The position numbers and the translations under genes were made by a program. The notes beneath the pieces were generated by a model. It saw only the letters and a list, made by a program, of their open reading frames with translations, made no database searches and was not told the DNA's origin. A stretch of 64,000 nucleotides of DNA from Flavobacterium pallidum (GTDB taxonomy: Bacteria; Bacteroidota; Bacteroidia; Flavobacteriales; Flavobacteriaceae), in assembly GCF_003097535.1 (NCBI RefSeq), contig NZ_CP029187.1, positions 3,162,001-3,226,000 on the forward strand, written 5' to 3'. Position 1 is the first letter of the stretch. Every line of letters starts with the position of its first letter. This document shows, one piece after another, positions 1-64,000 of this stretch.

Positions 1-237
1 AATAATCCTGCCCAGGTATTCCAAAGTGAAGAATATGGTAATTACCCATTCGGTGATTTCAAGTGCAGTACCATAACGCGCCTGTATGGATACCACGCTT
101 TCGAGCATTACCGCAGCGATGCTTATCAGGATCAGGAAAATCAGGATCAGGTCAAAGAGCTTGCCGGCAAAAGTATCGGCTTCATAAATGATTTCGTGGA
201 ACCGCTTACGGGCGTTATTTGTAATATTTTCTTCCAA
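1..237 (-). CDS. ion transporter (voltage-gated channel family), N-terminal part
   Basis: This partial gene runs off the left edge and gives 79 residues. The sequence shows a short basic N-terminus (ARKRFHEIIYEADT), a first hydrophobic segment at about residues 28-45, then TEWVITIFFTLEYLGRII, the start of a second segment. That layout matches the S1-S2 region of Ion_trans potassium-type channels, where the phrase EW-x-FT-x-EY-x-R is common. An in-frame stop lies just upstream of the TTG codon used as start, and there is no upstream ATG. The family assignment is fairly sure; ion selectivity cannot be judged because the pore lies outside the window. Confidence 0.7.
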   Translation of the reverse strand, partial: MEENITNNARKRFHEIIYEADTFAGKLFDLILIFLILISIAAVMLESVVSIQARYGTALEITEWVITIFFTLEYLGRII

Positions 238-431
238 GGCCTAGGGTGTTTGGTCATTAAATTTACGAAAAAAACCAAGATAGCGCGTATTTATAATCCG
301 TGCCTAATATTAAACCTACCCATGATGGCTTTTCCACGAACGCTGTAATAATCAATAAGGATTTAAATTGGGCAATGAGGCTCCATAGGGAAATAAACAA
401 TGTAACTGTTTTAATCTCTATGCAATGGGAT

Positions 432-893
432 TTACGATGTAGGCCGGTGCGATCTGGATTTTCCGTGACTGTCTATGAAAAAATTCTCTCGTGTGCCTAA
501 AAAGTTTAACCAGTCAATATGAATGACATGATTTATAATTTCCCGCATATCTCCGTAGTTAGGAACTTTCTGTAAATATAGGTCAGCCTTCAGTTTAAAG
601 CATGTATTTACGATAATGTCGCTATTGGAAGTAGATATCATTACAACCGGTAAATTTTTGAATTTAAAATCGCGCCTGATTTCCTGAAGCAATTCCGCAC
701 CGTTCATTTCAGGCATATTAATATCCGTAAATACAATAACTGAAGTGTGATCCAAAGAATGTAGTGCTTCTAGTAACGCACTCGCCTTATCGAAGGTTAT
801 GGTCTTCCCTCCTAACGAGGTAACAATTTCCTCAAAAATACTTCTGTCATCCGGGTCATCGTCCACGTATAGGATAAGCTTTGTTGTTTTCAA
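432..893 (-). CDS. single-domain response regulator (CheY-like)
   Basis: A 153-residue receiver domain with no output domain. Visible motifs are the acidic cluster YVDDDPDD (residues 9-16), the phosphoacceptor Asp57 in VIVFTDINMPEMNG, the Ser/Thr position in VVMISTS, and the conserved Lys in LYLQKV near residue 109. This subfamily, common in Flavobacteria, usually relays phosphate from hybrid or bacteriophytochrome-type kinases. No kinase is adjacent, so its partner is unknown. The tail after about residue 130 (ENFFIDSHGKSRSHRPTS) is outside the fold and probably flexible. Confidence 0.9.
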   Translation of the reverse strand: MKTTKLILYVDDDPDDRSIFEEIVTSLGGKTITFDKASALLEALHSLDHTSVIVFTDINMPEMNGAELLQEIRRDFKFKNLPVVMISTSNSDIIVNTCFKLKADLYLQKVPNYGDMREIINHVIHIDWLNFLGTRENFFIDSHGKSRSHRPTS

Positions 894-1312
894 ATTATTT
901 TATTTTACTTCGGTTAAGCTGGATATCAAAGTTGATAAACCGGACTAAAATACGATTTTAAACGACACTGGTTATACTAAACTTTCTAATGAAAAATAAT
1001 ATGGCGCGGATTTATAATTCGTGCCCAGCAGATATAAAAAAACCGATGGTGCGGAATTGCATCCCTTGTCCGCGGTGCGTAACAAAGCATCACCACCATG
1101 TCTCAATGGTCCTGGCAAATGTCCTTAAAAATCCCTCGAAATGAACATCTTCACAAAACTATTCAAACAACAAATCGAAAACTACTGCAAATTTTACGAC
1201 TATTTACAAAAAAGAATAATTCATGTTCGAAAGACTTTACAACTCATAGCGACTTGTTTCGGCGGCCGCAAGCTCTGTTCAACCACACAAGCCACAACGG
1301 ACGGAGCGAAGC

Positions 1313-1378
1313 TAATTGCTGCATACTTTGTAAAATAAACCACCTTTTTCCATAATTTCGTTCCTGCTGATAGTACTA
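1313..1378 (+). repeat. degenerate attC remnant upstream of arr
   Basis: This segment (AATTGCTGCATACTTTGTAA followed by a match through CCACCTTTTTCCATAATTTCG and TAGTACT) aligns to the centre of the attC sites found 26 kb downstream. The outer palindromic arms (TAACAGCGG and GCCGCCGGACGTTA) are missing. Around it, 894-1312 holds only short open frames with no recognisable protein, possibly debris of a former cassette. The part that remains recognisable is the promoter-like loop. Confidence 0.75.
1327..1360 (+). promoter_or_regulatory. probable arr promoter (TTTG / TAATTTCG)
   Basis: TTTG at 1327-1330 and TAATTTCG at 1353-1360 are separated by 22 nt, within the range accepted for flavobacterial promoters (TTG, about 17-23 nt, TAnnTTTG). 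It lies 58 nt upstream of the arr start codon and is the same element that sits in each attC loop. Confidence 0.55.
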
Positions 1379-1418
1379 TGGCGATCAATAAAAGCAACAA
1401 AACAAAATCGGGATTAAA

Positions 1419-1853
1419 ATGAAAAATGCAGATGAAAAAAATCCGCATCTGGGAGCACCATTTACACAGACATACTTTCATGGAACAAAAGCGAACCTGA
1501 AAATTGGCGATTTTATAGGAACTGGCTTTACCTCAAATTATGAAAACAGGAAATTAAGGCACGTATACGTAACATCCACATTAAACACCGCGTCATTAGG
1601 TGCCGAGTTGGCTACAGGCGATGCTCCCCCACGGATATATGTAGTTGAACCCACCGGCGAAATAGAAGACGACCCAAACGTAACAGATAAAAAATTTCCC
1701 GGCAATCCCACAATGTCTTACCGTTCTGAACATCCATTTAAAGTAATCGGGGAAGTGATTCTTTGGCAAGGCCGCAGCTCCGGAGAGATAAAGGCCATCA
1801 GGGACGGACTCGAGAAATTGAGGCAACTGGGTAAAAATATCATCCTGGACTAA
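1419..1853 (+). CDS. arr: rifampin ADP-ribosyltransferase (Arr)
   Basis: A 144-residue protein of full Arr length that would inactivate rifamycins by transferring ADP-ribose from NAD+. The sequence shows the Arr signature: TYFHGTKANLKIGD (His21), the HVYVTSTLNTA segment with Tyr50, AxxLGAELA, RIYVVEPTGEIEDDPN (Asp84/85), and NPTMSYRSEHPFKVIGE. These correspond to the His/Tyr/Asp residues known in mycobacterial and integron-borne Arr. Arr genes are typical integron cassette cargo, and this one follows a degenerate attC segment, so I infer it is a stranded former cassette; no attC is visible downstream. The start is the ATG of MKNADEKNP. Activity is likely but untested. Confidence 0.93.
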   Translation: MKNADEKNPHLGAPFTQTYFHGTKANLKIGDFIGTGFTSNYENRKLRHVYVTSTLNTASLGAELATGDAPPRIYVVEPTGEIEDDPNVTDKKFPGNPTMSYRSEHPFKVIGEVILWQGRSSGEIKAIRDGLEKLRQLGKNIILD

Positions 1854-1878
1854 GCATTGAGTTGAAGACAGAATATCA

Positions 1879-3627
1879 TCAATCCTTTACAAATCTCCCG
1901 TTCCAATCCCCAAAATTACTTTGGATCATTATGATATAAGTTCCCTTGATTAATGAACTGACATCAATGGATAGATTTGATGATGAAATCTTTTTTTGAT
2001 TATCCATCAACACGGTTTGCCCAAGCAGATTAATAATCTTCATTTTATTTATGGTGACATCTATATTCTTTGGAAGCCCAATCATCAGGTCGCTTTCCGC
2101 AGGATTAGGATACATTGTAATATTATGCTTTAAGGTAGTCTGCTGGTTTACACCCAGGCAATTTACCGATAGGGCAATTGGCATTGTTAGTGTTGCGCCG
2201 CATTCATTGCTCATGAAACAGGTATAGTTACCTGCATCTCCCACAGTTACATTATTGAGGCTTAGGATGCCCGAATTTTGCCCTGCAACAGCAGCACCGT
2301 CTTTCATCCACTGATAGCTCGTGGCATTGGTGTTCTGGATATTATACGTAAAGTTTTCTCCCGCACAGGCGTCAAATGTATTCACCGAAATTTCCTGGTA
2401 AGAGGGTTTACGGCAGATTTCGATAAGGTTCGAATTATTGATTGCATTGGTCAGGTCTCCTGTAAGAATTGGAATCGAAATACTGTTCGTATCATCATTC
2501 CAGCGGAATAAAGCGGCGTTTGGCATCGTGCCCATAAATTGTCCATTACTCGTCTTTAATAAAGAACTGGGATATCTGACAATATTGCCACTGCCAGCAC
2601 TGAAATATTGCTTAACCTGAATCGTACCGGTAGTTGTTGCATATTCATATAGTGTACCTCGAAAATAGGTAGGGTTAGTATTGGGATTGCCGGGAGCTCT
2701 GCCACCTTCCTGGCACACGCCATAAAGCATTCCATTACCTCCATTGATCAGGGAAGTTGGCGTTCCGCCAATGGTTAATCCGTCAAAATCAACTTTCTTC
2801 GTGTAAGTATTGGTGCTGATGTTATATTCAAATAACACACCCGCTGCATTATAAGGCTCACCAAATTGATAGGTGTGGATCCCGCCATAAAGCGTTAAAC
2901 CATTAAGGATACCGGGACTGGATTCTACCAGGCCTGATGGATAATTTCCTTCAAGGGATGCATTGCAGTCCTGCTCATGCACCACACTGAGCGTATTGGT
3001 GGTCATGTCAAATTTTATAATACAGCCATTCCACAGCGGTGTCGTTCCATTGATACAAAATCCATAACCTGCCGTACTGTAGAGATTCCCGTCATTGGCT
3101 TTGATAAATTCCGAAGTAATGGTGAGTAAGTTCAACGGCAATCTGTTGTAGAAAGTAGTCGTTTCAGTAGCAATATCATATTGATACATGATGTTCTGCG
3201 TAGCGCCGTACAATTTGCCCTGAATTGGCTCTATGACCCCAATGTAGGGAGTTGCCGGGTTATAATTTACATCCCCAATTTGAAAGTCATGCACTACCCT
3301 GTATTTATCCAGTACCGGGTCATACTCAAATAAAACACCTGCGGTGGCAGCGGACCCCTCCACTACAGAATTACCGCCGCTGAGCGTAGTCCCATACAAT
3401 TTACCATTGCTCGCCAGGAACAACTTTCCCTTCGGCCTGTATCCTTGGATGGAGTCAAACTCATGTATAATCACAGCATTTTCACCATTAATATCATATT
3501 TGGTGATATTCCCGAAATAACCCTGCCCATATTCCTCACCAGTATTCACGCCCCATAATTCTTTTTGGGCATGGCAGGTCAAGAACGGGAAGAGTAAAAA
3601 TAATTTTAGCAGCGTAATTTTTCTCAT
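1879..3627 (-). CDS. secreted GloVer-repeat protein with Ig-like and T9SS sorting domains
   Basis: A 582-residue exported protein. Residues 1-20 form a signal peptide ending CHA-Q. The body carries repeated blocks of the type NGKLYGTTLSGG, NGMLYGVCQEGG and DGNLYSTAGYG, spaced about 50-60 residues, which is the GloVer tandem-repeat (propeller-like) pattern. Residues about 410-490 look like an Ig domain (YQWMKDGAAVAGQ, DAGNYTCFMSNECG). The C-terminus has MYPNPAESDLMIGLP and KGTYIIMI, the type A T9SS sorting domain, so the protein should cross the outer membrane by T9SS. Its ligand is unknown. It lies downstream of and co-directional with another T9SS substrate, with a terminator between them. 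Confidence 0.85.
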   Translation of the reverse strand: MRKITLLKLFLLFPFLTCHAQKELWGVNTGEEYGQGYFGNITKYDINGENAVIIHEFDSIQGYRPKGKLFLASNGKLYGTTLSGGNSVVEGSAATAGVLFEYDPVLDKYRVVHDFQIGDVNYNPATPYIGVIEPIQGKLYGATQNIMYQYDIATETTTFYNRLPLNLLTITSEFIKANDGNLYSTAGYGFCINGTTPLWNGCIIKFDMTTNTLSVVHEQDCNASLEGNYPSGLVESSPGILNGLTLYGGIHTYQFGEPYNAAGVLFEYNISTNTYTKKVDFDGLTIGGTPTSLINGGNGMLYGVCQEGGRAPGNPNTNPTYFRGTLYEYATTTGTIQVKQYFSAGSGNIVRYPSSLLKTSNGQFMGTMPNAALFRWNDDTNSISIPILTGDLTNAINNSNLIEICRKPSYQEISVNTFDACAGENFTYNIQNTNATSYQWMKDGAAVAGQNSGILSLNNVTVGDAGNYTCFMSNECGATLTMPIALSVNCLGVNQQTTLKHNITMYPNPAESDLMIGLPKNIDVTINKMKIINLLGQTVLMDNQKKISSSNLSIDVSSLIKGTYIIMIQSNFGDWNGRFVKD

Positions 3628-3699
3628 ATTGTAATTTTTTAAGTTTTCTGCATTACTAAGTTTGTTTATGAAAGATTTTATCTGCCTGAATTAAAATAA

Positions 3700-3715
3700 C
3701 CCCTCCTAAGAGGGG
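3700..3715 (-). terminator. intrinsic terminator between two T9SS genes
   Basis: The stem CCCCTC / GAGGGG has a 4-nt loop and, read on the minus strand, is followed by TTATTTTAA. It lies 20 nt past the stop codon of the 323-residue secreted protein and so would end that transcript. Confidence 0.7.
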
Positions 3716-3734
3716 CTAAATGTGCTGTGCATGC

Positions 3735-4706
3735 TTATTCTTTAACGATTTTCCCGTCCAATATCAATGTTCCGGCAGCGTCCAGAATTTTGTAAATATA
3801 AATCCCTTTAGGAAACTTATCAATAGCAACTGATGAAGAAAGTTCTTTACTGCCTTCCATTTGTTTTCCATTCGTATCAAAAAAAGTGATCTGATAGTCC
3901 TGTAGGTTATCACCTTCAAACTTTACGGTAGACCTTACTGGGTTGGAAACTAATTTTATAGCCTGCGTTGCATTTCTCATGGTAATTGGAGGCGCGCATA
4001 CTTCATGTAGAAAGCAGGTACGTGCCTGCGCAGGCCCAAATCCTGGAATGCTTATGGCATTAGTGCAATTCGGACAGGAATAATACTTTGCCGATGTGGT
4101 GCCATTCGATATGATTACGCCAAATGCCACAATTCTGTTAGCGGGTCCTTGCGCGTTCCCGTCGCATTTTTCCCAGAACTGAGGAGCAAATCCATATTCA
4201 CTAGACAATGAACCATTAGAATATCGCCAGAACCACTGGTACGTTAAGCCAGGAGCGTTCAATCCGGAGCCGTTGATGAAAAATTGGTTAAACGTCCCTG
4301 AAAAAGGATCCGGACCAACACCCACAACCGGGTCATATCCGAAACAGGTAAACTTTGGTAACATGGTACCCGGATTGACGCCAGTGCCGCTAAAAGTACA
4401 TTCATTACATCCATTCTCATTAAAATATGTAAGATTGACCGTAAATGGACCGGCGGCCAGGACCTGGATACTCACGGTATTGGCTGTATCGGAGCCCGTG
4501 ATTCTGACATTACCCACTGTAGTATTGTCGCTTGACAGCGGATTACCGTTAATGTCCCAGTCGTAGCACTCTGCACATTGTGCTACGGCGCTTGTGGTGT
4601 ATGTCACCGTAGTTCCTACATTTACAGTAGAAAGCCCATTAATACACGATTGAGAATAGCCGATCATGCTGAAAAAACATAAGGCCGCAAAAGTTATTTT
4701 TTTCAT
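3735..4706 (-). CDS. secreted protein with T9SS sorting domain
   Basis: A 323-residue protein with a signal peptide (MKKITFAALCFFSMIGYSQ). Its middle contains PKD/Ig-like phrases (TYTTSAVAQCAECYDWDINGN, GPFTVNLTYFNENGC) and many paired cysteines. The C-terminal 75 residues (AIKLVSNPVRSTVKFEG, ITFFDTNGKQM, PKGIYIYKILD) form a type A T9SS sorting domain. It is probably a cell-surface or released protein; no enzymatic motif is visible. The upstream 283 bases contain no gene that I can support. Confidence 0.8.
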   Translation of the reverse strand: MKKITFAALCFFSMIGYSQSCINGLSTVNVGTTVTYTTSAVAQCAECYDWDINGNPLSSDNTTVGNVRITGSDTANTVSIQVLAAGPFTVNLTYFNENGCNECTFSGTGVNPGTMLPKFTCFGYDPVVGVGPDPFSGTFNQFFINGSGLNAPGLTYQWFWRYSNGSLSSEYGFAPQFWEKCDGNAQGPANRIVAFGVIISNGTTSAKYYSCPNCTNAISIPGFGPAQARTCFLHEVCAPPITMRNATQAIKLVSNPVRSTVKFEGDNLQDYQITFFDTNGKQMEGSKELSSSVAIDKFPKGIYIYKILDAAGTLILDGKIVKE

Positions 4707-4989
4707 AATAAATTGAATTTGTTTTGCCTACTATCGTATGGTTCCTGTTCGGCTAATTTCCCCCTTAATGCGTCCTGCAGTGACACTTGCGAAATTAGCG
4801 GTATAAAAAATGCCGGCACGCTTCAATTTTCACACCAATTGTTAATTTTTACTTGAAGCAGGGATGATTTGAAACACTTTTGGGAAATTTTAAATAAGGT
4901 ATGCATTAGAAAAAAATTACATAACTGAAGGATTATAAAACAGGTTCGATAAAGGTGGCAGCGTAAAACGTTGCAGGCAAAATTAGACC

Positions 4990-5643
4990 TTAGATAAGTC
5001 CCGCCTCTCTTGCCTTCGCCACGATTTCTTCGTCACCGCCGCTATCGATCCCAAAGTAAATCCTGATCTGGGCTTTACGCCTGCTAATAGCACTTCTGGA
5101 CAGACCCAGGGTTTTGGTAATCGATTTCATACTAATCCCCTGCCCAAGCATCGTGATGATTTGCTGGTCGCAGCGGTCCAGATATCCGTTTCGTGAATTC
5201 ATTTCCTTCATTGCGGATTTCACAGTGTTACTGTAAAATATCTCCCCTTCGTAAATACGCGAAAATACGTCAATAAGCTGTTCAACAGTAAAGTCGCTTT
5301 TTACCAGTAGGCCTTCAGGATGATAATCTTTGATCATATTGAAAAGTGTAAAAGCTTCTGCATGAGTGGTCATTATGAGCAATTTGCTGTGGGGAAGATG
5401 GTTTCTCACCAATCTTGCAAGATCTTCCCCTGACATGATATTTTTTTCCTTGTACGGAGGCAGGCTCCTGTCAAGGAATATCATATCAAAATCCTCTGTT
5501 TCTGACTGCACGATAATTTCATATGCCGATTGACAATCGTATGCCTCCGTTACCATAAAGTCGAACTTAGGCTCGCTGCAGGATAAAATAGTTTTATAGG
5601 CATGGATCTGTGAAGGGTGGTCATCGATCATTAAAATTTTCAT
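4990..5643 (-). CDS. response regulator with receiver and HTH output domain
   Basis: A 217-residue regulator. The receiver shows IDDHPSQIHAYK at the N-terminus, the phosphoacceptor in MIFLDRSLPPYKEKN, and the conserved Lys in LLVKSDF. The C-terminal segment (YLDRCDQQIITMLGQGISMKSITKTLGLSRSAISRRKAQIRIYF) is a LuxR-like helix-turn-helix. It is a clear paralogue of the regulator at 8955-9608, with the same length and the same ends (MKILMIDDHPSQ and KAREAGLI), but it has no kinase beside it. I infer shared or diverged input from the same kinase system. Confidence 0.88.
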   Translation of the reverse strand: MKILMIDDHPSQIHAYKTILSCSEPKFDFMVTEAYDCQSAYEIIVQSETEDFDMIFLDRSLPPYKEKNIMSGEDLARLVRNHLPHSKLLIMTTHAEAFTLFNMIKDYHPEGLLVKSDFTVEQLIDVFSRIYEGEIFYSNTVKSAMKEMNSRNGYLDRCDQQIITMLGQGISMKSITKTLGLSRSAISRRKAQIRIYFGIDSGGDEEIVAKAREAGLI

Positions 5644-6200
5644 AGGTAAATTTTGGATAAGGTATTTGTGTGGGCCACCGCAGGAGCCTGATTACTATTT
5701 TTAAACCGGTAGCCCTGAAGGGTAATCGTAATACAAATTTCGCGATAACGATCCACACTATCATATGATGGATTGAGGAAGTGCTGAACCGACATTTTCA
5801 TTCTTCATGCAAACACGGATTCAGCCACACCAGAATCTATCAATTGTTCAGACTCATAAATTTTGACGACTTACAATATTAAATAATTGCTTTTAAACAA
5901 TGAGTATGATATCCCCACTTTTAAAGTAGTTTATCAATTACATAGCTTAAGCCTCTGAATAAATAATTCAAATCTAAAAAAGGCTTCTTTCAAAATCCTG
6001 TGGTTTATATATGAAAAAAGCTGATTAATAATGATGAGTCTTTAGATAGCTGTTTCTAAAAACGAATAATATCACATTGCTGCACGTTTCACAGTTCCTG
6101 TTTTCGTTTTTGTTTTTTATATTCGCAAACAACAACCGATTTATAATCCAACACCTCACGGTGACACGCAAACACCAAACACCTCTTCCCTACCGTAACA
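5644..6200. other. intergenic region without a supported gene
   Basis: About 557 AT-rich bases between divergent genes. I see no conserved ORF, RNA or repeat. It presumably holds the promoters of the flanking genes, but none could be fixed with confidence. Confidence 0.5.
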
Positions 6201-6791
6201 ATGACTCCGAACACACTACTCTATTGCGGCGCGATAATCCTGATAGTTTATTTATTGGTCAAACAATTGCTGAAACAGTATAACGAAAGTAAGATTAACC
6301 GGCAAATCAATTCAAAACCTGTTTATTCACCGCCTGGTCCTGAAGAACAGGCAGCGCAGCGCGAAGCCTTGCAAAGGGCAATCAGGGATGAGCGCGACAA
6401 CTATTATAACATTCTGTTCGCCGGCCAGGACTTCATCAATAAAAATACAACGGCTTTAGACCGGTTTATCATCAATGGTGAGATGAACCATAATGATCTA
6501 TACAAACTGGCACAGTTAAACAGGATCAAAGTCGAAATGGGTAAAGGCTGGAATGAACTGGTATTACAATTAATGAGAGAGCTCGATCAGGCGGGTTGGA
6601 ATCGCGAAGTGTCGTCAATAAAGGAGAAGTTTGGCGAACTGCGCTTTTATGCTTCAACGGACCACGAGGACATACTGGATAAATATACCGCTAAGTCCAA
6701 AACCATTTGTGAAATTTGCGGACGCCCCGGCAAATTTTTTACTGCAAACTCCTGGGATTATACAAGATGCGATGAGCACCGCCGGACATAA
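6201..6791 (+). CDS. hypothetical membrane-anchored protein with Cys-rich tail
   Basis: A 196-residue protein. Residues about 5-20 (LLYCGAIILIVYLLVKQLL) form one N-terminal membrane segment. A charged helical stretch follows, including PGPEEQAAQREALQRAIRDERDN. The end contains CEICGRPGKFFTANSWDYTRCDEH, where CxxC and CxxH could bind one zinc ion. The middle phrase GWNELVLQLMRELDQAGWNREVSSIKEKFGELRFYAS resembles a small domain found in several hypothetical bacterial proteins. The function is unknown. It ends 106 bases before the histidine kinase and reads the same way. Confidence 0.65.
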   Translation: MTPNTLLYCGAIILIVYLLVKQLLKQYNESKINRQINSKPVYSPPGPEEQAAQREALQRAIRDERDNYYNILFAGQDFINKNTTALDRFIINGEMNHNDLYKLAQLNRIKVEMGKGWNELVLQLMRELDQAGWNREVSSIKEKFGELRFYASTDHEDILDKYTAKSKTICEICGRPGKFFTANSWDYTRCDEHRRT

Positions 6792-6897
6792 TTTTTCTTC
6801 ACACATGTGTTTTGCTGGGATTGCATTTAAAAGATGATATCGCTCACCATTCGATTAGCCAAAAATACTATCTTGCAAACCGCTAAAGCTACCCGTT

Positions 6898-8949
6898 GTG
6901 AAGTATTGTAAAATGGTATTGTTAGTGCTTTTTGCTGTTGTAATCAGCTGTAAGAAGCCATCTGTGCAGGGCGCCGTTTCACCGGCTCTCCGCGACAGTC
7001 TGGAACGCTTCCTTGCCGTCGCTTACGATGACAATCTGAAAAAAGAACTGCGTTTTACCAACAATATGCGGGCATTATCGATAGTTTCTAAAATGCCCAA
7101 CGACTCCATGGCGCGCGTGTATTATTTCAAAATCGCGAACAGGTTCTGGAACATGGATGCCGAGCCATACTATGACAGCATCAACAGAATAATTTTGAAA
7201 AAGGCTCTCATGGCGCATGATGACCATGCCTTGGCAAAAGTCTATGATTACATGAGCGACAGCTTTAACCACAAGGGGATACAGGACAGCGCATACTATT
7301 ATTTCTACAAATCGGAGCGAACATACACCCGTCTGAAAGACACCACCAATATGGCTATTGCGATCCTGGGCAAGGCGGTAAACCAATACAAGGCTTATGA
7401 TTTCATCGGTACACAGAAAAACGTATACAAAGCAATTAGATTAATCGGCAACCCAAAAGAAGCACAGGATAAAGTCACATTGATTGCCGGTTACAACCTG
7501 TTAGGCTGCATCAACGACGACCTTTCCAATTACAATAGATCGATTGATTATTACAAACGTTGCGAGGCCATCGGTAAAACTTTAAAGGACACCGCAAGGT
7601 ACCACTACCACGCTTTCTTTACAAATAATATTGGCTGCGCTTACCAGAATGCGGAAGACAATCCAAAAGCAAAGCCTTACTTCGCAGAGGCGCTGAAGGA
7701 TTCATTGCTCTTCGTGGAAATGCCGGTCACGTATACACAGATATTGAACAACTACGCTTATGCGAAGTTAAGGACAGGTGATAAAGCAGGGCTGCCGGAT
7801 CTTATGGAGAAAGCTGCACATCTGGCGGACAGCCTCAAATTATGGACCACATACAGCAGCGCCATGCTAAGCCTTTCAGAGTACCACCATGCCGGCGGGG
7901 ACGTAATAAAGTCGCGCCATTTTGCAAAAGAGGCGTATACCGTTGCAAGGAACAATAAGGCGTTTCGGGAAATATTCGCATCTTTAAAACTATTGGCCAG
8001 GTTTGACCGGCCAAATGCCCACAACTATCTCAGCACTTTCATTCACATTAAAGACAGCCTGCAGCTGCTCGAGCGAAGGAACCCCGATAAATTTGCCAGA
8101 ATCGAATATCAGGTAGACCAGTTTAAGCAAAAGGAACAACGCATCCTGGCCGACCGTGATAAGGCCAATCGTAAATTATCATTGCTGGTCGTGTTCATGG
8201 TGTTTCTGCTGCTCATTGCCGCAATATGCTATCTGGTGATCACACAACGGTCAAAAAACAGGTCGCTTCTGCATATACAGGAACAGCAACGGGCCAATGA
8301 CGAGATTTATAAGCTTATGGCCGACCAGCAACAAAAGGTCGAGGAAGGCAAGCAATTGGAAAAGCGCCGCATATCCCATGAGTTGCATGACGGGGTAATG
8401 GGGCGCCTGTCAGCCATTCGCCTCAATCTATCCGTACTGACCAGGAAACCAGACGAAAACACGATCCCGGAATGCAGGACATACATCGATGAAATACAGG
8501 ATGTGGAAAAGGAAATCAGGATTATAGCATACGACCTTGAAAAAAACCTTGTGTCAGGTACCGTAAACTTTGAAAAAGTGGTCAGGAACCTGTTCTCTGC
8601 CATTGAAGGCCATTCAGATGTTGTAATTTCGTTCGTGACTGACGGAAATATTGATTGGGAATCAATACACAATAATACTAAGATGGAAATTTACAGGATA
8701 CTACAGGAAGCGTTAAATAATATTGACAAATCTTCGCAGGCAAAAACAGTTGAAGTCGGAATGCAAAAGCATGGCAATGAAGTAGTAATCAGCGTTAGCG
8801 ATGATGGCTTAGGATTCGACAGCAAGTCTGTAAAACATGGTATCGGACTGAAAAGCATGGCATCCCGGGCAAAGGCCATAAACGGAAAGTTGGACGTTAC
8901 TTCAAAACCGGGATCGGGCACCACGGTCAAACTTAACTTTAAAATTTAA
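6898..8949 (+). CDS. TPR-containing sensor histidine kinase (HisKA_3 / NarL type)
   Basis: A 683-residue kinase. The N-terminus (MVLLVLFAVVISCKKPS) resembles a lipoprotein signal. Residues about 90-400 are TPR-like helical repeats (e.g. YYFYKSERTYTRLKDTTNMA, SIDYYKRCEAIGKTLKD). One membrane segment lies near 428-450, then a coiled coil. The phosphoacceptor is His497 in RISHELHDGVMGRLS. The ATPase shows an N-box (ILQEALNN), G1 (DDGLGFD) and G2 (GIGLKSM). The GTG at 6898 is used here; an in-frame ATG lies at 6913. The gene is five bases upstream of its likely partner regulator, so they form an operon. The signal is unknown. Confidence 0.92.
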   Translation: MKYCKMVLLVLFAVVISCKKPSVQGAVSPALRDSLERFLAVAYDDNLKKELRFTNNMRALSIVSKMPNDSMARVYYFKIANRFWNMDAEPYYDSINRIILKKALMAHDDHALAKVYDYMSDSFNHKGIQDSAYYYFYKSERTYTRLKDTTNMAIAILGKAVNQYKAYDFIGTQKNVYKAIRLIGNPKEAQDKVTLIAGYNLLGCINDDLSNYNRSIDYYKRCEAIGKTLKDTARYHYHAFFTNNIGCAYQNAEDNPKAKPYFAEALKDSLLFVEMPVTYTQILNNYAYAKLRTGDKAGLPDLMEKAAHLADSLKLWTTYSSAMLSLSEYHHAGGDVIKSRHFAKEAYTVARNNKAFREIFASLKLLARFDRPNAHNYLSTFIHIKDSLQLLERRNPDKFARIEYQVDQFKQKEQRILADRDKANRKLSLLVVFMVFLLLIAAICYLVITQRSKNRSLLHIQEQQRANDEIYKLMADQQQKVEEGKQLEKRRISHELHDGVMGRLSAIRLNLSVLTRKPDENTIPECRTYIDEIQDVEKEIRIIAYDLEKNLVSGTVNFEKVVRNLFSAIEGHSDVVISFVTDGNIDWESIHNNTKMEIYRILQEALNNIDKSSQAKTVEVGMQKHGNEVVISVSDDGLGFDSKSVKHGIGLKSMASRAKAINGKLDVTSKPGSGTTVKLNFKI

Positions 8950-8954
8950 GGTAT

Positions 8955-9608
8955 ATGAAAATCCTGATGATTGACGATCATCCCTCGCAACTCCATGCCT
9001 ATAAGATGATATTGTCCTTAAATGAACAGAATCTTGCTATTGAAACCACAGAAGTTTATACTTGCGAGGCAGCTTATCCCTTAATTGTTAACGCCAGCCC
9101 CAATACGTTTTCATTTGTATTCCTTGACAGGAGCATGCCTGCCTATAAGGAAAAAAACATCAATTCCGGCGAGGATTTGGCAGCCATCATAAGATTATAT
9201 CATCCGGGCACTAAGCTCGTGATGCTCACTTCACATGCAGAGTCATTCATTATCTATAACATCGTCAGGAACATTAACCCTGATGGACTTCTTGTCAAAA
9301 GTGATTTCGGTACCGATGAATTGCTTGATGCATTCACGGCAATACTAAACGGGAGCAGGTATCACAGCCAAACGGTAAGATCCTGCATGGACGAACTGCT
9401 TTTAAAAGAAGATTACCTCGATAGCTACGACAGGGAAATTGTGACGCTGTTAGGAGAAGGCGCGAAAATGAAAACCATGATGCAGCGGCTGAATTTGTCA
9501 CGCAGTGCAATAGACAAACGTAAAGCCCAGATAAAAATCTACCTCGAAATTGAAAAAGGAGATGATGAAGCTATAGTACGCAAAGCCCGGGAAGCAGGAT
9601 TAATTTAA
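8955..9608 (+). CDS. response regulator, partner of the upstream histidine kinase
   Basis: A 217-residue regulator with an N-terminal receiver (IDDHPSQLHAYK, FVFLDRSMPAYKEKN with the phosphoacceptor Asp, GLLVKSDF with the conserved Lys). The C-terminal helix-turn-helix is EIVTLLGEGAKMKTMMQRLNLSRSAIDKRKAQIKIYLEI. It is spaced five bases from the kinase stop codon, so the two are almost certainly co-transcribed and cognate. It is the paralogue of the orphan regulator at 4990-5643. Target promoters cannot be seen. Confidence 0.92.
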   Translation: MKILMIDDHPSQLHAYKMILSLNEQNLAIETTEVYTCEAAYPLIVNASPNTFSFVFLDRSMPAYKEKNINSGEDLAAIIRLYHPGTKLVMLTSHAESFIIYNIVRNINPDGLLVKSDFGTDELLDAFTAILNGSRYHSQTVRSCMDELLLKEDYLDSYDREIVTLLGEGAKMKTMMQRLNLSRSAIDKRKAQIKIYLEIEKGDDEAIVRKAREAGLI

Positions 9609-9651
9609 AGGCACCGGGATGTCCGGATGATTCACGACTTTGAGTCTGAAA

Positions 9652-10335
9652 CTATGAGCGTTTTAAAGGCAGGTCATCTATGTGGATATAATTGTTGCGC
9701 AGCGCATAGATCAAAACGCCGATAAAGTTTTTTGAACCTGTTTTCTCCATGATACTTTGGCGATGCGTTTCGATAGTGCTGTGTGCGACATTAAGTTTCC
9801 TCGCAATTTCAGTGCTGGTCATTTCATGCCCGATTAGCCTGATTACCTCAATCTCCCTTTTCGTAAATGTTGTTTCCCTGCCGGCAGGCTTTTGAGCCGC
9901 AATTTGTTCAGGATGATGATACCCCTTATTAAGCAGCAACAAATGCTCCAGTTCGGCAGGCACTGCACTTTCGGAAAAAAGTGTAGATATGGCTGCTTTA
10001 AGCTCAATAAGTATGATGCCCGGAGTAATAATACCGGTAGCACCCGCGGCAAAAAGGTTGGCCGCACTATCTATGGTGAAGGCATGATCGATAACGAGCA
10101 GTTTGGATGATGGTAAATTTCTTTTAACCATTTCACATACCGTCAAAGGAGATAACTCAGTATGATGAAGGTCCAGAACCACCACGTCTACCTGGCGCCC
10201 ACGTAACTTATTCATAAGAAGCACATCCGGAGGTGCATCGACTACAGCCTGCATTTTTCCAAATAGGTTGATGGCAAGAAGTAAGCTCTTCCTGTGCAGC
10301 ATCGAATCACCAATTATCCCGACTTTAATCATCAT
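9652..10335 (-). CDS. LuxR/NarL-family response regulator with degenerate receiver
   Basis: A 227-residue protein. The C-terminal HTH (FTKREIEVIRLIGHEMTSTEIARKLNVAHSTIETHRQSIMEKTGSKN) is a classic LuxR domain. The receiver keeps the Asp in VVVLDLHHTE, but the usual N-terminal Asp pair is reduced to GDS (Asp10 only), and the conserved Lys is replaced in GIITPG. I infer an atypical receiver that may not be phosphorylated normally. It converges with the kinase-linked regulator, with 43 bases between the stops. Confidence 0.88.
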   Translation of the reverse strand: MMIKVGIIGDSMLHRKSLLLAINLFGKMQAVVDAPPDVLLMNKLRGRQVDVVVLDLHHTELSPLTVCEMVKRNLPSSKLLVIDHAFTIDSAANLFAAGATGIITPGIILIELKAAISTLFSESAVPAELEHLLLLNKGYHHPEQIAAQKPAGRETTFTKREIEVIRLIGHEMTSTEIARKLNVAHSTIETHRQSIMEKTGSKNFIGVLIYALRNNYIHIDDLPLKRS

Positions 10336-10807
10336 ATTTTTAGTGCCTATTCAGCCAGCTAGAATTAATCTTCCATCAAATATGTAGGCAAATTTATTTG
10401 TATGCCAATTCGTGGCATTACACACTTTGTGTACATATTGTTAAAGTTTCTTCATGAAGCTTCGCGGCACCGTCATCCATATTCAAAAAACATAAGGTTT
10501 TATTGAGTTACAATTTTGATAATATTCTTCATCAATGATCGTCATGTAAACGGTAAGCTCTGTGCTGCAGGACGCAACATGCATCCTTGCCTTGAACCCG
10601 CTGAGCTGGTAAAACTATTTTTCCCATCAAGGAGACGAGTCGTTAAAAATCATGGTAAACCACTATTTTTTTCCCCCGGGTTTAGTCATAGTTTTGTCCG
10701 GTTCGTCGTGATATAGCGGTCTGTATAGTGATTGTAATAGCATAAAATTGAAAATTACGCACCGCGGCACACTTTGATCGTTTGTTCAACAATTCAAAAT
10801 TTATAAT
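10336..10807. other. intergenic region without a supported gene
   Basis: 472 bases between divergent genes. A 66-codon open frame at 10516 has no homology I recognise, so I do not call it. Promoters for both neighbours must lie here. Confidence 0.45.
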
Positions 10808-11926
10808 ATGAAGAAAATTTTATTTACGGTGGGGCTGATAGCTTTATCGATGACTACCCAGGCGCAATTAGGAGGATTAATTAAAAAAGCTAAAAAGAAA
10901 GCTGAATCAGCCGTTGAAAACGCTGCAACGGGTGACAAAGATGTTGTAAAAAGCACGAAAGAAACCGTCAATGGCGCATCATCTGCAAATGTAACCATGG
11001 GTGGCCGCAATGGAACATTACAATTGTTCACTGAAGAAGTTTTAGATTTTCCACAGTACAGGAATCACATCGGCGAAGTTTGCTTTTCACACCAGGATTT
11101 TGACAGGACCATCCCAGAAACTGCATACATTAAGTCTTTTAAACTAGGCGAAAAAGTGGCAGCCAGGTCCTGGTCAGCGCATTCAGTCGCTAACAGTATC
11201 ATGCTCCAGCTTGAAGAGTACGGCATGAGCGTCAGTGATATAAACAAAGGAAGGAATGAGATTGGTGAAGGTGCTGCCGTATATGTTGTGATGTATCTTG
11301 ACGGAAAACTTTTCATGTTTACAGGAAACGAGCCAGGCACTGACTTTGAAACAAACACAAAGATTCCGTCAGACAGGTTTGAGTTAAATGACGGCACATC
11401 GAAAGAGTTCTTCGGTGAATACCTGATGCAGGACCTTGCAAAAAGAACGGACCTTCTGACTTCAGGTACGCACAAGCTGAAATTCGAAGTAATGCCGCGA
11501 TTGGTCAGCGTGCAATCCGGTTCTGATATACAATTTAAGCCGCTGGCTGTCGGGGAAATAGATCTGGTGGTACCTGAAGTCATTCCCACAGCCGAGAATT
11601 GCTTTCCCTACAAAGCGATATCCGATCCCGCACTGGAAGCTGAAGTACTCAAGCTGATGAAAAGCCGAAACCCAAATGCGATTAAAGTTATCATCAACAC
11701 CACTATTAAAATTGAACGCATGGACAATGGCACCATCCTCAATAAAAATTTTATCGCAGCAATTGTAAGTAAAACTTCAGAAAAAGTGTGGTATGATGTC
11801 TACCGTTTCGACAAGTTGTATGATGGAACACAATATGGTGAAGTCGTGATTAGCAGTAACAGCGACAATTTTACATATCCCCGGGATTGGAGGATTAATA
11901 AGGAATGTTTAAAATTTTTAAAGTAA
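10808..11926 (+). CDS. hypothetical secreted protein
   Basis: A 372-residue protein with a signal peptide (MKKILFTVGLIALSMTTQAQ). A lysine/alanine-rich linker follows (GGLIKKAKKKAESAVENAATG). The mature part mixes beta-rich segments, with phrases such as DFPQYRNHIGEVCFSHQDFD and KLKFEVMPRLVSVQSGSDIQF. No T9SS tail is visible, so it is probably periplasmic. I do not recognise a named family. An intrinsic terminator follows within 20 bases of the stop, suggesting a single-gene transcript. Confidence 0.7.
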   Translation: MKKILFTVGLIALSMTTQAQLGGLIKKAKKKAESAVENAATGDKDVVKSTKETVNGASSANVTMGGRNGTLQLFTEEVLDFPQYRNHIGEVCFSHQDFDRTIPETAYIKSFKLGEKVAARSWSAHSVANSIMLQLEEYGMSVSDINKGRNEIGEGAAVYVVMYLDGKLFMFTGNEPGTDFETNTKIPSDRFELNDGTSKEFFGEYLMQDLAKRTDLLTSGTHKLKFEVMPRLVSVQSGSDIQFKPLAVGEIDLVVPEVIPTAENCFPYKAISDPALEAEVLKLMKSRNPNAIKVIINTTIKIERMDNGTILNKNFIAAIVSKTSEKVWYDVYRFDKLYDGTQYGEVVISSNSDNFTYPRDWRINKECLKFLK

Positions 11927-11941
11927 AAAACTGATTACAGG

Positions 11942-11963
11942 AAACGCCGGAACTCCGGCGTTT
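11942..11963 (+). terminator. intrinsic terminator
   Basis: A 9-bp perfect stem AAACGCCGG / CCGGCGTTT with an AACT loop, then a T run. It follows the secreted-protein gene. Confidence 0.85.
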
Positions 11964-12194
11964 TTAATTAAATTTATTCCGCTTCTTTCGCTAAATTACA
12001 TAACTTCAGGAACTCCGGGCGTCCAAAATTCAGGATTAGTGAACTTTCATTGTGGCAGTATATGCTGTTGGAACACTCTATTATTTCATCGCTCCGGATA
12101 TCCTGTAATAATTTCAAAGAATGCTGTAAGTAACATGCGACTGTTTAGTTTGATATTTGGACTGCATTAAGCAAATATCCTAACAACGTTAAGC

Positions 12195-14837
12195 ATGAAA
12201 ATTTTAAAGACCCAGGTTTTACGGGGGCCAAATGTCTGGAGCAATTACAGGAACAGGTTGATACAGGTCCGGCTCGACCTGGAAGAAATGGAGGAATTCC
12301 CAACGGATAAGATTAAGGGATTTTGCAGCCGGCTGAAGTCTTTATTACCCAGTATGATTGAACACGAATGTTCCGAAGGCAAACGTGGCGGATTCTTTGA
12401 ACGTGTTGAGCGCGGCACATGGCTCGGGCACGTTATGGAACATATTGCTCTTGAAATACAATCAATGGCGGGAATGGAAACGGGCTATGGGCGCACCCGA
12501 AGCACCAGTACCAAAGGTATTTACAACCTGGTCTTTACATATGAGGTTGAAGAAGCAGGGTTATATGCGGCACAGGCTGCATTTCGTATCATAAATGCCC
12601 TTTGCGATAACGAAACTTATGATTTGAAGGACGATATTACACAATTGAAATTTCTTAAACGCCGCTACGGCCTTGGCCCAAGCACGCTATCCATCGTGAA
12701 GGAAGCCGAAAAAAGGGGCATACCCTGGACCAGGTTGGGCAAAAACTCAAAAATACAACTGGGTTATGGCGTGAATCAAAAGCAGTTTCAGGCCACAATA
12801 ACATGCAATACCGCAAATACCGCAGTAAATATCGCGGGTGACAAAGATGCTACTAAAAAACTATTGGCCAAAGCGATGGTCCCTGTAGCTGCAGGTGACG
12901 TATGTCAAACCATCGAAGGCTTAAATGATATCATTGACAGTATTGGATTCCCGATTGTGATTAAACCGCTTAACGGTAATCATGGTAAAGGTGCCACTAT
13001 TGGTATAAATAATCCTGACGCTGCAATTGACGCATTTGCAGAAGCAAAAGTGTTTGGACGATATGTTGTCGTCGAGAAATTTGTTTCGGGATCTGATTTC
13101 AGGCTGCTGGTCATTGATGGTAAATTCGTTGCAGCTTCCAAACGCGTTCCGGCGCATGTCATCGGCGATGGAAAGTCGGATATATCCGATTTGATTGATC
13201 GGGTTAACAGCCAGCCCAACCGTGGAGAAGGACATGAAGCGGCACTAACAAAGATAACATGCGACCATGATACCGATAACCAGCTTCAAAAATATGGGTA
13301 CACGCTACAGAGCATTCCGGCTGCAAATGAAATTATTTACCTCAAATCGACGGCAAATATCAGTACAGGAGGCACCGCAGAAGATGTGACCGATGAAATA
13401 CATCCAGAAAATATATTCACAGCCGAACGCATTGCTAAGATTGTCGGACTTGATGTTTGTGGAATTGACATCATGGCCGCTAACATCACCGAGCCTTTGC
13501 GTAAAACCCAGGGTGTGGTGCTTGAGGTCAATGCAGCTCCGGGTTTCAGGATGCATCTCGAACCTTCCATCGGCAAACCACGCAACGTTGCAAAGGCTGT
13601 TGTAGATATGCTTTACCCTCCCGGGTCAGTAAGTACGGTGCCGTTATTTGCAGTGACAGGAACAAATGGTAAAACCACCACGACCAGGCTATTGGCACAT
13701 ATAGCAAAAACCGCAGGATACTGTCCGGGCTATACCACTACCGATGGCATTTATATCGGAGATTACAGGATACAGGAAGGTGATACTACGGGTCCGGTCA
13801 GTGGAAGTCTCATACTGTCAGATCCTACAATAGATTTTGCAGTTCTTGAAACAGCGCGTGGCGGATTGTTGCGTGGTGGGCTTTGCTTTGAACAATGTGA
13901 TGTCGGGATCATTACTAATATACAGGAGGACCACCTGGGGCTAAACGATATTGAAGACCTGCGTGACCTCGCAAATGTAAAAGCTGTTGTTGCACGTAGT
14001 GTTAAGACCGATGGATGGGCAGTGTTGAATGCCGAGGATGAAAACTGTGTACGGATTGCAAACCAGATTGATTGCAATGTAGCCTTCTTCGCGTTTGATG
14101 AAGACCTTCCATTGATACAGCGCCGGATAAAAAGAGGTAGGCCTGTAGCAGTTCTTTCAGGAAATGATATAACCATTATCAAAGGCAGTGACAGGATTAT
14201 CCTTGATTCGGTTTTCAATATTCCTCTTACTGAAAATGGACATTGCCGTTTTATGATTTCAAATGTCATGGCCGCAGCACTTGCTGCTTATTGTTATGGT
14301 TTGACTATTGAATTGATACGAGAAGCGCTGCATAGCTTCACTCCTGATTATGAAACCACCCCCGGCAGGATGAACCTGTTCGACATGGGTACTTACAAAG
14401 TACTGGTAGATTATGCACATAACCCGCACGGTTTAATGGCAATGAAAGATTATCTGTCTCATGTTGATGCTTCACGGAAAATAGGGATCATTGCAGGTAT
14501 AGGTGACCGGCGTGAAGAAGATACTATTACCCTGGCTAAAATAGCAGCAGGTATGTTCGACCATATTATCGTACGTCAGGAACACAGCCTGCGGGGAAAG
14601 ACGGTTGACGAAATCAATGCATTGGTAGTCAAAGGAATCCAATCTGCAGGAACCAAAACCACCTATGACCTTATACCCAATGAACCTGAAGCAATTGCAT
14701 TTGCAATAAGAATGGCAGCACCAGGAGACTTGATAGTTGCCTTAAGCGATGGGCACCGAGAAGTGGTCGATATCATCCTTGAAGAGCAGGAATATATTAA
14801 ATCAACCGCTGATCGACAATTACTTTATCCCGTGTAG
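12195..14837 (+). CDS. cphA: cyanophycin synthetase
   Basis: An 880-residue protein of the usual CphA length, which polymerises aspartate and arginine into multi-L-arginyl-poly-L-aspartate using ATP. The N-terminal domain begins MKILKTQVLRGPNVWSN. An ATP-grasp domain follows at about residues 210-475 (VIKPLNGNHGKGATIGI, DFRLLVIDGKFVAASKRVPA, VLEVNAAPGFRMHLEPS). The C-terminal Mur-ligase-like domain starts with the P-loop GTNGKTTTTR (from residue 489) and ends with DYAHNPHGLMAM and GIGDRREED. No cyanophycinase (cphB) lies next to it, so turnover must be encoded elsewhere or be absent. All domains look intact. Confidence 0.95.
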   Translation: MKILKTQVLRGPNVWSNYRNRLIQVRLDLEEMEEFPTDKIKGFCSRLKSLLPSMIEHECSEGKRGGFFERVERGTWLGHVMEHIALEIQSMAGMETGYGRTRSTSTKGIYNLVFTYEVEEAGLYAAQAAFRIINALCDNETYDLKDDITQLKFLKRRYGLGPSTLSIVKEAEKRGIPWTRLGKNSKIQLGYGVNQKQFQATITCNTANTAVNIAGDKDATKKLLAKAMVPVAAGDVCQTIEGLNDIIDSIGFPIVIKPLNGNHGKGATIGINNPDAAIDAFAEAKVFGRYVVVEKFVSGSDFRLLVIDGKFVAASKRVPAHVIGDGKSDISDLIDRVNSQPNRGEGHEAALTKITCDHDTDNQLQKYGYTLQSIPAANEIIYLKSTANISTGGTAEDVTDEIHPENIFTAERIAKIVGLDVCGIDIMAANITEPLRKTQGVVLEVNAAPGFRMHLEPSIGKPRNVAKAVVDMLYPPGSVSTVPLFAVTGTNGKTTTTRLLAHIAKTAGYCPGYTTTDGIYIGDYRIQEGDTTGPVSGSLILSDPTIDFAVLETARGGLLRGGLCFEQCDVGIITNIQEDHLGLNDIEDLRDLANVKAVVARSVKTDGWAVLNAEDENCVRIANQIDCNVAFFAFDEDLPLIQRRIKRGRPVAVLSGNDITIIKGSDRIILDSVFNIPLTENGHCRFMISNVMAAALAAYCYGLTIELIREALHSFTPDYETTPGRMNLFDMGTYKVLVDYAHNPHGLMAMKDYLSHVDASRKIGIIAGIGDRREEDTITLAKIAAGMFDHIIVRQEHSLRGKTVDEINALVVKGIQSAGTKTTYDLIPNEPEAIAFAIRMAAPGDLIVALSDGHREVVDIILEEQEYIKSTADRQLLYPV

Positions 14838-14932
14838 TAGTTACGTTAATCCTACAATCTTACACAGCAATCTTATAAATTTTCCTTAGAAGTTCCGTTT
14901 AGTTTTGAAACTCATAATAAACCAACAAAACT

Positions 14933-17077
14933 ATGGAAAATCTGCAGGATGAAAAACAGCGCGACCTGACGATAAATAAATCCGACGGGACCAACAAGTA
15001 TCTGACTACCAATCAGGGCGTCAGTATCAATGATGACAATAATTCGCTGAAAGCAGGCGAACGCGGCCCTTCCCTACTTGAAGACTTTATCCTAAGGGAA
15101 AAAATCACGCATTTTGATCATGAGCGCATTCCGGAGCGGATAGTGCATGCCCGTGGCTCCGGCGCGCACGGTTTTTTTGAAGTGACAAATCCAATACCGC
15201 AATTCACCAAGGCTGGCTTTTTAAGCGAAACAGGAATTAAGACACCTGTGTTTACCAGATTTTCTACAGTAGCCGGTTCCCGCGGCTCAACGGACCTTGC
15301 AAGGGATGTACGCGGGTTCTCAGTAAAATTTTACACGCAGGAGGGTGTCTATGATTTGGTTGGCAATAATGTGCCGGTATTCTTTATACAGGACGCGATG
15401 AAATTCCCGGATTTGGTGCACGCCGTAAAGCCTGAACCGCATAACGAAATGCCCCAGGCAGCTTCTGCCCATGATACATTTTGGGATTTTATCTCATTGA
15501 TGCCTGAATCCATGCACATGATCATGTGGGTGATGTCGGACCGCGCGATTCCAAGAAGCTATAGGATGATGGAAGGTTTCGGGGTACATACCTTCAGGTT
15601 AATCAATGATATCGGGGAAGCGACTTTTGTGAAATTTCACTGGAAGCCAAAGTTGGGTACGCATGCCGTTTTATGGGATGAGGCACAGAAAATATCCGGT
15701 AAGAATCCCGATTTCCACCGCGAGGATTTATGGGAGGCAATTGAAATGGGCAATTTCCCTGAATGGGAATTGGGCGTACAATTGATTCCGGTTGCAGACG
15801 AGAACAAATATGAATTTGACCTGTTGGATCCAACTAAACTGGTTCCGGAAGAATTGGTTCCCGTAACCATCGTAGGAAGGATGGTATTGAACAGGAATCC
15901 CGATAACTTCTTTGCCGAAACAGAACAGATTGCCTTTCATCCGGGGCATGTGGTTCCCGGAATCGACTTTTCAAACGATCCACTGCTTCAGGGACGCTTA
16001 TTTTCCTATACCGATACGCAATTGTCAAGGCTGGGCAGCCCAAATTTTCATGAAATCCCAATTAACCGAAGCGTGGCACCGGTTCATAATAACCAGCGTG
16101 ACGGGCAAATGCGGCAGGAAATCAACGTGGGCCGCGTGAGCTACCATCCAAATTCACTGGGTGGTGGCTGCCCATACCAGGCAGCTGTCGCACAGGGAGG
16201 TTTTTCCAGTTTTGAGGAACGCATCGACGCACACAAGATCAGGCAGCGCAGCGACAGCTTCTCGGATCATTTCAGTCAGGCAAAACTATTTTTCAACAGC
16301 CAGACCGATACCGAAAAAAGCCACATCGTGAAGGCACTTCGTTTTGAACTTGGTAAGGTAGAAACCATGGCCATCCGTGTCAGGATGCTCGGATTGCTGT
16401 CCCAGGTCGACCAGCAGCTGGCAGCAAAAGTTGCGGAAGGATTAGGGATGTCGGTTCCTCCGAAACCGGAAATGCCCATGAATCATGGCGTTTCACCTGA
16501 ACAGGAAGCAACAGCATCTCAGGAGCCTAAGGCCGTTGAACAATCCGTTAGGGCATCAGATGCACTGACAATGCTCAGGAATCCGACCAATACACCAACT
16601 ATCGCATCCCGGAAAGTAGCCATCATCTGCAATGACGGCGTTTCTGAATCCAGCGTAATGAATATGAAAAGCGCCTTGATCAAACAGGATGCCAAAGGCC
16701 TTGTGGTAGCACCTCATCTTGGCACTATTGTTACAGACACTGATGGTGCCATTGCTGTCGACTTCAGCTTCCTTACAGCATCCTCCGTACTGTTCGACGC
16801 GGTTTACATTGCAGATGGGCAAGGGCTAAATGAGCTGTCAGAAAATGAAGATGTACAGGAATTCCTCAACGATGCCTATAAGCACTGCAAGGTCATCGGG
16901 GCTGATGGTGAAGCGGTGGCACTTGTCAGTTCTGCTCCGTTCGCAGCCAAAATTACCAATGAGGATAATGGCCTTGTATTCAGCAGTGAACCCGGTTCGG
17001 CAGCATTTACGCAGGAATTTACGGCAGCGATGGCACAACACCGCTTCTGGGACAGGGAAGAAAATTTATTCAACTAA
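14933..17077 (+). CDS. katE: large-subunit catalase (clade 2, HPII-like)
   Basis: A 714-residue haem catalase that dismutates hydrogen peroxide. The catalytic His72 lies in RIVHARGSGAHGFFEV and an Asn at about 146 in NNVPVFFIQD. The haem-ligand Tyr359 lies in RLFSYTDTQLSRLGSPNF. After about residue 550 there is a flavodoxin/GATase1-like C-terminal domain (KVAIICNDGVSESSVMNMKSAL), as expected for large-subunit catalases. The DUF892 gene begins 11 bases after its stop, so the two form a stress-protection operon. The symbol follows the E. coli HPII gene by architecture. Confidence 0.94.
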   Translation: MENLQDEKQRDLTINKSDGTNKYLTTNQGVSINDDNNSLKAGERGPSLLEDFILREKITHFDHERIPERIVHARGSGAHGFFEVTNPIPQFTKAGFLSETGIKTPVFTRFSTVAGSRGSTDLARDVRGFSVKFYTQEGVYDLVGNNVPVFFIQDAMKFPDLVHAVKPEPHNEMPQAASAHDTFWDFISLMPESMHMIMWVMSDRAIPRSYRMMEGFGVHTFRLINDIGEATFVKFHWKPKLGTHAVLWDEAQKISGKNPDFHREDLWEAIEMGNFPEWELGVQLIPVADENKYEFDLLDPTKLVPEELVPVTIVGRMVLNRNPDNFFAETEQIAFHPGHVVPGIDFSNDPLLQGRLFSYTDTQLSRLGSPNFHEIPINRSVAPVHNNQRDGQMRQEINVGRVSYHPNSLGGGCPYQAAVAQGGFSSFEERIDAHKIRQRSDSFSDHFSQAKLFFNSQTDTEKSHIVKALRFELGKVETMAIRVRMLGLLSQVDQQLAAKVAEGLGMSVPPKPEMPMNHGVSPEQEATASQEPKAVEQSVRASDALTMLRNPTNTPTIASRKVAIICNDGVSESSVMNMKSALIKQDAKGLVVAPHLGTIVTDTDGAIAVDFSFLTASSVLFDAVYIADGQGLNELSENEDVQEFLNDAYKHCKVIGADGEAVALVSSAPFAAKITNEDNGLVFSSEPGSAAFTQEFTAAMAQHRFWDREENLFN

Positions 17078-17088
17078 TACACAAACAT

Positions 17089-17655
17089 ATGAAAACTTCA
17101 ACAAAAAATAATGAGGCGAAAACACTCTCAAAAAAATCCGGTATAGTCGTAACGCCTGCTGCTGATGCCGCTACTGAATTAAGGGATTTCTTTATCGACA
17201 GCCTTAAAGATATATATTGGGCTGAAAATGCACTTGCGGGAGCACTACCGAAAATGGCGGCAAATGCCACTTCGGGTGCACTTGCGAGTACTATTATGGA
17301 ACACCTGGCCATTACCGAAATACAGGTGGCAAGGCTTGAAAGGGTTTTTGAACTTATTGGTAAAAAAGCAGAAGGAAAGAAATGTGAAGCGATGGCAGGG
17401 CTGCTTAAGGAAGGCGACAGCATTTTGGAAGAAACCGCACCTGGCGCAGTTCGCGATGCTGGCATTATAGCGGCTTCGCAGAAGATTGAGCACTATGAGA
17501 TCGCTACTTACGGTACGCTTTGCGCCTTCGCCAAAACCTTGGGCGAGAACGATTCAGCAAAACTATTAGCCCAGACACTTGCGGAAGAAAAAGAAGCTGA
17601 CTGCCTGCTTAATGATTTGGCGTTAGCACTAGTCAATATTGTAGCTGCAGGATAG
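17089..17655 (+). CDS. DUF892 (YciE/YciF) ferritin-like protein
   Basis: A 188-residue four-helix protein. After a basic N-terminus it begins ELRDFFIDSLKDIYWAENALAGALPKMA, the DUF892 opening, and continues with EHLAITEIQVARLERVF, then IIAASQKIEHYEIATYGTLCAFA and LLAQTLAEEKEADCLL. The spaced Glu/His residues resemble a di-iron ferritin-like centre. Family members are general-stress proteins often found near catalases. The 11-base gap to katE supports co-expression, and a bidirectional terminator closes the unit. Confidence 0.9.
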   Translation: MKTSTKNNEAKTLSKKSGIVVTPAADAATELRDFFIDSLKDIYWAENALAGALPKMAANATSGALASTIMEHLAITEIQVARLERVFELIGKKAEGKKCEAMAGLLKEGDSILEETAPGAVRDAGIIAASQKIEHYEIATYGTLCAFAKTLGENDSAKLLAQTLAEEKEADCLLNDLALALVNIVAAG

Positions 17656-17759
17656 TTCATTTGAGACATACTTTTTTTATCTTTTATCGATTCCTAATAA
17701 ATAAATCCAAATCCTAATACTGAAAGTTCGATAAGTGTAAATTGAACTCCATAAACTGA

Positions 17760-17792
17760 AAAAGCCCGTAAATCCAATATTTACGGGCTTTT
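17760..17792. terminator. bidirectional intrinsic terminator
   Basis: A perfect 14-bp stem (AAAAGCCCGTAAAT / ATTTACGGGCTTTT) with a 5-nt loop, flanked by A and T runs. It separates the convergent katE operon and the large T9SS gene. Confidence 0.92.
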
Positions 17793-17808
17793 GCATAAGT
17801 TTAAGAGA

Positions 17809-20800
17809 TTACTGTTTCACAATTTTTATAGTCCTGACCGTTCCATCAGAAGTAATCTTGATAATATAACCGCCATTTGAAAGGCCCGAAAAATCAATAG
17901 TCGTGTTAGTAAGATTTGGCTTGCTTTCCAGTACTTTTTGTCCAAGCAGATTCACAACAGTAATATTGTTTATGATATTTGAATTGGAAAGATGGAGGAT
18001 ATCCTTTACGGGATTCGGATACCAGCTCAATACGTCATTTTCTGTTCCGGGAACAGCTAATGTAGGGCTGATGTTAATATTATCTACAAAAAGCTGCGAC
18101 TGGTTCGGTTCAGAATAAGCGCGGAAACCAAAGTAATAATCCCCGCTTGCAGGAGGCGTGAATGTCACTATATTCGTAGCAGCCATACCGGAATTAATCT
18201 CGGGATGATCTGCAAGTTCATTGACCATGCTTGCTGCATCCGGACTGGTGCCGTACAATACCTGCATGCTTTCGGCATAGTTATCGCTGCTGTTGTTTCC
18301 ATATTTATACGAAATCTCATATTCAATTCCTTCTGTCAACTGTACTCCCTGTGTAAAGAAGTAAGAATTTGCGTAAGCTGAATTGCCCTGGTATCGTATC
18401 ACATAACCGTCAAAACCATAACCTGAATCTCCCCAGGTAGTATCCCAACCATTACCGCTGATGGTTTGCGCTGTAAAACATTCCGGAAGATTTGGCAAGC
18501 TGACGGACTCAAAATCTTCCGTATACGGTGCGCTCGTAGATAAACAATCCGTGCGGAAAGTCACTGGCCCGATCCATGCCCCGAAGCCGTCAGGACCTCC
18601 GCAAACCGAACGTACCCAGACATTATAAAATGTATTATCTTCCAAACCTGAAATCTGGTATGAAGTCTCAGTTATCAATCCGCTTGGCGTCAATGTTGAT
18701 GGGTCACTCACTGAAACGCCGCCGTAAGTTACCTGCCAGTTTGATTCTCCGTTGCCCTCCCAGGTGATGGTTGCGCCATCTGCATTGGTACCGTTGATGT
18801 CTAAACTTGTAACATCAGGACAGGATGGCAATACTTCCCATCGTACATTATCTATAAATGTGGAATTGTAATTGCCTGCAATATTCCTGAAAGCGATATA
18901 GGAATCACTACCTGAATAGTTTGTAAAATCGATAACATATTCGTTATAGCCATTGTTGCCAAGCGTTAAAGTCTGGAAGGCTGTATAAGTCGCCTGGCTG
19001 TTATTTCCATTCATGGTACCGATCTCAAAAGGGGTATCATTGTTATAAGACAAAGCATAAAACTTCAATCTGTGCGTGCCTGCACCAAGATTATTCAGGT
19101 AAGGCGAAACCAACATCACCCAGTCCGTCGGAGCTGAACTATTCGCATGGATCTCAATGGCATTACTACCAAAAGCCATGTCATGGTTTACCGTGCGTAC
19201 AGCAGCATATTGTCCTAATGTAGGGCCGGCAAGCACCGCCGACCAGCAATCAGGAAGCCCATCGATAGGAGCACCTTCAAATCCTTCACTGAAATTGCCT
19301 ACCGGAAGACAGGCTGTCCTAAATGATACAGGGCCTATCCATGCACCATTGCCCAGCGCTCCGCCACAAACGGAACGTACCCACACTTTGTAAGGTGTAT
19401 TTGGCATCAGGCCCGAAAGCACTGTTTCTGAATTTCCGGCAGGAGCCGGGCTGATTGGCGTAAGCACATTTGGATCAGTAACATCCGCCGTGCCATACAC
19501 CACGTCCCATTGTGTTTCTCCGGCATTGGCATCCCAGTTTACAGCTGCAGCATCAGCAGTCGCGTTCACGGTAATGCTTGATACATCAGCACATAACGGG
19601 GTTTGTTCCCAACGGATATCATCCAGATAAATACTGACGTATTGCCCTGATACATGCCTGAAGCCTATGTAATTGTCTGTGCCTGCGTAGTCAGAGAAAT
19701 CCACTACAAATTCAGCATAGGACGGTGTGAGATTTATGGTTTGGTAATCATTAAAGTTTCCACCGGTTGCCGCACTGTCCAAAGTTCCAACTATCATTGA
19801 CGTAGGTACATTTGATTTCGCATAAAATTTTACGCGATGTGTACCGGTCGCCACGGTATTAAGGCTCGGCGATACAAGGATAATTTTTGAATCACTAATC
19901 CCGTCATTGTCAGACAGCGATACCGCATTGCTGCCACCCGATGCATTGTTTGTGACAACCTGTACCCTGCTGTTGAACATTCCGTTGCCGGCCACTATTG
20001 CCGACCAACATTCCGGCAGTGCTCCAAACGCAGTGCTTTCAAAACCTTCGTTTAAGATACTCACGGCATCGCAGGCAGTAGTGAATGTAACGGGATTCAT
20101 CCAGGCACCATTGCCATCGGCACCGCCGCAAACGGAGCGTACCCACACTTTATAGGCGGTATTTGGCTGCAATCCTGTGATGGTTGCTTCAGGCGAAGTA
20201 GGCGCAGGCGATACAGGAGTCAATAAAGCTGGATCATTCAAAGTATCAGAATATACTACATCCCACTGTGTTTCACTATCCCCCGGCTCCCATGCCACGG
20301 TAGCAGCGGTTTGTGCTATCGCTGTCATTTCTATATGTCCCAGATCCGGGCACAGCGGAGCCAGTTCCCATCGGATATCATCTACAAATACGGGATTGTA
20401 TGTGCTTGTATTGGCATGACGGAAGGCAATATGGGTATCTGTCCCGGCATAATCCATAAAGTTTACGGTATGCTCAGTGTAATTGGCATTGGCATTGATG
20501 GTCTCGATAAGGTTGAAAGTCCCATCGGAAGTTGTGGTATTAATAGTACCCACCTCAATCGTTACATTACCGTACCCTCTTGTGTAGAATTTCAGCCTGT
20601 GGTCACCCGTACCGACAGTCGACAGATCCGGAGAGATCAATAAGATATTGGCGGCGGATGCAGAATTCCCATTGGCAAGCTGTACGGCATTGGGCGCAGA
20701 ATTTGAAAGGCCATCTATTCCTATATAAGCATCGGTAGCGGCATCCACTTTTAGTGCTGTCCAGCAGGCCGGCAATTCATTATCGGTAATCCCATCGAAA

Positions 20801-21504
20801 TTTTCACTAAATTCGGCAACAGGGCTACAGGCAGCATTGAAATCATACGGACCACGCCACGGGCTGAATTCCGATCCGCAATCTGCCTTTACATAAAACT
20901 GATAACGGTTTCCTGCCTCAAGGTCGCTGACTGCATATTGAGGGTTATCAACAACAGAAATCCCTGAATTGGATGATTCCGGTGCCGGAGTTCCTTTTGG
21001 CAAAACCATCACCTCCCATGCAGTTTCCGTACCTCCCGGTATCCAGTTAAACGATGCATTGGTTTGCGAAACGCCGCTTATCTGGATATTGGTTGGGAAC
21101 GGACAGGTGAGTACTGCCGTCACATAAGCTTCAAGGCACCATTCCAGCGTGGCGCAGGCCTCGTCTTCAGCGTAATGAACCCTCGCCGAAGTATTCGGAA
21201 TTCCAGAAACGGTCAACGGGGACGGCCCGTTCGCCAAAACTTCGTTATTCACATCCGTAACGGTAATGTATTTGGTTACCGATGTACCGTTTGAGGACAG
21301 GCTGAAAATATAGTCATTCCCTACGGTTAAATTGGATACTGTCGAAAAATTCCCGGTGTATATGCAACTATTAATTTGCTGTGGATCACCGGAATTGACT
21401 GAAACGATAGTCTCAGTAGGATAAGGTACGGTATTGATGCATTGCGCCTTCATACCTGCCGACCAAAAAGCCAGCATCATAAATAAGATTGTAATTTTTT
21501 TCAT
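17809..21504 (-). CDS. large T9SS-exported protein with repeated FnIII and MAM-like modules
   Basis: A 1231-residue secreted protein with a signal peptide (MKKITILFMMLAFWSAGMKAQ). After an N-terminal Ig-like part it alternates fibronectin type III modules (e.g. ETQWDVVYS, NTAYKVWVRSVCGG) with choice-of-anchor/MAM-like jelly rolls (SENFDGITDNELPACWTA, ILVSPSLNTVATGTHRVKFYAKS), about four repeat pairs. The C-terminus has LSWYPNPVKDILHLSN and GGYIIKIT, the type A T9SS sorting domain. The repeats at DNA level are similar enough to recombine. It probably acts in adhesion or polysaccharide contact; no catalytic domain is visible. Confidence 0.88.
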   Translation of the reverse strand: MKKITILFMMLAFWSAGMKAQCINTVPYPTETIVSVNSGDPQQINSCIYTGNFSTVSNLTVGNDYIFSLSSNGTSVTKYITVTDVNNEVLANGPSPLTVSGIPNTSARVHYAEDEACATLEWCLEAYVTAVLTCPFPTNIQISGVSQTNASFNWIPGGTETAWEVMVLPKGTPAPESSNSGISVVDNPQYAVSDLEAGNRYQFYVKADCGSEFSPWRGPYDFNAACSPVAEFSENFDGITDNELPACWTALKVDAATDAYIGIDGLSNSAPNAVQLANGNSASAANILLISPDLSTVGTGDHRLKFYTRGYGNVTIEVGTINTTTSDGTFNLIETINANANYTEHTVNFMDYAGTDTHIAFRHANTSTYNPVFVDDIRWELAPLCPDLGHIEMTAIAQTAATVAWEPGDSETQWDVVYSDTLNDPALLTPVSPAPTSPEATITGLQPNTAYKVWVRSVCGGADGNGAWMNPVTFTTACDAVSILNEGFESTAFGALPECWSAIVAGNGMFNSRVQVVTNNASGGSNAVSLSDNDGISDSKIILVSPSLNTVATGTHRVKFYAKSNVPTSMIVGTLDSAATGGNFNDYQTINLTPSYAEFVVDFSDYAGTDNYIGFRHVSGQYVSIYLDDIRWEQTPLCADVSSITVNATADAAAVNWDANAGETQWDVVYGTADVTDPNVLTPISPAPAGNSETVLSGLMPNTPYKVWVRSVCGGALGNGAWIGPVSFRTACLPVGNFSEGFEGAPIDGLPDCWSAVLAGPTLGQYAAVRTVNHDMAFGSNAIEIHANSSAPTDWVMLVSPYLNNLGAGTHRLKFYALSYNNDTPFEIGTMNGNNSQATYTAFQTLTLGNNGYNEYVIDFTNYSGSDSYIAFRNIAGNYNSTFIDNVRWEVLPSCPDVTSLDINGTNADGATITWEGNGESNWQVTYGGVSVSDPSTLTPSGLITETSYQISGLEDNTFYNVWVRSVCGGPDGFGAWIGPVTFRTDCLSTSAPYTEDFESVSLPNLPECFTAQTISGNGWDTTWGDSGYGFDGYVIRYQGNSAYANSYFFTQGVQLTEGIEYEISYKYGNNSSDNYAESMQVLYGTSPDAASMVNELADHPEINSGMAATNIVTFTPPASGDYYFGFRAYSEPNQSQLFVDNINISPTLAVPGTENDVLSWYPNPVKDILHLSNSNIINNITVVNLLGQKVLESKPNLTNTTIDFSGLSNGGYIIKITSDGTVRTIKIVKQ

Positions 21505-21734
21505 AACAGGTTTTTAAATAGTTTTCCAAAAATAGACGGATTTAAAATCGATTAATTTTATTTTTTAAAAGCTTTGTTTGATTTAAAACAAAACCCGGGA
21601 GAAATGCTGTTTTGTCAAACCTTTTTTAAAAAAAATAACAAAATTGCAGTAAGGAGTGTAATTGCTGATCGTGATTACCTGCATTATCAGAACTTCAATT
21701 ACGCTTAAGCTCATCATAGGCCGTCTTAAACATA

Positions 21735-22019
21735 TTATCGTTTTGAAATTTTATTGTTGCTGATGCTTTTTTGCGCGGCCGACCTGAACCTGTTGATGTC
21801 CTCGCTGCGTTTCTTCAGGTGTTTTTGACTGACACCACTATTGACTCTTTTTCGCCAAAGGTTAAAACTACTGCGTTTCAATTGGTTGCGCATCAATGCG
21901 ATCACATCCGCCTCCGCAGCACCAAACTGTATTTTTATCGCTTCAAAAGGTGTCCTGTCTTCCCAGGCCATTTCGATGATCCGATCGATACTTTCATCGG
22001 TTAAATCTAATCTTGCCAT
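21735..22019 (-). CDS. TIGR03643/DUF2805 family protein
   Basis: A 94-residue protein whose body (DESIDRIIEMAWEDRTPFEAIKIQFG and EADVIALMRNQLKRSSFNLWRKRV) matches the TIGR03643 (DUF2805) family, a small helix-turn-helix-like protein that clusters with photolyase/cryptochrome genes in many marine and soil Bacteroidota. Its biochemical role is unknown. It overlaps the upstream SRPBCC gene by 13 bases, so it is the last gene of a three-gene operon. No photolyase is visible here. Confidence 0.85.
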   Translation of the reverse strand: MARLDLTDESIDRIIEMAWEDRTPFEAIKIQFGAAEADVIALMRNQLKRSSFNLWRKRVNSGVSQKHLKKRSEDINRFRSAAQKSISNNKISKR

Positions 22020-22477
22020 GGCCCGAATTTTTCGTTGATGGCTTTGGTCCTGAACTCGAAAATTTGCTGCAGCTGTTTTTTTATCAATACACTGTTTGCT
22101 ATTCGCCCGATAAATCCGAACGGCGGAATGTAGCTGACGATGTCTGTCATCAATACGCCGCCTGCAATCGCTTCAATTTTATGCTGGTGGTGCCAGAGTT
22201 TGTAGGGCCCGGCACGTTGCTCATCGACAAAATACTCACACTCCTTCATGTGGGTGATTTCCGTGACCCACTGCAACGGAATTCCAAGCAGTGGTTTTAC
22301 GATGTACCGGATAATCATGCCCTGGTAGATTTTCCCCTGGCCTGTACCACCGATTATTTTAAATCCCATATGCGGCGGCGTGATTTCCTTAAGGTTTTCC
22401 GGATTTGATATAAATGCCCAGATGGTGTCTAATGCTACTGGTATTTTTTGCTGTTGCGTAAATTGATAAATTGCCAT
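22007..22477 (-). CDS. SRPBCC-family (START-like) protein
   Basis: A 156-residue protein with the SRPBCC fold outline: an opening strand-helix (IYQFTQQQKIPVALDTIWAFISNPENLKEITP), then alternating strands (MIIRYIVKPLLGIPLQWVTEITHM, GPYKLWHHQHKIEAI), and a closing helix ending QQIFEFRTKAINEKFG. Such proteins bind hydrophobic ligands; this subgroup is often labelled cell-division-inhibitor-like. It sits two bases after the SDR gene and overlaps the TIGR03643 gene, so the three are co-transcribed. The ligand is unknown. Confidence 0.85.
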   Translation of the reverse strand: MAIYQFTQQQKIPVALDTIWAFISNPENLKEITPPHMGFKIIGGTGQGKIYQGMIIRYIVKPLLGIPLQWVTEITHMKECEYFVDEQRAGPYKLWHHQHKIEAIAGGVLMTDIVSYIPPFGFIGRIANSVLIKKQLQQIFEFRTKAINEKFGPWQD

Positions 22478-22479
22478 TC

Positions 22480-23175
22480 TTATATTTTTATTGTGCTGAT
22501 GCCTCCATCAACATTGAAAACCTGTCCCGTGATCCAACCACTTTTGTCGCTCAGCAAATAGGCTGCCATGTGAGCAATGTCTTCAGGCGTGCCAATTTTC
22601 TTCAATGGATGCCGTTGGGCGTTGGCTTCAATTTTTTCAGGCGTATTGAGCAATCCCGCTGCCAACGGCGTATTGGTGATTGATGGCGCGATGCAGTTGA
22701 TCCTTATGGTTGGGGCCAGCTCTGCCGACAGCGCTTTGGTCAATCCTTCTACCGCGCCTTTATTGGTGCTTACGATACTGTGGAAATTAAACCCGGTTTT
22801 CACAGCGACCGTGCTGAACAAAACGATGCTTGGCGCGTTGCTTTTCTTTAGCCTTGACAAGCAGGACTGGATGCACCGGACCGCGCCCAACACCTGTAGG
22901 TTGTAATCCTCAAGGAAGTCTTCGTCCTTTGCCCTGGAAAAGGGCTTCAGGTTTATGGCGCCCGGGCAATATACCAGGCCGTCTAAAACCTCAGGAAGGA
23001 AGGAATAATCGTTATTGCCGTCCAGTACATCCAGGTGATGCAATGTGAGGTTGTGATGACCGGAAATACTGCCGTTTTTAAAGAATGTCCCATAAATCCT
23101 ATGGTCTTCAGCTAACAGTCCGCTTAGTGTTTTTCCGATTCCGGAGGAACTTCCGACAATGAGTATGTTTTTCAT
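22480..23175 (-). CDS. SDR-family protein lacking the usual catalytic Tyr
   Basis: A 231-residue Rossmann protein. The NAD(P) motif is ILIVGSSSGIGKTLSG near the N-terminus, LVYCPGAINLKPF takes the NNAG position, and the end contains GWITGQVFNVDGG. The active-site block reads FHSIVSTNKGAVEGLTKAL: the Lys is present, but the residue four before it is Val rather than Tyr, so classical SDR chemistry is doubtful. The ATG at 23175 is preferred to the upstream TTG at 23184. It is the first gene of the TIGR03643 operon. Confidence 0.85.
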   Translation of the reverse strand: MKNILIVGSSSGIGKTLSGLLAEDHRIYGTFFKNGSISGHHNLTLHHLDVLDGNNDYSFLPEVLDGLVYCPGAINLKPFSRAKDEDFLEDYNLQVLGAVRCIQSCLSRLKKSNAPSIVLFSTVAVKTGFNFHSIVSTNKGAVEGLTKALSAELAPTIRINCIAPSITNTPLAAGLLNTPEKIEANAQRHPLKKIGTPEDIAHMAAYLLSDKSGWITGQVFNVDGGISTIKI

Positions 23176-23350
23176 TTTATACAATATGTGATCAATTATT
23201 GAAGCTGTTTACGAAGTTACGAATAGTATTCAATATTGTTTAACTGAATTTAAAAATAGATGAACAAATAAAAATATATTATCTGCAATGACGTGTGCAA
23301 GCTGTATTATAAATAGGCATAAAGCTGTTTTAGTAAGTTTTTTAATAAAT

Positions 23351-23364
23351 ATACCAATTGGTAT
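23351..23364. promoter_or_regulatory. palindromic operator upstream of tetR gene
   Basis: ATACCAATTGGTAT is a perfect 14-bp palindrome. It overlaps the probable -33 TTG of the tetR promoter, whose -7 element TATATTTG lies at 23383-23390. A near-identical palindrome precedes the next gene, so this is the likely autoregulatory binding site. Confidence 0.75.
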
Positions 23365-23382
23365 TTATTAATATTTTTTTAA

Positions 23383-23390
23383 TATATTTG
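23383..23390 (+). promoter_or_regulatory. tetR -7 promoter element TATATTTG
   Basis: An exact TAnnTTTG match 18 nt upstream of the chosen ATG, with TTG at 23358-23360 (22-nt spacer) inside the operator. Confidence 0.6.
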
Positions 23391-23408
23391 CCAAAAGACT
23401 TCCGTTTC

Positions 23409-24005
23409 ATGGCATTATCAAAAGCAGAACGCACCCGGCAATTTATCATTGAAAAAACAGCACCTGTCTTCAATTCGAAAGGCTATTCCGGCACGTCAAT
23501 AAATGATATTACAGCAGTTACTGGCCTCACAAAAGGCAGCATTTACGGTAATTTTGAAAATAAAGATGATGTAGCATTAGCCGTTTTCGATTACAATTTC
23601 GGCAAGATCGTTTCATACCTGAGGCAGAAGATCGAAGCGAAGGATTCCGTCATCGATAAGCTACTGGTCTACCCCGAAGTGTATCGGAATTTCCTTGATA
23701 TCCCTTTCCTCGAAGCGGGCTGTCCTGTACTCAATACCGCTACCGAAGCTGACGATACACATCCTTTATTGCGCAGGAAAGTGGTAGCCGCCCTACAGCT
23801 TTGGAAAACAGCTGTAGAAAATCATTTAACCAAGGGGATAGATTCTAAAGAAATCAAGGCTGACACCAACATTACTGAATTTACCGCCGTATTGATGTGC
23901 CTCATTGAAGGCGCGGTAATGCAATCGAAAGCCTATGGTACGCCGGCTATGCTTCACCATACGATGAACTACCTCGAGCGTATTATCAGGAATTTAAAAG
24001 CCTGA
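23409..24005 (+). CDS. TetR/AcrR-family transcriptional regulator
   Basis: A 198-residue repressor. The N-terminal helix-turn-helix is ERTRQFIIEKTAPVFNSKGYSGTSINDITAVTGLTKGSIYGNFENKDDVALAVF, and the C-terminal ligand domain contains PVLNTATEADDTHPLLRRKV, as in TetR_C proteins of the YxaF type. The ATG of MALSKAERTR is chosen because the promoter lies immediately upstream, whereas the frame opens earlier inside it. Matching palindromes before this gene and before the beta-propeller gene suggest it represses itself and the two downstream genes. The inducer is unknown. Confidence 0.9.
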   Translation: MALSKAERTRQFIIEKTAPVFNSKGYSGTSINDITAVTGLTKGSIYGNFENKDDVALAVFDYNFGKIVSYLRQKIEAKDSVIDKLLVYPEVYRNFLDIPFLEAGCPVLNTATEADDTHPLLRRKVVAALQLWKTAVENHLTKGIDSKEIKADTNITEFTAVLMCLIEGAVMQSKAYGTPAMLHHTMNYLERIIRNLKA

Positions 24006-24023
24006 TTTTTTTTAAATAAAAAA

Positions 24024-24037
24024 ATACCGATTGGTAT
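24024..24037. promoter_or_regulatory. second palindromic operator (tetR-linked)
   Basis: ATACCGATTGGTAT differs by one base from the operator before the tetR gene. It lies 38 nt upstream of the beta-propeller gene and links that gene to the regulator. Confidence 0.72.
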
Positions 24038-24075
24038 AATACATTCAAAATGTAACATTCTAAATACTTTCTCTT

Positions 24076-24939
24076 ATGAAAAACATTACCAAAATTATCT
24101 TATCCTGTCTGAGTGCAACAGCATTACAGGCACAAACCGCAAAAATCATCACCGGATTCCATCATGTTGAAAGCGTAGCTGCTTCCGATGGTTTCCTTTT
24201 TGCAGCAGACATTGGTCCGGTACTTGAACCGCTCACCAAAGACGGCGATGGCAAAATCATCAAAATGGACCGAAACGGAAATATCCTTGACAGGGATTTT
24301 GCAAAAGAAACCCTGAACGCGCCGAAAGGACTCGCCATTTACAAAAACATTTTATACGCCGCCGACATCGACAGGATTGTGGCCTTCGATATCAGTTCCG
24401 GGGAGAAATTATACGAAATAGATTTGAGTAAAGACTCTGGTTTCCTGAACGATATCGCCATTTGGAATGAAGAAACGCTGTTCGTTTCGGCGACAGATAA
24501 AAGCAAGTTGTTCCAGGTAAACCTTACCACAAAAACTTATGAAGAATTCAAAACTTCAGCTCCAATACCCGGTATTAATGGATTATTCTGCCGGAAAAAT
24601 GCCAACAGATTGTATGCAAATGGTTTCGGGACCGACAACCAGCCAAATGGCATCGTAGGTTATATCAATCTGAAAGACCATTCATTTACCCTAATCAATA
24701 TGCCAAAAGGCTATTATGATGGCATTGCAGTGAAAAATGGCACTGTATTTACAAGTGATTGGGTCGCCTTTGAAAACAAAGGGGTTGTGCGTGAAACTTT
24801 GGCACACGGTACAAACAAGGCTTCACTCACCACCAAAACGCTGCGCATCCCGGGCCCTGCCGACTTTATCATTTCCGCCAACGAAATGATTGTACCGGCC
24901 ATGCTCACCGGAGAGATTTTTATTTTCAATATCAACTAA
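24076..24939 (+). CDS. secreted SMP-30/NHL-like beta-propeller protein
   Basis: A 287-residue protein with a signal peptide (MKNITKIILSCLSATALQAQ). Repeated strands such as DGDGKIIKMDRNGNI, APKGLAIYKNILYAADIDRIVAFD, NDIAIWNEETLFVSATDKSKLF and YDGIAVKNGTVFTSDW match the blades of SMP-30/gluconolactonase-like propellers. No clear catalytic metal-binding set was verified. The gene lies between the TetR gene and a thioesterase gene (17-base gap to the latter) and has the matching operator upstream, so it is probably in the same regulon. Confidence 0.75.
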   Translation: MKNITKIILSCLSATALQAQTAKIITGFHHVESVAASDGFLFAADIGPVLEPLTKDGDGKIIKMDRNGNILDRDFAKETLNAPKGLAIYKNILYAADIDRIVAFDISSGEKLYEIDLSKDSGFLNDIAIWNEETLFVSATDKSKLFQVNLTTKTYEEFKTSAPIPGINGLFCRKNANRLYANGFGTDNQPNGIVGYINLKDHSFTLINMPKGYYDGIAVKNGTVFTSDWVAFENKGVVRETLAHGTNKASLTTKTLRIPGPADFIISANEMIVPAMLTGEIFIFNIN

Positions 24940-24956
24940 ACCAAATACCATATATC

Positions 24957-25457
24957 ATGGAAAAAAATCCTTCTTCAAAATACAAAATCCGCTTCAACGA
25001 TTGTGATCTTTTCGGGCACCTCAACAATTCCCGTTACCTGGATTACCTCATCAATGCAAGGGAAGATCACCTGCTCGAACATTATGCATTTGACCTTACA
25101 ACCTGGTACAAAAAAGGGGTCGGCTGGGTTGTCGGCAGCCATGAGATTGCATATGCAAGTCCTGCGGTATACAATGAGATCGTCACGATACAATCCGCAT
25201 TATTGCATGCCGACAGCCATTTCCTGCATGTCGAAACCGTCATGATGAATACTGAATGTAGCCAATTAAAGGCAATCATGCGCACCAGGCTCATCCCTAT
25301 CGATACAAAAACAGGCAAAAAGGAGATGCATTCTGCTGAATTCATGAGCTGGGTAAAAACCCTGGAAAACCATACTATTCCAAACGACATTAGCCTGCAG
25401 CAGCGCGTCGCCGAACTCCGGATGGCACTAAAAAGCGGCGCTGTGAGGACGTTTTGA
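24957..25457 (+). CDS. acyl-CoA thioesterase (hotdog fold, 4HBT)
   Basis: A 166-residue hotdog protein. The opening YKIRFNDCDLFGHLNNSRYLDYLINAREDHL is the 4-hydroxybenzoyl-CoA thioesterase signature (D-x-FGHLNN with a catalytic acidic residue). GWVVGSHEIAYASPAVYNE and RTRLIPIDTKTGKKEMHSAEF give the expected strands. It would hydrolyse a fatty or aromatic acyl-CoA; the substrate is not deducible. It is probably co-transcribed with the preceding propeller gene and under TetR control. Its stop lies just before the promoter-like segment of the recombinase. Confidence 0.85.
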   Translation: MEKNPSSKYKIRFNDCDLFGHLNNSRYLDYLINAREDHLLEHYAFDLTTWYKKGVGWVVGSHEIAYASPAVYNEIVTIQSALLHADSHFLHVETVMMNTECSQLKAIMRTRLIPIDTKTGKKEMHSAEFMSWVKTLENHTIPNDISLQQRVAELRMALKSGAVRTF

Positions 25458-25467
25458 AATTTTACAA

Positions 25468-25501
25468 TTTGTAAAAGGAAACCGCTTTTTCCGTAACTTC
25501 G
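25468..25501 (+). promoter_or_regulatory. attC-like promoter segment upstream of the recombinase
   Basis: TTTG (25468-25471), a 22-nt spacer and TAACTTCG (25494-25501) have the same sequence type and spacing as the loop of the downstream attC sites, including GTAAAAGGAAACCGC and TTTTTCC. The palindromic attC arms are absent. It is the best promoter candidate for the recombinase gene. Confidence 0.6.
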
Positions 25502-25572
25502 CTTTTGCCTTAATATATTGACCGCAACATATTTTGGCACACTTAAACGCCGAAAAATTAACTTTACGCCAA

Positions 25573-26628
25573 ATGAACTGGAATGCAAAACCCATACTGC
25601 ACAAAGGCACAGCGCGCATTGCAGTGTCTTTTGAAAGACGAAATGAAGCCTTACTTACCATCGTTACCGCTACTCCGGACGCGTTGTGGAGCCAGTCGAA
25701 AAAAACCTGGCACCTGCCGGATACGGCTGAAAACCGCAATCGTTTCGGGCTGACTGAAGCGACAGGAAAATCGGTTCTTGCGTTGATAGCACCTCAAAGT
25801 CAACGGGTGCTTGAGCGTTTTGTAGAGCAGCTCAGGCTTATGGGCTACAGCCATCATACTATTCGTAAATACCGTGCAGATTTTGGAGATTTCCTGTATT
25901 GGATTAAAGCTACACCGCCACAGGAATGTGATGCAGAAAAGGTACGTTCCTATTTCGTGCATTGCCTGATTGAAAAACGGCAAAGCGAAGCGTTGATTCA
26001 CAGTCGAATGAATGCACTGAAATTTTATTATGTAAGCATGCTGCACCGTGAGCGGTTTTTTATTGACATTCCAAGGCCCAAGAAACCCCACAAGCTGCCA
26101 AAAGTGATCCCGGTGGAAATCATCAAAAAACTTTTTGAGCAGACCATAAATTTAAAGCACAATACAATCTTAAAACTCTGTTATGGCATGGGACTGCGTG
26201 TCTCAGAAGTGGCCGGCCTCGCAATCCCGGACATTGATAGCCGCAACATGCAGGTTTTGGTCGAACATGGAAAGGGCAAAAAAGAGCGTTATGTGAACCT
26301 GCCGGAAAGTATTTTAGGCCAGTTGCGTGATTATTATAAAGAATATCGCCCCAAGCATTATTTATTCGAAGGAGCAGATGGCGGGCAGTATTCGATCCGG
26401 ACAATACAGCACATTTTTAGGGAATCAATGAAAAAGACCGGTTACAACCGAAAGGTTGGAATCCACAGCCTGCGGCACAGCTTTGCGACCCATTTGCTGG
26501 AACAGGGAACGGATATACGGTTTATACAAGAACTTTTAGGGCATAATAATATCAAGACCACGTTATTATATACCGAAGTGAGCGACAACAGCATCCGTAA
26601 AATCATAAGTCCGTTAGACAAGCTTTAA
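25573..26628 (+). CDS. tyrosine recombinase, candidate cassette integrase
   Basis: A 351-residue recombinase. Residues about 1-75 form an extra N-terminal domain with WSQSKKTWHLPDTAENR. A SAM-like core-binding domain follows (MGYSHHTIRKYRADFGDFLYWI). The catalytic domain shows Arg209 (GMGLRVSE), Lys236 (GKGKKER), His298/Arg301 (HSLRH), His324 (LGHNN) and the nucleophile Tyr333 (LLYTEVS). From NLPES to HSLRH there are 59 residues, about 40 fewer than I recall for IntI1, so the IntI-specific insertion seems absent. It is transcribed toward the array, and its stop is 117 bases from the first cassette boundary, so it is the obvious candidate integrase; a host Xer-like role is the alternative. An ATG is chosen over an upstream TTG at 25534. 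Confidence 0.85.
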   Translation: MNWNAKPILHKGTARIAVSFERRNEALLTIVTATPDALWSQSKKTWHLPDTAENRNRFGLTEATGKSVLALIAPQSQRVLERFVEQLRLMGYSHHTIRKYRADFGDFLYWIKATPPQECDAEKVRSYFVHCLIEKRQSEALIHSRMNALKFYYVSMLHRERFFIDIPRPKKPHKLPKVIPVEIIKKLFEQTINLKHNTILKLCYGMGLRVSEVAGLAIPDIDSRNMQVLVEHGKGKKERYVNLPESILGQLRDYYKEYRPKHYLFEGADGGQYSIRTIQHIFRESMKKTGYNRKVGIHSLRHSFATHLLEQGTDIRFIQELLGHNNIKTTLLYTEVSDNSIRKIISPLDKL

Positions 26629-26748
26629 TAAAAACGTTATATTTGGACACCGGATACACTTGAGATATCATTTTATGCAATGCGTATTTGTATATATCAG
26701 CAACAAAAATGGGATTTTTTAGATTTTGGTTGCGTGTATTTGGTAGTT
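26629..26748 (+). other. attI-like region
   Basis: This AT-rich stretch follows the recombinase and ends at GTTAGCTGTGATTTC (from 26746), which matches the inverted end of cassette 1 (GAAACCACAGCTAAC). The crossover is therefore placed at the G/TT of 26746-26748. No attC palindrome is present upstream of the point, as expected for an attI. Confidence 0.7.
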
Positions 26749-26795
26749 AGCTGTGATTTCAATGCGAACGAACGTAATTTGTAAGAATAATTTAA

Positions 26796-26803
26796 TATAT
26801 TTG
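26796..26803 (+). promoter_or_regulatory. cassette 1 -7 promoter element TATATTTG
   Basis: An exact TAnnTTTG match 25 nt before the cassette 1 start codon. A TTTG lies only 14 nt upstream of it, so the -33 assignment is uncertain. Confidence 0.4.
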
Positions 26804-26828
26804 TAGGAGTATTTAAAATCTAAACTAC

Positions 26829-27119
26829 ATGACTACCTACATTCCTTATAATTTCAATACAAAAGAAAATGTGACAAGACTTAATTTCGATGCAAAGATT
26901 ACCAATGTTATTGCAGATATAAAAAAAGAGTATGAGCTGACGGACGAAAATATAAAACTTGCCAGACACACATCTAATTACAAAAATCCGGTTGAAAAAC
27001 AAATTTTTGAAGGCGACTTAATTGTGTACGCAATAAAGCAAAATGGTAAATTACTTTCATCCTTGAATTGTTTTATAAGTAATTCCAACGATTACATGGA
27101 GATAAACAGTTATCAATAA
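26829..27119 (+). CDS. cassette 1 hypothetical protein
   Basis: A 96-residue soluble protein with no family I recognise. It is mixed alpha/beta in appearance, with FDAKITNVIADIKKEYELTDENIKLARH as the likeliest helix pair. It is the first cassette gene and has its own TAnnTTTG element, which matters because attI carries no attC-type promoter. Its stop lies 12 bases before attC 1. Confidence 0.65.
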   Translation: MTTYIPYNFNTKENVTRLNFDAKITNVIADIKKEYELTDENIKLARHTSNYKNPVEKQIFEGDLIVYAIKQNGKLLSSLNCFISNSNDYMEINSYQ

Positions 27120-27131
27120 GAAACCACAGCT

Positions 27132-27257
27132 AACAGCGGTTTCACGCAATTGCTGCTTCTCTTGTAAAATGAACCAACTTTTTCCATAACTTCGTTTTGT
27201 CCAGCCGAGAGTACTCAGTTCCAGAAGCCGCAACTGACGTGAAGCCGCCGGACGTTA
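27132..27257 (+). repeat. attC site 1
   Basis: Closes cassette 1 (arm CCACAGC) and opens cassette 2 with GTTATATGCC. Outer palindrome TAACAGCGGTTTCACG / CGTGAAGCCGCCGGACGTTA; the loop has one extra T. Confidence 0.92.
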
Positions 27258-27411
27258 TATGCCATAGGCCCAGTTTGCGGTGATGAAAACCTTTAAATTT
27301 TTCTACTTGCAATTCTTTTTTATAATTAATGTAATAATTTATAAATAGTCAATCTCTTTCCTTATAATATTTTTTTCCGACCTTTATAGAGTTAACTTTT
27401 AAACTTTGGTT

Positions 27412-27576
27412 ATGAGAATTTTTATGCCAATTATAATGACACTGATTTTCGTGTGTTATGTACTTTACTTAGCTTTCATTAGAAAAGAATTTAAAAGTAA
27501 GTTGAAAACTGAGGTTTTGCCTGGAGCATTTTTCATTTTGGTTTGGGGTTTGTGCTATTTTGCATTTTTTATATAA
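27412..27576 (+). CDS. cassette 2 small membrane protein
   Basis: A 54-residue protein, MRIFMPIIMTLIFVCYVLYL at the start and FFILVWGLCYFAFFI at the end, giving two membrane segments with a basic loop (RKEFKSKLKTE) between them. It is the only sensible frame in the cassette and points the same way as the other cargo. The role is unknown; small two-span proteins of this kind are sometimes toxins or holin-like, but nothing here proves that. Confidence 0.55.
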   Translation: MRIFMPIIMTLIFVCYVLYLAFIRKEFKSKLKTEVLPGAFFILVWGLCYFAFFI

Positions 27577-27608
27577 TTTGGTATTAAATAAAATCCATCT
27601 ACGGCATA

Positions 27609-27735
27609 TAACAGCGGTTTCACGCAATTGCTGCTTCTCTTGTAAAATGAACGACCTTTTTCCATAACTTCGTTCCGTCCAGCCGAAAATACTCAGCTTC
27701 GAAAGCCGCAACTGACGTGAAGCCGCCGGACGTTA
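27609..27735 (+). repeat. attC site 2
   Basis: Closes cassette 2 (GGCATATAAC) and opens cassette 3 with GTTATGCGCC. Confidence 0.92.
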
Positions 27736-27837
27736 TGCGCCAGTTTTCGGCGCACGAAAACGTTACGTGTAATATAAACTTAAATGTAGTTTCATCTTAA
27801 AATCTTTTAAATCCATTATTCCTAGAATAGCACGTTA

Positions 27838-28116
27838 ATGAAGACTAAAACATTTAATACTCTTACTTCAATTTCAATGGTGTTAACTTCTACTGTACTT
27901 GTAATTGAAGTCGTGAAGTTTATAAGTAACGGTTTTTATTTAGACCCTGGGATTTTCATATTAATGCTATTAGCTTTAATGCCAATTGCGTCTAAATTTT
28001 ACCATCAAAAAAAATCAATTAAACTAAATAACCTCCAATATAAGGCACTCTTTTCAGTAAATTCAATCCTAATATTATTGATGATTTGGAAGATTGTTTT
28101 AACCTTTACAAAATAA
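27838..28116 (+). CDS. cassette 3 small membrane protein
   Basis: A 92-residue protein with three hydrophobic stretches (ISMVLTSTVLVIEVVKFI, PGIFILMLLALMPIA, ALFSVNSILILLMIWKIVL) separated by basic residues (YHQKKSIK). It is probably an inner-membrane protein. I do not recognise the family. Confidence 0.65.
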   Translation: MKTKTFNTLTSISMVLTSTVLVIEVVKFISNGFYLDPGIFILMLLALMPIASKFYHQKKSIKLNNLQYKALFSVNSILILLMIWKIVLTFTK

Positions 28117-28140
28117 ACTAAAGTCAATAAAACCGGCACA

Positions 28141-28267
28141 TAACAGCGGTTTCACGCAATTGCTGTTCACGTTGTAAAATGAACCACCTTTTTCCATAAC
28201 TTCGTTCTGTCCAGCCGAGAGTACTCAGCTTCGAAAGCCGCAACTGACGTGAAGCCGCCGGACGTTA
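28141..28267 (+). repeat. attC site 3
   Basis: Closes cassette 3 and opens cassette 4 with GTTATATGTG. The arm of cassette 3 has one mismatch (GCGCC versus GTGCC). Confidence 0.92.
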
Positions 28268-28605
28268 TATGTGGGTCGCTCCGCTCGCCTAATGAACGTT
28301 TCTCGTATGTTGAAAAGTTCGGCTTGTGTTTGAGTAAATTTGACTTTTCTCCTATTTTTTCACGGCTCAACTTTGTGGTTACGTTGTGTTAGTGTCGCCG
28401 GAAAATTCGTCATTTTTGTTTACGTTTCTTGTCGCCGAGAGTTCTCTGCGAGACTTAATCGGAACTTAATTGTTTGTCAAAATGTTTGTGTTGAATTGCG
28501 ATGAGAAAACTGTGCGTGTTTAACTTCAATTTTTCAAAAAACATAACGGAGCAGAATTACTTTGTGGCTACTTTGCGTGATTTTGCTGATGTGTCACGAC
28601 CCATA
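28268..28605 (+). other. cassette 4, ORF-less (repeat family subtype B)
   Basis: 338 bases without a credible gene in any frame. Nearly identical to cassette 15 and related to 17 and 20. It contains CGGCTTGTGTTTGAGTAAAT early, then TTTGTGGTTACGTTGTGT and, near the end, the similar TTTGTGGCTACTTTGCGTG. Confidence 0.75.
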
Positions 28606-28732
28606 TAACACCGGTTTCACGCAATTGCTACTTGCCTTGTAAAATGAATCACCTTTTTCCATAACTTCGTTCTGTCCAGCCGAGAGTACTCAGTTCCAAA
28701 AGCCGCAACTGACGTGAAGCCGCCGGACGTTA
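28606..28732 (+). repeat. attC site 4
   Basis: Closes cassette 4 and opens cassette 5 with GTTACAGGCC. The left half reads TAACACCGG instead of TAACAGCGG. Confidence 0.9.
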
Positions 28733-29089
28733 CAGGCCATAGCTCCGCGCCTCTGAAAGAACGATTTCCCTAAATTGAACAGTTCGGCTTGTGTTTGAGT
28801 AAATTTGACTTCTCTTCTATTTTTCACGGAGCAGCTTTGTGGTTACGTTGTGTTAGTGTCGCCTGGAAAATTGTCGTTTTATTTTCGCATCTCTTCGCCT
28901 AGAGTTCTCCGCTGGACGCAATCAGGCGCAATAGCTGTCGAAAGTCTTTATCAATCTTCTTTGCTCGAAATGTATCCAAAATCTGTTGCGTTGAATTGCG
29001 ATAACTTAAATTTTAAGAAACTTAAAGACTAAAGCAGAATTTCTTTGTGGTTACTTTGTGTGATTTTGCAACTGTGTCGCGACGGCCTG
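28733..29089 (+). other. cassette 5, ORF-less (repeat family subtype A)
   Basis: 357 bases sharing most of their sequence with cassettes 14, 33, 34 and 41. Short open frames differ between copies because of indels, so coding is unlikely. Arms GTTACAGGCC / GGCCTGTAAC. Confidence 0.75.
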
Positions 29090-29216
29090 TAACAGCGGTT
29101 TCACGCAATTGCTACTTACCTTGTAAAATGAACGACCTTTTTCCATAACTTCGTTCTGTCCAGCCGAGAATACTCAGTTCCAAAAGCCGCAACTGACGTG
29201 AAGCCGCCGGACGTTA
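29090..29216 (+). repeat. attC site 5
   Basis: Closes cassette 5 and opens cassette 6 with GTTATATGCC. Confidence 0.92.
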
Positions 29217-29254
29217 TATGCCATTGACGGCGCGCGTAGAAAATCTTGCGTAAA

Positions 29255-29285
29255 TTTGGAAATTTCAAAAAAAGTAATAACTTTG
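29255..29285 (+). promoter_or_regulatory. promoter of the mazEF cassette
   Basis: TTTG (29255-29258), 19-nt spacer, TAACTTTG (29278-29285): a full consensus match 20 nt before the antitoxin ATG. It lies inside the cassette, so the pair is self-sufficient. Confidence 0.7.
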
Positions 29286-29305
29286 TGGTTACAAAAAATA
29301 ATGCT

Positions 29306-29551
29306 ATGGATATTTCTGTAATACCAATTGGAAACTCAAAAGGAATTCGTTTATCGAAAACTTTACTTGAAAAATATAATATCACAGATAAAGTTGAACT
29401 TATTCTGGAGAAAGGTTACATCATTTTAAAACCTAAATCTGAACCGCGAACTGGTTGGGAAAAAGCTTTTAAAAAAATGCACGAAAATGGCGATGACAAC
29501 TTGCTAATCCATGACGCTTTCGAAGACGAAAATCTTGAAGAATGGATTTAA
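29306..29551 (+). CDS. mazE: cassette 6 MazE-like antitoxin (AbrB/SpoVT fold)
   Basis: An 81-residue antitoxin. The N-terminal swapped-hairpin motif is MDISVIPIGNSKGIRLSKTLLEKYNITDKVELILEKGYIILKP, and the acidic tail (HDAFEDENLEEWI) would wrap the toxin. The ATG at 29306 is used because a consensus promoter sits just upstream; the frame opens 60 bases earlier. It overlaps the toxin gene by 10 bases. It should neutralise MazF and repress its own promoter. Confidence 0.9.
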   Translation: MDISVIPIGNSKGIRLSKTLLEKYNITDKVELILEKGYIILKPKSEPRTGWEKAFKKMHENGDDNLLIHDAFEDENLEEWI

Positions 29552-29865
29552 GGCAATATCAAATCGTTTTAGTAAATCTTGATCCAACAATCGGAAGTGA
29601 AATGAAGAAAACACGTCCGTGCGTTATCATTTCTCCGAATGAAATGAATAAATATCTCAATACAATTGTTATCGCTCCTATGACAAGCAGTTCAAAACCT
29701 TATCCAACCAGGGTCGAGGTGAATCATGATAAGAAAACTGGCTGGATTGTGCTTGATCAAATTCGAACTGTTGACAGGCGAAGAATTATCAAAGTGCTGG
29801 GCAATTTATCTGAAAAAGAATTCGAAAAAGTGAAGGAAGTTTTGCGAGAGACATTTGTAGATTAA
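29542..29865 (+). CDS. mazF: cassette 6 MazF-like toxin (PemK family)
   Basis: A 107-residue endoribonuclease toxin of normal length. It shows YQIVLVNLDPTIGSEMKKTRPCVIISPNEMN, IVIAPMTSS, GWIVLDQIRTVDRRRI and KVLGNLSEKEFEKVKEVL, the full PemK/MazF set. It should cleave single-stranded mRNA when the antitoxin decays. Its start lies inside the antitoxin gene, indicating translational coupling. Toxin-antitoxin cassettes are typical stabilisers of long chromosomal cassette arrays. Confidence 0.92.
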   Translation: MDLRQYQIVLVNLDPTIGSEMKKTRPCVIISPNEMNKYLNTIVIAPMTSSSKPYPTRVEVNHDKKTGWIVLDQIRTVDRRRIIKVLGNLSEKEFEKVKEVLRETFVD

Positions 29866-29879
29866 ATTTCAACGGCATA

Positions 29880-30006
29880 TAACAGCGGTTTCACGCAATT
29901 GCTACTTTCCTTGTAAAATGAACCACCTTTTTCCATAAATTCGTTCTGTCCAGCCGAGAGTACTCAGCTTCGAAAGCCGCAACTGACGTGAAGCCGCCGG
30001 ACGTTA
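29880..30006 (+). repeat. attC site 6
   Basis: Closes cassette 6 and opens cassette 7 with GTTAGGCGAT. Confidence 0.92.
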
Positions 30007-30044
30007 GGCGATATTTATAAAAACGACATCAAACATAGAGAATA

Positions 30045-31163
30045 ATGGCACTTCAAGATGAAATCGAATTAAAAGCAAAACAAATACATACTGACGGATA
30101 TTCATTGTCTATCGGAGAATTAATGTCTTTATATAGAGATAGAGAAATTGATATACATCCTGAATTTCAGAGATTTTTTCGATGGTCACCAAATCAAAAA
30201 ACTAAATTAATTGAATCAATTCTGTTAGGCATTCCTATTCCTCCAATATTTGTTTCTCAAAGAGAAGATGGAGTTTGGGATGTTATTGATGGCCTACAGC
30301 GTTTATCTACCATTTTAGAGTTTTCTGGTTTGCTTCGAGATAGCGAAGGTAATATCAAAGCAGCAAGCAAGCTTAATGGCACAGATTACTTGCCATCTTT
30401 GGAGGGAAAATATTGGCAAAAAGACGATGATTTGCCTAATTCATTTGACCAAACTCAAAGACTCATCATTAAGAGATCAAAATTGGGTGTTCAAATTATT
30501 AAAAAGGAAAGTGACAAAGACACAAAATTTGAACTTTTTCAAAGATTAAATACTGGCGGCACAGCATTAACAGAACAAGAAATCAGAAACTGCATTTTGG
30601 TAATGATCAATAAAGATTTTTACACTTGGCTATCTGAATTAAGCCAAAGTCCAAATTTCCAATCTGTATTGCCTATTTCTGACCGAGCAGTTGAAGAACA
30701 ATATGATGTTGAATTAGCTTTAAGATATTTTGTTTACAAGTCGATTACACTTGAAGAAGTAAATTCCACTAAAGATATTGGTAAACTTTTAACGGACAAA
30801 ATGGTGGAATTCGCATCGGATGAAAATTTTGATTACGAAGGAGAAAAAGCGAATTTTGATAAGGTATTTGAATTATTGAATTCGGCACTCGGAGAAGATG
30901 CTTTTAGAAAATGGGAACCACAAAAAAATAAGTTCACTGGTGCATTTTCAATTTCATTATTTGAAGTAATCGTCACTGGTTTTGGTAAAAATAGCGAACT
31001 ATATAATAATACAGCTGAAAGCCAAGCTGAATTGGCGGAAAAAATAAAATCCATAAGTTTGAATCAGGTATTTATCGACAATTCCGGTAATGGTAAAAGA
31101 GCGTCAACCAGATTGCCTCACTTTTTGCCTTTAGGAACTCAGATTTTTGGGAATGAAAATTAG
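30045..31163 (+). CDS. cassette 7 DUF262 domain protein
   Basis: A 372-residue protein with the DUF262 (GmrS-like, ParB/sulfiredoxin-fold) signature: IHPEFQRFFRWSPNQKTKLIESILLGIPIPPIF, then DVIDGLQRLSTI. The middle is FELFQRLNTGGTALTEQEIRNCI. DUF262 proteins act as nucleotide-dependent nucleases or sensors in defence systems. There is no DUF1524 HNH domain at the C-terminus. The next gene, a HEPN protein, overlaps by 11 bases, so the two should be one functional pair. Defence is an inference from the partner families. Confidence 0.88.
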   Translation: MALQDEIELKAKQIHTDGYSLSIGELMSLYRDREIDIHPEFQRFFRWSPNQKTKLIESILLGIPIPPIFVSQREDGVWDVIDGLQRLSTILEFSGLLRDSEGNIKAASKLNGTDYLPSLEGKYWQKDDDLPNSFDQTQRLIIKRSKLGVQIIKKESDKDTKFELFQRLNTGGTALTEQEIRNCILVMINKDFYTWLSELSQSPNFQSVLPISDRAVEEQYDVELALRYFVYKSITLEEVNSTKDIGKLLTDKMVEFASDENFDYEGEKANFDKVFELLNSALGEDAFRKWEPQKNKFTGAFSISLFEVIVTGFGKNSELYNNTAESQAELAEKIKSISLNQVFIDNSGNGKRASTRLPHFLPLGTQIFGNEN

Positions 31164-31803
31164 AACTGTAGAGGAATTACAAAATCGTTTAGATGATGAT
31201 TTTGCTTGGAGACGAAAAGAACTTACAAATATTTACACAAATGTCAGTTCTTCGAAACCAAAGCAAATGAATACCAACATTCGAATTGGTGTTGTGATGC
31301 TTTATGCGCATTGGGAGGGATTTATCAAAAATGCTGCAGAAACATATCTAATCTTTGTTTCTAGTAAGAAACTAACATATAATCAATTATCAAATAATTT
31401 CATTGCACTCTCATTAAAAGCTAAATTATCTGTTTTTCAAGAAACGAATAAAAATACACTTCATACTCAGTTGGTAGATTTTCTACTTGGAAATTTGGAT
31501 ATCCGAGCTCAAGTTCCTACGGAAAATGTGATCAAGACACAATCAAATCTCAATTCAAATATTTTAAAAGAGATACTTTCAATTATAGGTGTTAGTTACG
31601 ATCAATTCGAATTGAAAGAAAAATTTATTGATACTCAATTATTAAATATTCGTAATTCTGTAGCCCATGGACAAAACCCAGATATGGATGAAATTGAGTT
31701 TTCTGAACTTTACACTGAGATTACATCGTTGATGAATTCAATAAAAACTGAGATTGCGAATAATGCAACACTTTTAAATTACAAAAAAGTAAACATCGCC
31801 TAA
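31153..31803 (+). CDS. cassette 7 MAE_28990-type HEPN protein
   Basis: A 216-residue protein matching the MAE_28990/MAE_18760 HEPN family: VVMLYAHWEGFIKNAAETYLIFVSSKKLTY, and the catalytic Rx4H motif in LLNIRNSVAHGQNPDMD. HEPN domains of this kind are usually RNases. The ATG at 31153 overlaps the DUF262 gene. The stop codon TAA is the first three bases of attC 7. In published genomes this family is commonly paired with DUF262 proteins; here the pair fills one cassette. Confidence 0.87.
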   Translation: MKIRTVEELQNRLDDDFAWRRKELTNIYTNVSSSKPKQMNTNIRIGVVMLYAHWEGFIKNAAETYLIFVSSKKLTYNQLSNNFIALSLKAKLSVFQETNKNTLHTQLVDFLLGNLDIRAQVPTENVIKTQSNLNSNILKEILSIIGVSYDQFELKEKFIDTQLLNIRNSVAHGQNPDMDEIEFSELYTEITSLMNSIKTEIANNATLLNYKKVNIA

Positions 31804-31927
31804 CAGCGGTTTCACGCAATTGCTACTTTTCTTGTAAAATGAACTTCTTTTTTCCATAACTTCGTTTTGTCCAGCCGAGAGTACTCAGTTCCAAAAGCCG
31901 CAACTGACGTGAAGCCGCCGGACGTTA
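31801..31927 (+). repeat. attC site 7
   Basis: Closes cassette 7 (supplying its stop codon) and opens cassette 8 with GTTAGCTGCT. Confidence 0.92.
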
Positions 31928-31964
31928 GCTGCTAGCTTTTGAGAATCCCGCAAATATTGAATTT

Positions 31965-32426
31965 ATGAAGTTAATTATAACGTTTTTTTGTTTCTTATTT
32001 CCTTTATTATTGTTTAGTCAAACACTGTCAATTGATGCTCACAAAAAGTTTGCTGACAGTATTGTGAATCATATCGAAGAAGAAAGAATAGATGGTGTTA
32101 TTAGATATTCTCATGGAAGAAAAGACGGGAAACAAATCAGAGAGCTTATGACAAATACTCTCATTCTAAAAAACCTAAATAAAACGATAAGAATATGCTA
32201 TCGTGAGCGACATCCTGAAACCGATGAAGAATTAAATATCTATTTCTTAGATGATAAACTTATTTATGCTGAAAAGGTAACATGGCGAAAAAAGAAATTT
32301 TTTAAGCAGATTTTCTATTATGAAAATGAATCTCTGATACATTCTGAAAATTCGAAAGAAGCAGGTTTAGATAGTATAGATGTTTTAATTGAAGCTCGAA
32401 GTCTATTTAAGCAAGCCAGCAGCTAA
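31965..32426 (+). CDS. cassette 8 secreted hypothetical protein
   Basis: A 153-residue protein with a signal peptide (MKLIITFFCFLFPLLLFSQ, cleavage after S). The mature part alternates charged strands (NKTIRICYRERHPETDEELNIYFLDDKLIYAEKVTWRKKKF in pieces). No family was recognised. Its TAA stop is the first triplet of attC 8. Confidence 0.65.
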   Translation: MKLIITFFCFLFPLLLFSQTLSIDAHKKFADSIVNHIEEERIDGVIRYSHGRKDGKQIRELMTNTLILKNLNKTIRICYRERHPETDEELNIYFLDDKLIYAEKVTWRKKKFFKQIFYYENESLIHSENSKEAGLDSIDVLIEARSLFKQASS

Positions 32427-32550
32427 CAGCGGTTTCACGCAATTGCTGCTTCCTTTGTGAAATGAGACATCTTTTTCCATAACTTCGTTCTGTCCAGCCG
32501 AGAGTACTCAGCTTCGAAAGCCGCAACTGACGTGAAGCCGCCGGACGTTA
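32424..32550 (+). repeat. attC site 8
   Basis: Closes cassette 8 (stop codon overlap) and opens cassette 9 with GTTACCTGCA. Confidence 0.92.
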
Positions 32551-32586
32551 CCTGCAAGCGCTACAAAAATCGCGTAAAATCAAATT

Positions 32587-33129
32587 ATGGAGATAGGAAA
32601 ACAATTTAATAGTTTGGGGTTTGAAGATTATTTTTTTTATATCGATAATTATAAAAAATATTCTGACTTTAATACTTTGGGATTATATCGTTCACTTTCA
32701 GAAAATGAAAAACTTAATCTCGAACAGAAAATTTCCATTAGAGATTATGCAAACAAAATATTTGAAAAGACATTTAATTTTTTGCAAGTAAAAGATCCCT
32801 GGACGTACATAAAGGTACAAACTCTAGGATTAGAACTAACACATGGTGACAAGGAAGAAATGTGGCGTAAAATATTTATAAATCAGGAAAAAATATTGCG
32901 CGAAAAAAGAATAAAACACAAAAATTTCGGAGAATATTCAAAGCATAACTGTGGTTACGAAACATGTCCTATGAATGGCATAATGATTAAGCAAGGCTCA
33001 TTTATGGCCGAGTACGAAATGTGTATTGGAAATATCAATAGATATGTACAAAAACAAAAGTCTGAAACAAGAAAATCAGAAAGAAAAAGCGAAAGCCAAA
33101 TTATTAATAACGAATTGGATTTAGAATAA
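32587..33129 (+). CDS. cassette 9 hypothetical protein, duplicated as cassette 43
   Basis: A 180-residue soluble protein. The C-terminal part has HNCGYETCPMNGIMIKQGS and YEMCIGN; the Cys/His cluster could bind metal. A lysine/serine/arginine-rich tail follows (KSETRKSERKSESQ). It is nearly identical to the product at 59192-59734 (three or four substitutions), and the flanking bases match too, so the whole cassette was copied. The function is unknown. Confidence 0.7.
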   Translation: MEIGKQFNSLGFEDYFFYIDNYKKYSDFNTLGLYRSLSENEKLNLEQKISIRDYANKIFEKTFNFLQVKDPWTYIKVQTLGLELTHGDKEEMWRKIFINQEKILREKRIKHKNFGEYSKHNCGYETCPMNGIMIKQGSFMAEYEMCIGNINRYVQKQKSETRKSERKSESQIINNELDLE

Positions 33130-33141
33130 TGCGCCAGCAGG

Positions 33142-33269
33142 TAACAGCGGTTTCACGCAATTGCTACTTACCGTGTACAATGAACTTCTTTTTTCCATAA
33201 CTTCGTTCTGTCCACGCCGAGAGTACTCGGTTCCAAATGCCGCAACTGACGTGAAGCCGCCGGACGTTA
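33142..33269 (+). repeat. attC site 9
   Basis: Closes cassette 9 and opens cassette 10 with GTTATGTGTG. Loop variant GTGTACAATGAAC, with CCACGCCGAG on the right. Confidence 0.9.
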
Positions 33270-33345
33270 TGTGTGATTTTTGAAAAACCTTGTCCGAAAT
33301 TTGGAAAGTTACCAAAATTTGGTAATTTTACAGAAATGAAAAGTC

Positions 33346-33597
33346 ATGGGAAAGAATACTTCAATATCACTCGGAAATCACTTCGAACATTTCGTTGAAA
33401 ACACAATTGCGCATGGCAGATTCAAAAATGCAAGCGAAGTTGTTCGCGCCGGACTGCGCCTTTTGGAAGATGAAGAAAATCGAGTTGTAATGCTTCGAAA
33501 TTCAATTGAGGAAGGAATTAAAAGTGGAAGAGCAGAAAACTTTGATTCTCAAAAATTTCTTGCTCAATTGAAAGCCAGCAAAAAAGCGAATGGCTAA
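33346..33597 (+). CDS. parD: cassette 10 ParD-like antitoxin
   Basis: An 83-residue ribbon-helix-helix antitoxin: SISLGNHFEHFVENTIAHGRFKNASEVVRAGLRLLEDEE is the ParD/CopG pattern, followed by a helical toxin-binding tail. It overlaps the toxin gene by eight bases. It should bind DNA as a dimer at its own promoter and neutralise the toxin. Confidence 0.9.
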   Translation: MGKNTSISLGNHFEHFVENTIAHGRFKNASEVVRAGLRLLEDEENRVVMLRNSIEEGIKSGRAENFDSQKFLAQLKASKKANG

Positions 33598-33886
33598 ATT
33601 TCATCTTTTATATAGAGCTGTTGATGATCTTGCGGATATTTGGGATTATACTTATGATGAATGGTCAGAAAGACAAGCTGACAAATATTATCAATTGCTT
33701 CTCGATAGTTGCCAAGAAATAGCTGAGAATCCAAATATCGGAAAATCGTACAATCAAATTGTGAATAATCTGTTTGGCTATAAATCTGGCGAACATTTAA
33801 TTTTCTATCTTGTAGTTGACGTACAGGAAATTGAAGTGGTTAGAATATTACACGGTAGTATGGATTTAAAGAAAAAGTTTCAATAA
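33590..33886 (+). CDS. parE: cassette 10 ParE/RelE-family toxin
   Basis: A 98-residue toxin: FHLLYRAVDDLADIWDYTYDEWSERQADKYYQLLLDSCQEIAENP, GKSYNQIVNNLFGYKSGEHLIFYLVV and EIEVVRILHGSMDLKKKF match ParE. ParE toxins usually poison DNA gyrase. The eight-base overlap with the antitoxin gene indicates coupled translation. It is the second toxin-antitoxin cassette in the array. Confidence 0.9.
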   Translation: MAKFHLLYRAVDDLADIWDYTYDEWSERQADKYYQLLLDSCQEIAENPNIGKSYNQIVNNLFGYKSGEHLIFYLVVDVQEIEVVRILHGSMDLKKKFQ

Positions 33887-33899
33887 TTAAAACCACACA

Positions 33900-34026
33900 T
33901 AACAGCGGTTTCACGCAATTGCTACTCACTTTGTAAAATGAACGACCTTTTTCCATAACTTCGTCTTGTCCAGCCGAGAATACTCAGTTCCAAAAGCCGC
34001 AACTGACGTGAAGCCGCCGGACGTTA
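33900..34026 (+). repeat. attC site 10
   Basis: Closes cassette 10 and opens cassette 11 with GTTAGCAGCA. Confidence 0.92.
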
Positions 34027-34054
34027 GCAGCAAATCTTAAACAACCGGACGTAA

Positions 34055-34633
34055 ATGAACCCAATATTTGAACACAAACCTGAAACTGGAATTGGATATT
34101 GTAAAGAAGATTTTTTAAATAATTTTTTACATATATGTGAAAAGCATAAAAACCAAAAGAGAGCCAAGTCATTTGCTTTGATTCTATACGATTTTCATAA
34201 TAAAGCATTAAGAAATCTTATCAAGGATTTTGGAGCGTTTATAAAACTTGACAGGCTTTCCGGAAAAGATATTTCTGTATTTTATCTCGATTCTGAAAAT
34301 CAGAGTTCAATTGCTACCTTTAATTATATATTCTCTAATGCTTTTGAAGTTGATGAAAATACAAAAAAGCCTTTCGTCATTTTCTTCAACGTAAAAGACG
34401 ATGATGTCAAAGATGTAAATATTATTGAACTTGAACAATCAAATTTACTTTTAGCTTTTCAAGAACTACATAGCACTTTTGAGAACTATCTTATGTGTTT
34501 AAACGATAAAAATGCTGAATCAATGAAACCGAAATTCTTAAAAATTGTTTCTAAAGTCGGTAGTATTTCACTCGACAAATTAATGGGAATTTTATTGGAA
34601 GTAGGTGCAAAAAAATTAGGGATAGACATATAG
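34055..34633 (+). CDS. cassette 11 hypothetical protein
   Basis: A 192-residue soluble protein. SFALILYDFHNKALRNLIKDFGAF and KKPFVIFFNVKDDDVKD look like alternating strands and helices of an alpha/beta fold, followed by a helical C-terminus (LLLAFQELHSTFENYLMCLND). No named family was recognised. Confidence 0.65.
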   Translation: MNPIFEHKPETGIGYCKEDFLNNFLHICEKHKNQKRAKSFALILYDFHNKALRNLIKDFGAFIKLDRLSGKDISVFYLDSENQSSIATFNYIFSNAFEVDENTKKPFVIFFNVKDDDVKDVNIIELEQSNLLLAFQELHSTFENYLMCLNDKNAESMKPKFLKIVSKVGSISLDKLMGILLEVGAKKLGIDI

Positions 34634-34642
34634 ATCTGCTGC

Positions 34643-34769
34643 TAACAGCGGTTTCACGCAATTGCTACTTCTCTTGTAAAATGAACCACCTTTTTCCATA
34701 ACTTCGTTTTGTCCAGCCGAGAGTACTCAGTTCCAAATCCCGCAACTGACGTGAAGCCGCCGGACGTTA
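34643..34769 (+). repeat. attC site 11
   Basis: Closes cassette 11 and opens cassette 12 with GTTAGCTGCA. Confidence 0.92.
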
Positions 34770-34796
34770 GCTGCAATCATAAAAACTACACCTAAT

Positions 34797-35645
34797 ATGA
34801 CCGATAACCAATTTAATCATAAAGACCGTAACATTTTCACTAAAAACGCTGTAAAAATTGCTTTAATTATAAGTGTTTTTAGCTTAGCAATTTTATTTGC
34901 AACGGCTATTTTATTTACGTACAACTTTGGAGGTTTGACATTTAAAGTCGACGACAAGATTTTTGACTCTTTTGGTAGTTTCGTCGGTGGTATACTTGGA
35001 CCTTTATTGTCTTTAGTCGCGACTTTACTTTTTTACAGAGCAATGATAATGCAAAAAGAAGAACTTACTTTACAGAGAAACAGTATCGACATGCAACGTA
35101 AAGAAGCTGAACGCCAAACGCAAGAAATGGCAGAAACAAGAAAACAATTTGAAACCACGAGGTTAACTGACATTCTTTATAAGCAAGTTGAAAGGTTTTA
35201 TTCAAACATTGACAATCTTGAATATGAACATAACGCTTTAATATTGACAGGAGAAAAAGCCCACAATTATATTGTTATAGGGTTTTCCCAAATAAGTTTA
35301 CAAGCTCGCAATAAAACGGTGACGAAAGAATCAGCTGAAAGGATATTAGAATATTTTGGCACTTTTGGACTAAGTTTATGGATATATTCTATTAATGCTT
35401 TTACTATATGCCAAACCTTCTATTCTGTAGTAGAAAATTCAAAACTATCTCCAGACGAGAAGAATGAAATAATGTCTTTATTTTATCTTTCGATCGGAAC
35501 CGTCAAAACTACTCTTTTTAATAGGGTTGAAGAAACTGTGAATGGGTTAGAAGCAGCAGAAATTGACTTAAGTAAGACCCTAGCACATTCAACTAAAGAT
35601 ATTTGTCATGATATTATTGAACTGCGAGCCCGTCGGTACGAATAA
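34797..35645 (+). CDS. cassette 12 putative phage abortive-infection protein (putAbiC-like)
   Basis: A 282-residue protein with two N-terminal membrane segments (residues about 20-45 and 62-84), the second beginning SFGSFVGGILGPLLSLVATLLFYRA. A coiled coil follows (MQKEELTLQRNSIDMQRKEAERQ), then a helical cytoplasmic domain (DILYKQVERFYSNIDNLEY). This architecture is the putAbiC pattern, a family linked to abortive infection. The name is by pattern only; phage defence is an inference. Confidence 0.72.
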   Translation: MTDNQFNHKDRNIFTKNAVKIALIISVFSLAILFATAILFTYNFGGLTFKVDDKIFDSFGSFVGGILGPLLSLVATLLFYRAMIMQKEELTLQRNSIDMQRKEAERQTQEMAETRKQFETTRLTDILYKQVERFYSNIDNLEYEHNALILTGEKAHNYIVIGFSQISLQARNKTVTKESAERILEYFGTFGLSLWIYSINAFTICQTFYSVVENSKLSPDEKNEIMSLFYLSIGTVKTTLFNRVEETVNGLEAAEIDLSKTLAHSTKDICHDIIELRARRYE

Positions 35646-35658
35646 TCATGACTGCAGC

Positions 35659-35785
35659 TAACAGCGGTTTCACGCAATTGCTACTTACTTTGTAAAATGA
35701 ACGACCTTTTTCCATAACTTCGTTTTGTCCAGCCGAGAGTACTCAGCTCCGAAAGCCGCAACTGACGTGAAGCCGCCGGACGTTA
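35659..35785 (+). repeat. attC site 12
   Basis: Closes cassette 12 and opens cassette 13 with GTTATGGGCA. Confidence 0.92.
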
Positions 35786-35803
35786 TGGGCAATTTCAACC
35801 AAA

Positions 35804-36187
35804 ATGAACGCATCAACGCTAAATATAGTTCTGAAAGACGAATCTAAAATTCAGTTATTGAAAACTGAAATTAATGCTGAAATATCAGCATATGAAAAGC
35901 TCATGCAAAAAACTGGCTCGTCAATAAATTTATATTTTAACGAAGACGAATCAACCTTTCTAAATACTCAAGGCCTTTCAAACTTGATTAATCAAACTTT
36001 AAATGGCTCTTTAAATAATGTAGAATTAGCTTACATATGCGACTGTTTAACTTTAGCCGAAAACTCAGAATTCGAAAATGATTTAGCAAAAGAAATAGTT
36101 TTCGAAATTGCAGATCCAGAAATAAACGGAGGTTATAAATCTATTGAAGAATTAAAAATACTAGCCAAATCGCTTCAAATAAAATAA
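35804..36187 (+). CDS. cassette 13 hypothetical protein, duplicated as cassette 24
   Basis: A 127-residue mainly helical acidic protein (KTEINAEISAYEKLMQKTGSS, LNNVELAYICDCLTLAENSEFENDLAKEIVFEIADPEINGGY). It differs from the copy at 46146 by only a few residues. The pattern of a small helical protein acting on partners is compatible with an immunity or anti-toxin role, but there is no direct evidence. Confidence 0.65.
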   Translation: MNASTLNIVLKDESKIQLLKTEINAEISAYEKLMQKTGSSINLYFNEDESTFLNTQGLSNLINQTLNGSLNNVELAYICDCLTLAENSEFENDLAKEIVFEIADPEINGGYKSIEELKILAKSLQIK

Positions 36188-36200
36188 AAGAAACTGCCCA

Positions 36201-36253
36201 TAACAGCGGTTTCACGCAATTGCTGCTTTCTTTGTAAAATGAACGACCTTTTT
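36201..36253 (+). repeat. attC site 13, left part (interrupted by insertion)
   Basis: The left half of attC 13 ends in the target sequence ACCTTTTT (36246-36253). The rest of the site resumes at 40547 after the inserted element. Confidence 0.95.
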
Positions 36254-36280
36254 GGCAATGATATACATGTGTAACCAATA

Positions 36281-36499
36281 CTAAGATTTGAAAAGAAACG
36301 GCATCCCACTTCTGATTTCCTTATCAAAATCATACATTTGGTCTTCTTCTTCAAACGGAATAGAATAAATCGTTTCGTATTCCGATTCTGTGGTTGTAAA
36401 GATAGGTTCTTCACCTCCTTGTATATGCATAATAGTTAAATGGACACCTAAATGAAACGCCTCGAATTCGTGTGGAACTGTTAATTGATAGTTATGCAT
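36281..36499 (-). CDS. IS passenger, hypothetical 72-residue protein
   Basis: A small acidic protein (MHNYQLTVPHEFEAFHLGVH, then EEPIFTTTESEYETIYSIPFEEEDQMY). The frame lies wholly inside the element, downstream of another small minus-strand gene with a 12-base gap, so both could be translated from one transcript. No family was recognised. Confidence 0.5.
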   Translation of the reverse strand: MHNYQLTVPHEFEAFHLGVHLTIMHIQGGEEPIFTTTESEYETIYSIPFEEEDQMYDFDKEIRSGMPFLFKS

Positions 36500-36511
36500 G
36501 ATTATTGATAA

Positions 36512-36715
36512 TTAAAGCCAATCGGCAGGGACTTCATTTAGAAAAGCCTTTTTCTTATCCTCCTCACCGTCTTTAAGTATGAAATTAAAAATAGTGCTGT
36601 TTTCAGTCACTTTTGGATTCACATACTCAATCCCATGTTTAATAGCAAGATTCTTTAAGTTTTCAATATAATGTTCTTTCCCGTCAGGAATATTTACCGT
36701 TGCTGTAAGTGGCAT
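36512..36715 (-). CDS. IS passenger, hypothetical 67-residue protein
   Basis: A small alpha/beta protein (MPLTATVNIPDGKEHYIENL, KHGIEYVNPKVTENSTIF, EEDKKKAFLNEVPADW). It resembles antitoxin-like DUF proteins in size and charge, but I cannot name the family. It lies between the small downstream gene and the terminator hairpin near 36754. Confidence 0.5.
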   Translation of the reverse strand: MPLTATVNIPDGKEHYIENLKNLAIKHGIEYVNPKVTENSTIFNFILKDGEEDKKKAFLNEVPADWL

Positions 36716-36753
36716 ATTAGATTTTGTTTAAGTACATATCAAATGTAATTAAA

Positions 36754-36777
36754 AACCCCGACTTTCATCGGGGTTTG
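36754..36777. terminator. hairpin terminator inside the element
   Basis: A 9-bp stem AAACCCCGA / TCGGGGTTT with loop CTTTCA, flanked by A-rich and T-rich bases, so it could act in either direction. Confidence 0.65.
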
Positions 36778-36818
36778 CTTTTTCTATAAGTTTTCGGTAT
36801 TTTTGTAAAAAAAGCAAT

Positions 36819-36876
36819 CCTGAAAACTCACTTACGCCTAATGGGAGACCGCTAATGCAACGGCTGAATTTTCAGG
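36819..36876. ncRNA. possible structured RNA element in the insertion
   Basis: CCTGAAAA at 36819 pairs with TTTTCAGG ending at 36876, enclosing about 40 bases with a smaller CCG / CGG stem. It lies in a 230-base non-coding gap between two terminator hairpins. An expressed small RNA or a leader is possible; this is speculative. Confidence 0.25.
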
Positions 36877-36918
36877 TTCACGACACATATTTTGATGTCG
36901 TTATTGCGGGGATATTAT

Positions 36919-36942
36919 AAAAGGGGCATTTACGCCCCTTTT
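36919..36942 (-). terminator. terminator of the P63C gene
   Basis: A 9-bp stem AAAAGGGGC / GCCCCTTTT with a 6-base loop, six bases past the P63C stop codon; on the minus strand it leads into a T-rich run. Confidence 0.75.
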
Positions 36943-36947
36943 TTATA

Positions 36948-38057
36948 TTAGTGAGGTGGAACAAATAAACTTAGTTGTATCGGAATTCTCCCATATTTTT
37001 CAGCCATTTTTCGCCTTAACTCCTCCATGGTAGTACATGCCGACGCCATACCAACTAACTGCCAAATATGCTCTAATAATTTCTTTAATCCATATTGCTC
37101 AGTTAGCCATCTATGGTAACTTATTCCTGATTTAGTAGGTGTTGGAACGTTTTTGTTCAGCCACTCATAAACATCTTTGTCAAGGTAGCTGTAAACTAAT
37201 TCATTAACGAGTTTTCCCCAATATTTAGGTCGTTGTTGTAAACTTCCTTTCCAATTTGTTAAACGTCCAAATTCTACCCAAAGCTGGTCAGGAAATGTTT
37301 TTTCCCATTTGCGAAGTTCCTCTGCTAAAAACAAGTTCAATTTAAACTGTAACGCATCTATAGGTCGGTCATATTGATATCCTGTAGCCTCATCAACTAA
37401 CGCTATGATACCTGTTTTTGCACACGCTCTTAAAAATGAATTTGCTCTTTCTGCGATTTCTTTTTGGCGGTCAGTTAACTTAACCATACCGTCTTTTTTA
37501 TCAGATTCCTGCAGGGCAGTAGAATACGCAATACAAATATCCATAAATCGCTCTACAGGCACGCCAATAGCGGTTTTAGCAAATGATGCTGCTCCTGTAT
37601 CGAAGTTCAAAAGCGCGGGAATTTGCCCATTTTCTGCAGGTATCAAATCTTCGGGTAAATATGATCGTATTGACTTAACCTTGATGTATTCAGCGAGCTG
37701 ACCTCCTTCGACACCTGTCAGAGCTACAACGACACCTTTTAGACTAAAAATGCGTTCCCCACTTTCTAATACGTAACATGGTATCTCTTCGTTACCCAAA
37801 GTTAACGCCCCAAAGTGAGACGCTTTTTGTGTTTCTAATTCGTTTTTATCATTGATAATTTGAATCGTTGTATCAAAATCTGTTGAAGAGAGACTAATTC
37901 CTTTTTCAGAAGCAATTTGAAGTAGATTAGCACGCCACTTTATAGGAATAACCCCTGTCTTAGCCCAATAAGCTACAGTACTTTGACCTTTCCCTATTAA
38001 TTCAGCAACATTGACCTGTCCGCCAAATTTCGCAATTATTTTTTGAGCTGTATTCAT
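36948..38057 (-). CDS. IS passenger, P63C-domain protein with N-terminal HTH
   Basis: A 369-residue protein. The N-terminus (VNVAELIGKGQSTVAYWAKTGVIPIKWRANLL) is a helix-turn-helix. The central and C-terminal parts match the phage P63C domain: LTDRQKEIAERANSFLRACAKTGIIALVDEATGYQYDR, then LFLAEELRKWEKTFPDQLW and KYWGKLVNELVYSYL. P63C occurs in phage and element-borne proteins of unclear function. The ATG at 38057 is preferred because the HTH begins there; the frame opens 102 bases earlier in AT-rich DNA. It is divergent from the transposase. Confidence 0.85.
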   Translation of the reverse strand: MNTAQKIIAKFGGQVNVAELIGKGQSTVAYWAKTGVIPIKWRANLLQIASEKGISLSSTDFDTTIQIINDKNELETQKASHFGALTLGNEEIPCYVLESGERIFSLKGVVVALTGVEGGQLAEYIKVKSIRSYLPEDLIPAENGQIPALLNFDTGAASFAKTAIGVPVERFMDICIAYSTALQESDKKDGMVKLTDRQKEIAERANSFLRACAKTGIIALVDEATGYQYDRPIDALQFKLNLFLAEELRKWEKTFPDQLWVEFGRLTNWKGSLQQRPKYWGKLVNELVYSYLDKDVYEWLNKNVPTPTKSGISYHRWLTEQYGLKKLLEHIWQLVGMASACTTMEELRRKMAEKYGRIPIQLSLFVPPH

Positions 38058-38188
38058 TACGTATACATTTAATTTGCTACAAATATCAAAAAAAATATTT
38101 AAGTGTATCAAAAAAACTGATATTTTTTTTAAAAAATTTGTTATTGTAATTTTATCCATGTATATTTACATCATCAAATAAAAGCAAT

Positions 38189-39118
38189 ATGAAAACCGCT
38201 AAAGATTTAAGAGATTTCGACAGTTTATTCCAATTACTTGACTACTTCACTACAGAAGAAAAATGTGAACAGCATTTAGCGGTTATCCGTTGGAATGGTG
38301 AGCCTACTTGTGCTTACTGCGAATCAACAAAGGTTTCTAAATTAGGTGGTAAAACTAACCGTTACAAATGTTACGGATGCAAAAAACAGTTTGGCGTGAA
38401 AGTGGGAACTATCTTCCACGATTCAAAAGTATCTTTGCGTAAATGGTTTGTTGCTATCTACTTAATCACTACAAACAAAAAAGGAATTTCCTCACACCAA
38501 TTAGCTCGTCATATCCAAGTTACTCAGAAATCAGCTTGGTTTATTTTGCAACGTGTTAGAGAGGTTTACAACGATAAGCCGGAAGTATTCACATCTACAG
38601 TTGAAATTGACGAAACTTTCATCGGAGGTGCTAACGCTAACCGTCACGAAAGCAAAAAAGTAAAGGGCGGTCACGGTGGCGCAAAGCATACACCTGTTTT
38701 GGGTATTATTGAAAGAGGTGGGAAAGTTTACGCCTTGCCTGTAGCAAACAGAAAAGCAAAAACCATCATCCCGATTATGGTTGACCAAGTGGCTGAGGGC
38801 GCAACCGTTTACACAGACGAGTTTAAGTCTTATGCTTCTTTGAATAACAGATATGAGCATGATTTCGTTTGCCACAGGGCAAAAGAATACGTTAGCGGAA
38901 ACGTTCACACTAACGGAATTGAAAACTTTTGGTCTCACCTGTCCCGTACCATCTTTGGGACTTATCACCACGTTACACCAAAGTATTTAGGACGATATGT
39001 TAACGAACAGGCTTTCCGCCATAACAACAGGGATTTGTCAGAGGGAAGCAAATTTGATGTAGCTTTGGCGAACGGAGTTAATGTAAGAATATCACATAAA
39101 CAACTTACGAATGGCTAA
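38189..39118 (+). CDS. IS1595-family transposase (ISXO2-like)
   Basis: A 309-residue transposase. A zinc ribbon lies at the N-terminus (CAYCESTKVSKLGGKTNRYKC then CKKQF). The catalytic core shows the first Asp in TVEIDETFIGGA, the second in TVYTDEFKSY, and the HTNGIENFWSHLSR motif with the Asn/Glu position typical of ISXO2-like enzymes. It looks intact, and with perfect terminal repeats and a clean target duplication the element is probably recent and may be active. Confidence 0.94.
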   Translation: MKTAKDLRDFDSLFQLLDYFTTEEKCEQHLAVIRWNGEPTCAYCESTKVSKLGGKTNRYKCYGCKKQFGVKVGTIFHDSKVSLRKWFVAIYLITTNKKGISSHQLARHIQVTQKSAWFILQRVREVYNDKPEVFTSTVEIDETFIGGANANRHESKKVKGGHGGAKHTPVLGIIERGGKVYALPVANRKAKTIIPIMVDQVAEGATVYTDEFKSYASLNNRYEHDFVCHRAKEYVSGNVHTNGIENFWSHLSRTIFGTYHHVTPKYLGRYVNEQAFRHNNRDLSEGSKFDVALANGVNVRISHKQLTNG

Positions 39119-39248
39119 AAAGAAAGAGGTAAAAATACCACGTCCTAAAGAAGATGTACGGATTGAAGCGGATAAACCCAAATTCAATGCCGTACTTTCT
39201 GCTATTGTAAAAAAGAAGCCGAACAATGGTGATGAAAGCACTAAGTAA
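39111..39248 (+). CDS. IS passenger, 45-residue basic peptide
   Basis: A short frame (MAKKKEVKIPRPKEDVRIEA then KPKFNAVLSAIVKKKP) that overlaps the transposase end by eight bases and the next gene by 23 bases. The tight overlaps suggest translational coupling and a real product. The function is unknown. Confidence 0.5.
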   Translation: MAKKKEVKIPRPKEDVRIEADKPKFNAVLSAIVKKKPNNGDESTK

Positions 39249-39450
39249 ACTGTACACGGCTGTACTGGATAACAAGGTTGTGGCGTTCGGCACGAACCTG
39301 AAAGACTTCGTTACTGAAATGCAGTCGTTAGAGCCTCAAAAAACACGGAACTATCAATACTACTTCCGAGCGTTCCAAAAGGAAAAGATAATTGAATTAA
39401 AGGCAGTAGATAAGGTTTATTTTCTGCAAGAAGTATATAACAGAGAGTAA
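39226..39450 (+). CDS. IS accessory small protein
   Basis: A 74-residue protein (KALSKLYTAVLDNKVVAFGT, QSLEPQKTRNYQYYFRAFQK). It sits in the string of overlapping frames behind the transposase, and similar small genes accompany ISXO2-type transposases in related genomes as far as I recall. No domain was recognised. Confidence 0.5.
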   Translation: MVMKALSKLYTAVLDNKVVAFGTNLKDFVTEMQSLEPQKTRNYQYYFRAFQKEKIIELKAVDKVYFLQEVYNRE

Positions 39451-39471
39451 TAATTTTGCTATTTTTGCTAA

Positions 39472-40284
39472 ATGGGAGATATAATAGAAACAACTTCTTT
39501 TGAAGACTTTAAAAATGAAAACGGCGTTACTTATTGGTGGGCATCCGACCTAATGGTAATGCTTGGTTATAAAGATTTGAAATCATTTCAAAAAGTATTA
39601 GACCGAGCCACAAAAGCTTTTGTTTCACTTAACATTTCGCATTACGACAATATAATTTGTGTAAGCAGGGATATTGACGGTAAAGATTGCCAAGACTTTA
39701 AACTCACTCGTTTTGCTTGCTACTTGGCTGTAATGAATGGTGACCCCAAGAAAGAAGAGGTTGCGAAAGCGCAGGCATATTTTGCTGAGCAGACAAGAAA
39801 GTTTGAGGTTTTTATAGGAAACAATCAGCAAATGGAACGCATGCTTATACGTGACGAGTTGGCTGATGGAAACAAATCATTGGCATCCGTCGCTAAACAT
39901 GCAGGAGTTACGGATTACGCAATTTTCCAAAACGCAGGGTATTTGGGAATGTACAATATGGAATCATGGAAGCTTGAGAAATCTCGGAAAGTAGAAAAAG
40001 GTAAGCTAATGGATTATATGGGACGTACTGAACTGGCGGCTAATCTATTTAGGGTTACACAAACCGAAGAAAGAATAAAAAATAAAAATATCACGGGTCA
40101 GAAAAACCTAGAATCAACCCACTTTGAGGTCGGGAAGGAAGTTAGACAAATCATCATTAAAAACGTAGGTAAGCGACCTGAAAACCTTCCTTTAGAAAAG
40201 AAGTTAGGTGACGTGAAAAAAGAACTTAAGGACGGACATAAAAAGATGCTTAAAATTGACGCTCCTAAAAAGAAAAAACCATAA
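39472..40284 (+). CDS. IS passenger, DinD/BRO-like protein
   Basis: A 270-residue protein resembling damage-inducible protein D: an N-terminal Bro-like domain (NGVTYWWASDLMVMLGYKDLKSFQKVLDRA), then FKLTRFACYLAVMNGDPKKEEVAKAQAYFAEQTRK, then LAANLFRVTQTEERIKN. E. coli DinD interferes with RecA filaments; whether that applies here is unknown. The lysine-rich end (KMLKIDAPKKKKP) is intact. A roughly 260-base non-coding stretch follows to the right inverted repeat. Confidence 0.82.
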   Translation: MGDIIETTSFEDFKNENGVTYWWASDLMVMLGYKDLKSFQKVLDRATKAFVSLNISHYDNIICVSRDIDGKDCQDFKLTRFACYLAVMNGDPKKEEVAKAQAYFAEQTRKFEVFIGNNQQMERMLIRDELADGNKSLASVAKHAGVTDYAIFQNAGYLGMYNMESWKLEKSRKVEKGKLMDYMGRTELAANLFRVTQTEERIKNKNITGQKNLESTHFEVGKEVRQIIIKNVGKRPENLPLEKKLGDVKKELKDGHKKMLKIDAPKKKKP

Positions 40285-40546
40285 TTATATTAAACGGATC
40301 GACGTAGCACACGCCCATAAGGGTTAAAATTAAGATGCAGAAATAACAATCCGTTTCCATTCGCAAGCTGTTAACAGATTTGGAGCAAAATGCCGCTACA
40401 AATTATTAAACAGTATGCCTGACCGCTTCGCTGATTACGTGTGAAGCAAAACCACTTAACGGGTTATCAGTTACCCTCTTTTTTCAACCGTAAAATGGAG
40501 GCGTGGAAAATTCGTAGATTTGTGGTTACACATGTATATCATTGCC

Positions 40547-40628
40547 ACCTTTTTCCATAACTTCGTTTTGTCCAGCCGAGAATACTCAGTTCCAAATGCC
40601 GCAACTGACGTGAAGCCACCGGACGTTA
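40547..40628 (+). repeat. attC site 13, right part
   Basis: The right part starts with the duplicated ACCTTTTT and runs to GACGTTA. Opens cassette 14 with GTTACAGGCC. One change in the arm (GCCACCGG). Confidence 0.93.
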
Positions 40629-40988
40629 CAGGCCATTGCTCCGCGCCTCTGAAAGAACGATTTCCCTAAATTGAACAGTTCGGTTTGTGTTTGAGTAAAT
40701 TTGACTTCTCCCCTATTTTTCACGGAGCAGTTTTGTGGTTACGTTGTGTTAGTGTCGCCTGGAAAATTGTCGTTTTATTTTCGCATCTCCTCGCCGAGAA
40801 TTCTCTGCGGGACGCAATCAAGTGCAATAGCTGTGGAAAATCTTTGTCGATCTTCTTTTGCGTTGAAAATGTATCAAAAATCTGTTGCGTTGAATTGCGC
40901 GAACTTAACTTTGAGAAATTTTAAAGCCTAATTTAGAATTTCTTTCTGGTTACTTTGTGTGATTTTGCAACTGTGTCGCAACGGCCTG
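40629..40988 (+). other. cassette 14, ORF-less (repeat family subtype A)
   Basis: 360 bases closely matching cassettes 5, 34 and 41. Its attC-borne promoter was separated by the IS, so it now lies behind the element's right end. Confidence 0.75.
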
Positions 40989-41115
40989 TAACAGCGGTTT
41001 CACGCAATTGCTACTTCTCTTGTAAAATTTAACCGCTTTTTCCATAACTTCGTTCTGTCCAGCCGAGAATACTCAGTTCCAAATGCCGCAACTGACGTGA
41101 AGCCGCCGGACGTTA
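40989..41115 (+). repeat. attC site 14
   Basis: Closes cassette 14 and opens cassette 15 with GTTATATGTG. Loop variant TAAAATTTAACCGC. Confidence 0.92.
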
Positions 41116-41454
41116 TATGTGGGTCGCTCCGCTCGCCGAATGAACGTTTCTCGTATGTTGAAAAGTTCGGCTTGTGTTTGAGTAAATTTGACTTTTCTCC
41201 TATTTTTTCACGGCTCAACTTTGTGGTTACGTTGTGTTAGTGTCGCCGGAAAATTCGTCATTTTTGTTTACGTTTCTTGTCGCCGAGAGTTCTCTGCGAG
41301 ACTTAATCGGAACTTAATTGTTTGTCAAAATGTTTGTGTTGAATTGCGATGAGAAAACTGTGCGTGTTTAACTTTCAATTTTTCAAAAAACATAACGGAG
41401 CAGAATTACTTTGTGGCTACTTTGCGTGATTTTGCTGATGTGTCACGACCCATA
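41116..41454 (+). other. cassette 15, ORF-less (subtype B, near copy of cassette 4)
   Basis: 339 bases almost identical to cassette 4 (a few substitutions and a one-base indel). No coding potential on either strand. Confidence 0.78.
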
Positions 41455-41581
41455 TAACAGCGGTTTCACGCAATTGCTACTTTCATTGTAAAATGAACCA
41501 CCTTTTTCCATAACTTCGTTCTGTCAAGCCGAGAGTACTCAGCTTCGAAAGCCGCAACTGACGTGAAGCCGCCGGACGTTA
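41455..41581 (+). repeat. attC site 15
   Basis: Closes cassette 15 and opens cassette 16 with GTTATGTGAC. Confidence 0.92.
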
Positions 41582-41605
41582 TGTGACATTTCAACCTCCA
41601 ACGAT

Positions 41606-42064
41606 ATGAAAAATCTGGTAGCCATGGTTTTCTACATTTTATTTATAACAAATAATTGTCTATCGCAGGCTAGGAAAAGTAATGTGCAAAAAATAAATAT
41701 AGACACTTCTAAAATTGCTGTTCTTAAAACTGAAAAATATCGCGGATTCCAAAAATTTAAATCAGCAGGTTTAGACAATTCCGAAATTTTGCTTGCAGAA
41801 AAATTATTGGCCAAAAGCGTACATAAATATAATGAAGGAAATAATTGGAGCACAATCAATCTAAAAAAATATAATAGACAATATGTTGCAGCAATAAATC
41901 AAAAAGGAGAGAAAATAATATATATAAATTGTTACTGTGAGCCTAATGCAATTAATTGGAAAGAAGAACTTTCAGAAGTTGATGATGGAGGAAACTGCTT
42001 TTTCTCACTAATGATTAATCTTAGCCTTCAACTCACTGAAGAATTAGATGTGAATGGACCATAG
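41606..42064 (+). CDS. cassette 16 secreted hypothetical protein
   Basis: A 152-residue protein with a likely signal peptide (MKNLVAMVFYILFITNNCLS, next residue Q). The mature part has basic and polar strands (YRGFQKFKSAGLDNSEILLAEKLLAK, GEKIIYINCYCEPNAINWKEE) ending VDDGGNCFFSLMINLSL. It resembles secreted proteins often found in flavobacterial cassettes, but no named family was identified. Confidence 0.62.
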   Translation: MKNLVAMVFYILFITNNCLSQARKSNVQKINIDTSKIAVLKTEKYRGFQKFKSAGLDNSEILLAEKLLAKSVHKYNEGNNWSTINLKKYNRQYVAAINQKGEKIIYINCYCEPNAINWKEELSEVDDGGNCFFSLMINLSLQLTEELDVNGP

Positions 42065-42074
42065 AAACGTCACA

Positions 42075-42201
42075 TAACAGCGGTTTCACGCAATTGCTGC
42101 TCACTTTGTAAAATGAACAACCTTTTTCCATAACTTCGTTCTGTCCAGCCGAGAATACTCAGTTCCAGAAGCCGCAACTGACGTGAAGCCGCCGGACGTT
42201 A
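42075..42201 (+). repeat. attC site 16
   Basis: Closes cassette 16 and opens cassette 17 with GTTACATGTG. Confidence 0.92.
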
Positions 42202-42536
42202 CATGTGGTCGCTCCGCTCTCCGAATGAACGTATGTCGTTTGTTGAGAAGTCCGGCTTGTGTTTGAGTAAATTTTACCTCTCTCGCTATTTTTCACGGCT
42301 CAACTTTGTGGCTACGTTGTGTTAGAGTAGCCGGGAAAATTGTCATTCTTGTTTGCGATTCTTGTTGCCGAGAGTTCTCTGCGAGACTTAATCGGGACTT
42401 AAGTATTGCGCAAAAGGCGTGCGTTGAAATCTAACTTAGAAAAAGTGCGTGTGAACTGGAGAATTTAAAAAATGTAATGGAGTGGAGTTTCTCTGTGGTT
42501 ATTTTGTGTGATTTTGCGAATGTGTCGCGACCCATG
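42202..42536 (+). other. cassette 17, ORF-less (subtype B, diverged)
   Basis: 335 bases recognisable by CGGCTTGTGTTTGAGTAAAT and TTTGTGGCTACGTTGTGT but with more substitutions than cassettes 4 and 15. Confidence 0.72.
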
Positions 42537-42663
42537 TAACAGCGGTTTCACGCAATTGCTACTTCCCTGGTAAAAGGTAACACCTTTTTCCATAACTTCG
42601 TTCAGTCCAGCCGAGAGTACTCAGTTCCAAAAGCCGCAACTGACGTGGAGCCGCCGGACGTTA
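42537..42663 (+). repeat. attC site 17
   Basis: Closes cassette 17 and opens cassette 18 with GTTATAGGCA. Variant loop GGTAAAAGGTAACACC, like the segment upstream of the recombinase, and GACGTGGAGCC in the right arm. Confidence 0.9.
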
Positions 42664-42796
42664 TAGGCAACCGATGAACCAAGATGTACCGACATTCCAT
42701 ACAAAAAAAAAATAATAAATTTTAAGTTTTTTAGCTTTAGATTGGAAAATATTTAATATTATTTTGAAACAAATAGAAAATATTCAATAATTAGTC

Positions 42797-42804
42797 TATC
42801 TTCG
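42797..42804 (+). promoter_or_regulatory. cspA cassette -7 element TATCTTCG
   Basis: A TAnnTTCG-type element 24 nt before the cold-shock start codon, the same variant (TTCG ending) as in the attC loops. No well-spaced -33 element was found. Confidence 0.4.
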
Positions 42805-42828
42805 CTCACTTATTAATATAATATTTTT

Positions 42829-43020
42829 ATGAACGAAGGAACAATTAAGTTTTTTAATGAAGCAAAAGGCTTCGGATTTATCACTCCAAATGGTGGAGGC
42901 AACGATGTGTTCGTACATGTAACTGGTCTTAATGGATCAGTACGTGAAAACGATGCGGTAACTTATTCCGTAGAAAACGGACAAAAAGGACCAACAGCAG
43001 TTAATGTAAACGTTATCTAA
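42829..43020 (+). CDS. cassette 18 cold-shock protein (CspA family)
   Basis: A 63-residue single cold-shock domain: MNEGTIKFFNEAKGFGFITP carries RNP1 (KGFGFI) and NDVFVHV carries RNP2. It would bind single-stranded nucleic acid and melt RNA structure. The AT-rich leader of about 160 bases is long, as is usual for cold-shock mRNAs, and a terminator follows, so this cassette is an autonomous transcription unit. A host-type housekeeping gene as cassette cargo is unusual but known in chromosomal integrons. Confidence 0.95.
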   Translation: MNEGTIKFFNEAKGFGFITPNGGGNDVFVHVTGLNGSVRENDAVTYSVENGQKGPTAVNVNVI

Positions 43021-43043
43021 GATATATTTTACTTGTACCAATT

Positions 43044-43074
43044 AAGCCAGTCTTTATGAGATTGGCTTTTTTTG
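43044..43074 (+). terminator. terminator of the cold-shock cassette
   Basis: Stem AAGCCAGTCT / AGATTGGCTT (one G-T pair), loop TTATG, then a run of T. Confidence 0.8.
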
Positions 43075-43095
43075 TTAAATAAATTCGGCAGCCTA

Positions 43096-43223
43096 TAACA
43101 GCGGTTTCACGCAATTGCTGCTCACTTTGTAAAATGAACCTCCTTTTTCCATAACTTCGTTTTGTCCACGCCGAGAATACTCAGTTCCAAAAGCCGCAAC
43201 TGACGTGAAGCCGCCGGACGTTA
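43096..43223 (+). repeat. attC site 18
   Basis: Closes cassette 18 and opens cassette 19 with GTTATGTGTA. Confidence 0.92.
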
Positions 43224-43270
43224 TGTGTAATTGCAAAATGTGAGCCGATTAATTAAAGCGTAAATTCATT

Positions 43271-43617
43271 ATGATTAATCATTTTTTCGAAAAGCATCTT
43301 TTTCTGAAACTAGAAACGCCGACTATCATTTAAACTGTCTTGATAGTTCAATATACTTAGATTTTGTAGATTGCGAAGATGAATGCATAAAACTAATCAG
43401 AATCTCATTTGATGGTTACGGATGTTGCGATTTAGGTGAAGCTGCAATTGCACTTTCTAAAAACGAGTCAGGAATTTTTAAAAGAGAATTTTTAAATAAT
43501 TTTCAAGACCATAAATCCTTTGAAGAAATTATTAGAAAAGCCATTTCAATAAATCAGTCTAAGATATGGAAAGATGCGTTACAAGAATATGAGTTGTATA
43601 AAAGCAACTACACATAA
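43271..43617 (+). pseudogene. cassette 19 gene broken by a frameshift
   Basis: An ATG frame (MINHFFEKHLFLKLETPTII) stops after 20 codons. A second frame is open without an ATG from the same region and runs to the end (DYHLNCLDSSIYLDFVDCED, GYGCCDLGEAAIALS, KDALQEYELYKSNYT), ending with the TAA of attC 19. A one-base change in the T6 run near 43282 would join them, giving roughly 115 residues. It could also be a sequencing error. The family is unknown. Confidence 0.55.
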
Positions 43618-43741
43618 CAGCGGTTTCACGCAATTGCTACTTCCCTTGTAAAATGAAACATCTTTTTCCATAACTTCGTTCTGTCCAGCCGAGAGTACTC
43701 AGTTCCAAAAGCCGCAACTGACGTGAAGCCGCCGGACGTTA
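43615..43741 (+). repeat. attC site 19
   Basis: Closes cassette 19 (stop codon overlap) and opens cassette 20 with GTTATGTGTG. Confidence 0.92.
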
Positions 43742-44096
43742 TGTGTGGTCGCTCCGTGCGCCGAATGAACGTATCTCGTATGTTGAGAAGTTCGGCTTGT
43801 GTTTGAGTAAAGTTGACTTCTCCCCTATTTTTCATGGTGCATCTTTGTGGTTACGTTGTGTTAGAGTCGCCGGAAATTTTGTCTGTCTATTTTCGCATCC
43901 CCTGCCGAGAGTTCTCTGCTGGACGCAATCAGGCGAAATAGCTGCGGATGTGCTTTGTCGATCTTCTTTGCGTTGAAAGCGCAACGAAAATCCGTTGCGT
44001 TGAATTTTGCCAGCTTAACTTTTGAGAAGTTTAAAAGTTAAAGCAGAATTTCTTTGTTGTTACGTTGTGTGATTTGCGAGTGTGTCGCGCCCCACA
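43742..44096 (+). other. cassette 20, ORF-less (intermediate between subtypes A and B)
   Basis: 355 bases: the start resembles subtype B (TGGTCGCTCCG), while the middle and end (TTTTCGCATC, CTGGACGCAATCAGGCG) resemble subtype A, so this copy looks like a recombinant of the two. Confidence 0.7.
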
Positions 44097-44223
44097 TAAC
44101 AGCGGTTTCACGCAATTGCTGCTTCCCTTGTAAAATGAACCACCTTTTTCCATAACTTCGTTTTGTCCAGCCGAGAGTACTCAGTTCCAAAAGCCGCAAC
44201 TGACGTGAAGCCGCCGGACGTTA
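44097..44223 (+). repeat. attC site 20
   Basis: Closes cassette 20 and opens cassette 21 with GTTATGCGAC. Confidence 0.92.
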
Positions 44224-44314
44224 TGCGACAGCTAGCTTTGCTGCGCTCCGCGCGGGTTTTGCGTGATCGGCTTGTGACTTCAGAAACTAAAAATAATTTT
44301 TTTTAGCCGCCGCA
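44224..44314 (+). other. cassette 21, 91-base micro-cassette without a gene
   Basis: The shortest cassette. It has proper matching ends (GTTATGCGAC at the start, CCGCCGCATAAC at the end) but no ORF. A CTCCGCGCGGGTTTTGCGTG stretch and CGGCTTGTG hint at a deletion remnant of the ORF-less family. Confidence 0.7.
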
Positions 44315-44441
44315 TAACAGCGGTTTCACGCAATTGCTGCTTCCCATGTAAAATGAACGACCTTTTTCCATAACTTCGTTCTGTCCAGCCGAGAATACTC
44401 AGCTTCGAAAGCCGCAACTGACGTGAAGCCGCCGGACGTTA
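44315..44441 (+). repeat. attC site 21
   Basis: Closes cassette 21 and opens cassette 22 with GTTAGCTGTG. Confidence 0.92.
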
Positions 44442-44517
44442 GCTGTGATTTTGGCGTGACAACTAAACAATTACGCCCTGCCATGTCAGCAACGAAAATC
44501 CTTTTAAAAATAATCCG

Positions 44518-44525
44518 TATATTTG
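44518..44525 (+). promoter_or_regulatory. -7 element TATATTTG of the kinase-like cassette
   Basis: An exact TAnnTTTG match only a few bases upstream of the kinase-like gene's first ATG, so the mRNA would be nearly leaderless from that start; a later start is possible. Confidence 0.35.
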
Positions 44526-44529
44526 CTTT

Positions 44530-45162
44530 GTGCAAAACAGTATTAAAAATGACTTACGAAATATCTTTTCAGGAAAGAGCGAAATTAGGTTTGGAGCAAT
44601 TATCCAAGCAATCGCCAGTTACCTTGACAATGGCTCGCCAGCAAGCAAAGAAATTGCAGACTCAAAGTACTTCAAAAAACAAGAAGCAGAGAAGTTAGAA
44701 TCTTACATCGCTGAAAACAATCTTTGGAAAGAAGTTGACTTTTCACAATACGTCAGTGAAGGCGCCGAACAGAAAGTTTATCTTAAGGATTCAGAGCATG
44801 TAATCAAACTTAATGATGCCATTTATTATACTTGCTGGAAAGACTATTTTCTAAATTTATTGCTCCACAATTATTTTTTTCCCGACACAGCTTATAATTT
44901 AATTGGATTTACAAAATCTGAAAATGTCATTTATGCTGTTGTCGAGCAATCTTATGTTGCAATCACCGGTCCAACAGACTTAAACACTGTCAGGAAATTC
45001 CTGGAGCAAAATGGTTTTCAAAATAATCGCAACAATGATTATTACAATCCCGATTTGGGAATAATCATTGAAGATCTTCATGATGAAAATGTATTGACGC
45101 GAAATGAAATTCTTTATTTTATTGACACAGTATTTTTCGTTACAGACGAGTTTCTGAGCTAA
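44530..45162 (+). CDS. cassette 22 kinase-like protein (polyvalent-protein kinase type)
   Basis: A 210-residue protein. The part EGAEQKVYLKDSEHVIKLND (P-loop-like strand with the VIK lysine), KDYFLNLLLHNYFFPDTAYNLIGF, VVEQSYV and GIIIEDLHDENVLTRN followed by LYFIDTVFF matches the kinase domain described from polyvalent proteins of mobile elements: Lys, the DLHDENV catalytic-loop analogue and the final Asp. About 70 N-terminal residues are outside it. It might phosphorylate proteins or small molecules, or be an antitoxin-like kinase; the target is unknown. Confidence 0.7.
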   Translation: MQNSIKNDLRNIFSGKSEIRFGAIIQAIASYLDNGSPASKEIADSKYFKKQEAEKLESYIAENNLWKEVDFSQYVSEGAEQKVYLKDSEHVIKLNDAIYYTCWKDYFLNLLLHNYFFPDTAYNLIGFTKSENVIYAVVEQSYVAITGPTDLNTVRKFLEQNGFQNNRNNDYYNPDLGIIIEDLHDENVLTRNEILYFIDTVFFVTDEFLS

Positions 45163-45177
45163 AATTAAAACCACAGC

Positions 45178-45303
45178 TAACAGCGGTTTCACGCAATTGC
45201 TGCTCACTTTGTAAAATGAACCGCCTTTTTCCATAACTTCGTTTTGTCCGCCGAGAATACTCAGTTCCAAAAGCCGCAACTGACGTGAAGCCGCCGGACG
45301 TTA
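45178..45303 (+). repeat. attC site 22
   Basis: Closes cassette 22 and opens cassette 23 with GTTATGCGAT. Right half variant TGTCCGCCGAG. Confidence 0.92.
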
Positions 45304-45325
45304 TGCGATAGTTTATCACGATACT

Positions 45326-46003
45326 ATGAAATTTGGAGATAAGAAAATTTATGGATCTATCGATGGAGTTGATGTAAATCTGCGTAAAATAATTTCGGCT
45401 ATAAATAACGAGGTTTCAAAAATGGTTCTTAAACAAGAAATGGACTATCCTCTATTTTCCTTGCGAGCCATAGCAAATTATACAGGTGTACTTTTTGATC
45501 GCTTGATTTCACATCAGAATTTTCCAATTGATTACATTGCTATTTTGTCTAGGAATCTTTTTGAATGCTATTTACTCACAGCTTATATTATTATTGATCC
45601 TTCCAAAGGCGAAGAATTTATTAGTCAAAAAGCATACGAAGAACTAGAAATTAATGAAGGCTTCTTGTCTATAGCTACTGCAAATACATCTGAAACAGTT
45701 ATAAAATCTATCCGAGACAGAATGGAGTATATTAAAAAGATCATGAAAAAGCATGGACTTACTCCATCAAAAAATTGGAATGTTAATTACCTCGCAAAAC
45801 AAACAAATAACGAACTTGAATACAAGGCTTTTTTCAAACTATATTCAAAATATGTTCATCCTTCTTCGTGGATAATGAATAGTGATAAACATGAATATGA
45901 CAACCCTGTTTTTAAAAACATTTTCATATTACAAGGACAACACTACGCAAGTTGTATAACAAAACTAATTTCTAATTACTTAGATAATAAAACCATCGCA
46001 TAA
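45326..46003 (+). CDS. cassette 23 helical protein, DUF5677-like
   Basis: A 225-residue all-helical protein. FSLRAIANYTGVLFDRLISH, IAILSRNLFECYLLTAYIII and FKLYSKYVHPSSWIMN resemble DUF5677-type proteins, which belong to the wider HEPN-like group, though a strict Rx4H motif is not present. The stop codon is the TAA of attC 23. The function is unknown. Confidence 0.6.
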   Translation: MKFGDKKIYGSIDGVDVNLRKIISAINNEVSKMVLKQEMDYPLFSLRAIANYTGVLFDRLISHQNFPIDYIAILSRNLFECYLLTAYIIIDPSKGEEFISQKAYEELEINEGFLSIATANTSETVIKSIRDRMEYIKKIMKKHGLTPSKNWNVNYLAKQTNNELEYKAFFKLYSKYVHPSSWIMNSDKHEYDNPVFKNIFILQGQHYASCITKLISNYLDNKTIA

Positions 46004-46127
46004 CAGCGGTTTCACGCAATTGCTGCTTCCTTTGTAAAATGAACCGCCTTTTTCCATAACTTCGTTCTGTCCAGCCGAGAGTGCTCAGCTTCGAAAGCCG
46101 CAACTGACGTGAAGCCGCCGGACGTTA
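46001..46127 (+). repeat. attC site 23
   Basis: Closes cassette 23 (stop codon overlap) and opens cassette 24 with GTTATGGGCA. Confidence 0.92.
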
Positions 46128-46145
46128 TGGGCAATTTCAACCAAA

Positions 46146-46529
46146 ATGAACGCATCAACGCTAAATAAAGTTCTGAAAGACGAATCTAAAATTCAGTTAT
46201 TGAAAACTGAAATTAATGCTGAAGTATCAGCATATGAAAAGCTCATGCAAAAAACTGGCTCGTCAATAAATTTATATTTTAACGAAGACGAATCAACCTT
46301 TCTAAATACTCAAGGCCTTTCAAACTTGATTAATCAAACTTTAAATGGCTCTTTAAATAATGTAGAATTAGCTTACATATGCGACTGTTTAACTTTAGCC
46401 GAAAACTCAGAATTCGAAAATGATTTAGCAAAAGAAATAGTTTTCGAAATTGCAGATCCAGAAATAATCGGAGGTTATAAATCTATTGAAGAATTAAAAA
46501 TACTAGCCAAATCGCTTCAAATAAAATAA
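46146..46529 (+). CDS. cassette 24 hypothetical protein, copy of cassette 13
   Basis: A 127-residue protein nearly identical to the one at 35804-36187; visible differences include NIVL to NKVL, EISAY to EVSAY and INGGY to IGGY-type changes. Both cassette ends are the same, so a whole cassette was copied or captured twice, about 10 kb apart. No recognisable family. Confidence 0.65.
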   Translation: MNASTLNKVLKDESKIQLLKTEINAEVSAYEKLMQKTGSSINLYFNEDESTFLNTQGLSNLINQTLNGSLNNVELAYICDCLTLAENSEFENDLAKEIVFEIADPEIIGGYKSIEELKILAKSLQIK

Positions 46530-46542
46530 AAGAAACTGCCCA

Positions 46543-46670
46543 TAACAGCGGTTTCACGCAATTGCTACTTTCTTTGCAAAATGAACGACCTTTTTCCATA
46601 ACTTCGTTTTGTCCACGCCGAGAGTACTCAGCTTCGAAAGCCGCAACTGACGTGAAGCCGCCGGACGTTA
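46543..46670 (+). repeat. attC site 24
   Basis: Closes cassette 24 and opens cassette 25 with GTTATCTGCT. Variant TGTCCACGCCGAG. Confidence 0.92.
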
Positions 46671-46700
46671 TCTGCTATTTTAACCAAACCTGGAAGAACA

Positions 46701-47582
46701 ATGAACATTAAAGATGCGAAACAACTGATTATAGATAATTATAAGCAAGTAAAATTCCTTGCTGGTTACACTACAGATATTCAGGACAAACCATATAAAG
46801 CAAATAATCTTATTCAATTACGCGAAGCGTTAATTAATTTAGAAAATGTCGAAATGATCAGTTCAGAAATATCTGAATTAAAAGATTCTGCATTATTTAG
46901 TTCTAATAAAGATGAAGTATATTTTAACTCTTCGGATAGAAATTTAATTGATCGAAATGTACAAAGAATAAATATCGGGCTTGAATTTTTATTAAATTAT
47001 GAAAACCGAACTAGTTTAAGTGGCGTAGGTCTTGATATTAAATTACCCGAAATTCAAAACTTTGATGACTTATCTAAAGTATCATTAGATTTTAAAAAAG
47101 CAATTGAATTGCCAATCCTTGACATTGGAAATGGAAGTTATGTTAAAATTGAGTCAGCAGAGTCCGGTTCAATTTGGCTTAAAATAGGTGTTGGGACAAT
47201 TATGGCAGTAAATTTGATTGCCGCTATTTGTTGGGCAGCAGCTGTTATCCGGAAAAAGAAAGCAGAGGCTAAGATATTTGAAGAGCACGCTCGAACATTA
47301 GAACTTAAAAACGATGCTTTAGGCGAAATTGTAAATGCACAAAACCAACAATTAAAAAATATTATTGAGTCTGAAGCGAAATCAATTCAAGAAAATAACT
47401 ATGATTCGAATGATCCAGAAGTTTTAGCAAGATTAAAGTTATCAATTGCCACTGTATCTGATCTAATTGACAGAGGAACACAAATATTACCCGCTTCTGA
47501 TAATAAAGATGTTATAAAGATGTTCCCTGATTATTCAAATCTCAATCTCATCGAATCCAAAACCAAAAAATTAATGGAATGA
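46701..47582 (+). CDS. cassette 25 membrane protein, hypothetical
   Basis: A 293-residue protein. Residues about 1-155 are soluble, with acidic helices (NLIQLREALINLENVEMISSEISEL). One membrane segment (IGVGTIMAVNLIAAICWAAAVI, about 166-187) is followed by a coiled coil (RKKKAEAKIFEEHARTLELKND) and a helical tail. The topology resembles single-span signalling or defence effectors, but no family was recognised. Confidence 0.62.
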   Translation: MNIKDAKQLIIDNYKQVKFLAGYTTDIQDKPYKANNLIQLREALINLENVEMISSEISELKDSALFSSNKDEVYFNSSDRNLIDRNVQRINIGLEFLLNYENRTSLSGVGLDIKLPEIQNFDDLSKVSLDFKKAIELPILDIGNGSYVKIESAESGSIWLKIGVGTIMAVNLIAAICWAAAVIRKKKAEAKIFEEHARTLELKNDALGEIVNAQNQQLKNIIESEAKSIQENNYDSNDPEVLARLKLSIATVSDLIDRGTQILPASDNKDVIKMFPDYSNLNLIESKTKKLME

Positions 47583-47592
47583 AAACAGCAGA

Positions 47593-47719
47593 TAACAGCG
47601 GTTTCACGCAATTGCTGCTTCCCTTGTAAAATGGATGACCTTTTTCCATAACTTCGTTCAGTCCAGCCGAGAGTACTCAGTTTCGAAAGCCGCAACTGAC
47701 GTGAAGCCGCCGGACGTTA
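47593..47719 (+). repeat. attC site 25
   Basis: Closes cassette 25 and opens cassette 26 with GTTAGCTGCC. Confidence 0.92.
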
Positions 47720-47763
47720 GCTGCCATTTTTGAACGAATCTACTTACGATAACAAAAATTTTG

Positions 47764-47771
47764 TAACTTTG
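47764..47771 (+). promoter_or_regulatory. cassette 26 -7 element TAACTTTG
   Basis: An exact TAnnTTTG match 15 nt before the ATG at 47787, which is why that ATG, rather than the TTG at 47730, is taken as the start. Confidence 0.45.
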
Positions 47772-47786
47772 AGAAAAAGTAAAGCC

Positions 47787-48227
47787 ATGGAAATAATTCA
47801 AAAATATGATATTCAAGTTGAAGAATGGATTTTAGAAGATTTCAGAAAGTTCGAAGGTGAAAATCAAGAAAATTTATTTCATGAATTCGGCATTTCTCCG
47901 CAAGATCCTAATGACCCGAATTGTTGTTATTTTAATGTTGGTATCCAAAAAATAATTGACAACTCCAAAAATGGCAGAGTGTTTTCTGCAAAAGCTACAA
48001 CTACATTTAAAGTAAAAAATAACAACCAAATTCCGTCAGTAGAATTTTGTTTTGATATTCTTGATAGCGGAACTTTTGAATTTGCAAAATTCTTTAATAG
48101 TCGAAAACAGAACACATACGTTTTTGATAAAAAAATACCAATTCCGCAAATTGAAGATTTTCGAAAAGAACTTGAAAATGTAATTTTATATTGGGATCGA
48201 AATATCAAAAACACGGGACTAAATTAA
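47787..48227 (+). CDS. cassette 26 hypothetical protein
   Basis: A 146-residue protein (MEIIQKYDIQVEEWILEDFRKF, GISPQDPNDPNCCYFNVGIQKIIDN, VEFCFDILDSGTFEFAKFFNS). It is soluble and probably alpha/beta; no family was recognised. A promoter element upstream and the downstream attC bound a simple one-gene cassette. Confidence 0.62.
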   Translation: MEIIQKYDIQVEEWILEDFRKFEGENQENLFHEFGISPQDPNDPNCCYFNVGIQKIIDNSKNGRVFSAKATTTFKVKNNNQIPSVEFCFDILDSGTFEFAKFFNSRKQNTYVFDKKIPIPQIEDFRKELENVILYWDRNIKNTGLN

Positions 48228-48236
48228 AACGGCAGC

Positions 48237-48363
48237 TAACAGCGGTTTCACGCAATTGCTACTTCCCTTGTAAAATGAACCGCCTTTTTCCATAACTTCG
48301 TTCTGTCCAGCCGAGAGTACTCAGTTCCAAAAGCCGCAACTGACGTGAAGCCGCCGGACGTTG
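48237..48363 (+). repeat. attC site 26
   Basis: Closes cassette 26 and opens cassette 27 with GTTGTGTGCA, so the crossover box is GTTG here rather than GTTA. Confidence 0.92.
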
Positions 48364-48392
48364 TGTGCAAGTTTTGACCAAACCTGAAATCA

Positions 48393-48897
48393 ATGACGTA
48401 CAATTGGAATGATATTAAATGGATATTTGAACCTGATGGTGCATTGCGTGACATATATGTTACGAACATTAACGTTGATGACTGGAAAAATCTTATAGAT
48501 TTTTTAAATAATGAATTTGTCATCAGGTTTGGGATTACACAGCATAATTTTCAATTAAATAAAATCGATAAAAATTATGCTTTACAATACCTTACCTCCA
48601 GGACAGACCAAATGGAATCCAAAACAATTTCAATTATACTTGATGGATATTCTAATTAATTGTCATTTATTTTCTAATTCGGAAATTGAATTTGATATAG
48701 ATCCAACCGAAATTAAATCCGAAACAGAACTCAATAAAATCATAGCTTTTATGAAATCAATCAGCAAGCAACTAAGAAAGCAAATATTTCTAACTGGTGA
48801 AAATGATCAAGAATTTCCATTGATAACTATTGATGAAACATCGAATGTTGCTCATTTCCTGACAAAGGCAGAAGCAGTAAAAAAATGGAAGTCGTAA
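48393..48897 (+). pseudogene. cassette 27, frameshifted copy of the cassette 28 gene
   Basis: The sequence is almost identical to the intact gene at 49069 but has one extra G (GATGGATATTC versus GATGATATTC) near 48646, which shifts the frame and stops translation after 88 codons; the downstream part stays open in another frame. Either an inactivated duplicate or a sequencing error. Confidence 0.75.
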
Positions 48898-48912
48898 AAT
48901 TAAACCTGCACA

Positions 48913-49039
48913 CAACAGCGGTTTCACGCAATTGCTACTTCTCTTGTAAAATGAACCGCCTTTTTCCATAACTTCGTTCTGTCCAGCCGAGAGTACTCAG
49001 TTTCGAAAGCCGCAACTGACGTGAAGCCGCCGGACGTTG
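48913..49039 (+). repeat. attC site 27
   Basis: Closes cassette 27 (arm GCACACAAC) and opens cassette 28 with the same GTTGTGTGCA. Because both neighbours share arms, this site can pair fully within the array. Confidence 0.92.
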
Positions 49040-49068
49040 TGTGCAAGTTTTGACCAAACCCGAAACCA

Positions 49069-49572
49069 ATGACGTACAATTGGAATGATATTAAATGGAT
49101 ATTTGAACCTGATGGTGCATTGCGTGACATATATGTTACGAACATTAACGTTGATGACTGGAAAAATCTTATAGATTTTTTAAATAATGAATTTGTCATC
49201 AGGTTTGGGATTACACAGCATAATTTTCAATTAAATAAAATCGATAAAAATTATGCTTTACAATACCTTACTTCCAGGACAGACCAAATGGAATCCAAAA
49301 CAATTTCAATTATACTTGATGATATTCTAATTAATTGTCATTTATTTTCTAATTCGGAAATTGAATTTGATATAGATCCAACCGAAATTAAATCCGAAAC
49401 AGAACTCAATAAAATCATAGCTTTTATGAAATCAATCAGCAAGCAACTAAGAAAGCAAATATTTCTAACTGGTGAAAATGATCAAGAATTTCCATTGATA
49501 ACTATTGATGAAACATCGAATGTTGCTCATTTCCTGACAAAGGCAGAAGCAGTAAAAAAATGGAAGTCGTAA
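49069..49572 (+). CDS. cassette 28 hypothetical protein (intact duplicate)
   Basis: A 167-residue protein (MTYNWNDIKWIFEPDGALRD, IYVTNINVDDWKNLIDFLNN, ILINCHLFSNSEIEFDIDPTEI, SVEF-like beta strands and a helical tail ending TKAEAVKKWKS). The opening resembles small immunity-type proteins that start with WNDIKWIFEPDG. The family is not certain. It is the functional partner of the tandem copy with a frameshift. Confidence 0.65.
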   Translation: MTYNWNDIKWIFEPDGALRDIYVTNINVDDWKNLIDFLNNEFVIRFGITQHNFQLNKIDKNYALQYLTSRTDQMESKTISIILDDILINCHLFSNSEIEFDIDPTEIKSETELNKIIAFMKSISKQLRKQIFLTGENDQEFPLITIDETSNVAHFLTKAEAVKKWKS

Positions 49573-49587
49573 AATTAAACCTGCACA

Positions 49588-49714
49588 CAACAGCGGTTTC
49601 ACGCAATTGCTACTTCTCTTGTAAAATGAACCGCCTTTTTCCATAACTTCGTTCTGTCCAGCCGAGAGTACTCAGTCCCAAAAGCCGCAACTGACGTGAA
49701 GCCGCCGGACGTTA
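49588..49714 (+). repeat. attC site 28
   Basis: Closes cassette 28 and opens cassette 29 with GTTAGCAGAC. Confidence 0.92.
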
Positions 49715-49762
49715 GCAGACATTTTGTTAGTCACGAGAGCGATTTGCGTAACATATTTTGAC

Positions 49763-50188
49763 ATGAAAATTATTAAAAAAGCAAAGCCCATATTTCTTAA
49801 AATATTTAGGGTTAATTCTCCAAAAGAAGAACTCAATAAATTTGCAGAGATTAGACGAAATATTTTGATAAAAAAAATGCGTTCAAATTCGATTGCAATC
49901 GTAACCAATCAAATTGATATATACACAGGTTGTACAAAAATGGCTTACTTTATCTCAGCAATTGAAAGAATTTATTATCTCGAAAATATTGATCTCGAAG
50001 TTTTTGAAGTGTTCATTAGCGCTTTTAATAAATATCCAATTTGGGATGAAAGAAATTACTATAATAAAGAATATCTAGCTAAACTTGACGTGGAACTAAA
50101 TTCTATTCATGATCAATACAAACAATCAATACTAGAAAAATGTAATGAAATTATTGAGAAATTTGAGTACATTAAAAACGTCTGCTAA
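49763..50188 (+). CDS. cassette 29 hypothetical protein
   Basis: A 141-residue basic protein (MKIIKKAKPIFLKIFRVNSP, RRNILIKKMRSNSIAIVTNQ, MAYFISAIERIYYLENIDLE). It is mostly helical. The ATG at 49763 is preferred to an earlier in-frame TTG at 49724, which would start inside the cassette arm. The stop codon is the TAA of attC 29. Confidence 0.6.
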   Translation: MKIIKKAKPIFLKIFRVNSPKEELNKFAEIRRNILIKKMRSNSIAIVTNQIDIYTGCTKMAYFISAIERIYYLENIDLEVFEVFISAFNKYPIWDERNYYNKEYLAKLDVELNSIHDQYKQSILEKCNEIIEKFEYIKNVC

Positions 50189-50312
50189 CAGCGGTTTCAC
50201 GCAATTGCTGCTTCCTTTGTAAAGTGAACCACCTTTTTCCATAACTTCGTTCTGTCCAGCCGAGAGTACTCAGTTCCAAAAGCCGCAACTGACGTGAAGC
50301 CGCCGGACGTTA
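50186..50312 (+). repeat. attC site 29
   Basis: Closes cassette 29 (stop codon overlap) and opens cassette 30 with GTTATATGCC. Loop variant GTAAAGTGAACC. Confidence 0.92.
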
Positions 50313-50336
50313 TATGCCATTTTAAAACAACACTGC

Positions 50337-51323
50337 ATGAAAAGACTACTTTTTATATTTTTCATTTTAACACTTTTTTCTTCTTGTAACAATAACAAAT
50401 CAAAAAAGAAATCGTCACAAGAAGAGCTGGAAGAAAAGCATCATATGGAAATCCATAAGGAATTGGATAAAGTAGATACAGAATATAAGAAGTTTGAAGA
50501 CCTACTGAAATGGTTATATAAGCAATCTGAAGTTGAGCCTAAATTAGTACATTTAAAAATTGATAGTTTAATTATGGCTGCGAAAAAAGAGCGAGATCCA
50601 ATTAAATCTCAGATTTCAAAAAACGTAATTAGTCAATTATTTTACTTCAAAGCTGAAATTGATTATAGACAGGGAAAATATCAAGAGTCAATAGAAAATA
50701 TTTATAAGTCAAATTTTCAATTTAAACACATTCACTCAGATGATGCTACTGCTTTAGCAGCGAACTATATAAAACTGAAAAAAAATGAAATGGCAAAATC
50801 ATTCATAGATAGTATTGGAAAAGGGTTTTACATATATGATTACGCCTTAGGTAATTATTACGAAAGCGTTGGAAATAAAAATGCTGCCTTAAAAATATAT
50901 TATGAAATAAAAACAAATAAAAGACGTCACCAACATTACTTTTACTATCAACCAGTCTTAAATCGTATTATAGACATAGAAAAGCACAATCATCTAATAA
51001 ACGAAATCCATTTTCCAACTGGATATCCTGACTTTGACATAACTATAGATAACGATAATGAATTGAGAACCAAAATTCTAAACTATATGGATACTTTTCC
51101 TGAAGTAAAAGGATATTCAGTATTTATATATCAAGGTCCATTAATTGACGAAACAGACTATTATTGGATTAGGGTTGGTAAAGGAGATAATTTTGAAGAT
51201 GATGATTTTGCTAAGTACAATTTTGCAGTTTATTCCAAACCATTTGAAGTAAAGTTTTTTGAGCCAATAACAAAAAAAATGTATAGCCTTTCAGAATGGA
51301 GAAAAAAGAAAAACGGCATATAA
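50337..51323 (+). CDS. cassette 30 lipoprotein with TPR-like repeats
   Basis: A 328-residue lipoprotein: signal MKRLLFIFFILTLFSSC with the lipobox Cys at residue 17. A lysine-rich linker precedes helical repeats (AEIDYRQGKYQESIENIYKSN, LGNYYESVGNKNAALKIYYEIK) of TPR type. The C-terminal domain (VKGYSVFIYQGPLIDETDYYWIRVG) is a beta-rich unknown. It probably sits on the periplasmic face or cell surface. The stop codon is the TAA of attC 30. Confidence 0.72.
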   Translation: MKRLLFIFFILTLFSSCNNNKSKKKSSQEELEEKHHMEIHKELDKVDTEYKKFEDLLKWLYKQSEVEPKLVHLKIDSLIMAAKKERDPIKSQISKNVISQLFYFKAEIDYRQGKYQESIENIYKSNFQFKHIHSDDATALAANYIKLKKNEMAKSFIDSIGKGFYIYDYALGNYYESVGNKNAALKIYYEIKTNKRRHQHYFYYQPVLNRIIDIEKHNHLINEIHFPTGYPDFDITIDNDNELRTKILNYMDTFPEVKGYSVFIYQGPLIDETDYYWIRVGKGDNFEDDDFAKYNFAVYSKPFEVKFFEPITKKMYSLSEWRKKKNGI

Positions 51324-51447
51324 CAGCGGTTTCACGCAATTGCTCCTATCTTTGTAAAATGAAATATCTTTTTCCATAACTTCGTTCTGTCCAGCCGAGA
51401 ATACTCAGTTCCAAAAGCCGCAACTGACGTGAAGCCGCCGGACGTTG
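51321..51447 (+). repeat. attC site 30
   Basis: Closes cassette 30 (stop codon overlap) and opens cassette 31 with GTTGTGCGCA (GTTG box). Confidence 0.92.
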
Positions 51448-51475
51448 TGCGCAATTTTAACGCAGCGACCTTAAA

Positions 51476-51883
51476 ATGAAAGATATACAAAAATTATTAG
51501 TGCCAAAAGCTTTTAAATTTGATACTGGTTTAGTTACCAAATCAAATCCTGAAATATATAATGTAAGTTACGATTTATGGACTTTGACAATAACTTTGGG
51601 GTTTGATGATGTCAATGGTCCTGTATATGTAATTTTCAAAAATGTAATTGGCTTTAGAGTATTAGATGAAGGTGATTTATTAGAGTTTTGGAACGATGAT
51701 GTAAGAGTTCCTGGATGGATTTGGAAAATTGAAAGTGGCGGTTGGTTTGAACTTGAAAAATTACGTACTGGCTTTTTAACACAGCATCATAAAGAAAGTC
51801 ATGATGAATTTTTAGTTTCTGGAATGAATGATTGTGTAAGCATTATTGCTGAATCTGAACCGGTCATTCTCAGGTCAGAATAA
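51476..51883 (+). CDS. cassette 31 hypothetical protein
   Basis: A 135-residue beta-rich acidic protein (YDLWTLTITLGFDDVNGPVYVIFKN, LLEFWNDDVRVPGWIWKIES, GMNDCVSIIAESEPVIL). Size, acidity and fold outline resemble immunity-type proteins, but no sequence family was recognised. Confidence 0.62.
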   Translation: MKDIQKLLVPKAFKFDTGLVTKSNPEIYNVSYDLWTLTITLGFDDVNGPVYVIFKNVIGFRVLDEGDLLEFWNDDVRVPGWIWKIESGGWFELEKLRTGFLTQHHKESHDEFLVSGMNDCVSIIAESEPVILRSE

Positions 51884-51893
51884 AAACTGCGCA

Positions 51894-52021
51894 CAACAGC
51901 GGTTTCACGCAATTGCTGCTTCCCTTGTAAAATGTAACCGCTTTTTCCATAACTTCGTTCTGTCCACGCCGAGAATACTCAGTTCCAAATGCCGCAACTG
52001 ACGTGAAGCCGCCGGACGTTA
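51894..52021 (+). repeat. attC site 31
   Basis: Closes cassette 31 and opens cassette 32 with GTTAGCAGCA. Loop variant GTAAAATGTAACCGC. Confidence 0.92.
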
Positions 52022-52084
52022 GCAGCAACACTTATCGCACTGGAACTAAATTTGTAAGAAAATTAACCGTATTAATTTTTTACT

Positions 52085-52092
52085 TATCTTTG
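52085..52092 (+). promoter_or_regulatory. cassette 32 -7 element TATCTTTG
   Basis: An exact TAnnTTTG match 26 nt before the start codon of the cassette 32 gene. The nearest TTTG upstream is 30 nt away, so the -33 element is uncertain. Confidence 0.4.
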
Positions 52093-52118
52093 TATCAATA
52101 ATTTAAAAATCTATATAA

Positions 52119-52481
52119 ATGCAAAAAATCATCAATTCAGATAAAGGCAATTTTGTTATCGGTTACTGTGATAATCTTGAAGAGTTAGAAATGTATCAAT
52201 CCAACTATTTGACTGAAGCTTTCCGAATAGAATTTAAACCAAACTGTATTATGACCGAGGAAATGGTCAAAGATTATACATCAAACTTTGTTAACTTTTT
52301 GAAAACTGAAGTTTTAGAATTAGCAAAAATACATTCCGATTTTTATGACCATTTTGAGATTTCGTTTGCGAACGAATTCACTGGATTTTCATTAGGTAGA
52401 AAAGAAAATTATTCTGAATTGATTGTCTCTATTTCTTCAATGAATGTCTTTACTAAAATTAAAGAAGTTAGCGTAAATTAG
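52119..52481 (+). CDS. cassette 32 hypothetical protein
   Basis: A 120-residue soluble protein (MQKIINSDKGNFVIGYCDNL, MTEEMVKDYTSNFVNFLKTE, FEISFANEFTGFSLGRKENYSEL). No family was recognised. The clean AT-rich leader and a promoter element make the start reliable. Confidence 0.62.
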   Translation: MQKIINSDKGNFVIGYCDNLEELEMYQSNYLTEAFRIEFKPNCIMTEEMVKDYTSNFVNFLKTEVLELAKIHSDFYDHFEISFANEFTGFSLGRKENYSELIVSISSMNVFTKIKEVSVN

Positions 52482-52490
52482 TGCTGCTGC

Positions 52491-52617
52491 TAACAGCGGT
52501 TCCACGCAATTGCTGCGTCCTTTGTAAAATGTAATCGCTTTTTCCACAACTTCGTTTCGTCCAGCCGAGAGTACTCAGCTCCGAAAGCCGCAACTGACGT
52601 GGAGCCGCCGGACGTTA
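52491..52617 (+). repeat. attC site 32
   Basis: Closes cassette 32 and opens cassette 33 with GTTACAGGCA. Variants GGTTCCACG and GACGTGGAGCC, which keep the two arms complementary (compensatory change). Confidence 0.92.
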
Positions 52618-52977
52618 CAGGCAATAGCTCCGCGCGTCCGAAGGAACGATTTCCCTAAACTGAAAGGTTCGGCTTGGGTAAAAAAGAATTAGCCTCTCGC
52701 CTATTTTCCTTGAAATAAACTTTCTTGATTTCCTTTGTCGTCGTAACCGGAAATATTGTTATTTTATTTTTCGCATCTCCTCGCCGAGAATTCTCTGCTA
52801 AACGCAATCAGGGGCAATCGCTGCGGATATTCTTGGCCGATTTTCTTTGCGCTCAAAGTGCAACTAAAACTTGTTGCGTTGAATTGCAAATACTTAACTT
52901 TCAAGAATATTAAAAACTAAATTGGAATTTCTTTGTGGTTACTTTATGTGATTTTGCAACTGTGTCACTACAGCCTG
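52618..52977 (+). other. cassette 33, ORF-less (subtype A, most diverged)
   Basis: 360 bases of the same family, with many substitutions (for example TTGATTTCCTTTGTCGTCG in place of the first TTTGTGGTTACG element). Confidence 0.7.
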
Positions 52978-53104
52978 TAACAGCGGTTTCACGCAATTGC
53001 TACTCACTTTGTAAAATGAACGACCTTTTTCCATAACTTCGTCTTGTCCAGCCGAGAGTACTCAGTTCCAAAAGCCGCAACTGACGTGAAGCCGCCGGAC
53101 GTTA
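52978..53104 (+). repeat. attC site 33
   Basis: Closes cassette 33 and opens cassette 34 with GTTACAGGCC. Confidence 0.92.
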
Positions 53105-53464
53105 CAGGCCATAGCTCCGCGCCTCTGAAAGAACGATTTCCCTAAATTGAACAGTTCGGCTTGTGTTTGAGTAAATTTGACTTCTCCCCTATTTTTCACG
53201 GAGCAGCTTTGTGGTTACATTGTGTTAGTGTCACCTGGAAAATTGTCGTTTTATTTTCGCATCTCTTCGCCGAGAGTTCTCTGCTGGACGCCATCAGGCG
53301 AAATAGCTGTGGAAAGTCTTTGTCGATCTTCTTTGCGTTGAAAATGTATCCAAAATCTGTTGTGTTGAATTGCGCGAACTTAACTTTTGAGAAATTTTAA
53401 AACCTAATTCAGAATTTCCTTGTGGTTACTTTGTGTGATTTTGCAACTGTGTCGCGACGGCCTG
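53105..53464 (+). other. cassette 34, ORF-less (subtype A)
   Basis: 360 bases closely matching cassettes 5, 14 and 41; no gene. Confidence 0.75.
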
Positions 53465-53591
53465 TAACAGCGGTTTCACGCAATTGCTACTTACCTTGTA
53501 AAATGAACGACCTTTTTCCATAACTTCGTTCTGTCCAGCCGAGAATACTCAGTTCCAAAAGCCGCAACTGACGTGAAGCCGCCGGACGTTA
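53465..53591 (+). repeat. attC site 34
   Basis: Closes cassette 34 and opens cassette 35 with GTTAGCAGAA. Confidence 0.92.
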
Positions 53592-53623
53592 GCAGAAAGC
53601 GCTTGACGCGCGAAACAGAAAAC

Positions 53624-54046
53624 ATGAATCAATATCCAAAAGTTAATCGAATAGACGAAATCGGAAATTATCCTGCGCTTGTTCCAGCTGGTGGAGGATA
53701 TGTATGGGATGAAGTATTAGAGTATAGGGTTTGGTGTCATTCGGAAAATGGTGCCGAGGATTTTTATGACGGTGACGATTACTATTATTCTTTTGCAACT
53801 TTTGAAGAAGCTGAGCAATTTTCTCAATCTACAAATGGAGCAGAATCTCCCATTGCTTTGATTTTGCAAAAAGAATATATTGAAGAATCAGAGCCTGGTA
53901 AATATCTGCATATAAAAGAAGAAAGAATTACAGAATGGCCAGTTGAATTTTTAAGTCGCCCTCAACGAAACCAAAATACAATTACAAATTTTTTAAATGC
54001 TGATCCTTTTAGTAATCGCTTAGACATATTGAGAGGAAAAGTTTAA
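53624..54046 (+). CDS. cassette 35 conserved protein of the type often labelled GCN5-like
   Basis: A 140-residue protein. NRIDEIGNYPALVPAGGGYVWDEVLEYRVWCH, YYYSFATFEEAEQFSQST, ALILQKEYIEESEPGKYLHI, EERITEWPVEFL and NRLDILRG form a well-conserved pattern that I recall from many genomes and integron cassettes, where it is often annotated as a GCN5-family acetyltransferase without a convincing GNAT fold. I would call its function unknown. The ATG at 53624 is used; the longer frame starts within attC. Confidence 0.72.
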   Translation: MNQYPKVNRIDEIGNYPALVPAGGGYVWDEVLEYRVWCHSENGAEDFYDGDDYYYSFATFEEAEQFSQSTNGAESPIALILQKEYIEESEPGKYLHIKEERITEWPVEFLSRPQRNQNTITNFLNADPFSNRLDILRGKV

Positions 54047-54061
54047 AATTGCGCCATCTGC

Positions 54062-54188
54062 TAACAGCGGTTTCACGCAATTGCTGCGTCCCTTGTAAAA
54101 TGAACCATCTTTTTCCATAACTTCGTTCTGTCCAGCCGAGAATACTCAGTTCCAGAAGCCGCAACTGACGTGAAGCCGCCGGACGTTA
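54062..54188 (+). repeat. attC site 35
   Basis: Closes cassette 35 and opens cassette 36 with GTTATAGGCA. Confidence 0.92.
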
Positions 54189-54239
54189 TAGGCAATTACA
54201 CGGTAAACCTGAACGAATGTTGTTAATTCAAATTTTATC

Positions 54240-55040
54240 ATGATTAGAAGAGATGATTTTAAACGACTCAGATTCGATGTTGAAACTGCTATAAACGAAG
54301 CATTCGAATTTGCTAAAAGTCACGAAAAAAATGAAAATGATTACATTCTATTTTTATCACGCTCTTACTACGACAAGTCAAACTCAACAGCCGTTCCCTG
54401 GCAATTCGATCGTTCAATCGACGAATTACATGATCGACATCGAGTCGATTTTTTGCTTTACTATTTGAATCAACAATACAATTTTCAAACCGAAAATTCT
54501 GCTGATTCAAAATTTTCTTTGACAATTGAGTTTATGATTTATTGTCAAATTTGGGAATCATCCCATAACTTATTTAATTTTAAAAAGCTTGCGGATTTGT
54601 GTAGCTCTAAAAATTACAATTGGAATATTGAAATCGGTAAAAATCCTAGAGCCAAATTTATTAAGGAAAATATTTTAGATAGTTTTCAAAACAATAGCCT
54701 GAAAATATTTGACCTAATGAATAAAACATATCATTCACAATTACGAAATGCATTTTCTCATTCTCTATTTAATTTTGGAATTAATGGGCACAATTTATAT
54801 TTGGAGAATTTTGATGGTAAAAATGCTAATATCGAGTTCTTGAGTTTTGACGATTGGACTATTCGCTTTTTAACTTCTACGCTAATTCAAAATTTCTATC
54901 ATAATAAGTTTTCTGCTGAAATTGAATCTTTAGAAGATGGAAAAGAATATAAAGTCACAATGGAATATAATAATGATAAAGAAGTTGGATTTATTTCTTA
55001 TGACAAAAATCTGAAGAGGTTCAATGGGCGCATCCAGTAA
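54240..55040 (+). CDS. cassette 36 protein with HEPN-type RNAFSH motif
   Basis: A 266-residue helical protein. YHSQLRNAFSHSLFNFG contains Rx4H (Arg-NAFS-His), the catalytic motif of HEPN RNases, in the expected late position. Preceding helices (FSLTIEFMIYCQIWESSHNLFNF) fit the fold. The C-terminus (KVTMEYNNDKEVGFISYDKN) is beta-rich. I infer an RNase-like effector, possibly in defence; it stands alone, without an obvious partner. Confidence 0.62.
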   Translation: MIRRDDFKRLRFDVETAINEAFEFAKSHEKNENDYILFLSRSYYDKSNSTAVPWQFDRSIDELHDRHRVDFLLYYLNQQYNFQTENSADSKFSLTIEFMIYCQIWESSHNLFNFKKLADLCSSKNYNWNIEIGKNPRAKFIKENILDSFQNNSLKIFDLMNKTYHSQLRNAFSHSLFNFGINGHNLYLENFDGKNANIEFLSFDDWTIRFLTSTLIQNFYHNKFSAEIESLEDGKEYKVTMEYNNDKEVGFISYDKNLKRFNGRIQ

Positions 55041-55047
55041 CTGCCTA

Positions 55048-55174
55048 TAACAGCGGTTTCACGCAATTGCTGCTTCCCTTGTAAAATGAACCACCTTTTT
55101 CCATAACTTCGTTCTGTCCAGCCGAGAGTACTCAGTTCCAAATGCCGCAACTGACGTGAAGCCGCCGGACGTTA
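55048..55174 (+). repeat. attC site 36
   Basis: Closes cassette 36 and opens cassette 37 with GTTAGCTGTT. Confidence 0.92.
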
Positions 55175-55203
55175 GCTGTTATGTTACCCTAACCGTCGTC
55201 AAA

Positions 55204-56055
55204 ATGAAAGATAAATTAAAGCGCTTAAAAGATTTGATAATCGAAGAAGATAGAATTCCTTTCTTCTGGATTTGGTCAAGTTTTTCGGTATTAAGCCTCG
55301 TCATAGGATTACTTTCACCTTTTTTCATCTTGAATGAAAATCAAGTTCTATATTTATTTTCTTCAGCATCACAAGTAATCGCGGCAATTTATGGATTGAT
55401 AATAACTGGCTATATCTTTTTACGAAACGAACTTGATCGTAAAGCAGATAAAGATGACTCGTTTGAAGAAATTGTAGAGTTACTAAAATCTGAATATTTT
55501 GGTTCAATAATTAATATTAGTGTTACTACAATTTTTGGAATTTCAGCATGCTTTTTAGTAATAGTAGATGAGATTCAAAATAATTTTATATTAACCATTT
55601 TGATAAATATTTCTGTCGCTACAATTATAACAGTTTTGTTATTAGTAATTTTTTTCGTCATTAAAATTTTGAACCCAAATAGTCTAAAAATTGCAAGTAA
55701 TCGCTTAAGAAATTTCACCGCTAATGATAGTTCCAATGAGCGTGGAAGCTTGGAAAATTTCCTTACATCTTATAATGAGATTGAATATATACTAGAAAAA
55801 TACGGAACCGCTTTTTCTAAAAATGATAATTCAGATTTTCAATATCAAAATAGGAGAAAAATTGCGAAAACAAAGTTAGTATACATTTTATTCAACGAAG
55901 AAAAAATAACCAGCTCTTTAAAGGATAATCTTATCAAATTAATAACTTTGAGAAATGGCTTAATACATGGAACAAATCTATTTGTGTCAACAAATGATGT
56001 CCTATTCTCGCAAATAGTATTAGAAGATTTAAAATCGGCGTTAGGTATTTTATAA
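55204..56055 (+). CDS. cassette 37 four-span membrane protein with a C-terminal HEPN-like motif
   Basis: A 283-residue protein with about four membrane segments: FFWIWSSFSVLSLVIGLLSPF, LFSSASQVIAAIYGLIITGYIF, SIINISVTTIFGISACFLVIV and ILINISVATIITVLLLVIFFVI. The C-terminal cytoplasmic part ends LITLRNGLIHGTNLF, an Rx4H sequence as in HEPN domains. A membrane-anchored HEPN would suit an abortive-infection effector, but this is inference. The ATG at 55204 avoids a start inside the attC arm. Confidence 0.62.
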   Translation: MKDKLKRLKDLIIEEDRIPFFWIWSSFSVLSLVIGLLSPFFILNENQVLYLFSSASQVIAAIYGLIITGYIFLRNELDRKADKDDSFEEIVELLKSEYFGSIINISVTTIFGISACFLVIVDEIQNNFILTILINISVATIITVLLLVIFFVIKILNPNSLKIASNRLRNFTANDSSNERGSLENFLTSYNEIEYILEKYGTAFSKNDNSDFQYQNRRKIAKTKLVYILFNEEKITSSLKDNLIKLITLRNGLIHGTNLFVSTNDVLFSQIVLEDLKSALGIL

Positions 56056-56065
56056 ACACAACAGC

Positions 56066-56192
56066 TAACAGCGGTTTCACGCAATTGCTACTTCCGTTGT
56101 AAAATGAACCACCTTTTTCCATAACTTCGTTTTGTCTCGCCGAGAGTACTCAGTTCCAAAAGCCGCAACTGACGTGAAGCCGCCGGACGTTA
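56066..56192 (+). repeat. attC site 37
   Basis: Closes cassette 37 and opens cassette 38 with GTTACCTGCA. Variant TGTCTCGCCGAG. Confidence 0.92.
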
Positions 56193-56246
56193 CCTGCAAG
56201 CTTACCGCAGCCCGTAAATAAAGACTTTCATTAAAAACATATCCAA

Positions 56247-56681
56247 ATGAGTAATCTTATAAAATCATTTCAATTCGAATCCGAGGGAGTTATTTTGACT
56301 ATAAATATTAGGAAAGAAGTTTACAAGAATTCTTTGAAAATGATTATAGATGGAGATGTCATTTCTAATAATCCAGATTTAGTTAAAGGCTATTCTACAA
56401 ACTTTTCATCGAAAGATATCTCGGTAAAATATTTAGATAACTCTATATTGTGGATAAGTTCTAACGAATGGAAAGGGTTACGCTGGGAAAAATATTCAAA
56501 TGAAACTAAATACTCAATTTTCAATAGCGTGAAAGAGATGAAAGAATCTTATATCGCTCAAAGAGAATATGTAGATTTAATTTGTAGCTATTTTTATGAT
56601 TGCATAAAAAATTACAAGAAACTAAAATTGCTTTATGAAACTCAAATTGACGAAATTATTTCAGAAGATGAATTTAATTAA
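56247..56681 (+). CDS. cassette 38 hypothetical protein
   Basis: A 144-residue soluble protein (FQFESEGVILTINIRKEVYK, LDNSILWISSNEWKGLRWEK, YVDLICSYFYDCIKNYKKL): beta strands first, helical end. No family was recognised. Confidence 0.6.
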   Translation: MSNLIKSFQFESEGVILTINIRKEVYKNSLKMIIDGDVISNNPDLVKGYSTNFSSKDISVKYLDNSILWISSNEWKGLRWEKYSNETKYSIFNSVKEMKESYIAQREYVDLICSYFYDCIKNYKKLKLLYETQIDEIISEDEFN

Positions 56682-56691
56682 AGCCTGCAGG

Positions 56692-56817
56692 TAACAACGG
56701 TTTCACGCAATTGCTACTTCCTTGTAATATGAACCACCTTTTTCCATAACTTCGTTCTGTCCAGCCGAGAGTAGTCAGTTCCAAAAGCCGCAACTGACGT
56801 GAAGCCGCCGGACGTTA
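56692..56817 (+). repeat. attC site 38
   Basis: Closes cassette 38 and opens cassette 39 with GTTATGGGCA. Variants TAACAACGG and GTAATATGAACC; one base shorter. Confidence 0.9.
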
Positions 56818-56856
56818 TGGGCAAGTTCGCAGCCAACCGGAAAAAAACCTCAGTAA

Positions 56857-57243
56857 ATGAAACATAAAATCTTTCAGTTTTTTGAAAAGAGAATGCTCAT
56901 GGTCATTCTATTATTCATTATTTGTTTAAGTTATTTTACCTTAAGACGAATGCTCGGAATTAACAGAACAGTTAATTGGGCATGGGATTTGACAAACGCT
57001 GGATTTGCTCTAACCTATCTAACCTGCTTTATTTTTCTGATTGGTTATGGTATTCTTGCAATACTAAAACATTCAACACAAAAATATTTGTCAATACTTC
57101 ATTCTGCAATAATTCTATTATCATTTTTGATCGATGATTTTTACAATTTTCAAATTATTGCCCCTTTAGCTTTACTTTCGTTCATCATTTTTATTATCAA
57201 TATTTATTGGGCAATTAAAAATCGTAAAAGGAAAACATATTGA
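56857..57243 (+). CDS. cassette 39 membrane protein, hypothetical
   Basis: A 128-residue protein with about four membrane segments (MLMVILLFIICLSYFTL, GFALTYLTCFIFLIGYGILAIL, YLSILHSAIILLSFLI, IIAPLALLSFIIFIINIYWAI) and a basic C-terminus (KNRKRKTY). No recognisable family; small multi-span proteins are frequent cassette cargo. Confidence 0.65.
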   Translation: MKHKIFQFFEKRMLMVILLFIICLSYFTLRRMLGINRTVNWAWDLTNAGFALTYLTCFIFLIGYGILAILKHSTQKYLSILHSAIILLSFLIDDFYNFQIIAPLALLSFIIFIINIYWAIKNRKRKTY

Positions 57244-57252
57244 ACCTGCCCA

Positions 57253-57379
57253 TAACAGCGGTTTCACGCAATTGCTACTTCATTTGTAAAATGAACGACC
57301 TTTTTCCATAACTTCGTTTTGTCCAGCCGAGAGTACTCAGTGCCAAAAGCCGCAACTGACGTGAAGCCGCCGGACGTTA
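57253..57379 (+). repeat. attC site 39
   Basis: Closes cassette 39 and opens cassette 40 with GTTACCAGCA. Confidence 0.92.
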
Positions 57380-57385
57380 CCAGCA

Positions 57386-57838
57386 ATGATGAACGAAATG
57401 ACCACATATTTTGAAATTTCTGCAAACGGAAGTTATATCAGAATTGAGATAATTGAATACAGTTATCAATCTTCAGAAACATATTGGGATGGAAATTGGG
57501 TAAACTCCAATGTTTCGGTAAAAGCCGGCGCATTTTCTGGAAGCTTTAACGCTTGCCTAATGACTATAGATTTTGAAAATTTTAAAAATGAGTTGGTAAA
57601 ACTGTACGAAAAATTAAATGGAATTGCAGTTTTTCAGACAATTGAAAGTCAGGTTGGAATCAAAATTATTGGCGATGGAATTGGTAATCTTAATGCCGAA
57701 TGTATTGTGCTTGATAATGCAGGCTATGGAAATATATTAGAATTTGAAATAAATTTTGATCAATCACACATACCTAAGATATTAAATCAATTAGACAAAA
57801 TTACTGTTGAATTTCCAATTGTCGGAAAAACAAAATAA
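57386..57838 (+). CDS. cassette 40 hypothetical protein
   Basis: A 150-residue beta-rich protein (TTYFEISANGSYIRIEIIEY, SVKAGAFSGSFNACLMTIDF, GIKIIGDGIGNLNAECIVLD). It resembles WapI-type immunity proteins in pattern (strand, charged loop, strand), but I cannot confirm a family. The ATG lies only seven bases after the cassette start; a later ATG at 57398 is possible. Confidence 0.58.
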   Translation: MMNEMTTYFEISANGSYIRIEIIEYSYQSSETYWDGNWVNSNVSVKAGAFSGSFNACLMTIDFENFKNELVKLYEKLNGIAVFQTIESQVGIKIIGDGIGNLNAECIVLDNAGYGNILEFEINFDQSHIPKILNQLDKITVEFPIVGKTK

Positions 57839-57850
57839 TATCACTGCTGG

Positions 57851-57977
57851 TAACAGCGGTTTCACGCAATTGCTGCTTTCCTTGTAAAAGGTAACACCTT
57901 TTTCCATAACTTCGTTCTGTCCAGCCGAGAGTACTCAGCTTCGAAAGCCGCAACTGACGTGAAGCCGCCGGACGTTA
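57851..57977 (+). repeat. attC site 40
   Basis: Closes cassette 40 and opens cassette 41 with GTTACAGGCC. Variant loop GTAAAAGGTAACACC. Confidence 0.92.
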
Positions 57978-58338
57978 CAGGCCATAGCTCCGCGCCTCTG
58001 AAAGAACGATTTCCCTAAATTGAACAGTTCGGCTTGTGTTTGAGTAAATTTGACTTCTCCCCTATTTTTCACGGAGCATCTTTGTGGTTACGTTGTGTTA
58101 GTGTCGCCTGGAAATTTTGTCGTTTTATTTTCGCATCTGTTCGCCGAGAGTTCTCTGTTGGACGCGATCAGACGAAATAGCTGTGGAAAGTCTTTGTCGA
58201 TCTTCTTTGTATTTAAAATGTATTCAAAATCTTTTGCGTTGAATTATGCGAACTTAACTCTTGAGAAATTTTAAAACCTAATTCAGAATTTCTTTGTGGT
58301 TACTTTGTGTGATTTTGCAACTGTGTCGCGACGGCCTG
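57978..58338 (+). other. cassette 41, ORF-less (subtype A)
   Basis: 361 bases closely matching cassettes 5, 14 and 34; open frames break at different places than in those copies. Confidence 0.75.
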
Positions 58339-58465
58339 TAACAGCGGTTTCACGCAATTGCTACTTTCCTTGTAAAATGAGCCACCTTTTTCCATAACTT
58401 CGTCTTTTCCAGCCGAGAATACTCAGTTCCAAATGCCGCAACTGACGTGAAGCCGCCGGACGTTA
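58339..58465 (+). repeat. attC site 41
   Basis: Closes cassette 41 and opens cassette 42 with GTTAGCGGTC. Confidence 0.92.
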
Positions 58466-58527
58466 GCGGTCATTGCAAAGTGACATCGACCATAAGAAAC
58501 AGACATAATTAAAATTATAAAAAGTAC

Positions 58528-59010
58528 ATGACCAAAAGTAAACTAATAGAAATGAATAACGTTGGTGTAGTTGTAGAAAACCTTGACAATGCAATTACAT
58601 TTTTCACAGAAATTGGACTTACACTTGAAGGAAGAATGATGGTTGAAGGTGAATGGGCAGGACAAGTAACTGGACTGGGAAATCAATCCGTAGAAGTTGC
58701 TATGATGGTAACACCAGACGGACATAGCCGACTTGAACTTTCAAAATTTTTAAGTCCTAAGACCATTTCGGATCATAGGACAGCGCCAGTTAATTCTCTG
58801 GGCTATCTCCGAGTTATGTTCAGAGTTGACAACCTTGACGAATTATTAATCCGACTTGAAAAACAAGGGTTTGAAATCGTTGGAGAAGTAGTAAACTATG
58901 AAAACATTTATAAACTTTGTTACATTCGTGGAACAGAAGGACTTCTTGTTGGTTTAGCTGAGCAACTTAATAATAAAACTGTAACAGATGTTTTGGAGGA
59001 CAATGAGTAA
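58528..59010 (+). CDS. cassette 42 VOC-family (glyoxalase/bleomycin-resistance fold) protein
   Basis: A 160-residue protein. MNNVGVVVENLDNAITFFTEIGLTLEG is the first beta-alpha-beta-beta-beta unit and GYLRVMFRVDNLDELLIRLEKQGFEIVGE the second, ending IRGTEGLLVGLAEQL; this is the vicinal oxygen chelate layout. The metal ligands are not a clear glyoxalase I set. It may bind or modify a small molecule. The family is sure, the substrate is not. Confidence 0.88.
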   Translation: MTKSKLIEMNNVGVVVENLDNAITFFTEIGLTLEGRMMVEGEWAGQVTGLGNQSVEVAMMVTPDGHSRLELSKFLSPKTISDHRTAPVNSLGYLRVMFRVDNLDELLIRLEKQGFEIVGEVVNYENIYKLCYIRGTEGLLVGLAEQLNNKTVTDVLEDNE

Positions 59011-59028
59011 GCACAAGCAACGAACCGC

Positions 59029-59155
59029 TAACAGCGGTTTCACGCAATTGCTACTTTCTTTGTAAAATGAACCCCCTTTTTCCATAACTTCGTTCTGTCC
59101 AGCCGAGAGTACTCAGCTTCGAAAGCCGCAACTGACGTGAAGCCGCCGGACGTTA
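59029..59155 (+). repeat. attC site 42
   Basis: Closes cassette 42 and opens cassette 43 with GTTACCTGCA. Confidence 0.92.
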
Positions 59156-59191
59156 CCTGCAAGCGCTACAAAAATCGCGTAAAATCAAATT

Positions 59192-59734
59192 ATGGAAATA
59201 GGAAAACAATTTAATAGTTTTAGTTTTGAAGATTATTTTTTTTATATCGATAATTATAAAAAATATTCTGACTTTAATACTTTGGGATTATATCGTTCAC
59301 TTTCAGAAAATGAAAAACTTAATCTCGAACAGAAAATTTCCATTAGAGATTATGCAAACAAAATATTTGAAAAGACATTTATTTTTTTGCAAGTAAAAGA
59401 TCCCTGGACGTACATAAAGGTACAAACTCTAGGATTAGAACTAACAAATGGTGACAAGGAAGAAATGTGGCGCAAAATATTTATAAATCAGGAAAAAATA
59501 TTGCGCGAAAAAAGAATAAAACACAAGAATTTCGGAGAATATTCAAAGCATAATTGTGGTTACGAAACATGTCCCATGAATGGCATTATGATTAAACAAG
59601 GCTCATTTATGGCCGAGTACGAAATGTGTATTGGAAACATCAATAGATACGTACAAAAACAAAAGTCTGAAACAAGAAAATCAGAAAGAAAAAGCGAAAG
59701 CCAAATTATTAATAACGAATTGGATTTGGAATAA
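59192..59734 (+). CDS. cassette 43 hypothetical protein, copy of cassette 9
   Basis: A 180-residue near-copy of the cassette 9 product; visible substitutions include NSLGF to NSFSF, FNFLQ to FIFLQ and THGDK to TNGDK. The copies lie 26.6 kb apart and share the leader and the cassette ends. The Cys/His cluster (HNCGYETCPMNG) is retained, suggesting selection for function. Confidence 0.68.
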   Translation: MEIGKQFNSFSFEDYFFYIDNYKKYSDFNTLGLYRSLSENEKLNLEQKISIRDYANKIFEKTFIFLQVKDPWTYIKVQTLGLELTNGDKEEMWRKIFINQEKILREKRIKHKNFGEYSKHNCGYETCPMNGIMIKQGSFMAEYEMCIGNINRYVQKQKSETRKSERKSESQIINNELDLE

Positions 59735-59746
59735 TGCGCCAGCAGG

Positions 59747-59873
59747 TAACAGCGGTTCCACGCAATTGCTGCTCACTTTGTAAAATGAACCGCCTTTTTC
59801 CATAACTTCGTCTTATCCAGCCGAGAGTACTCAGCTCCGAAAGCCGCAACTGACGTGGAGCCGCAGGACGTTA
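59747..59873 (+). repeat. attC site 43
   Basis: Closes cassette 43 and opens cassette 44 with GTTAGCCGTA. Compensating variants GGTTCCACG / CGTGGAGCC; the arm reads GCAGGACG. Confidence 0.9.
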
Positions 59874-59905
59874 GCCGTAACCAGTCCAAAATCGCGTATA
59901 ACCAA

Positions 59906-60475
59906 ATGAGAAAATTTTTATTTATTCTAGCTTTATCGAGCTTATCTTGCAATAAAGAAGTAAAAAATACGGAATCTGAAAATGGAGTAATTTCTGAAAA
60001 TGATTTATATAGTGTTATCAACTCATTACAAAATTGTGCCCCGAAAGGCACAATTTATTATTCTGAAAATGGTACACCATATGATAAAAACTTCATCGAA
60101 ACGTATAAACTGGATTCAATATTCAGCACTGAAGATGTGGACTTTTTCAGAAAACAAATGAAAAAAGCTACCGATTTTAAGTTAAATATACGAAAGACTA
60201 AATGCGACAGAATAATAACCAAGCACAACATAAACAAAATGCGTTTAGAAAGTAAAACTGACGAAATTTTTTGGGAAAAAATTCGGATGCAATATGGACC
60301 GTTAACATGTTTATCTTACATAAAACTTCCGATATTCTCAAAGGACAAAAATTATGTGATTTTTTCCAGCAACTATTCAACTGGTCCGCATTCGTTAGGT
60401 GGATCTATAGAAATATATAAGAAAATAAATAATAAATGGAAACGCTTTCATTCATTATCGGGATGGGTGAGCTAA
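59906..60475 (+). CDS. cassette 44 lipoprotein, hypothetical
   Basis: A 189-residue lipoprotein with signal MRKFLFILALSSLSC (lipobox Cys15). The mature part is polar (SVINSLQNCAPKGTIYYSEN, DVDFFRKQMKKATDFKLNI, LSYIKLPIFSKDKNYVIFSS, GPHSLGGSIEIYKKINNKWK). The last part resembles secreted hypothetical proteins of Bacteroidota with a YCxYxSG-like strand set, but it is not assigned. The ATG at 59906 is used; the longer frame starts inside attC. Confidence 0.68.
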   Translation: MRKFLFILALSSLSCNKEVKNTESENGVISENDLYSVINSLQNCAPKGTIYYSENGTPYDKNFIETYKLDSIFSTEDVDFFRKQMKKATDFKLNIRKTKCDRIITKHNINKMRLESKTDEIFWEKIRMQYGPLTCLSYIKLPIFSKDKNYVIFSSNYSTGPHSLGGSIEIYKKINNKWKRFHSLSGWVS

Positions 60476-60487
60476 TTTGGCTACGGC

Positions 60488-60613
60488 TAACAGCGGTTTC
60501 ACGCAATTGCTACCTTCCTTGTAAAATATAAACGCTTTCCATAACTTCGTTCTGTCCACGCCGAGAATACTCAGTTCCAAAAGCCGCAACTGACGTGAAG
60601 CCGCCGGACGTTA
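60488..60613 (+). repeat. attC site 44
   Basis: Closes cassette 44 and opens cassette 45 with GTTATAGGCA. The loop is changed (TAAAATATAAACGCTTTCC), which shortens the T run. Confidence 0.9.
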
Positions 60614-60650
60614 TAGGCAAGCGCTAACCGACCGTAGAAAAAAAAACACT

Positions 60651-61037
60651 ATGCAAATTAACGTAACTGGAGAGTATAATGAAAAATTAAAGATTCGCTT
60701 TTCACAAGGAATTTGGAAGAATACTTTGTATACTTTATTTGAAAATTCTACAGCCGTGAAAGTTGCATTTCCAAATGATCCTGGCTTATTTAGACTGTCA
60801 ATACACTATGATTCGGAAAATTTCTATGTAGAAAATTTGCTATATATTTCTAACCCAAACTTAGATGTTCTCAGCTTTCACTTTTATAAAGAAAATGTCC
60901 GTGTTTTCTGCAAAATAGAATCTAAGTTAGTCGTTGAATTGAATAAAGAAATATTACTTAATCCACTTTCGGAAAACTTTAAAGAATTAAAGGGCATTAT
61001 TGAAAACTTTGATGCCGACAATTGCGCCAGCCTATAA
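60651..61037 (+). CDS. cassette 45 hypothetical protein
   Basis: A 128-residue protein (MQINVTGEYNEKLKIRFSQG, VKVAFPNDPGLFRLSIHYDS, NLDVLSFHFYKENVRVFCKI). It is beta-rich with a helical tail. The TAA stop is provided by attC 45. No family was recognised. Confidence 0.6.
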   Translation: MQINVTGEYNEKLKIRFSQGIWKNTLYTLFENSTAVKVAFPNDPGLFRLSIHYDSENFYVENLLYISNPNLDVLSFHFYKENVRVFCKIESKLVVELNKEILLNPLSENFKELKGIIENFDADNCASL

Positions 61038-61162
61038 CAGCGGTTTCACGCAATTGCTACTTCTCGTGTAAAATGAACTTCTTTTTTCCATAACTTCGTC
61101 ATGTCCACGCCGAGAGTACTCAGTTCCAAATGCCGCAACTGACGTGAAGCCGCCGGACGTTA
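61035..61162 (+). repeat. attC site 45
   Basis: Closes cassette 45 (stop codon overlap) and opens cassette 46 with GTTATGGGCA. Variant CTCGTGTAAAATG in place of CTTGTAAAATG. Confidence 0.92.
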
Positions 61163-61186
61163 TGGGCAAATTGTAAACCGAACAAA

Positions 61187-61618
61187 ATGAAAACATCGTT
61201 AATAATTACACTTTTTTTCAGTTGCTTTTTAGTAAAAGCACAAAGTGTAACTGTCGGAGGCAGAATTTTTGAAGCAGATAAATCTAGAGCTTGTAATCCA
61301 GATCGAATCTTTGTAGTTTCGGTGACACCTGCCAAATTCGATAACTCTAACGGCGAATTAGTGCAGCGATTAAATGCATCAATACCATTCGATAAATCGA
61401 TTTCTGGTGAAGTAAGATTATTGTTTACAATAAATTGTGAAGCAGAAGCTTATGGCTTTCAAACTATAAAAGGTATTTCTGAGGAGATAGATAATCAGAT
61501 AATTGAGAGTCTTGAAAAAATGCAAAGTTGGATTGCTGGGATTCAAAACGGAAAACCTATAGACACAATGTATAGTTTGATCCTCTCAATTAAAAAAGGA
61601 AAATTCAAGTCTAAGTAG
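61187..61618 (+). CDS. cassette 46 secreted protein resembling a TonB C-terminal domain
   Basis: A 143-residue protein with a signal peptide (MKTSLIITLFFSCFLVKAQ). The end part SGEVRLLFTINCEAEAYGF, IIESLEKMQSWIAGIQNGKPIDTMYSLILSIKKG follows the pattern of TonB C-terminal domains (V-x-F-x-I-x-x-x-G, then W-x-x-A-x-x-x-GKPV). There is no TM anchor or proline-rich region, so it would be a free periplasmic domain. It is similar in pattern to cassette 49. Confidence 0.62.
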   Translation: MKTSLIITLFFSCFLVKAQSVTVGGRIFEADKSRACNPDRIFVVSVTPAKFDNSNGELVQRLNASIPFDKSISGEVRLLFTINCEAEAYGFQTIKGISEEIDNQIIESLEKMQSWIAGIQNGKPIDTMYSLILSIKKGKFKSK

Positions 61619-61630
61619 AACAACTGCCCA

Positions 61631-61757
61631 TAACAGCGGTTTCACGCAATTGCTACTTTTCTTGTAAAATGAACCACCTTTTTCCATAACTTCGTTCTGT
61701 CCCGCCGAGAGTACTCAGTTTCAAATGCCGCAACTGACGTGAAGCCGCCGGACGTTA
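61631..61757 (+). repeat. attC site 46
   Basis: Closes cassette 46 and opens cassette 47 with GTTAGCAGTA. Confidence 0.92.
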
Positions 61758-61784
61758 GCAGTAATACTAAAAAATATTTCAGTA

Positions 61785-62336
61785 ATGAATATCTTTCGAA
61801 TCACATTGATTATTGTCTTAACGACAATTTCATTTCAAAATGTAAATGCACAAGCCTCTTATTCAGTTGTTCTTGCTTTTCAACTTTTAGACGAAAACGG
61901 TGAAAGGGTTGACTTTGAAACATTTTGCAAAGAGTACGAAATAGCAAATACTTTCGGTAATAACATTAAAGTGTGCGATGAAACTGCCAACCAATCATTT
62001 GTCACTTTTGATAAAAAAACAAATTATTTTGTACTCGAAATACACACTATCGGCCCTCGTTTCTCGTTTGCATTATATCACAATAACAAAGTAATGACCA
62101 TTTTTATCCCTTTTACTGCCCAAGGTACGCAAAACGCTTTACGATTTTTACAATTCGATGAAGGTGATTACGTAGTTGACTTGATTAGAACAAAGGAAAC
62201 CATAAAATTCGATCGTTATGTGGCACCGATTCAAGTCGTTAAAGAAAATAATTGGATCAAGCAACGACACAAGTTTCTTATGAGTGAATATAAAGGCCAA
62301 GAGGATATTTACAGGAATAAATTGAAAGGAAACTAA
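61785..62336 (+). CDS. cassette 47 secreted hypothetical protein
   Basis: A 183-residue protein with a signal peptide (MNIFRITLIIVLTTISFQNVNA). The mature part contains VVLAFQLLDENGERVDFETF, FVTFDKKTNYFVLEIHTIG and FDEGDYVVDLIRTKETIKFD, all strand-like. Probably periplasmic; family unknown. Confidence 0.65.
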   Translation: MNIFRITLIIVLTTISFQNVNAQASYSVVLAFQLLDENGERVDFETFCKEYEIANTFGNNIKVCDETANQSFVTFDKKTNYFVLEIHTIGPRFSFALYHNNKVMTIFIPFTAQGTQNALRFLQFDEGDYVVDLIRTKETIKFDRYVAPIQVVKENNWIKQRHKFLMSEYKGQEDIYRNKLKGN

Positions 62337-62347
62337 AGTACTACTGC

Positions 62348-62473
62348 TAACAGCGGTTTCACGCAATTACTCATCCCGTTGTAAAATGAACCGCCTTTTC
62401 CATAACCTCGTTCTGTCCAGCCGAGAGTACTCAGCTCCAAAAGCCGCAACTGACGTGAAGCCGCCGGACGTTA
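62348..62473 (+). repeat. attC site 47
   Basis: Closes cassette 47 and opens cassette 48 with GTTATCACTC. The most altered loop (ATTACTCATCCCGTTG, and CATAACCTCG in place of CATAACTTCG). Confidence 0.88.
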
Positions 62474-62621
62474 TCACTCATTTAGGCGTACAGTACTCAA
62501 AATCAAGCTTTATCACAAATAATCATATTATTGTAACTAAAATTGTTGAAAACTATTAATAGATAAAAACTATAGTTTATATATTATTAATAGATTTGCG
62601 TAATCGATAAACAAAAAAATT

Positions 62622-62867
62622 ATGAAATTCAAGAAAGCGAAATCAATTGGAGAAGTCTCAGACAGAGAAATGTTGAACTTTATATTTGCAAATCAACTCT
62701 ATATTTTACGCACATTAGACTTCGTAGAAAGGAGTTTGACTAACAGCGACGTCCCCGAATATCCGGAAACAGTGAAACAAATGGTTAACAATATTGATTC
62801 ATCATTATCAAACATAAATGAATACTTGCAATTAAGCGATTATGACAAGGGAGAATTAAACTTATAA
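62622..62867 (+). CDS. cassette 48 hypothetical protein
   Basis: An 81-residue helical protein (MKFKKAKSIGEVSDREMLNF, YILRTLDFVERSLTNS, TVKQMVNNIDSSLSNINEYL). It has a 150-base AT-rich leader that may hold its own promoter, which could compensate for the altered TAACCTCG in the preceding attC. No family was recognised. Confidence 0.6.
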   Translation: MKFKKAKSIGEVSDREMLNFIFANQLYILRTLDFVERSLTNSDVPEYPETVKQMVNNIDSSLSNINEYLQLSDYDKGELNL

Positions 62868-62880
62868 TTTAAACGAGTGA

Positions 62881-63007
62881 TAACAGCGGTTTCACGCAAT
62901 TGCTGCTTCCCTTGTAAAATGAACAATCTTTTTCCATAACTTCGTTCTGTCCAGCCGAGAGTACTCAGCTTCGAAAGCCGCAACTGACGTGAAGCCGCCG
63001 GACGTTA
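62881..63007 (+). repeat. attC site 48
   Basis: Closes cassette 48 and opens cassette 49 with GTTACCAGCA. Confidence 0.92.
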
Positions 63008-63031
63008 CCAGCAATTTAAATACGACCAACC

Positions 63032-63520
63032 ATGAAAACCTTGATTATTACCGCGATTTTCTTTCTATTATCCGTTTCCGATCTGTCTGCACAAGCAGAA
63101 AATAAAGCTTTTGCGCTTTGCTCAGAAAAAATAAATTATTCTGTTGATGATATGCAATTAAAGCAGAAATTCGGACAGAGTCTATTAACTCCAAATTCAA
63201 ATCCAAATTTTGGAGGCGGAATTACAGAACTTAAAAAATACTTTTCTGAAAACACACTTAATAACTCAAAAGCTAAGGGCATCGTATTCAGGGTTCACGT
63301 TGGATTTATAGTTAATTGTTCCGGAAAAGCCGGAAGTTTTGAACTTGTGAATAATGGAAAAGGTGACTTAAAGATTTTAGCCGACGAAGTTTTAAATATT
63401 GTTGCTAAAATGCCACAAAAATGGGAAGCGGCAATGGTTGATGGAAAATCGATAGATAGTTACCAAATTCTATCGTTTACTATACTTGATGGAGATTTAT
63501 CAAAAGTAAGTTATCGATAA
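63032..63520 (+). CDS. cassette 49 secreted protein resembling a TonB C-terminal domain
   Basis: A 162-residue protein with a signal peptide (MKTLIITAIFFLLSVSDLSAQ). FGGGITELKKYFSENTL, GIVFRVHVGFIVNCSGKAGSFEL and IVAKMPQKWEAAMVDGKSIDSYQILSFTI follow the TonB C-terminal pattern (strand, glycine-rich turn, helix, then W-x-x-A-x-x-x-GK). As with cassette 46 there is no membrane anchor. The role is unknown. Confidence 0.65.
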   Translation: MKTLIITAIFFLLSVSDLSAQAENKAFALCSEKINYSVDDMQLKQKFGQSLLTPNSNPNFGGGITELKKYFSENTLNNSKAKGIVFRVHVGFIVNCSGKAGSFELVNNGKGDLKILADEVLNIVAKMPQKWEAAMVDGKSIDSYQILSFTILDGDLSKVSYR

Positions 63521-63535
63521 ACCATAAACTGCTGG

Positions 63536-63662
63536 TAACAGCGGTTTCACGCAATTGCTGCTTCCCGTGTAAAATGAACCACCTTTTTCCATAACTTCGT
63601 TCTGTCCAGCCGAGAGTACTCAGTTCCAAAAGCCGCAACTGACGTGAAGCCGCCGGACGTTA
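63536..63662 (+). repeat. attC site 49
   Basis: Closes cassette 49 and opens cassette 50 with GTTAGCTGAA. The last complete site in the window. Confidence 0.92.
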
Positions 63663-63673
63663 GCTGAAATTTA

Positions 63674-64000
63674 ATGACGAGAAGAACTAAAAGAAAAGCG
63701 TTAGCTCATATAATTGAGAAGAAATCATTAGCGATTATTGAAGCCATTTTACCTGTTTTTTGGACTATCCGAGAATATAAGCCAGATTACGGTATAGATA
63801 TCATCCTCGAGTTATTTGAAGAAAAACCAGGTAAAACGAAGCCGGTATACGATACGCTCGGTGAACATATATATATTCAAGTCAAGGGAGCAGAAAACCT
63901 CAAACCATCAAAGATAAAAGTTCATTTAAGAAATAATGTTGAGAACGGGCCTTTACAAGAATCTGAAAAATTTAAAGAAATAGAAGTTTTTAAATTTTCA
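63674..64000 (+). CDS. cassette 50 DUF4365-domain protein, N-terminal part
   Basis: The first 109 residues of a gene cut by the window edge. IIEKKSLAIIEAILPVFWTIREYKPDYGIDIILELFEE and GEHIYIQVKGAENLKPSKIKV match DUF4365, a PD-(D/E)XK nuclease-like fold: the Asp of YGIDI and the Q-x-K of YIQVKG are in place. DUF4365 proteins recur in defence-related and mobile regions. The start is the first ATG after the cassette boundary. Confidence 0.82.
   Translation, partial: MTRRTKRKALAHIIEKKSLAIIEAILPVFWTIREYKPDYGIDIILELFEEKPGKTKPVYDTLGEHIYIQVKGAENLKPSKIKVHLRNNVENGPLQESEKFKEIEVFKFS

Follow-up and report, generated by a model that had tools for sequence, protein, structure and literature searches.

A candidate integron-like cassette system in Flavobacterium pallidum whose adjoining integrase lacks the IntI insertion

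The 64,000-nt stretch of Flavobacterium pallidum DNA analysed here (the window) appears to carry an integron-like cassette system in which cassettes are handled by an integrase lacking the I2 insertion of IntI, acting by the mechanism proposed below; we place the probability of this reading at roughly 0.78. The best reading is a new variant of the integron in which the integrase belongs to a lineage without I2 that is sister or stem to IntI. As far as can be judged from sequence, the system would work like an integron, and its integrase may represent a stage that preceded the gain of I2 or ran parallel to it. No such system was found in the literature on integrons, Bacteroidota and I2, a search whose scope excluded preprints and most subscription journals, and the available text of the IntegronFinder 2.0 report names a single complete integron in Bacteroidetes, that of Salinibacter ruber (PMC9024848).

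The integrase gene and the attI-like region

Five features were assigned to the integrase and the region directly behind it:

25573..26628, + strand: tyrosine recombinase of 351 aa, integron-like, without the IntI insertion (open reading frame, PF00589, alignment)
25573..25770, + strand: extra N-terminal domain, residues 1-66, perhaps HARP-like (model pLDDT 84)
26296..26463, + strand: segment N242-G297, in which canonical IntI is longer by 42 residues (residue count)
26569..26571, + strand: codon of the catalytic tyrosine Y333 (invariant alignment column)
26629..26748, + strand: attI-like region up to the first GTT core at 26746-26748 (start pairing, blocks common with relatives)

The open reading frame begins with ATG, with an alternative in-frame TTG at 25534 that would give 364 aa, and the product matched PF00589 with an E-value of 4.6e-38. 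The catalytic residues of tyrosine recombinases were present (R209, K234, H298, R301, H324 and Y333, with the roles that these residues have across the family) and were invariant in a 73-row alignment, which bears out Tyr333 as the catalytic tyrosine named in an earlier note on this DNA. From the N of NLPES to the residue preceding the H of HSLRH we counted 56 residues, with 51-61 in the other insertion-less rows, 98 in 21 canonical IntI rows and also in IntI row L103, and 99 in VchIntI (PDB 2A3V); minus-strand IntI loci and L081 were left out of this comparison. The earlier note had counted 59 against 101, and the difference of 42 is the same both ways, so that at 56 versus 98-99 residues the additional domain with I2 is absent.

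The integron integrase profile TIGR02249 scored 188.9 bits, under its cut-off of 265, in a match split into two stretches of which the listed one stops at profile position 181. Scores also remained below the curated NCBIfam cut-offs for XerC, XerD and XerA (190.2, 171.6 and 212.7 bits for cut-offs of 335.15, 329.6 and 220, respectively), the XerA model NF040815 giving the top NCBIfam score, slightly below its cut-off. The nearest named relative was found in Flavobacterium sp. BFFFF1 (76%). Structure prediction, which the earlier note had proposed as a check, gave a model (pLDDT 88, pTM 0.68) whose best PDB match was the integron integrase 2A3V, although by Z it is level with XerA (22.9 and 22.3). 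The genome, a single contig of 3.55 Mb, encodes three PF00589 proteins: the window integrase and the host's own XerD-like protein (top score with XerD, 332.5 bits against a cut-off of 329.6) and XerC-like protein (best with XerC, 299.8 bits, below the cut-off of 335.15). A second canonical intI elsewhere in the genome, raised earlier as a competing source of activity, was searched for with PF00589 and TIGR02249 and was absent, with no TIGR02249 match at E <= 1e-30 in the whole genome.

An extra N-terminal domain of about 75 residues had been proposed from the sequence, and 78 residues were indeed observed N-terminal of the SAM-like domain, with residues 3-57 modelled as strand-strand-helix-strand-strand-helix. 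HARP is a domain that binds DNA structures. Of 25 rows, 5 matched Pfam HARP (best E 0.0053) and 13 matched DUF5710 (best 2e-5), both weakly. The sole PDB profile match was a weak one to the SMARCAL1 HARP domain (4o66, E 0.13), also Foldseek's first match for the domain (E 0.23) and absent from its VIA-align listing. These signs are weak and agree in part, suggesting a domain that is perhaps HARP-like; if the likeness is real, it would hint at a way for the enzyme to recognise hairpins without I2.

The first GTT core lies 117 nt 3' of the integrase stop on the same strand, and the integrase is transcribed toward the cassettes, as had been noted. The added claim that this orientation is unlike that of most integrons stands only in part: the gene does point array-ward here, but this is not unique, as reverse orientation is the general rule for IntI of Spirochaetota in the accessible part of PMC9668308. 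The start of the first cassette pairs with that cassette's own end, and TTGCGTGTATTTGG is located at 26730-26743 within the attI-like region. Blocks before the first core are common to the window, L004 and G463 (three species or close relatives, G463 being of the same genus). By eye, a motif like TTGCGTATATTT was observed directly before the core in the window, L004, L012, L026, L027, L137, L147 and L172, with variants in other relatives, while in L030 and L178 the region before the core ends attC-like instead.

The cassette array and the pairing of its ends

The following features were assigned within the array:

27132..63661, + strand: window part of the cassette array, with 49 left halves and 49 right halves that form 48 paired sites (site matches)
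26747..27254, + strand: first cassette, a 96-aa open reading frame at 26829-27119 with its own site (12-nt complementary ends except position 8)
27132..27256, + strand: first attC-like site, AAC to GTT, 125 nt (half-site matches, folding)
29542-29865, 30045-31163 and 44530-45162: cassette open reading frames matching the PemK/MazF toxin, GmrSD_N and Kinase-PolyVal, in that order (Pfam)
36202..36223, + strand: left half of an interrupted site, with no right half after it
36224..40600, no strand: interval between the split half sites, including a transposase-like open reading frame at 38189-39118 (+) (half-site map)
40601..40627, + strand: right half without a left half (half-site map)
63537..63661, + strand: last complete site in the window (half-site pairing)

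The array, the covariation of its cassette ends, their GTT boundaries and the duplicated units can be read directly from the DNA. A 27-nt site half was matched 49 times in the window with at most three mismatches (0 expected), and its last 24 nt were matched 87 times in the genome, all on the + strand and 86 within a single block. The array continues past the window to genome position 3252468, which brings the left halves to 87 and the right halves to 86, with 85 complete sites and 87 cassettes over 63.7 kb; the 48 window sites were 124-126 nt long. The longest open reading frame was on the integrase strand in 86 of the 87 cassettes. One site is split by 4.4 kb holding open reading frames that we take to be transposase-like (38189-39118), P63C-like and DinD-like. 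Ten cassette proteins were scanned, and three had the Pfam matches given above. A lone copy of the site half was also observed at genome position 3285973, 33 kb past the array.

Duplicated cassettes formed 39 pairs, and in 12 of them the bodies were 98% or more alike. For 11 of these 12 recent pairs a cassette's own 3' site was closer than the preceding site (a tie in one), and identity ended 0-2 nt past the next GTT in 11 (6 nt in one), which is the pattern of integron cassettes bounded by GTT and carrying their own 3' site. Identical copies were found up to about 33 kb apart. The older duplicates (bodies 81-97% alike) were mixed, with the preceding site more alike in several, and this counts against the proposal.

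Each cassette start (after GTT) was complementary to the end of the same cassette (before AAC) at positions 1-7 and 9-12. Position 8 was mismatched in 85 of 87 cassettes (A:C in 78), and position 13 matched in 3 of 87. Among 70 distinct arm pairs, 589 of 630 variable pairs were complementary (z 27), versus a mean of 233.8 and a maximum of 286 in 5000 shuffles, while the flanks of a single integrated site paired no more than shuffles (245/612). Pairs covary as expected for folded sites, and the pairing of a cassette's own ends fits capture of a circular molecule in which the two ends together make a single folded site. The AAC...GTT cores, paired inner arms and cassette-specific paired ends of attC were all observed; unrelated repeats are ruled out by the cassette-specific pairing.

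Modelled as single-stranded DNA, the bottom strand folded more stably in all 48 window sites, with values of -24.5 (bottom) versus -19.3 (top) kcal/mol in the integrated form and -33.6 versus -25.6 kcal/mol in the circle form. The same preference was seen for 97 of the 108 sites folded from 24 relatives. What is an A:C mismatch in the top strand becomes a T.G pair in the bottom one. Two canonical controls, whose strands carry no top or bottom label, gave -27.5 and -24.9 (L124, 10 sites) and -25.5 and -25.3 (L126, 7 sites). In the 24 array-bearing relatives position 8 was A:C in 93 of 108 cassettes, which had been chosen by positions 1-7 and 9-12 only. Two observations count against the proposal: position 8 is often paired in the L027 and L049 arrays, and the canonical IntI array L124 has arms longer than 7 nt, with 12 strict cassettes and only 2 position-8 mismatches. 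The mismatch was typical of the sites of insertion-less integrases and not of the canonical controls.

These pairing data bear on whether the enzyme instead uses double-stranded sites in the manner of Xer and phage integrases, the paired ends being a by-product of cassette making. The absence of the insertion thought to recognise folded sites would agree with this, as would XerA-type structures scoring nearly as high as IntI, but we consider it unlikely: the ends pair only within one cassette, over 70 distinct arm pairs and to a sharp 12-nt limit, and they keep one fixed mismatch that recurs as A:C in relatives. A by-product would not keep such a fixed form.

Under the proposed integron-like mechanism, the enzyme would act on a circular cassette whose attC-like site is folded from the bottom strand and recombine it with the attI-like site about 120 bp downstream of the integrase gene. 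Crossover would fall at the GTT core, so that each cassette would begin with TT and end with the G of its own site, and excision would be possible between neighbouring sites. Strand choice, made by I2 in IntI, would be taken over by the built-in asymmetry of the site (fixed position-8 pair, one-sided bulge and bulged T) together with the N-terminal domain. We infer that the window integrase is the agent and single-stranded DNA its substrate.

Integrase-array linkage in other Bacteroidota

The pairing of integrase and array recurs in many other Bacteroidota. Among 141 relatives, a chain of at least four cassettes was found downstream in 22 and upstream in 3, and shuffled sequences never reached four; three or four chains (L015, L019, L137, L157) had weak arm profiles and are possibly false. 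In a survey of 60 places, hand-picked from a longer list and not random, the 12-nt test found at least three cassettes downstream in 24 of the 48 loci with at least 3 kb there and upstream in 7 of 57. The other 24 of the 48 had no array, which counts against the proposal. The search-hit set gave 12 of 44 downstream and 13 of 61 upstream. Survey loci held 3.73 strict cassettes per 10 kb downstream versus 0.87 in shuffled sequence, and 1.11 versus 0.85 upstream. A cassette start was located at most 420 nt past the integrase stop in 31 of 36 picked relatives, as well as in the window. As in integrons, the integrase adjoins a cassette array and the linkage is kept in relatives; this conserved linkage, the attI-like blocks and the better predicted folding of the bottom strand are all read from the nucleotides. 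XerC/XerD acting alone is ruled out by the same linkage.

A different account would make the array an ordinary integron that has lost its IntI (CALIN), beside an unrelated XerD-like gene. Arrays without IntI are a known class in the portion of PMC9024848 available to us, a search of 395 genomes of the phylum found canonical IntI in 105, and long arms occur in the canonical array L124 as well. We judge this account quite unlikely, given the linkage of recombinase and array with a cassette start close past the stop, the downstream enrichment, the absence of IntI from the genome and a position-8 mismatch that marks the sites of this family and not those of canonical controls. The 105 genomes with IntI above the cut-off are more than the cited literature suggests, in the parts of it at hand.

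The integrase of G463 was 67.5% identical to that of the window, with an attI-like core 204 nt past the stop. Its array spans 176.6 kb and contains 254 cassettes, 251 of which have a mismatch at position 8. This array (G463:C1 3075586-3252609, L190-L203) makes up about 5% of the 3.46-Mb genome. Counterparts in G463 were found for 16 of the 87 cassettes of the window array, six at 90% identity or more, and none were neighbours in both. With 254 cassettes in 177 kb in one relative, such arrays may add a large cassette reservoir.

Arrays were present on most main branches of the insertion-less integrase family. Among relatives with downstream arrays, 35 of 38 had the N-terminal domain, as did 9 of the 14 whose arrays lie upstream and 25 of the 40 that have no array. 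Since some array-bearing members lack it (three with downstream and five with upstream arrays), the domain cannot be a general substitute for I2 and is not indispensable. In L060, L082, L170, L180 and L182 the integrases lack the domain and the cassettes lie upstream of the 5' end. In Bacteroides, Phocaeicola, Parabacteroides and their kin (L062-L080), insertion-less integrases were accompanied by sites of about 44-50 nt with a core of mostly ATT, in chains of up to 7 (L078; up to 4 in shuffled sequences). The first core in L066, L067 and L071, 65 nt past the stop, was GTT; from the ATT and GTT cores, crossover in this group would fall just before TT.

Relationship to IntI and to known systems

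In quick trees the 29 IntI rows grouped together (support 99), and the insertion-less rows formed a separate group (89 with 70 rows, 83 with 132 rows). Twelve loci were omitted from the alignment and quick tree (L023, L029, L042, L043, L047, L063, L065, L070, L075, L077, L080, L083); near-duplicates accounted for eleven further exclusions, and the length filter removed L099 and L102. A more careful tree of 74 rows, hand-picked from 166, recovered IntI as a clade (100/100) and joined it with 53 insertion-less rows in a larger clade that excludes XerA and XerC/D (100/97). The insertion-less rows were monophyletic in 28% of 200 bootstrap trees, and topology tests gave p-AU 0.33 for these rows as one clade and p 0.275 for IntI with Xer. 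Forcing the window integrase, P0003 and P0032 among 16 IntI rows was rejected (p-AU 8.31e-5). Taken together, trees and tests point to a common ancestor of IntI and the insertion-less family apart from Xer, in the sampled rows. IntI may be sister to, or nested among, the insertion-less integrases, as either order fits.

The tree check suggested in the earlier note thus came out against a place inside IntI. Its proposal of an independent recombinase lineage is upheld insofar as the integrase falls outside IntI (p-AU 8.3e-5) and fails insofar as the two are not unrelated, sharing one clade (100/97). Because the three defining tests of IntI gave no insertion, a TIGR02249 score under the cut-off and a position outside the IntI clade, we did not class the window integrase as IntI. 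Plain descent of the window integrase from IntI is ruled out by the p-AU test. That the insertion-less integrases are degenerate descendants of IntI after loss of I2 is very improbable, even with the two as mutual closest relatives in the set and a branching order within their clade that fits more than one arrangement, in view of the invariant catalytic residues in 73 rows, the recent identical duplicates in arrays, the rejection of the window clade inside IntI and IntI being one clade (100/100).

Integrons with canonical IntI ('superintegrons') resemble the system described here in several ways: a long array stands beside the integrase, the inner arms of the AAC...GTT sites are paired, each cassette has one open reading frame on one strand (86/87 here), crossover falls at GTT (as predicted for the window), the paired ends are cassette-specific and the array has an attI-like start. 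They differ in that the window integrase lacks the 42-residue insertion and has an extra N-terminal domain, the array is at the 3' end of the integrase gene, and the outer arm extends 12 nt beyond GTT with a fixed mismatch, compared with about 7-9 nt in two chainable canonical control arrays. Reverse integrons of Spirochaetota likewise have an integrase transcribed array-ward (PMC9668308), but their proteins are IntI, defined by the additional domain in the sections available of PMC9668308 and PMC2426708. For the 'integron-like subgroup' of tyrosine recombinases, the text at hand of PMC8138268 ties no protein to a cassette array. XerC, XerD and XerA have fold and residues in common with the window integrase and fall outside the clade of IntI and the insertion-less family.

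The joint origin of I2 and attC has been called a 'chicken-egg paradox', eased by intermediary forms (PMC4792948, as far as its accessible text goes). A relative of IntI that lacks I2 and is linked to attC-like arrays would make this question of origin testable, and the system may bear on how integrons arose. More tentatively, and at a little under even odds, folded-site cassette capture may proceed without I2 in a widespread Bacteroidota lineage closest to IntI, by means of built-in site asymmetry (12-nt outer arm, fixed A:C on the top or T.G on the bottom strand) and often an N-terminal domain that reads structure, as either a missing intermediate or a parallel solution. Two IS91-associated alphaproteobacterial integrases (L116, L117) also lack the insertion and were placed among or beside the family, but unlike the window integrase they lack the N-terminal domain; by annotation, L117 adjoins an IS91-family transposase.
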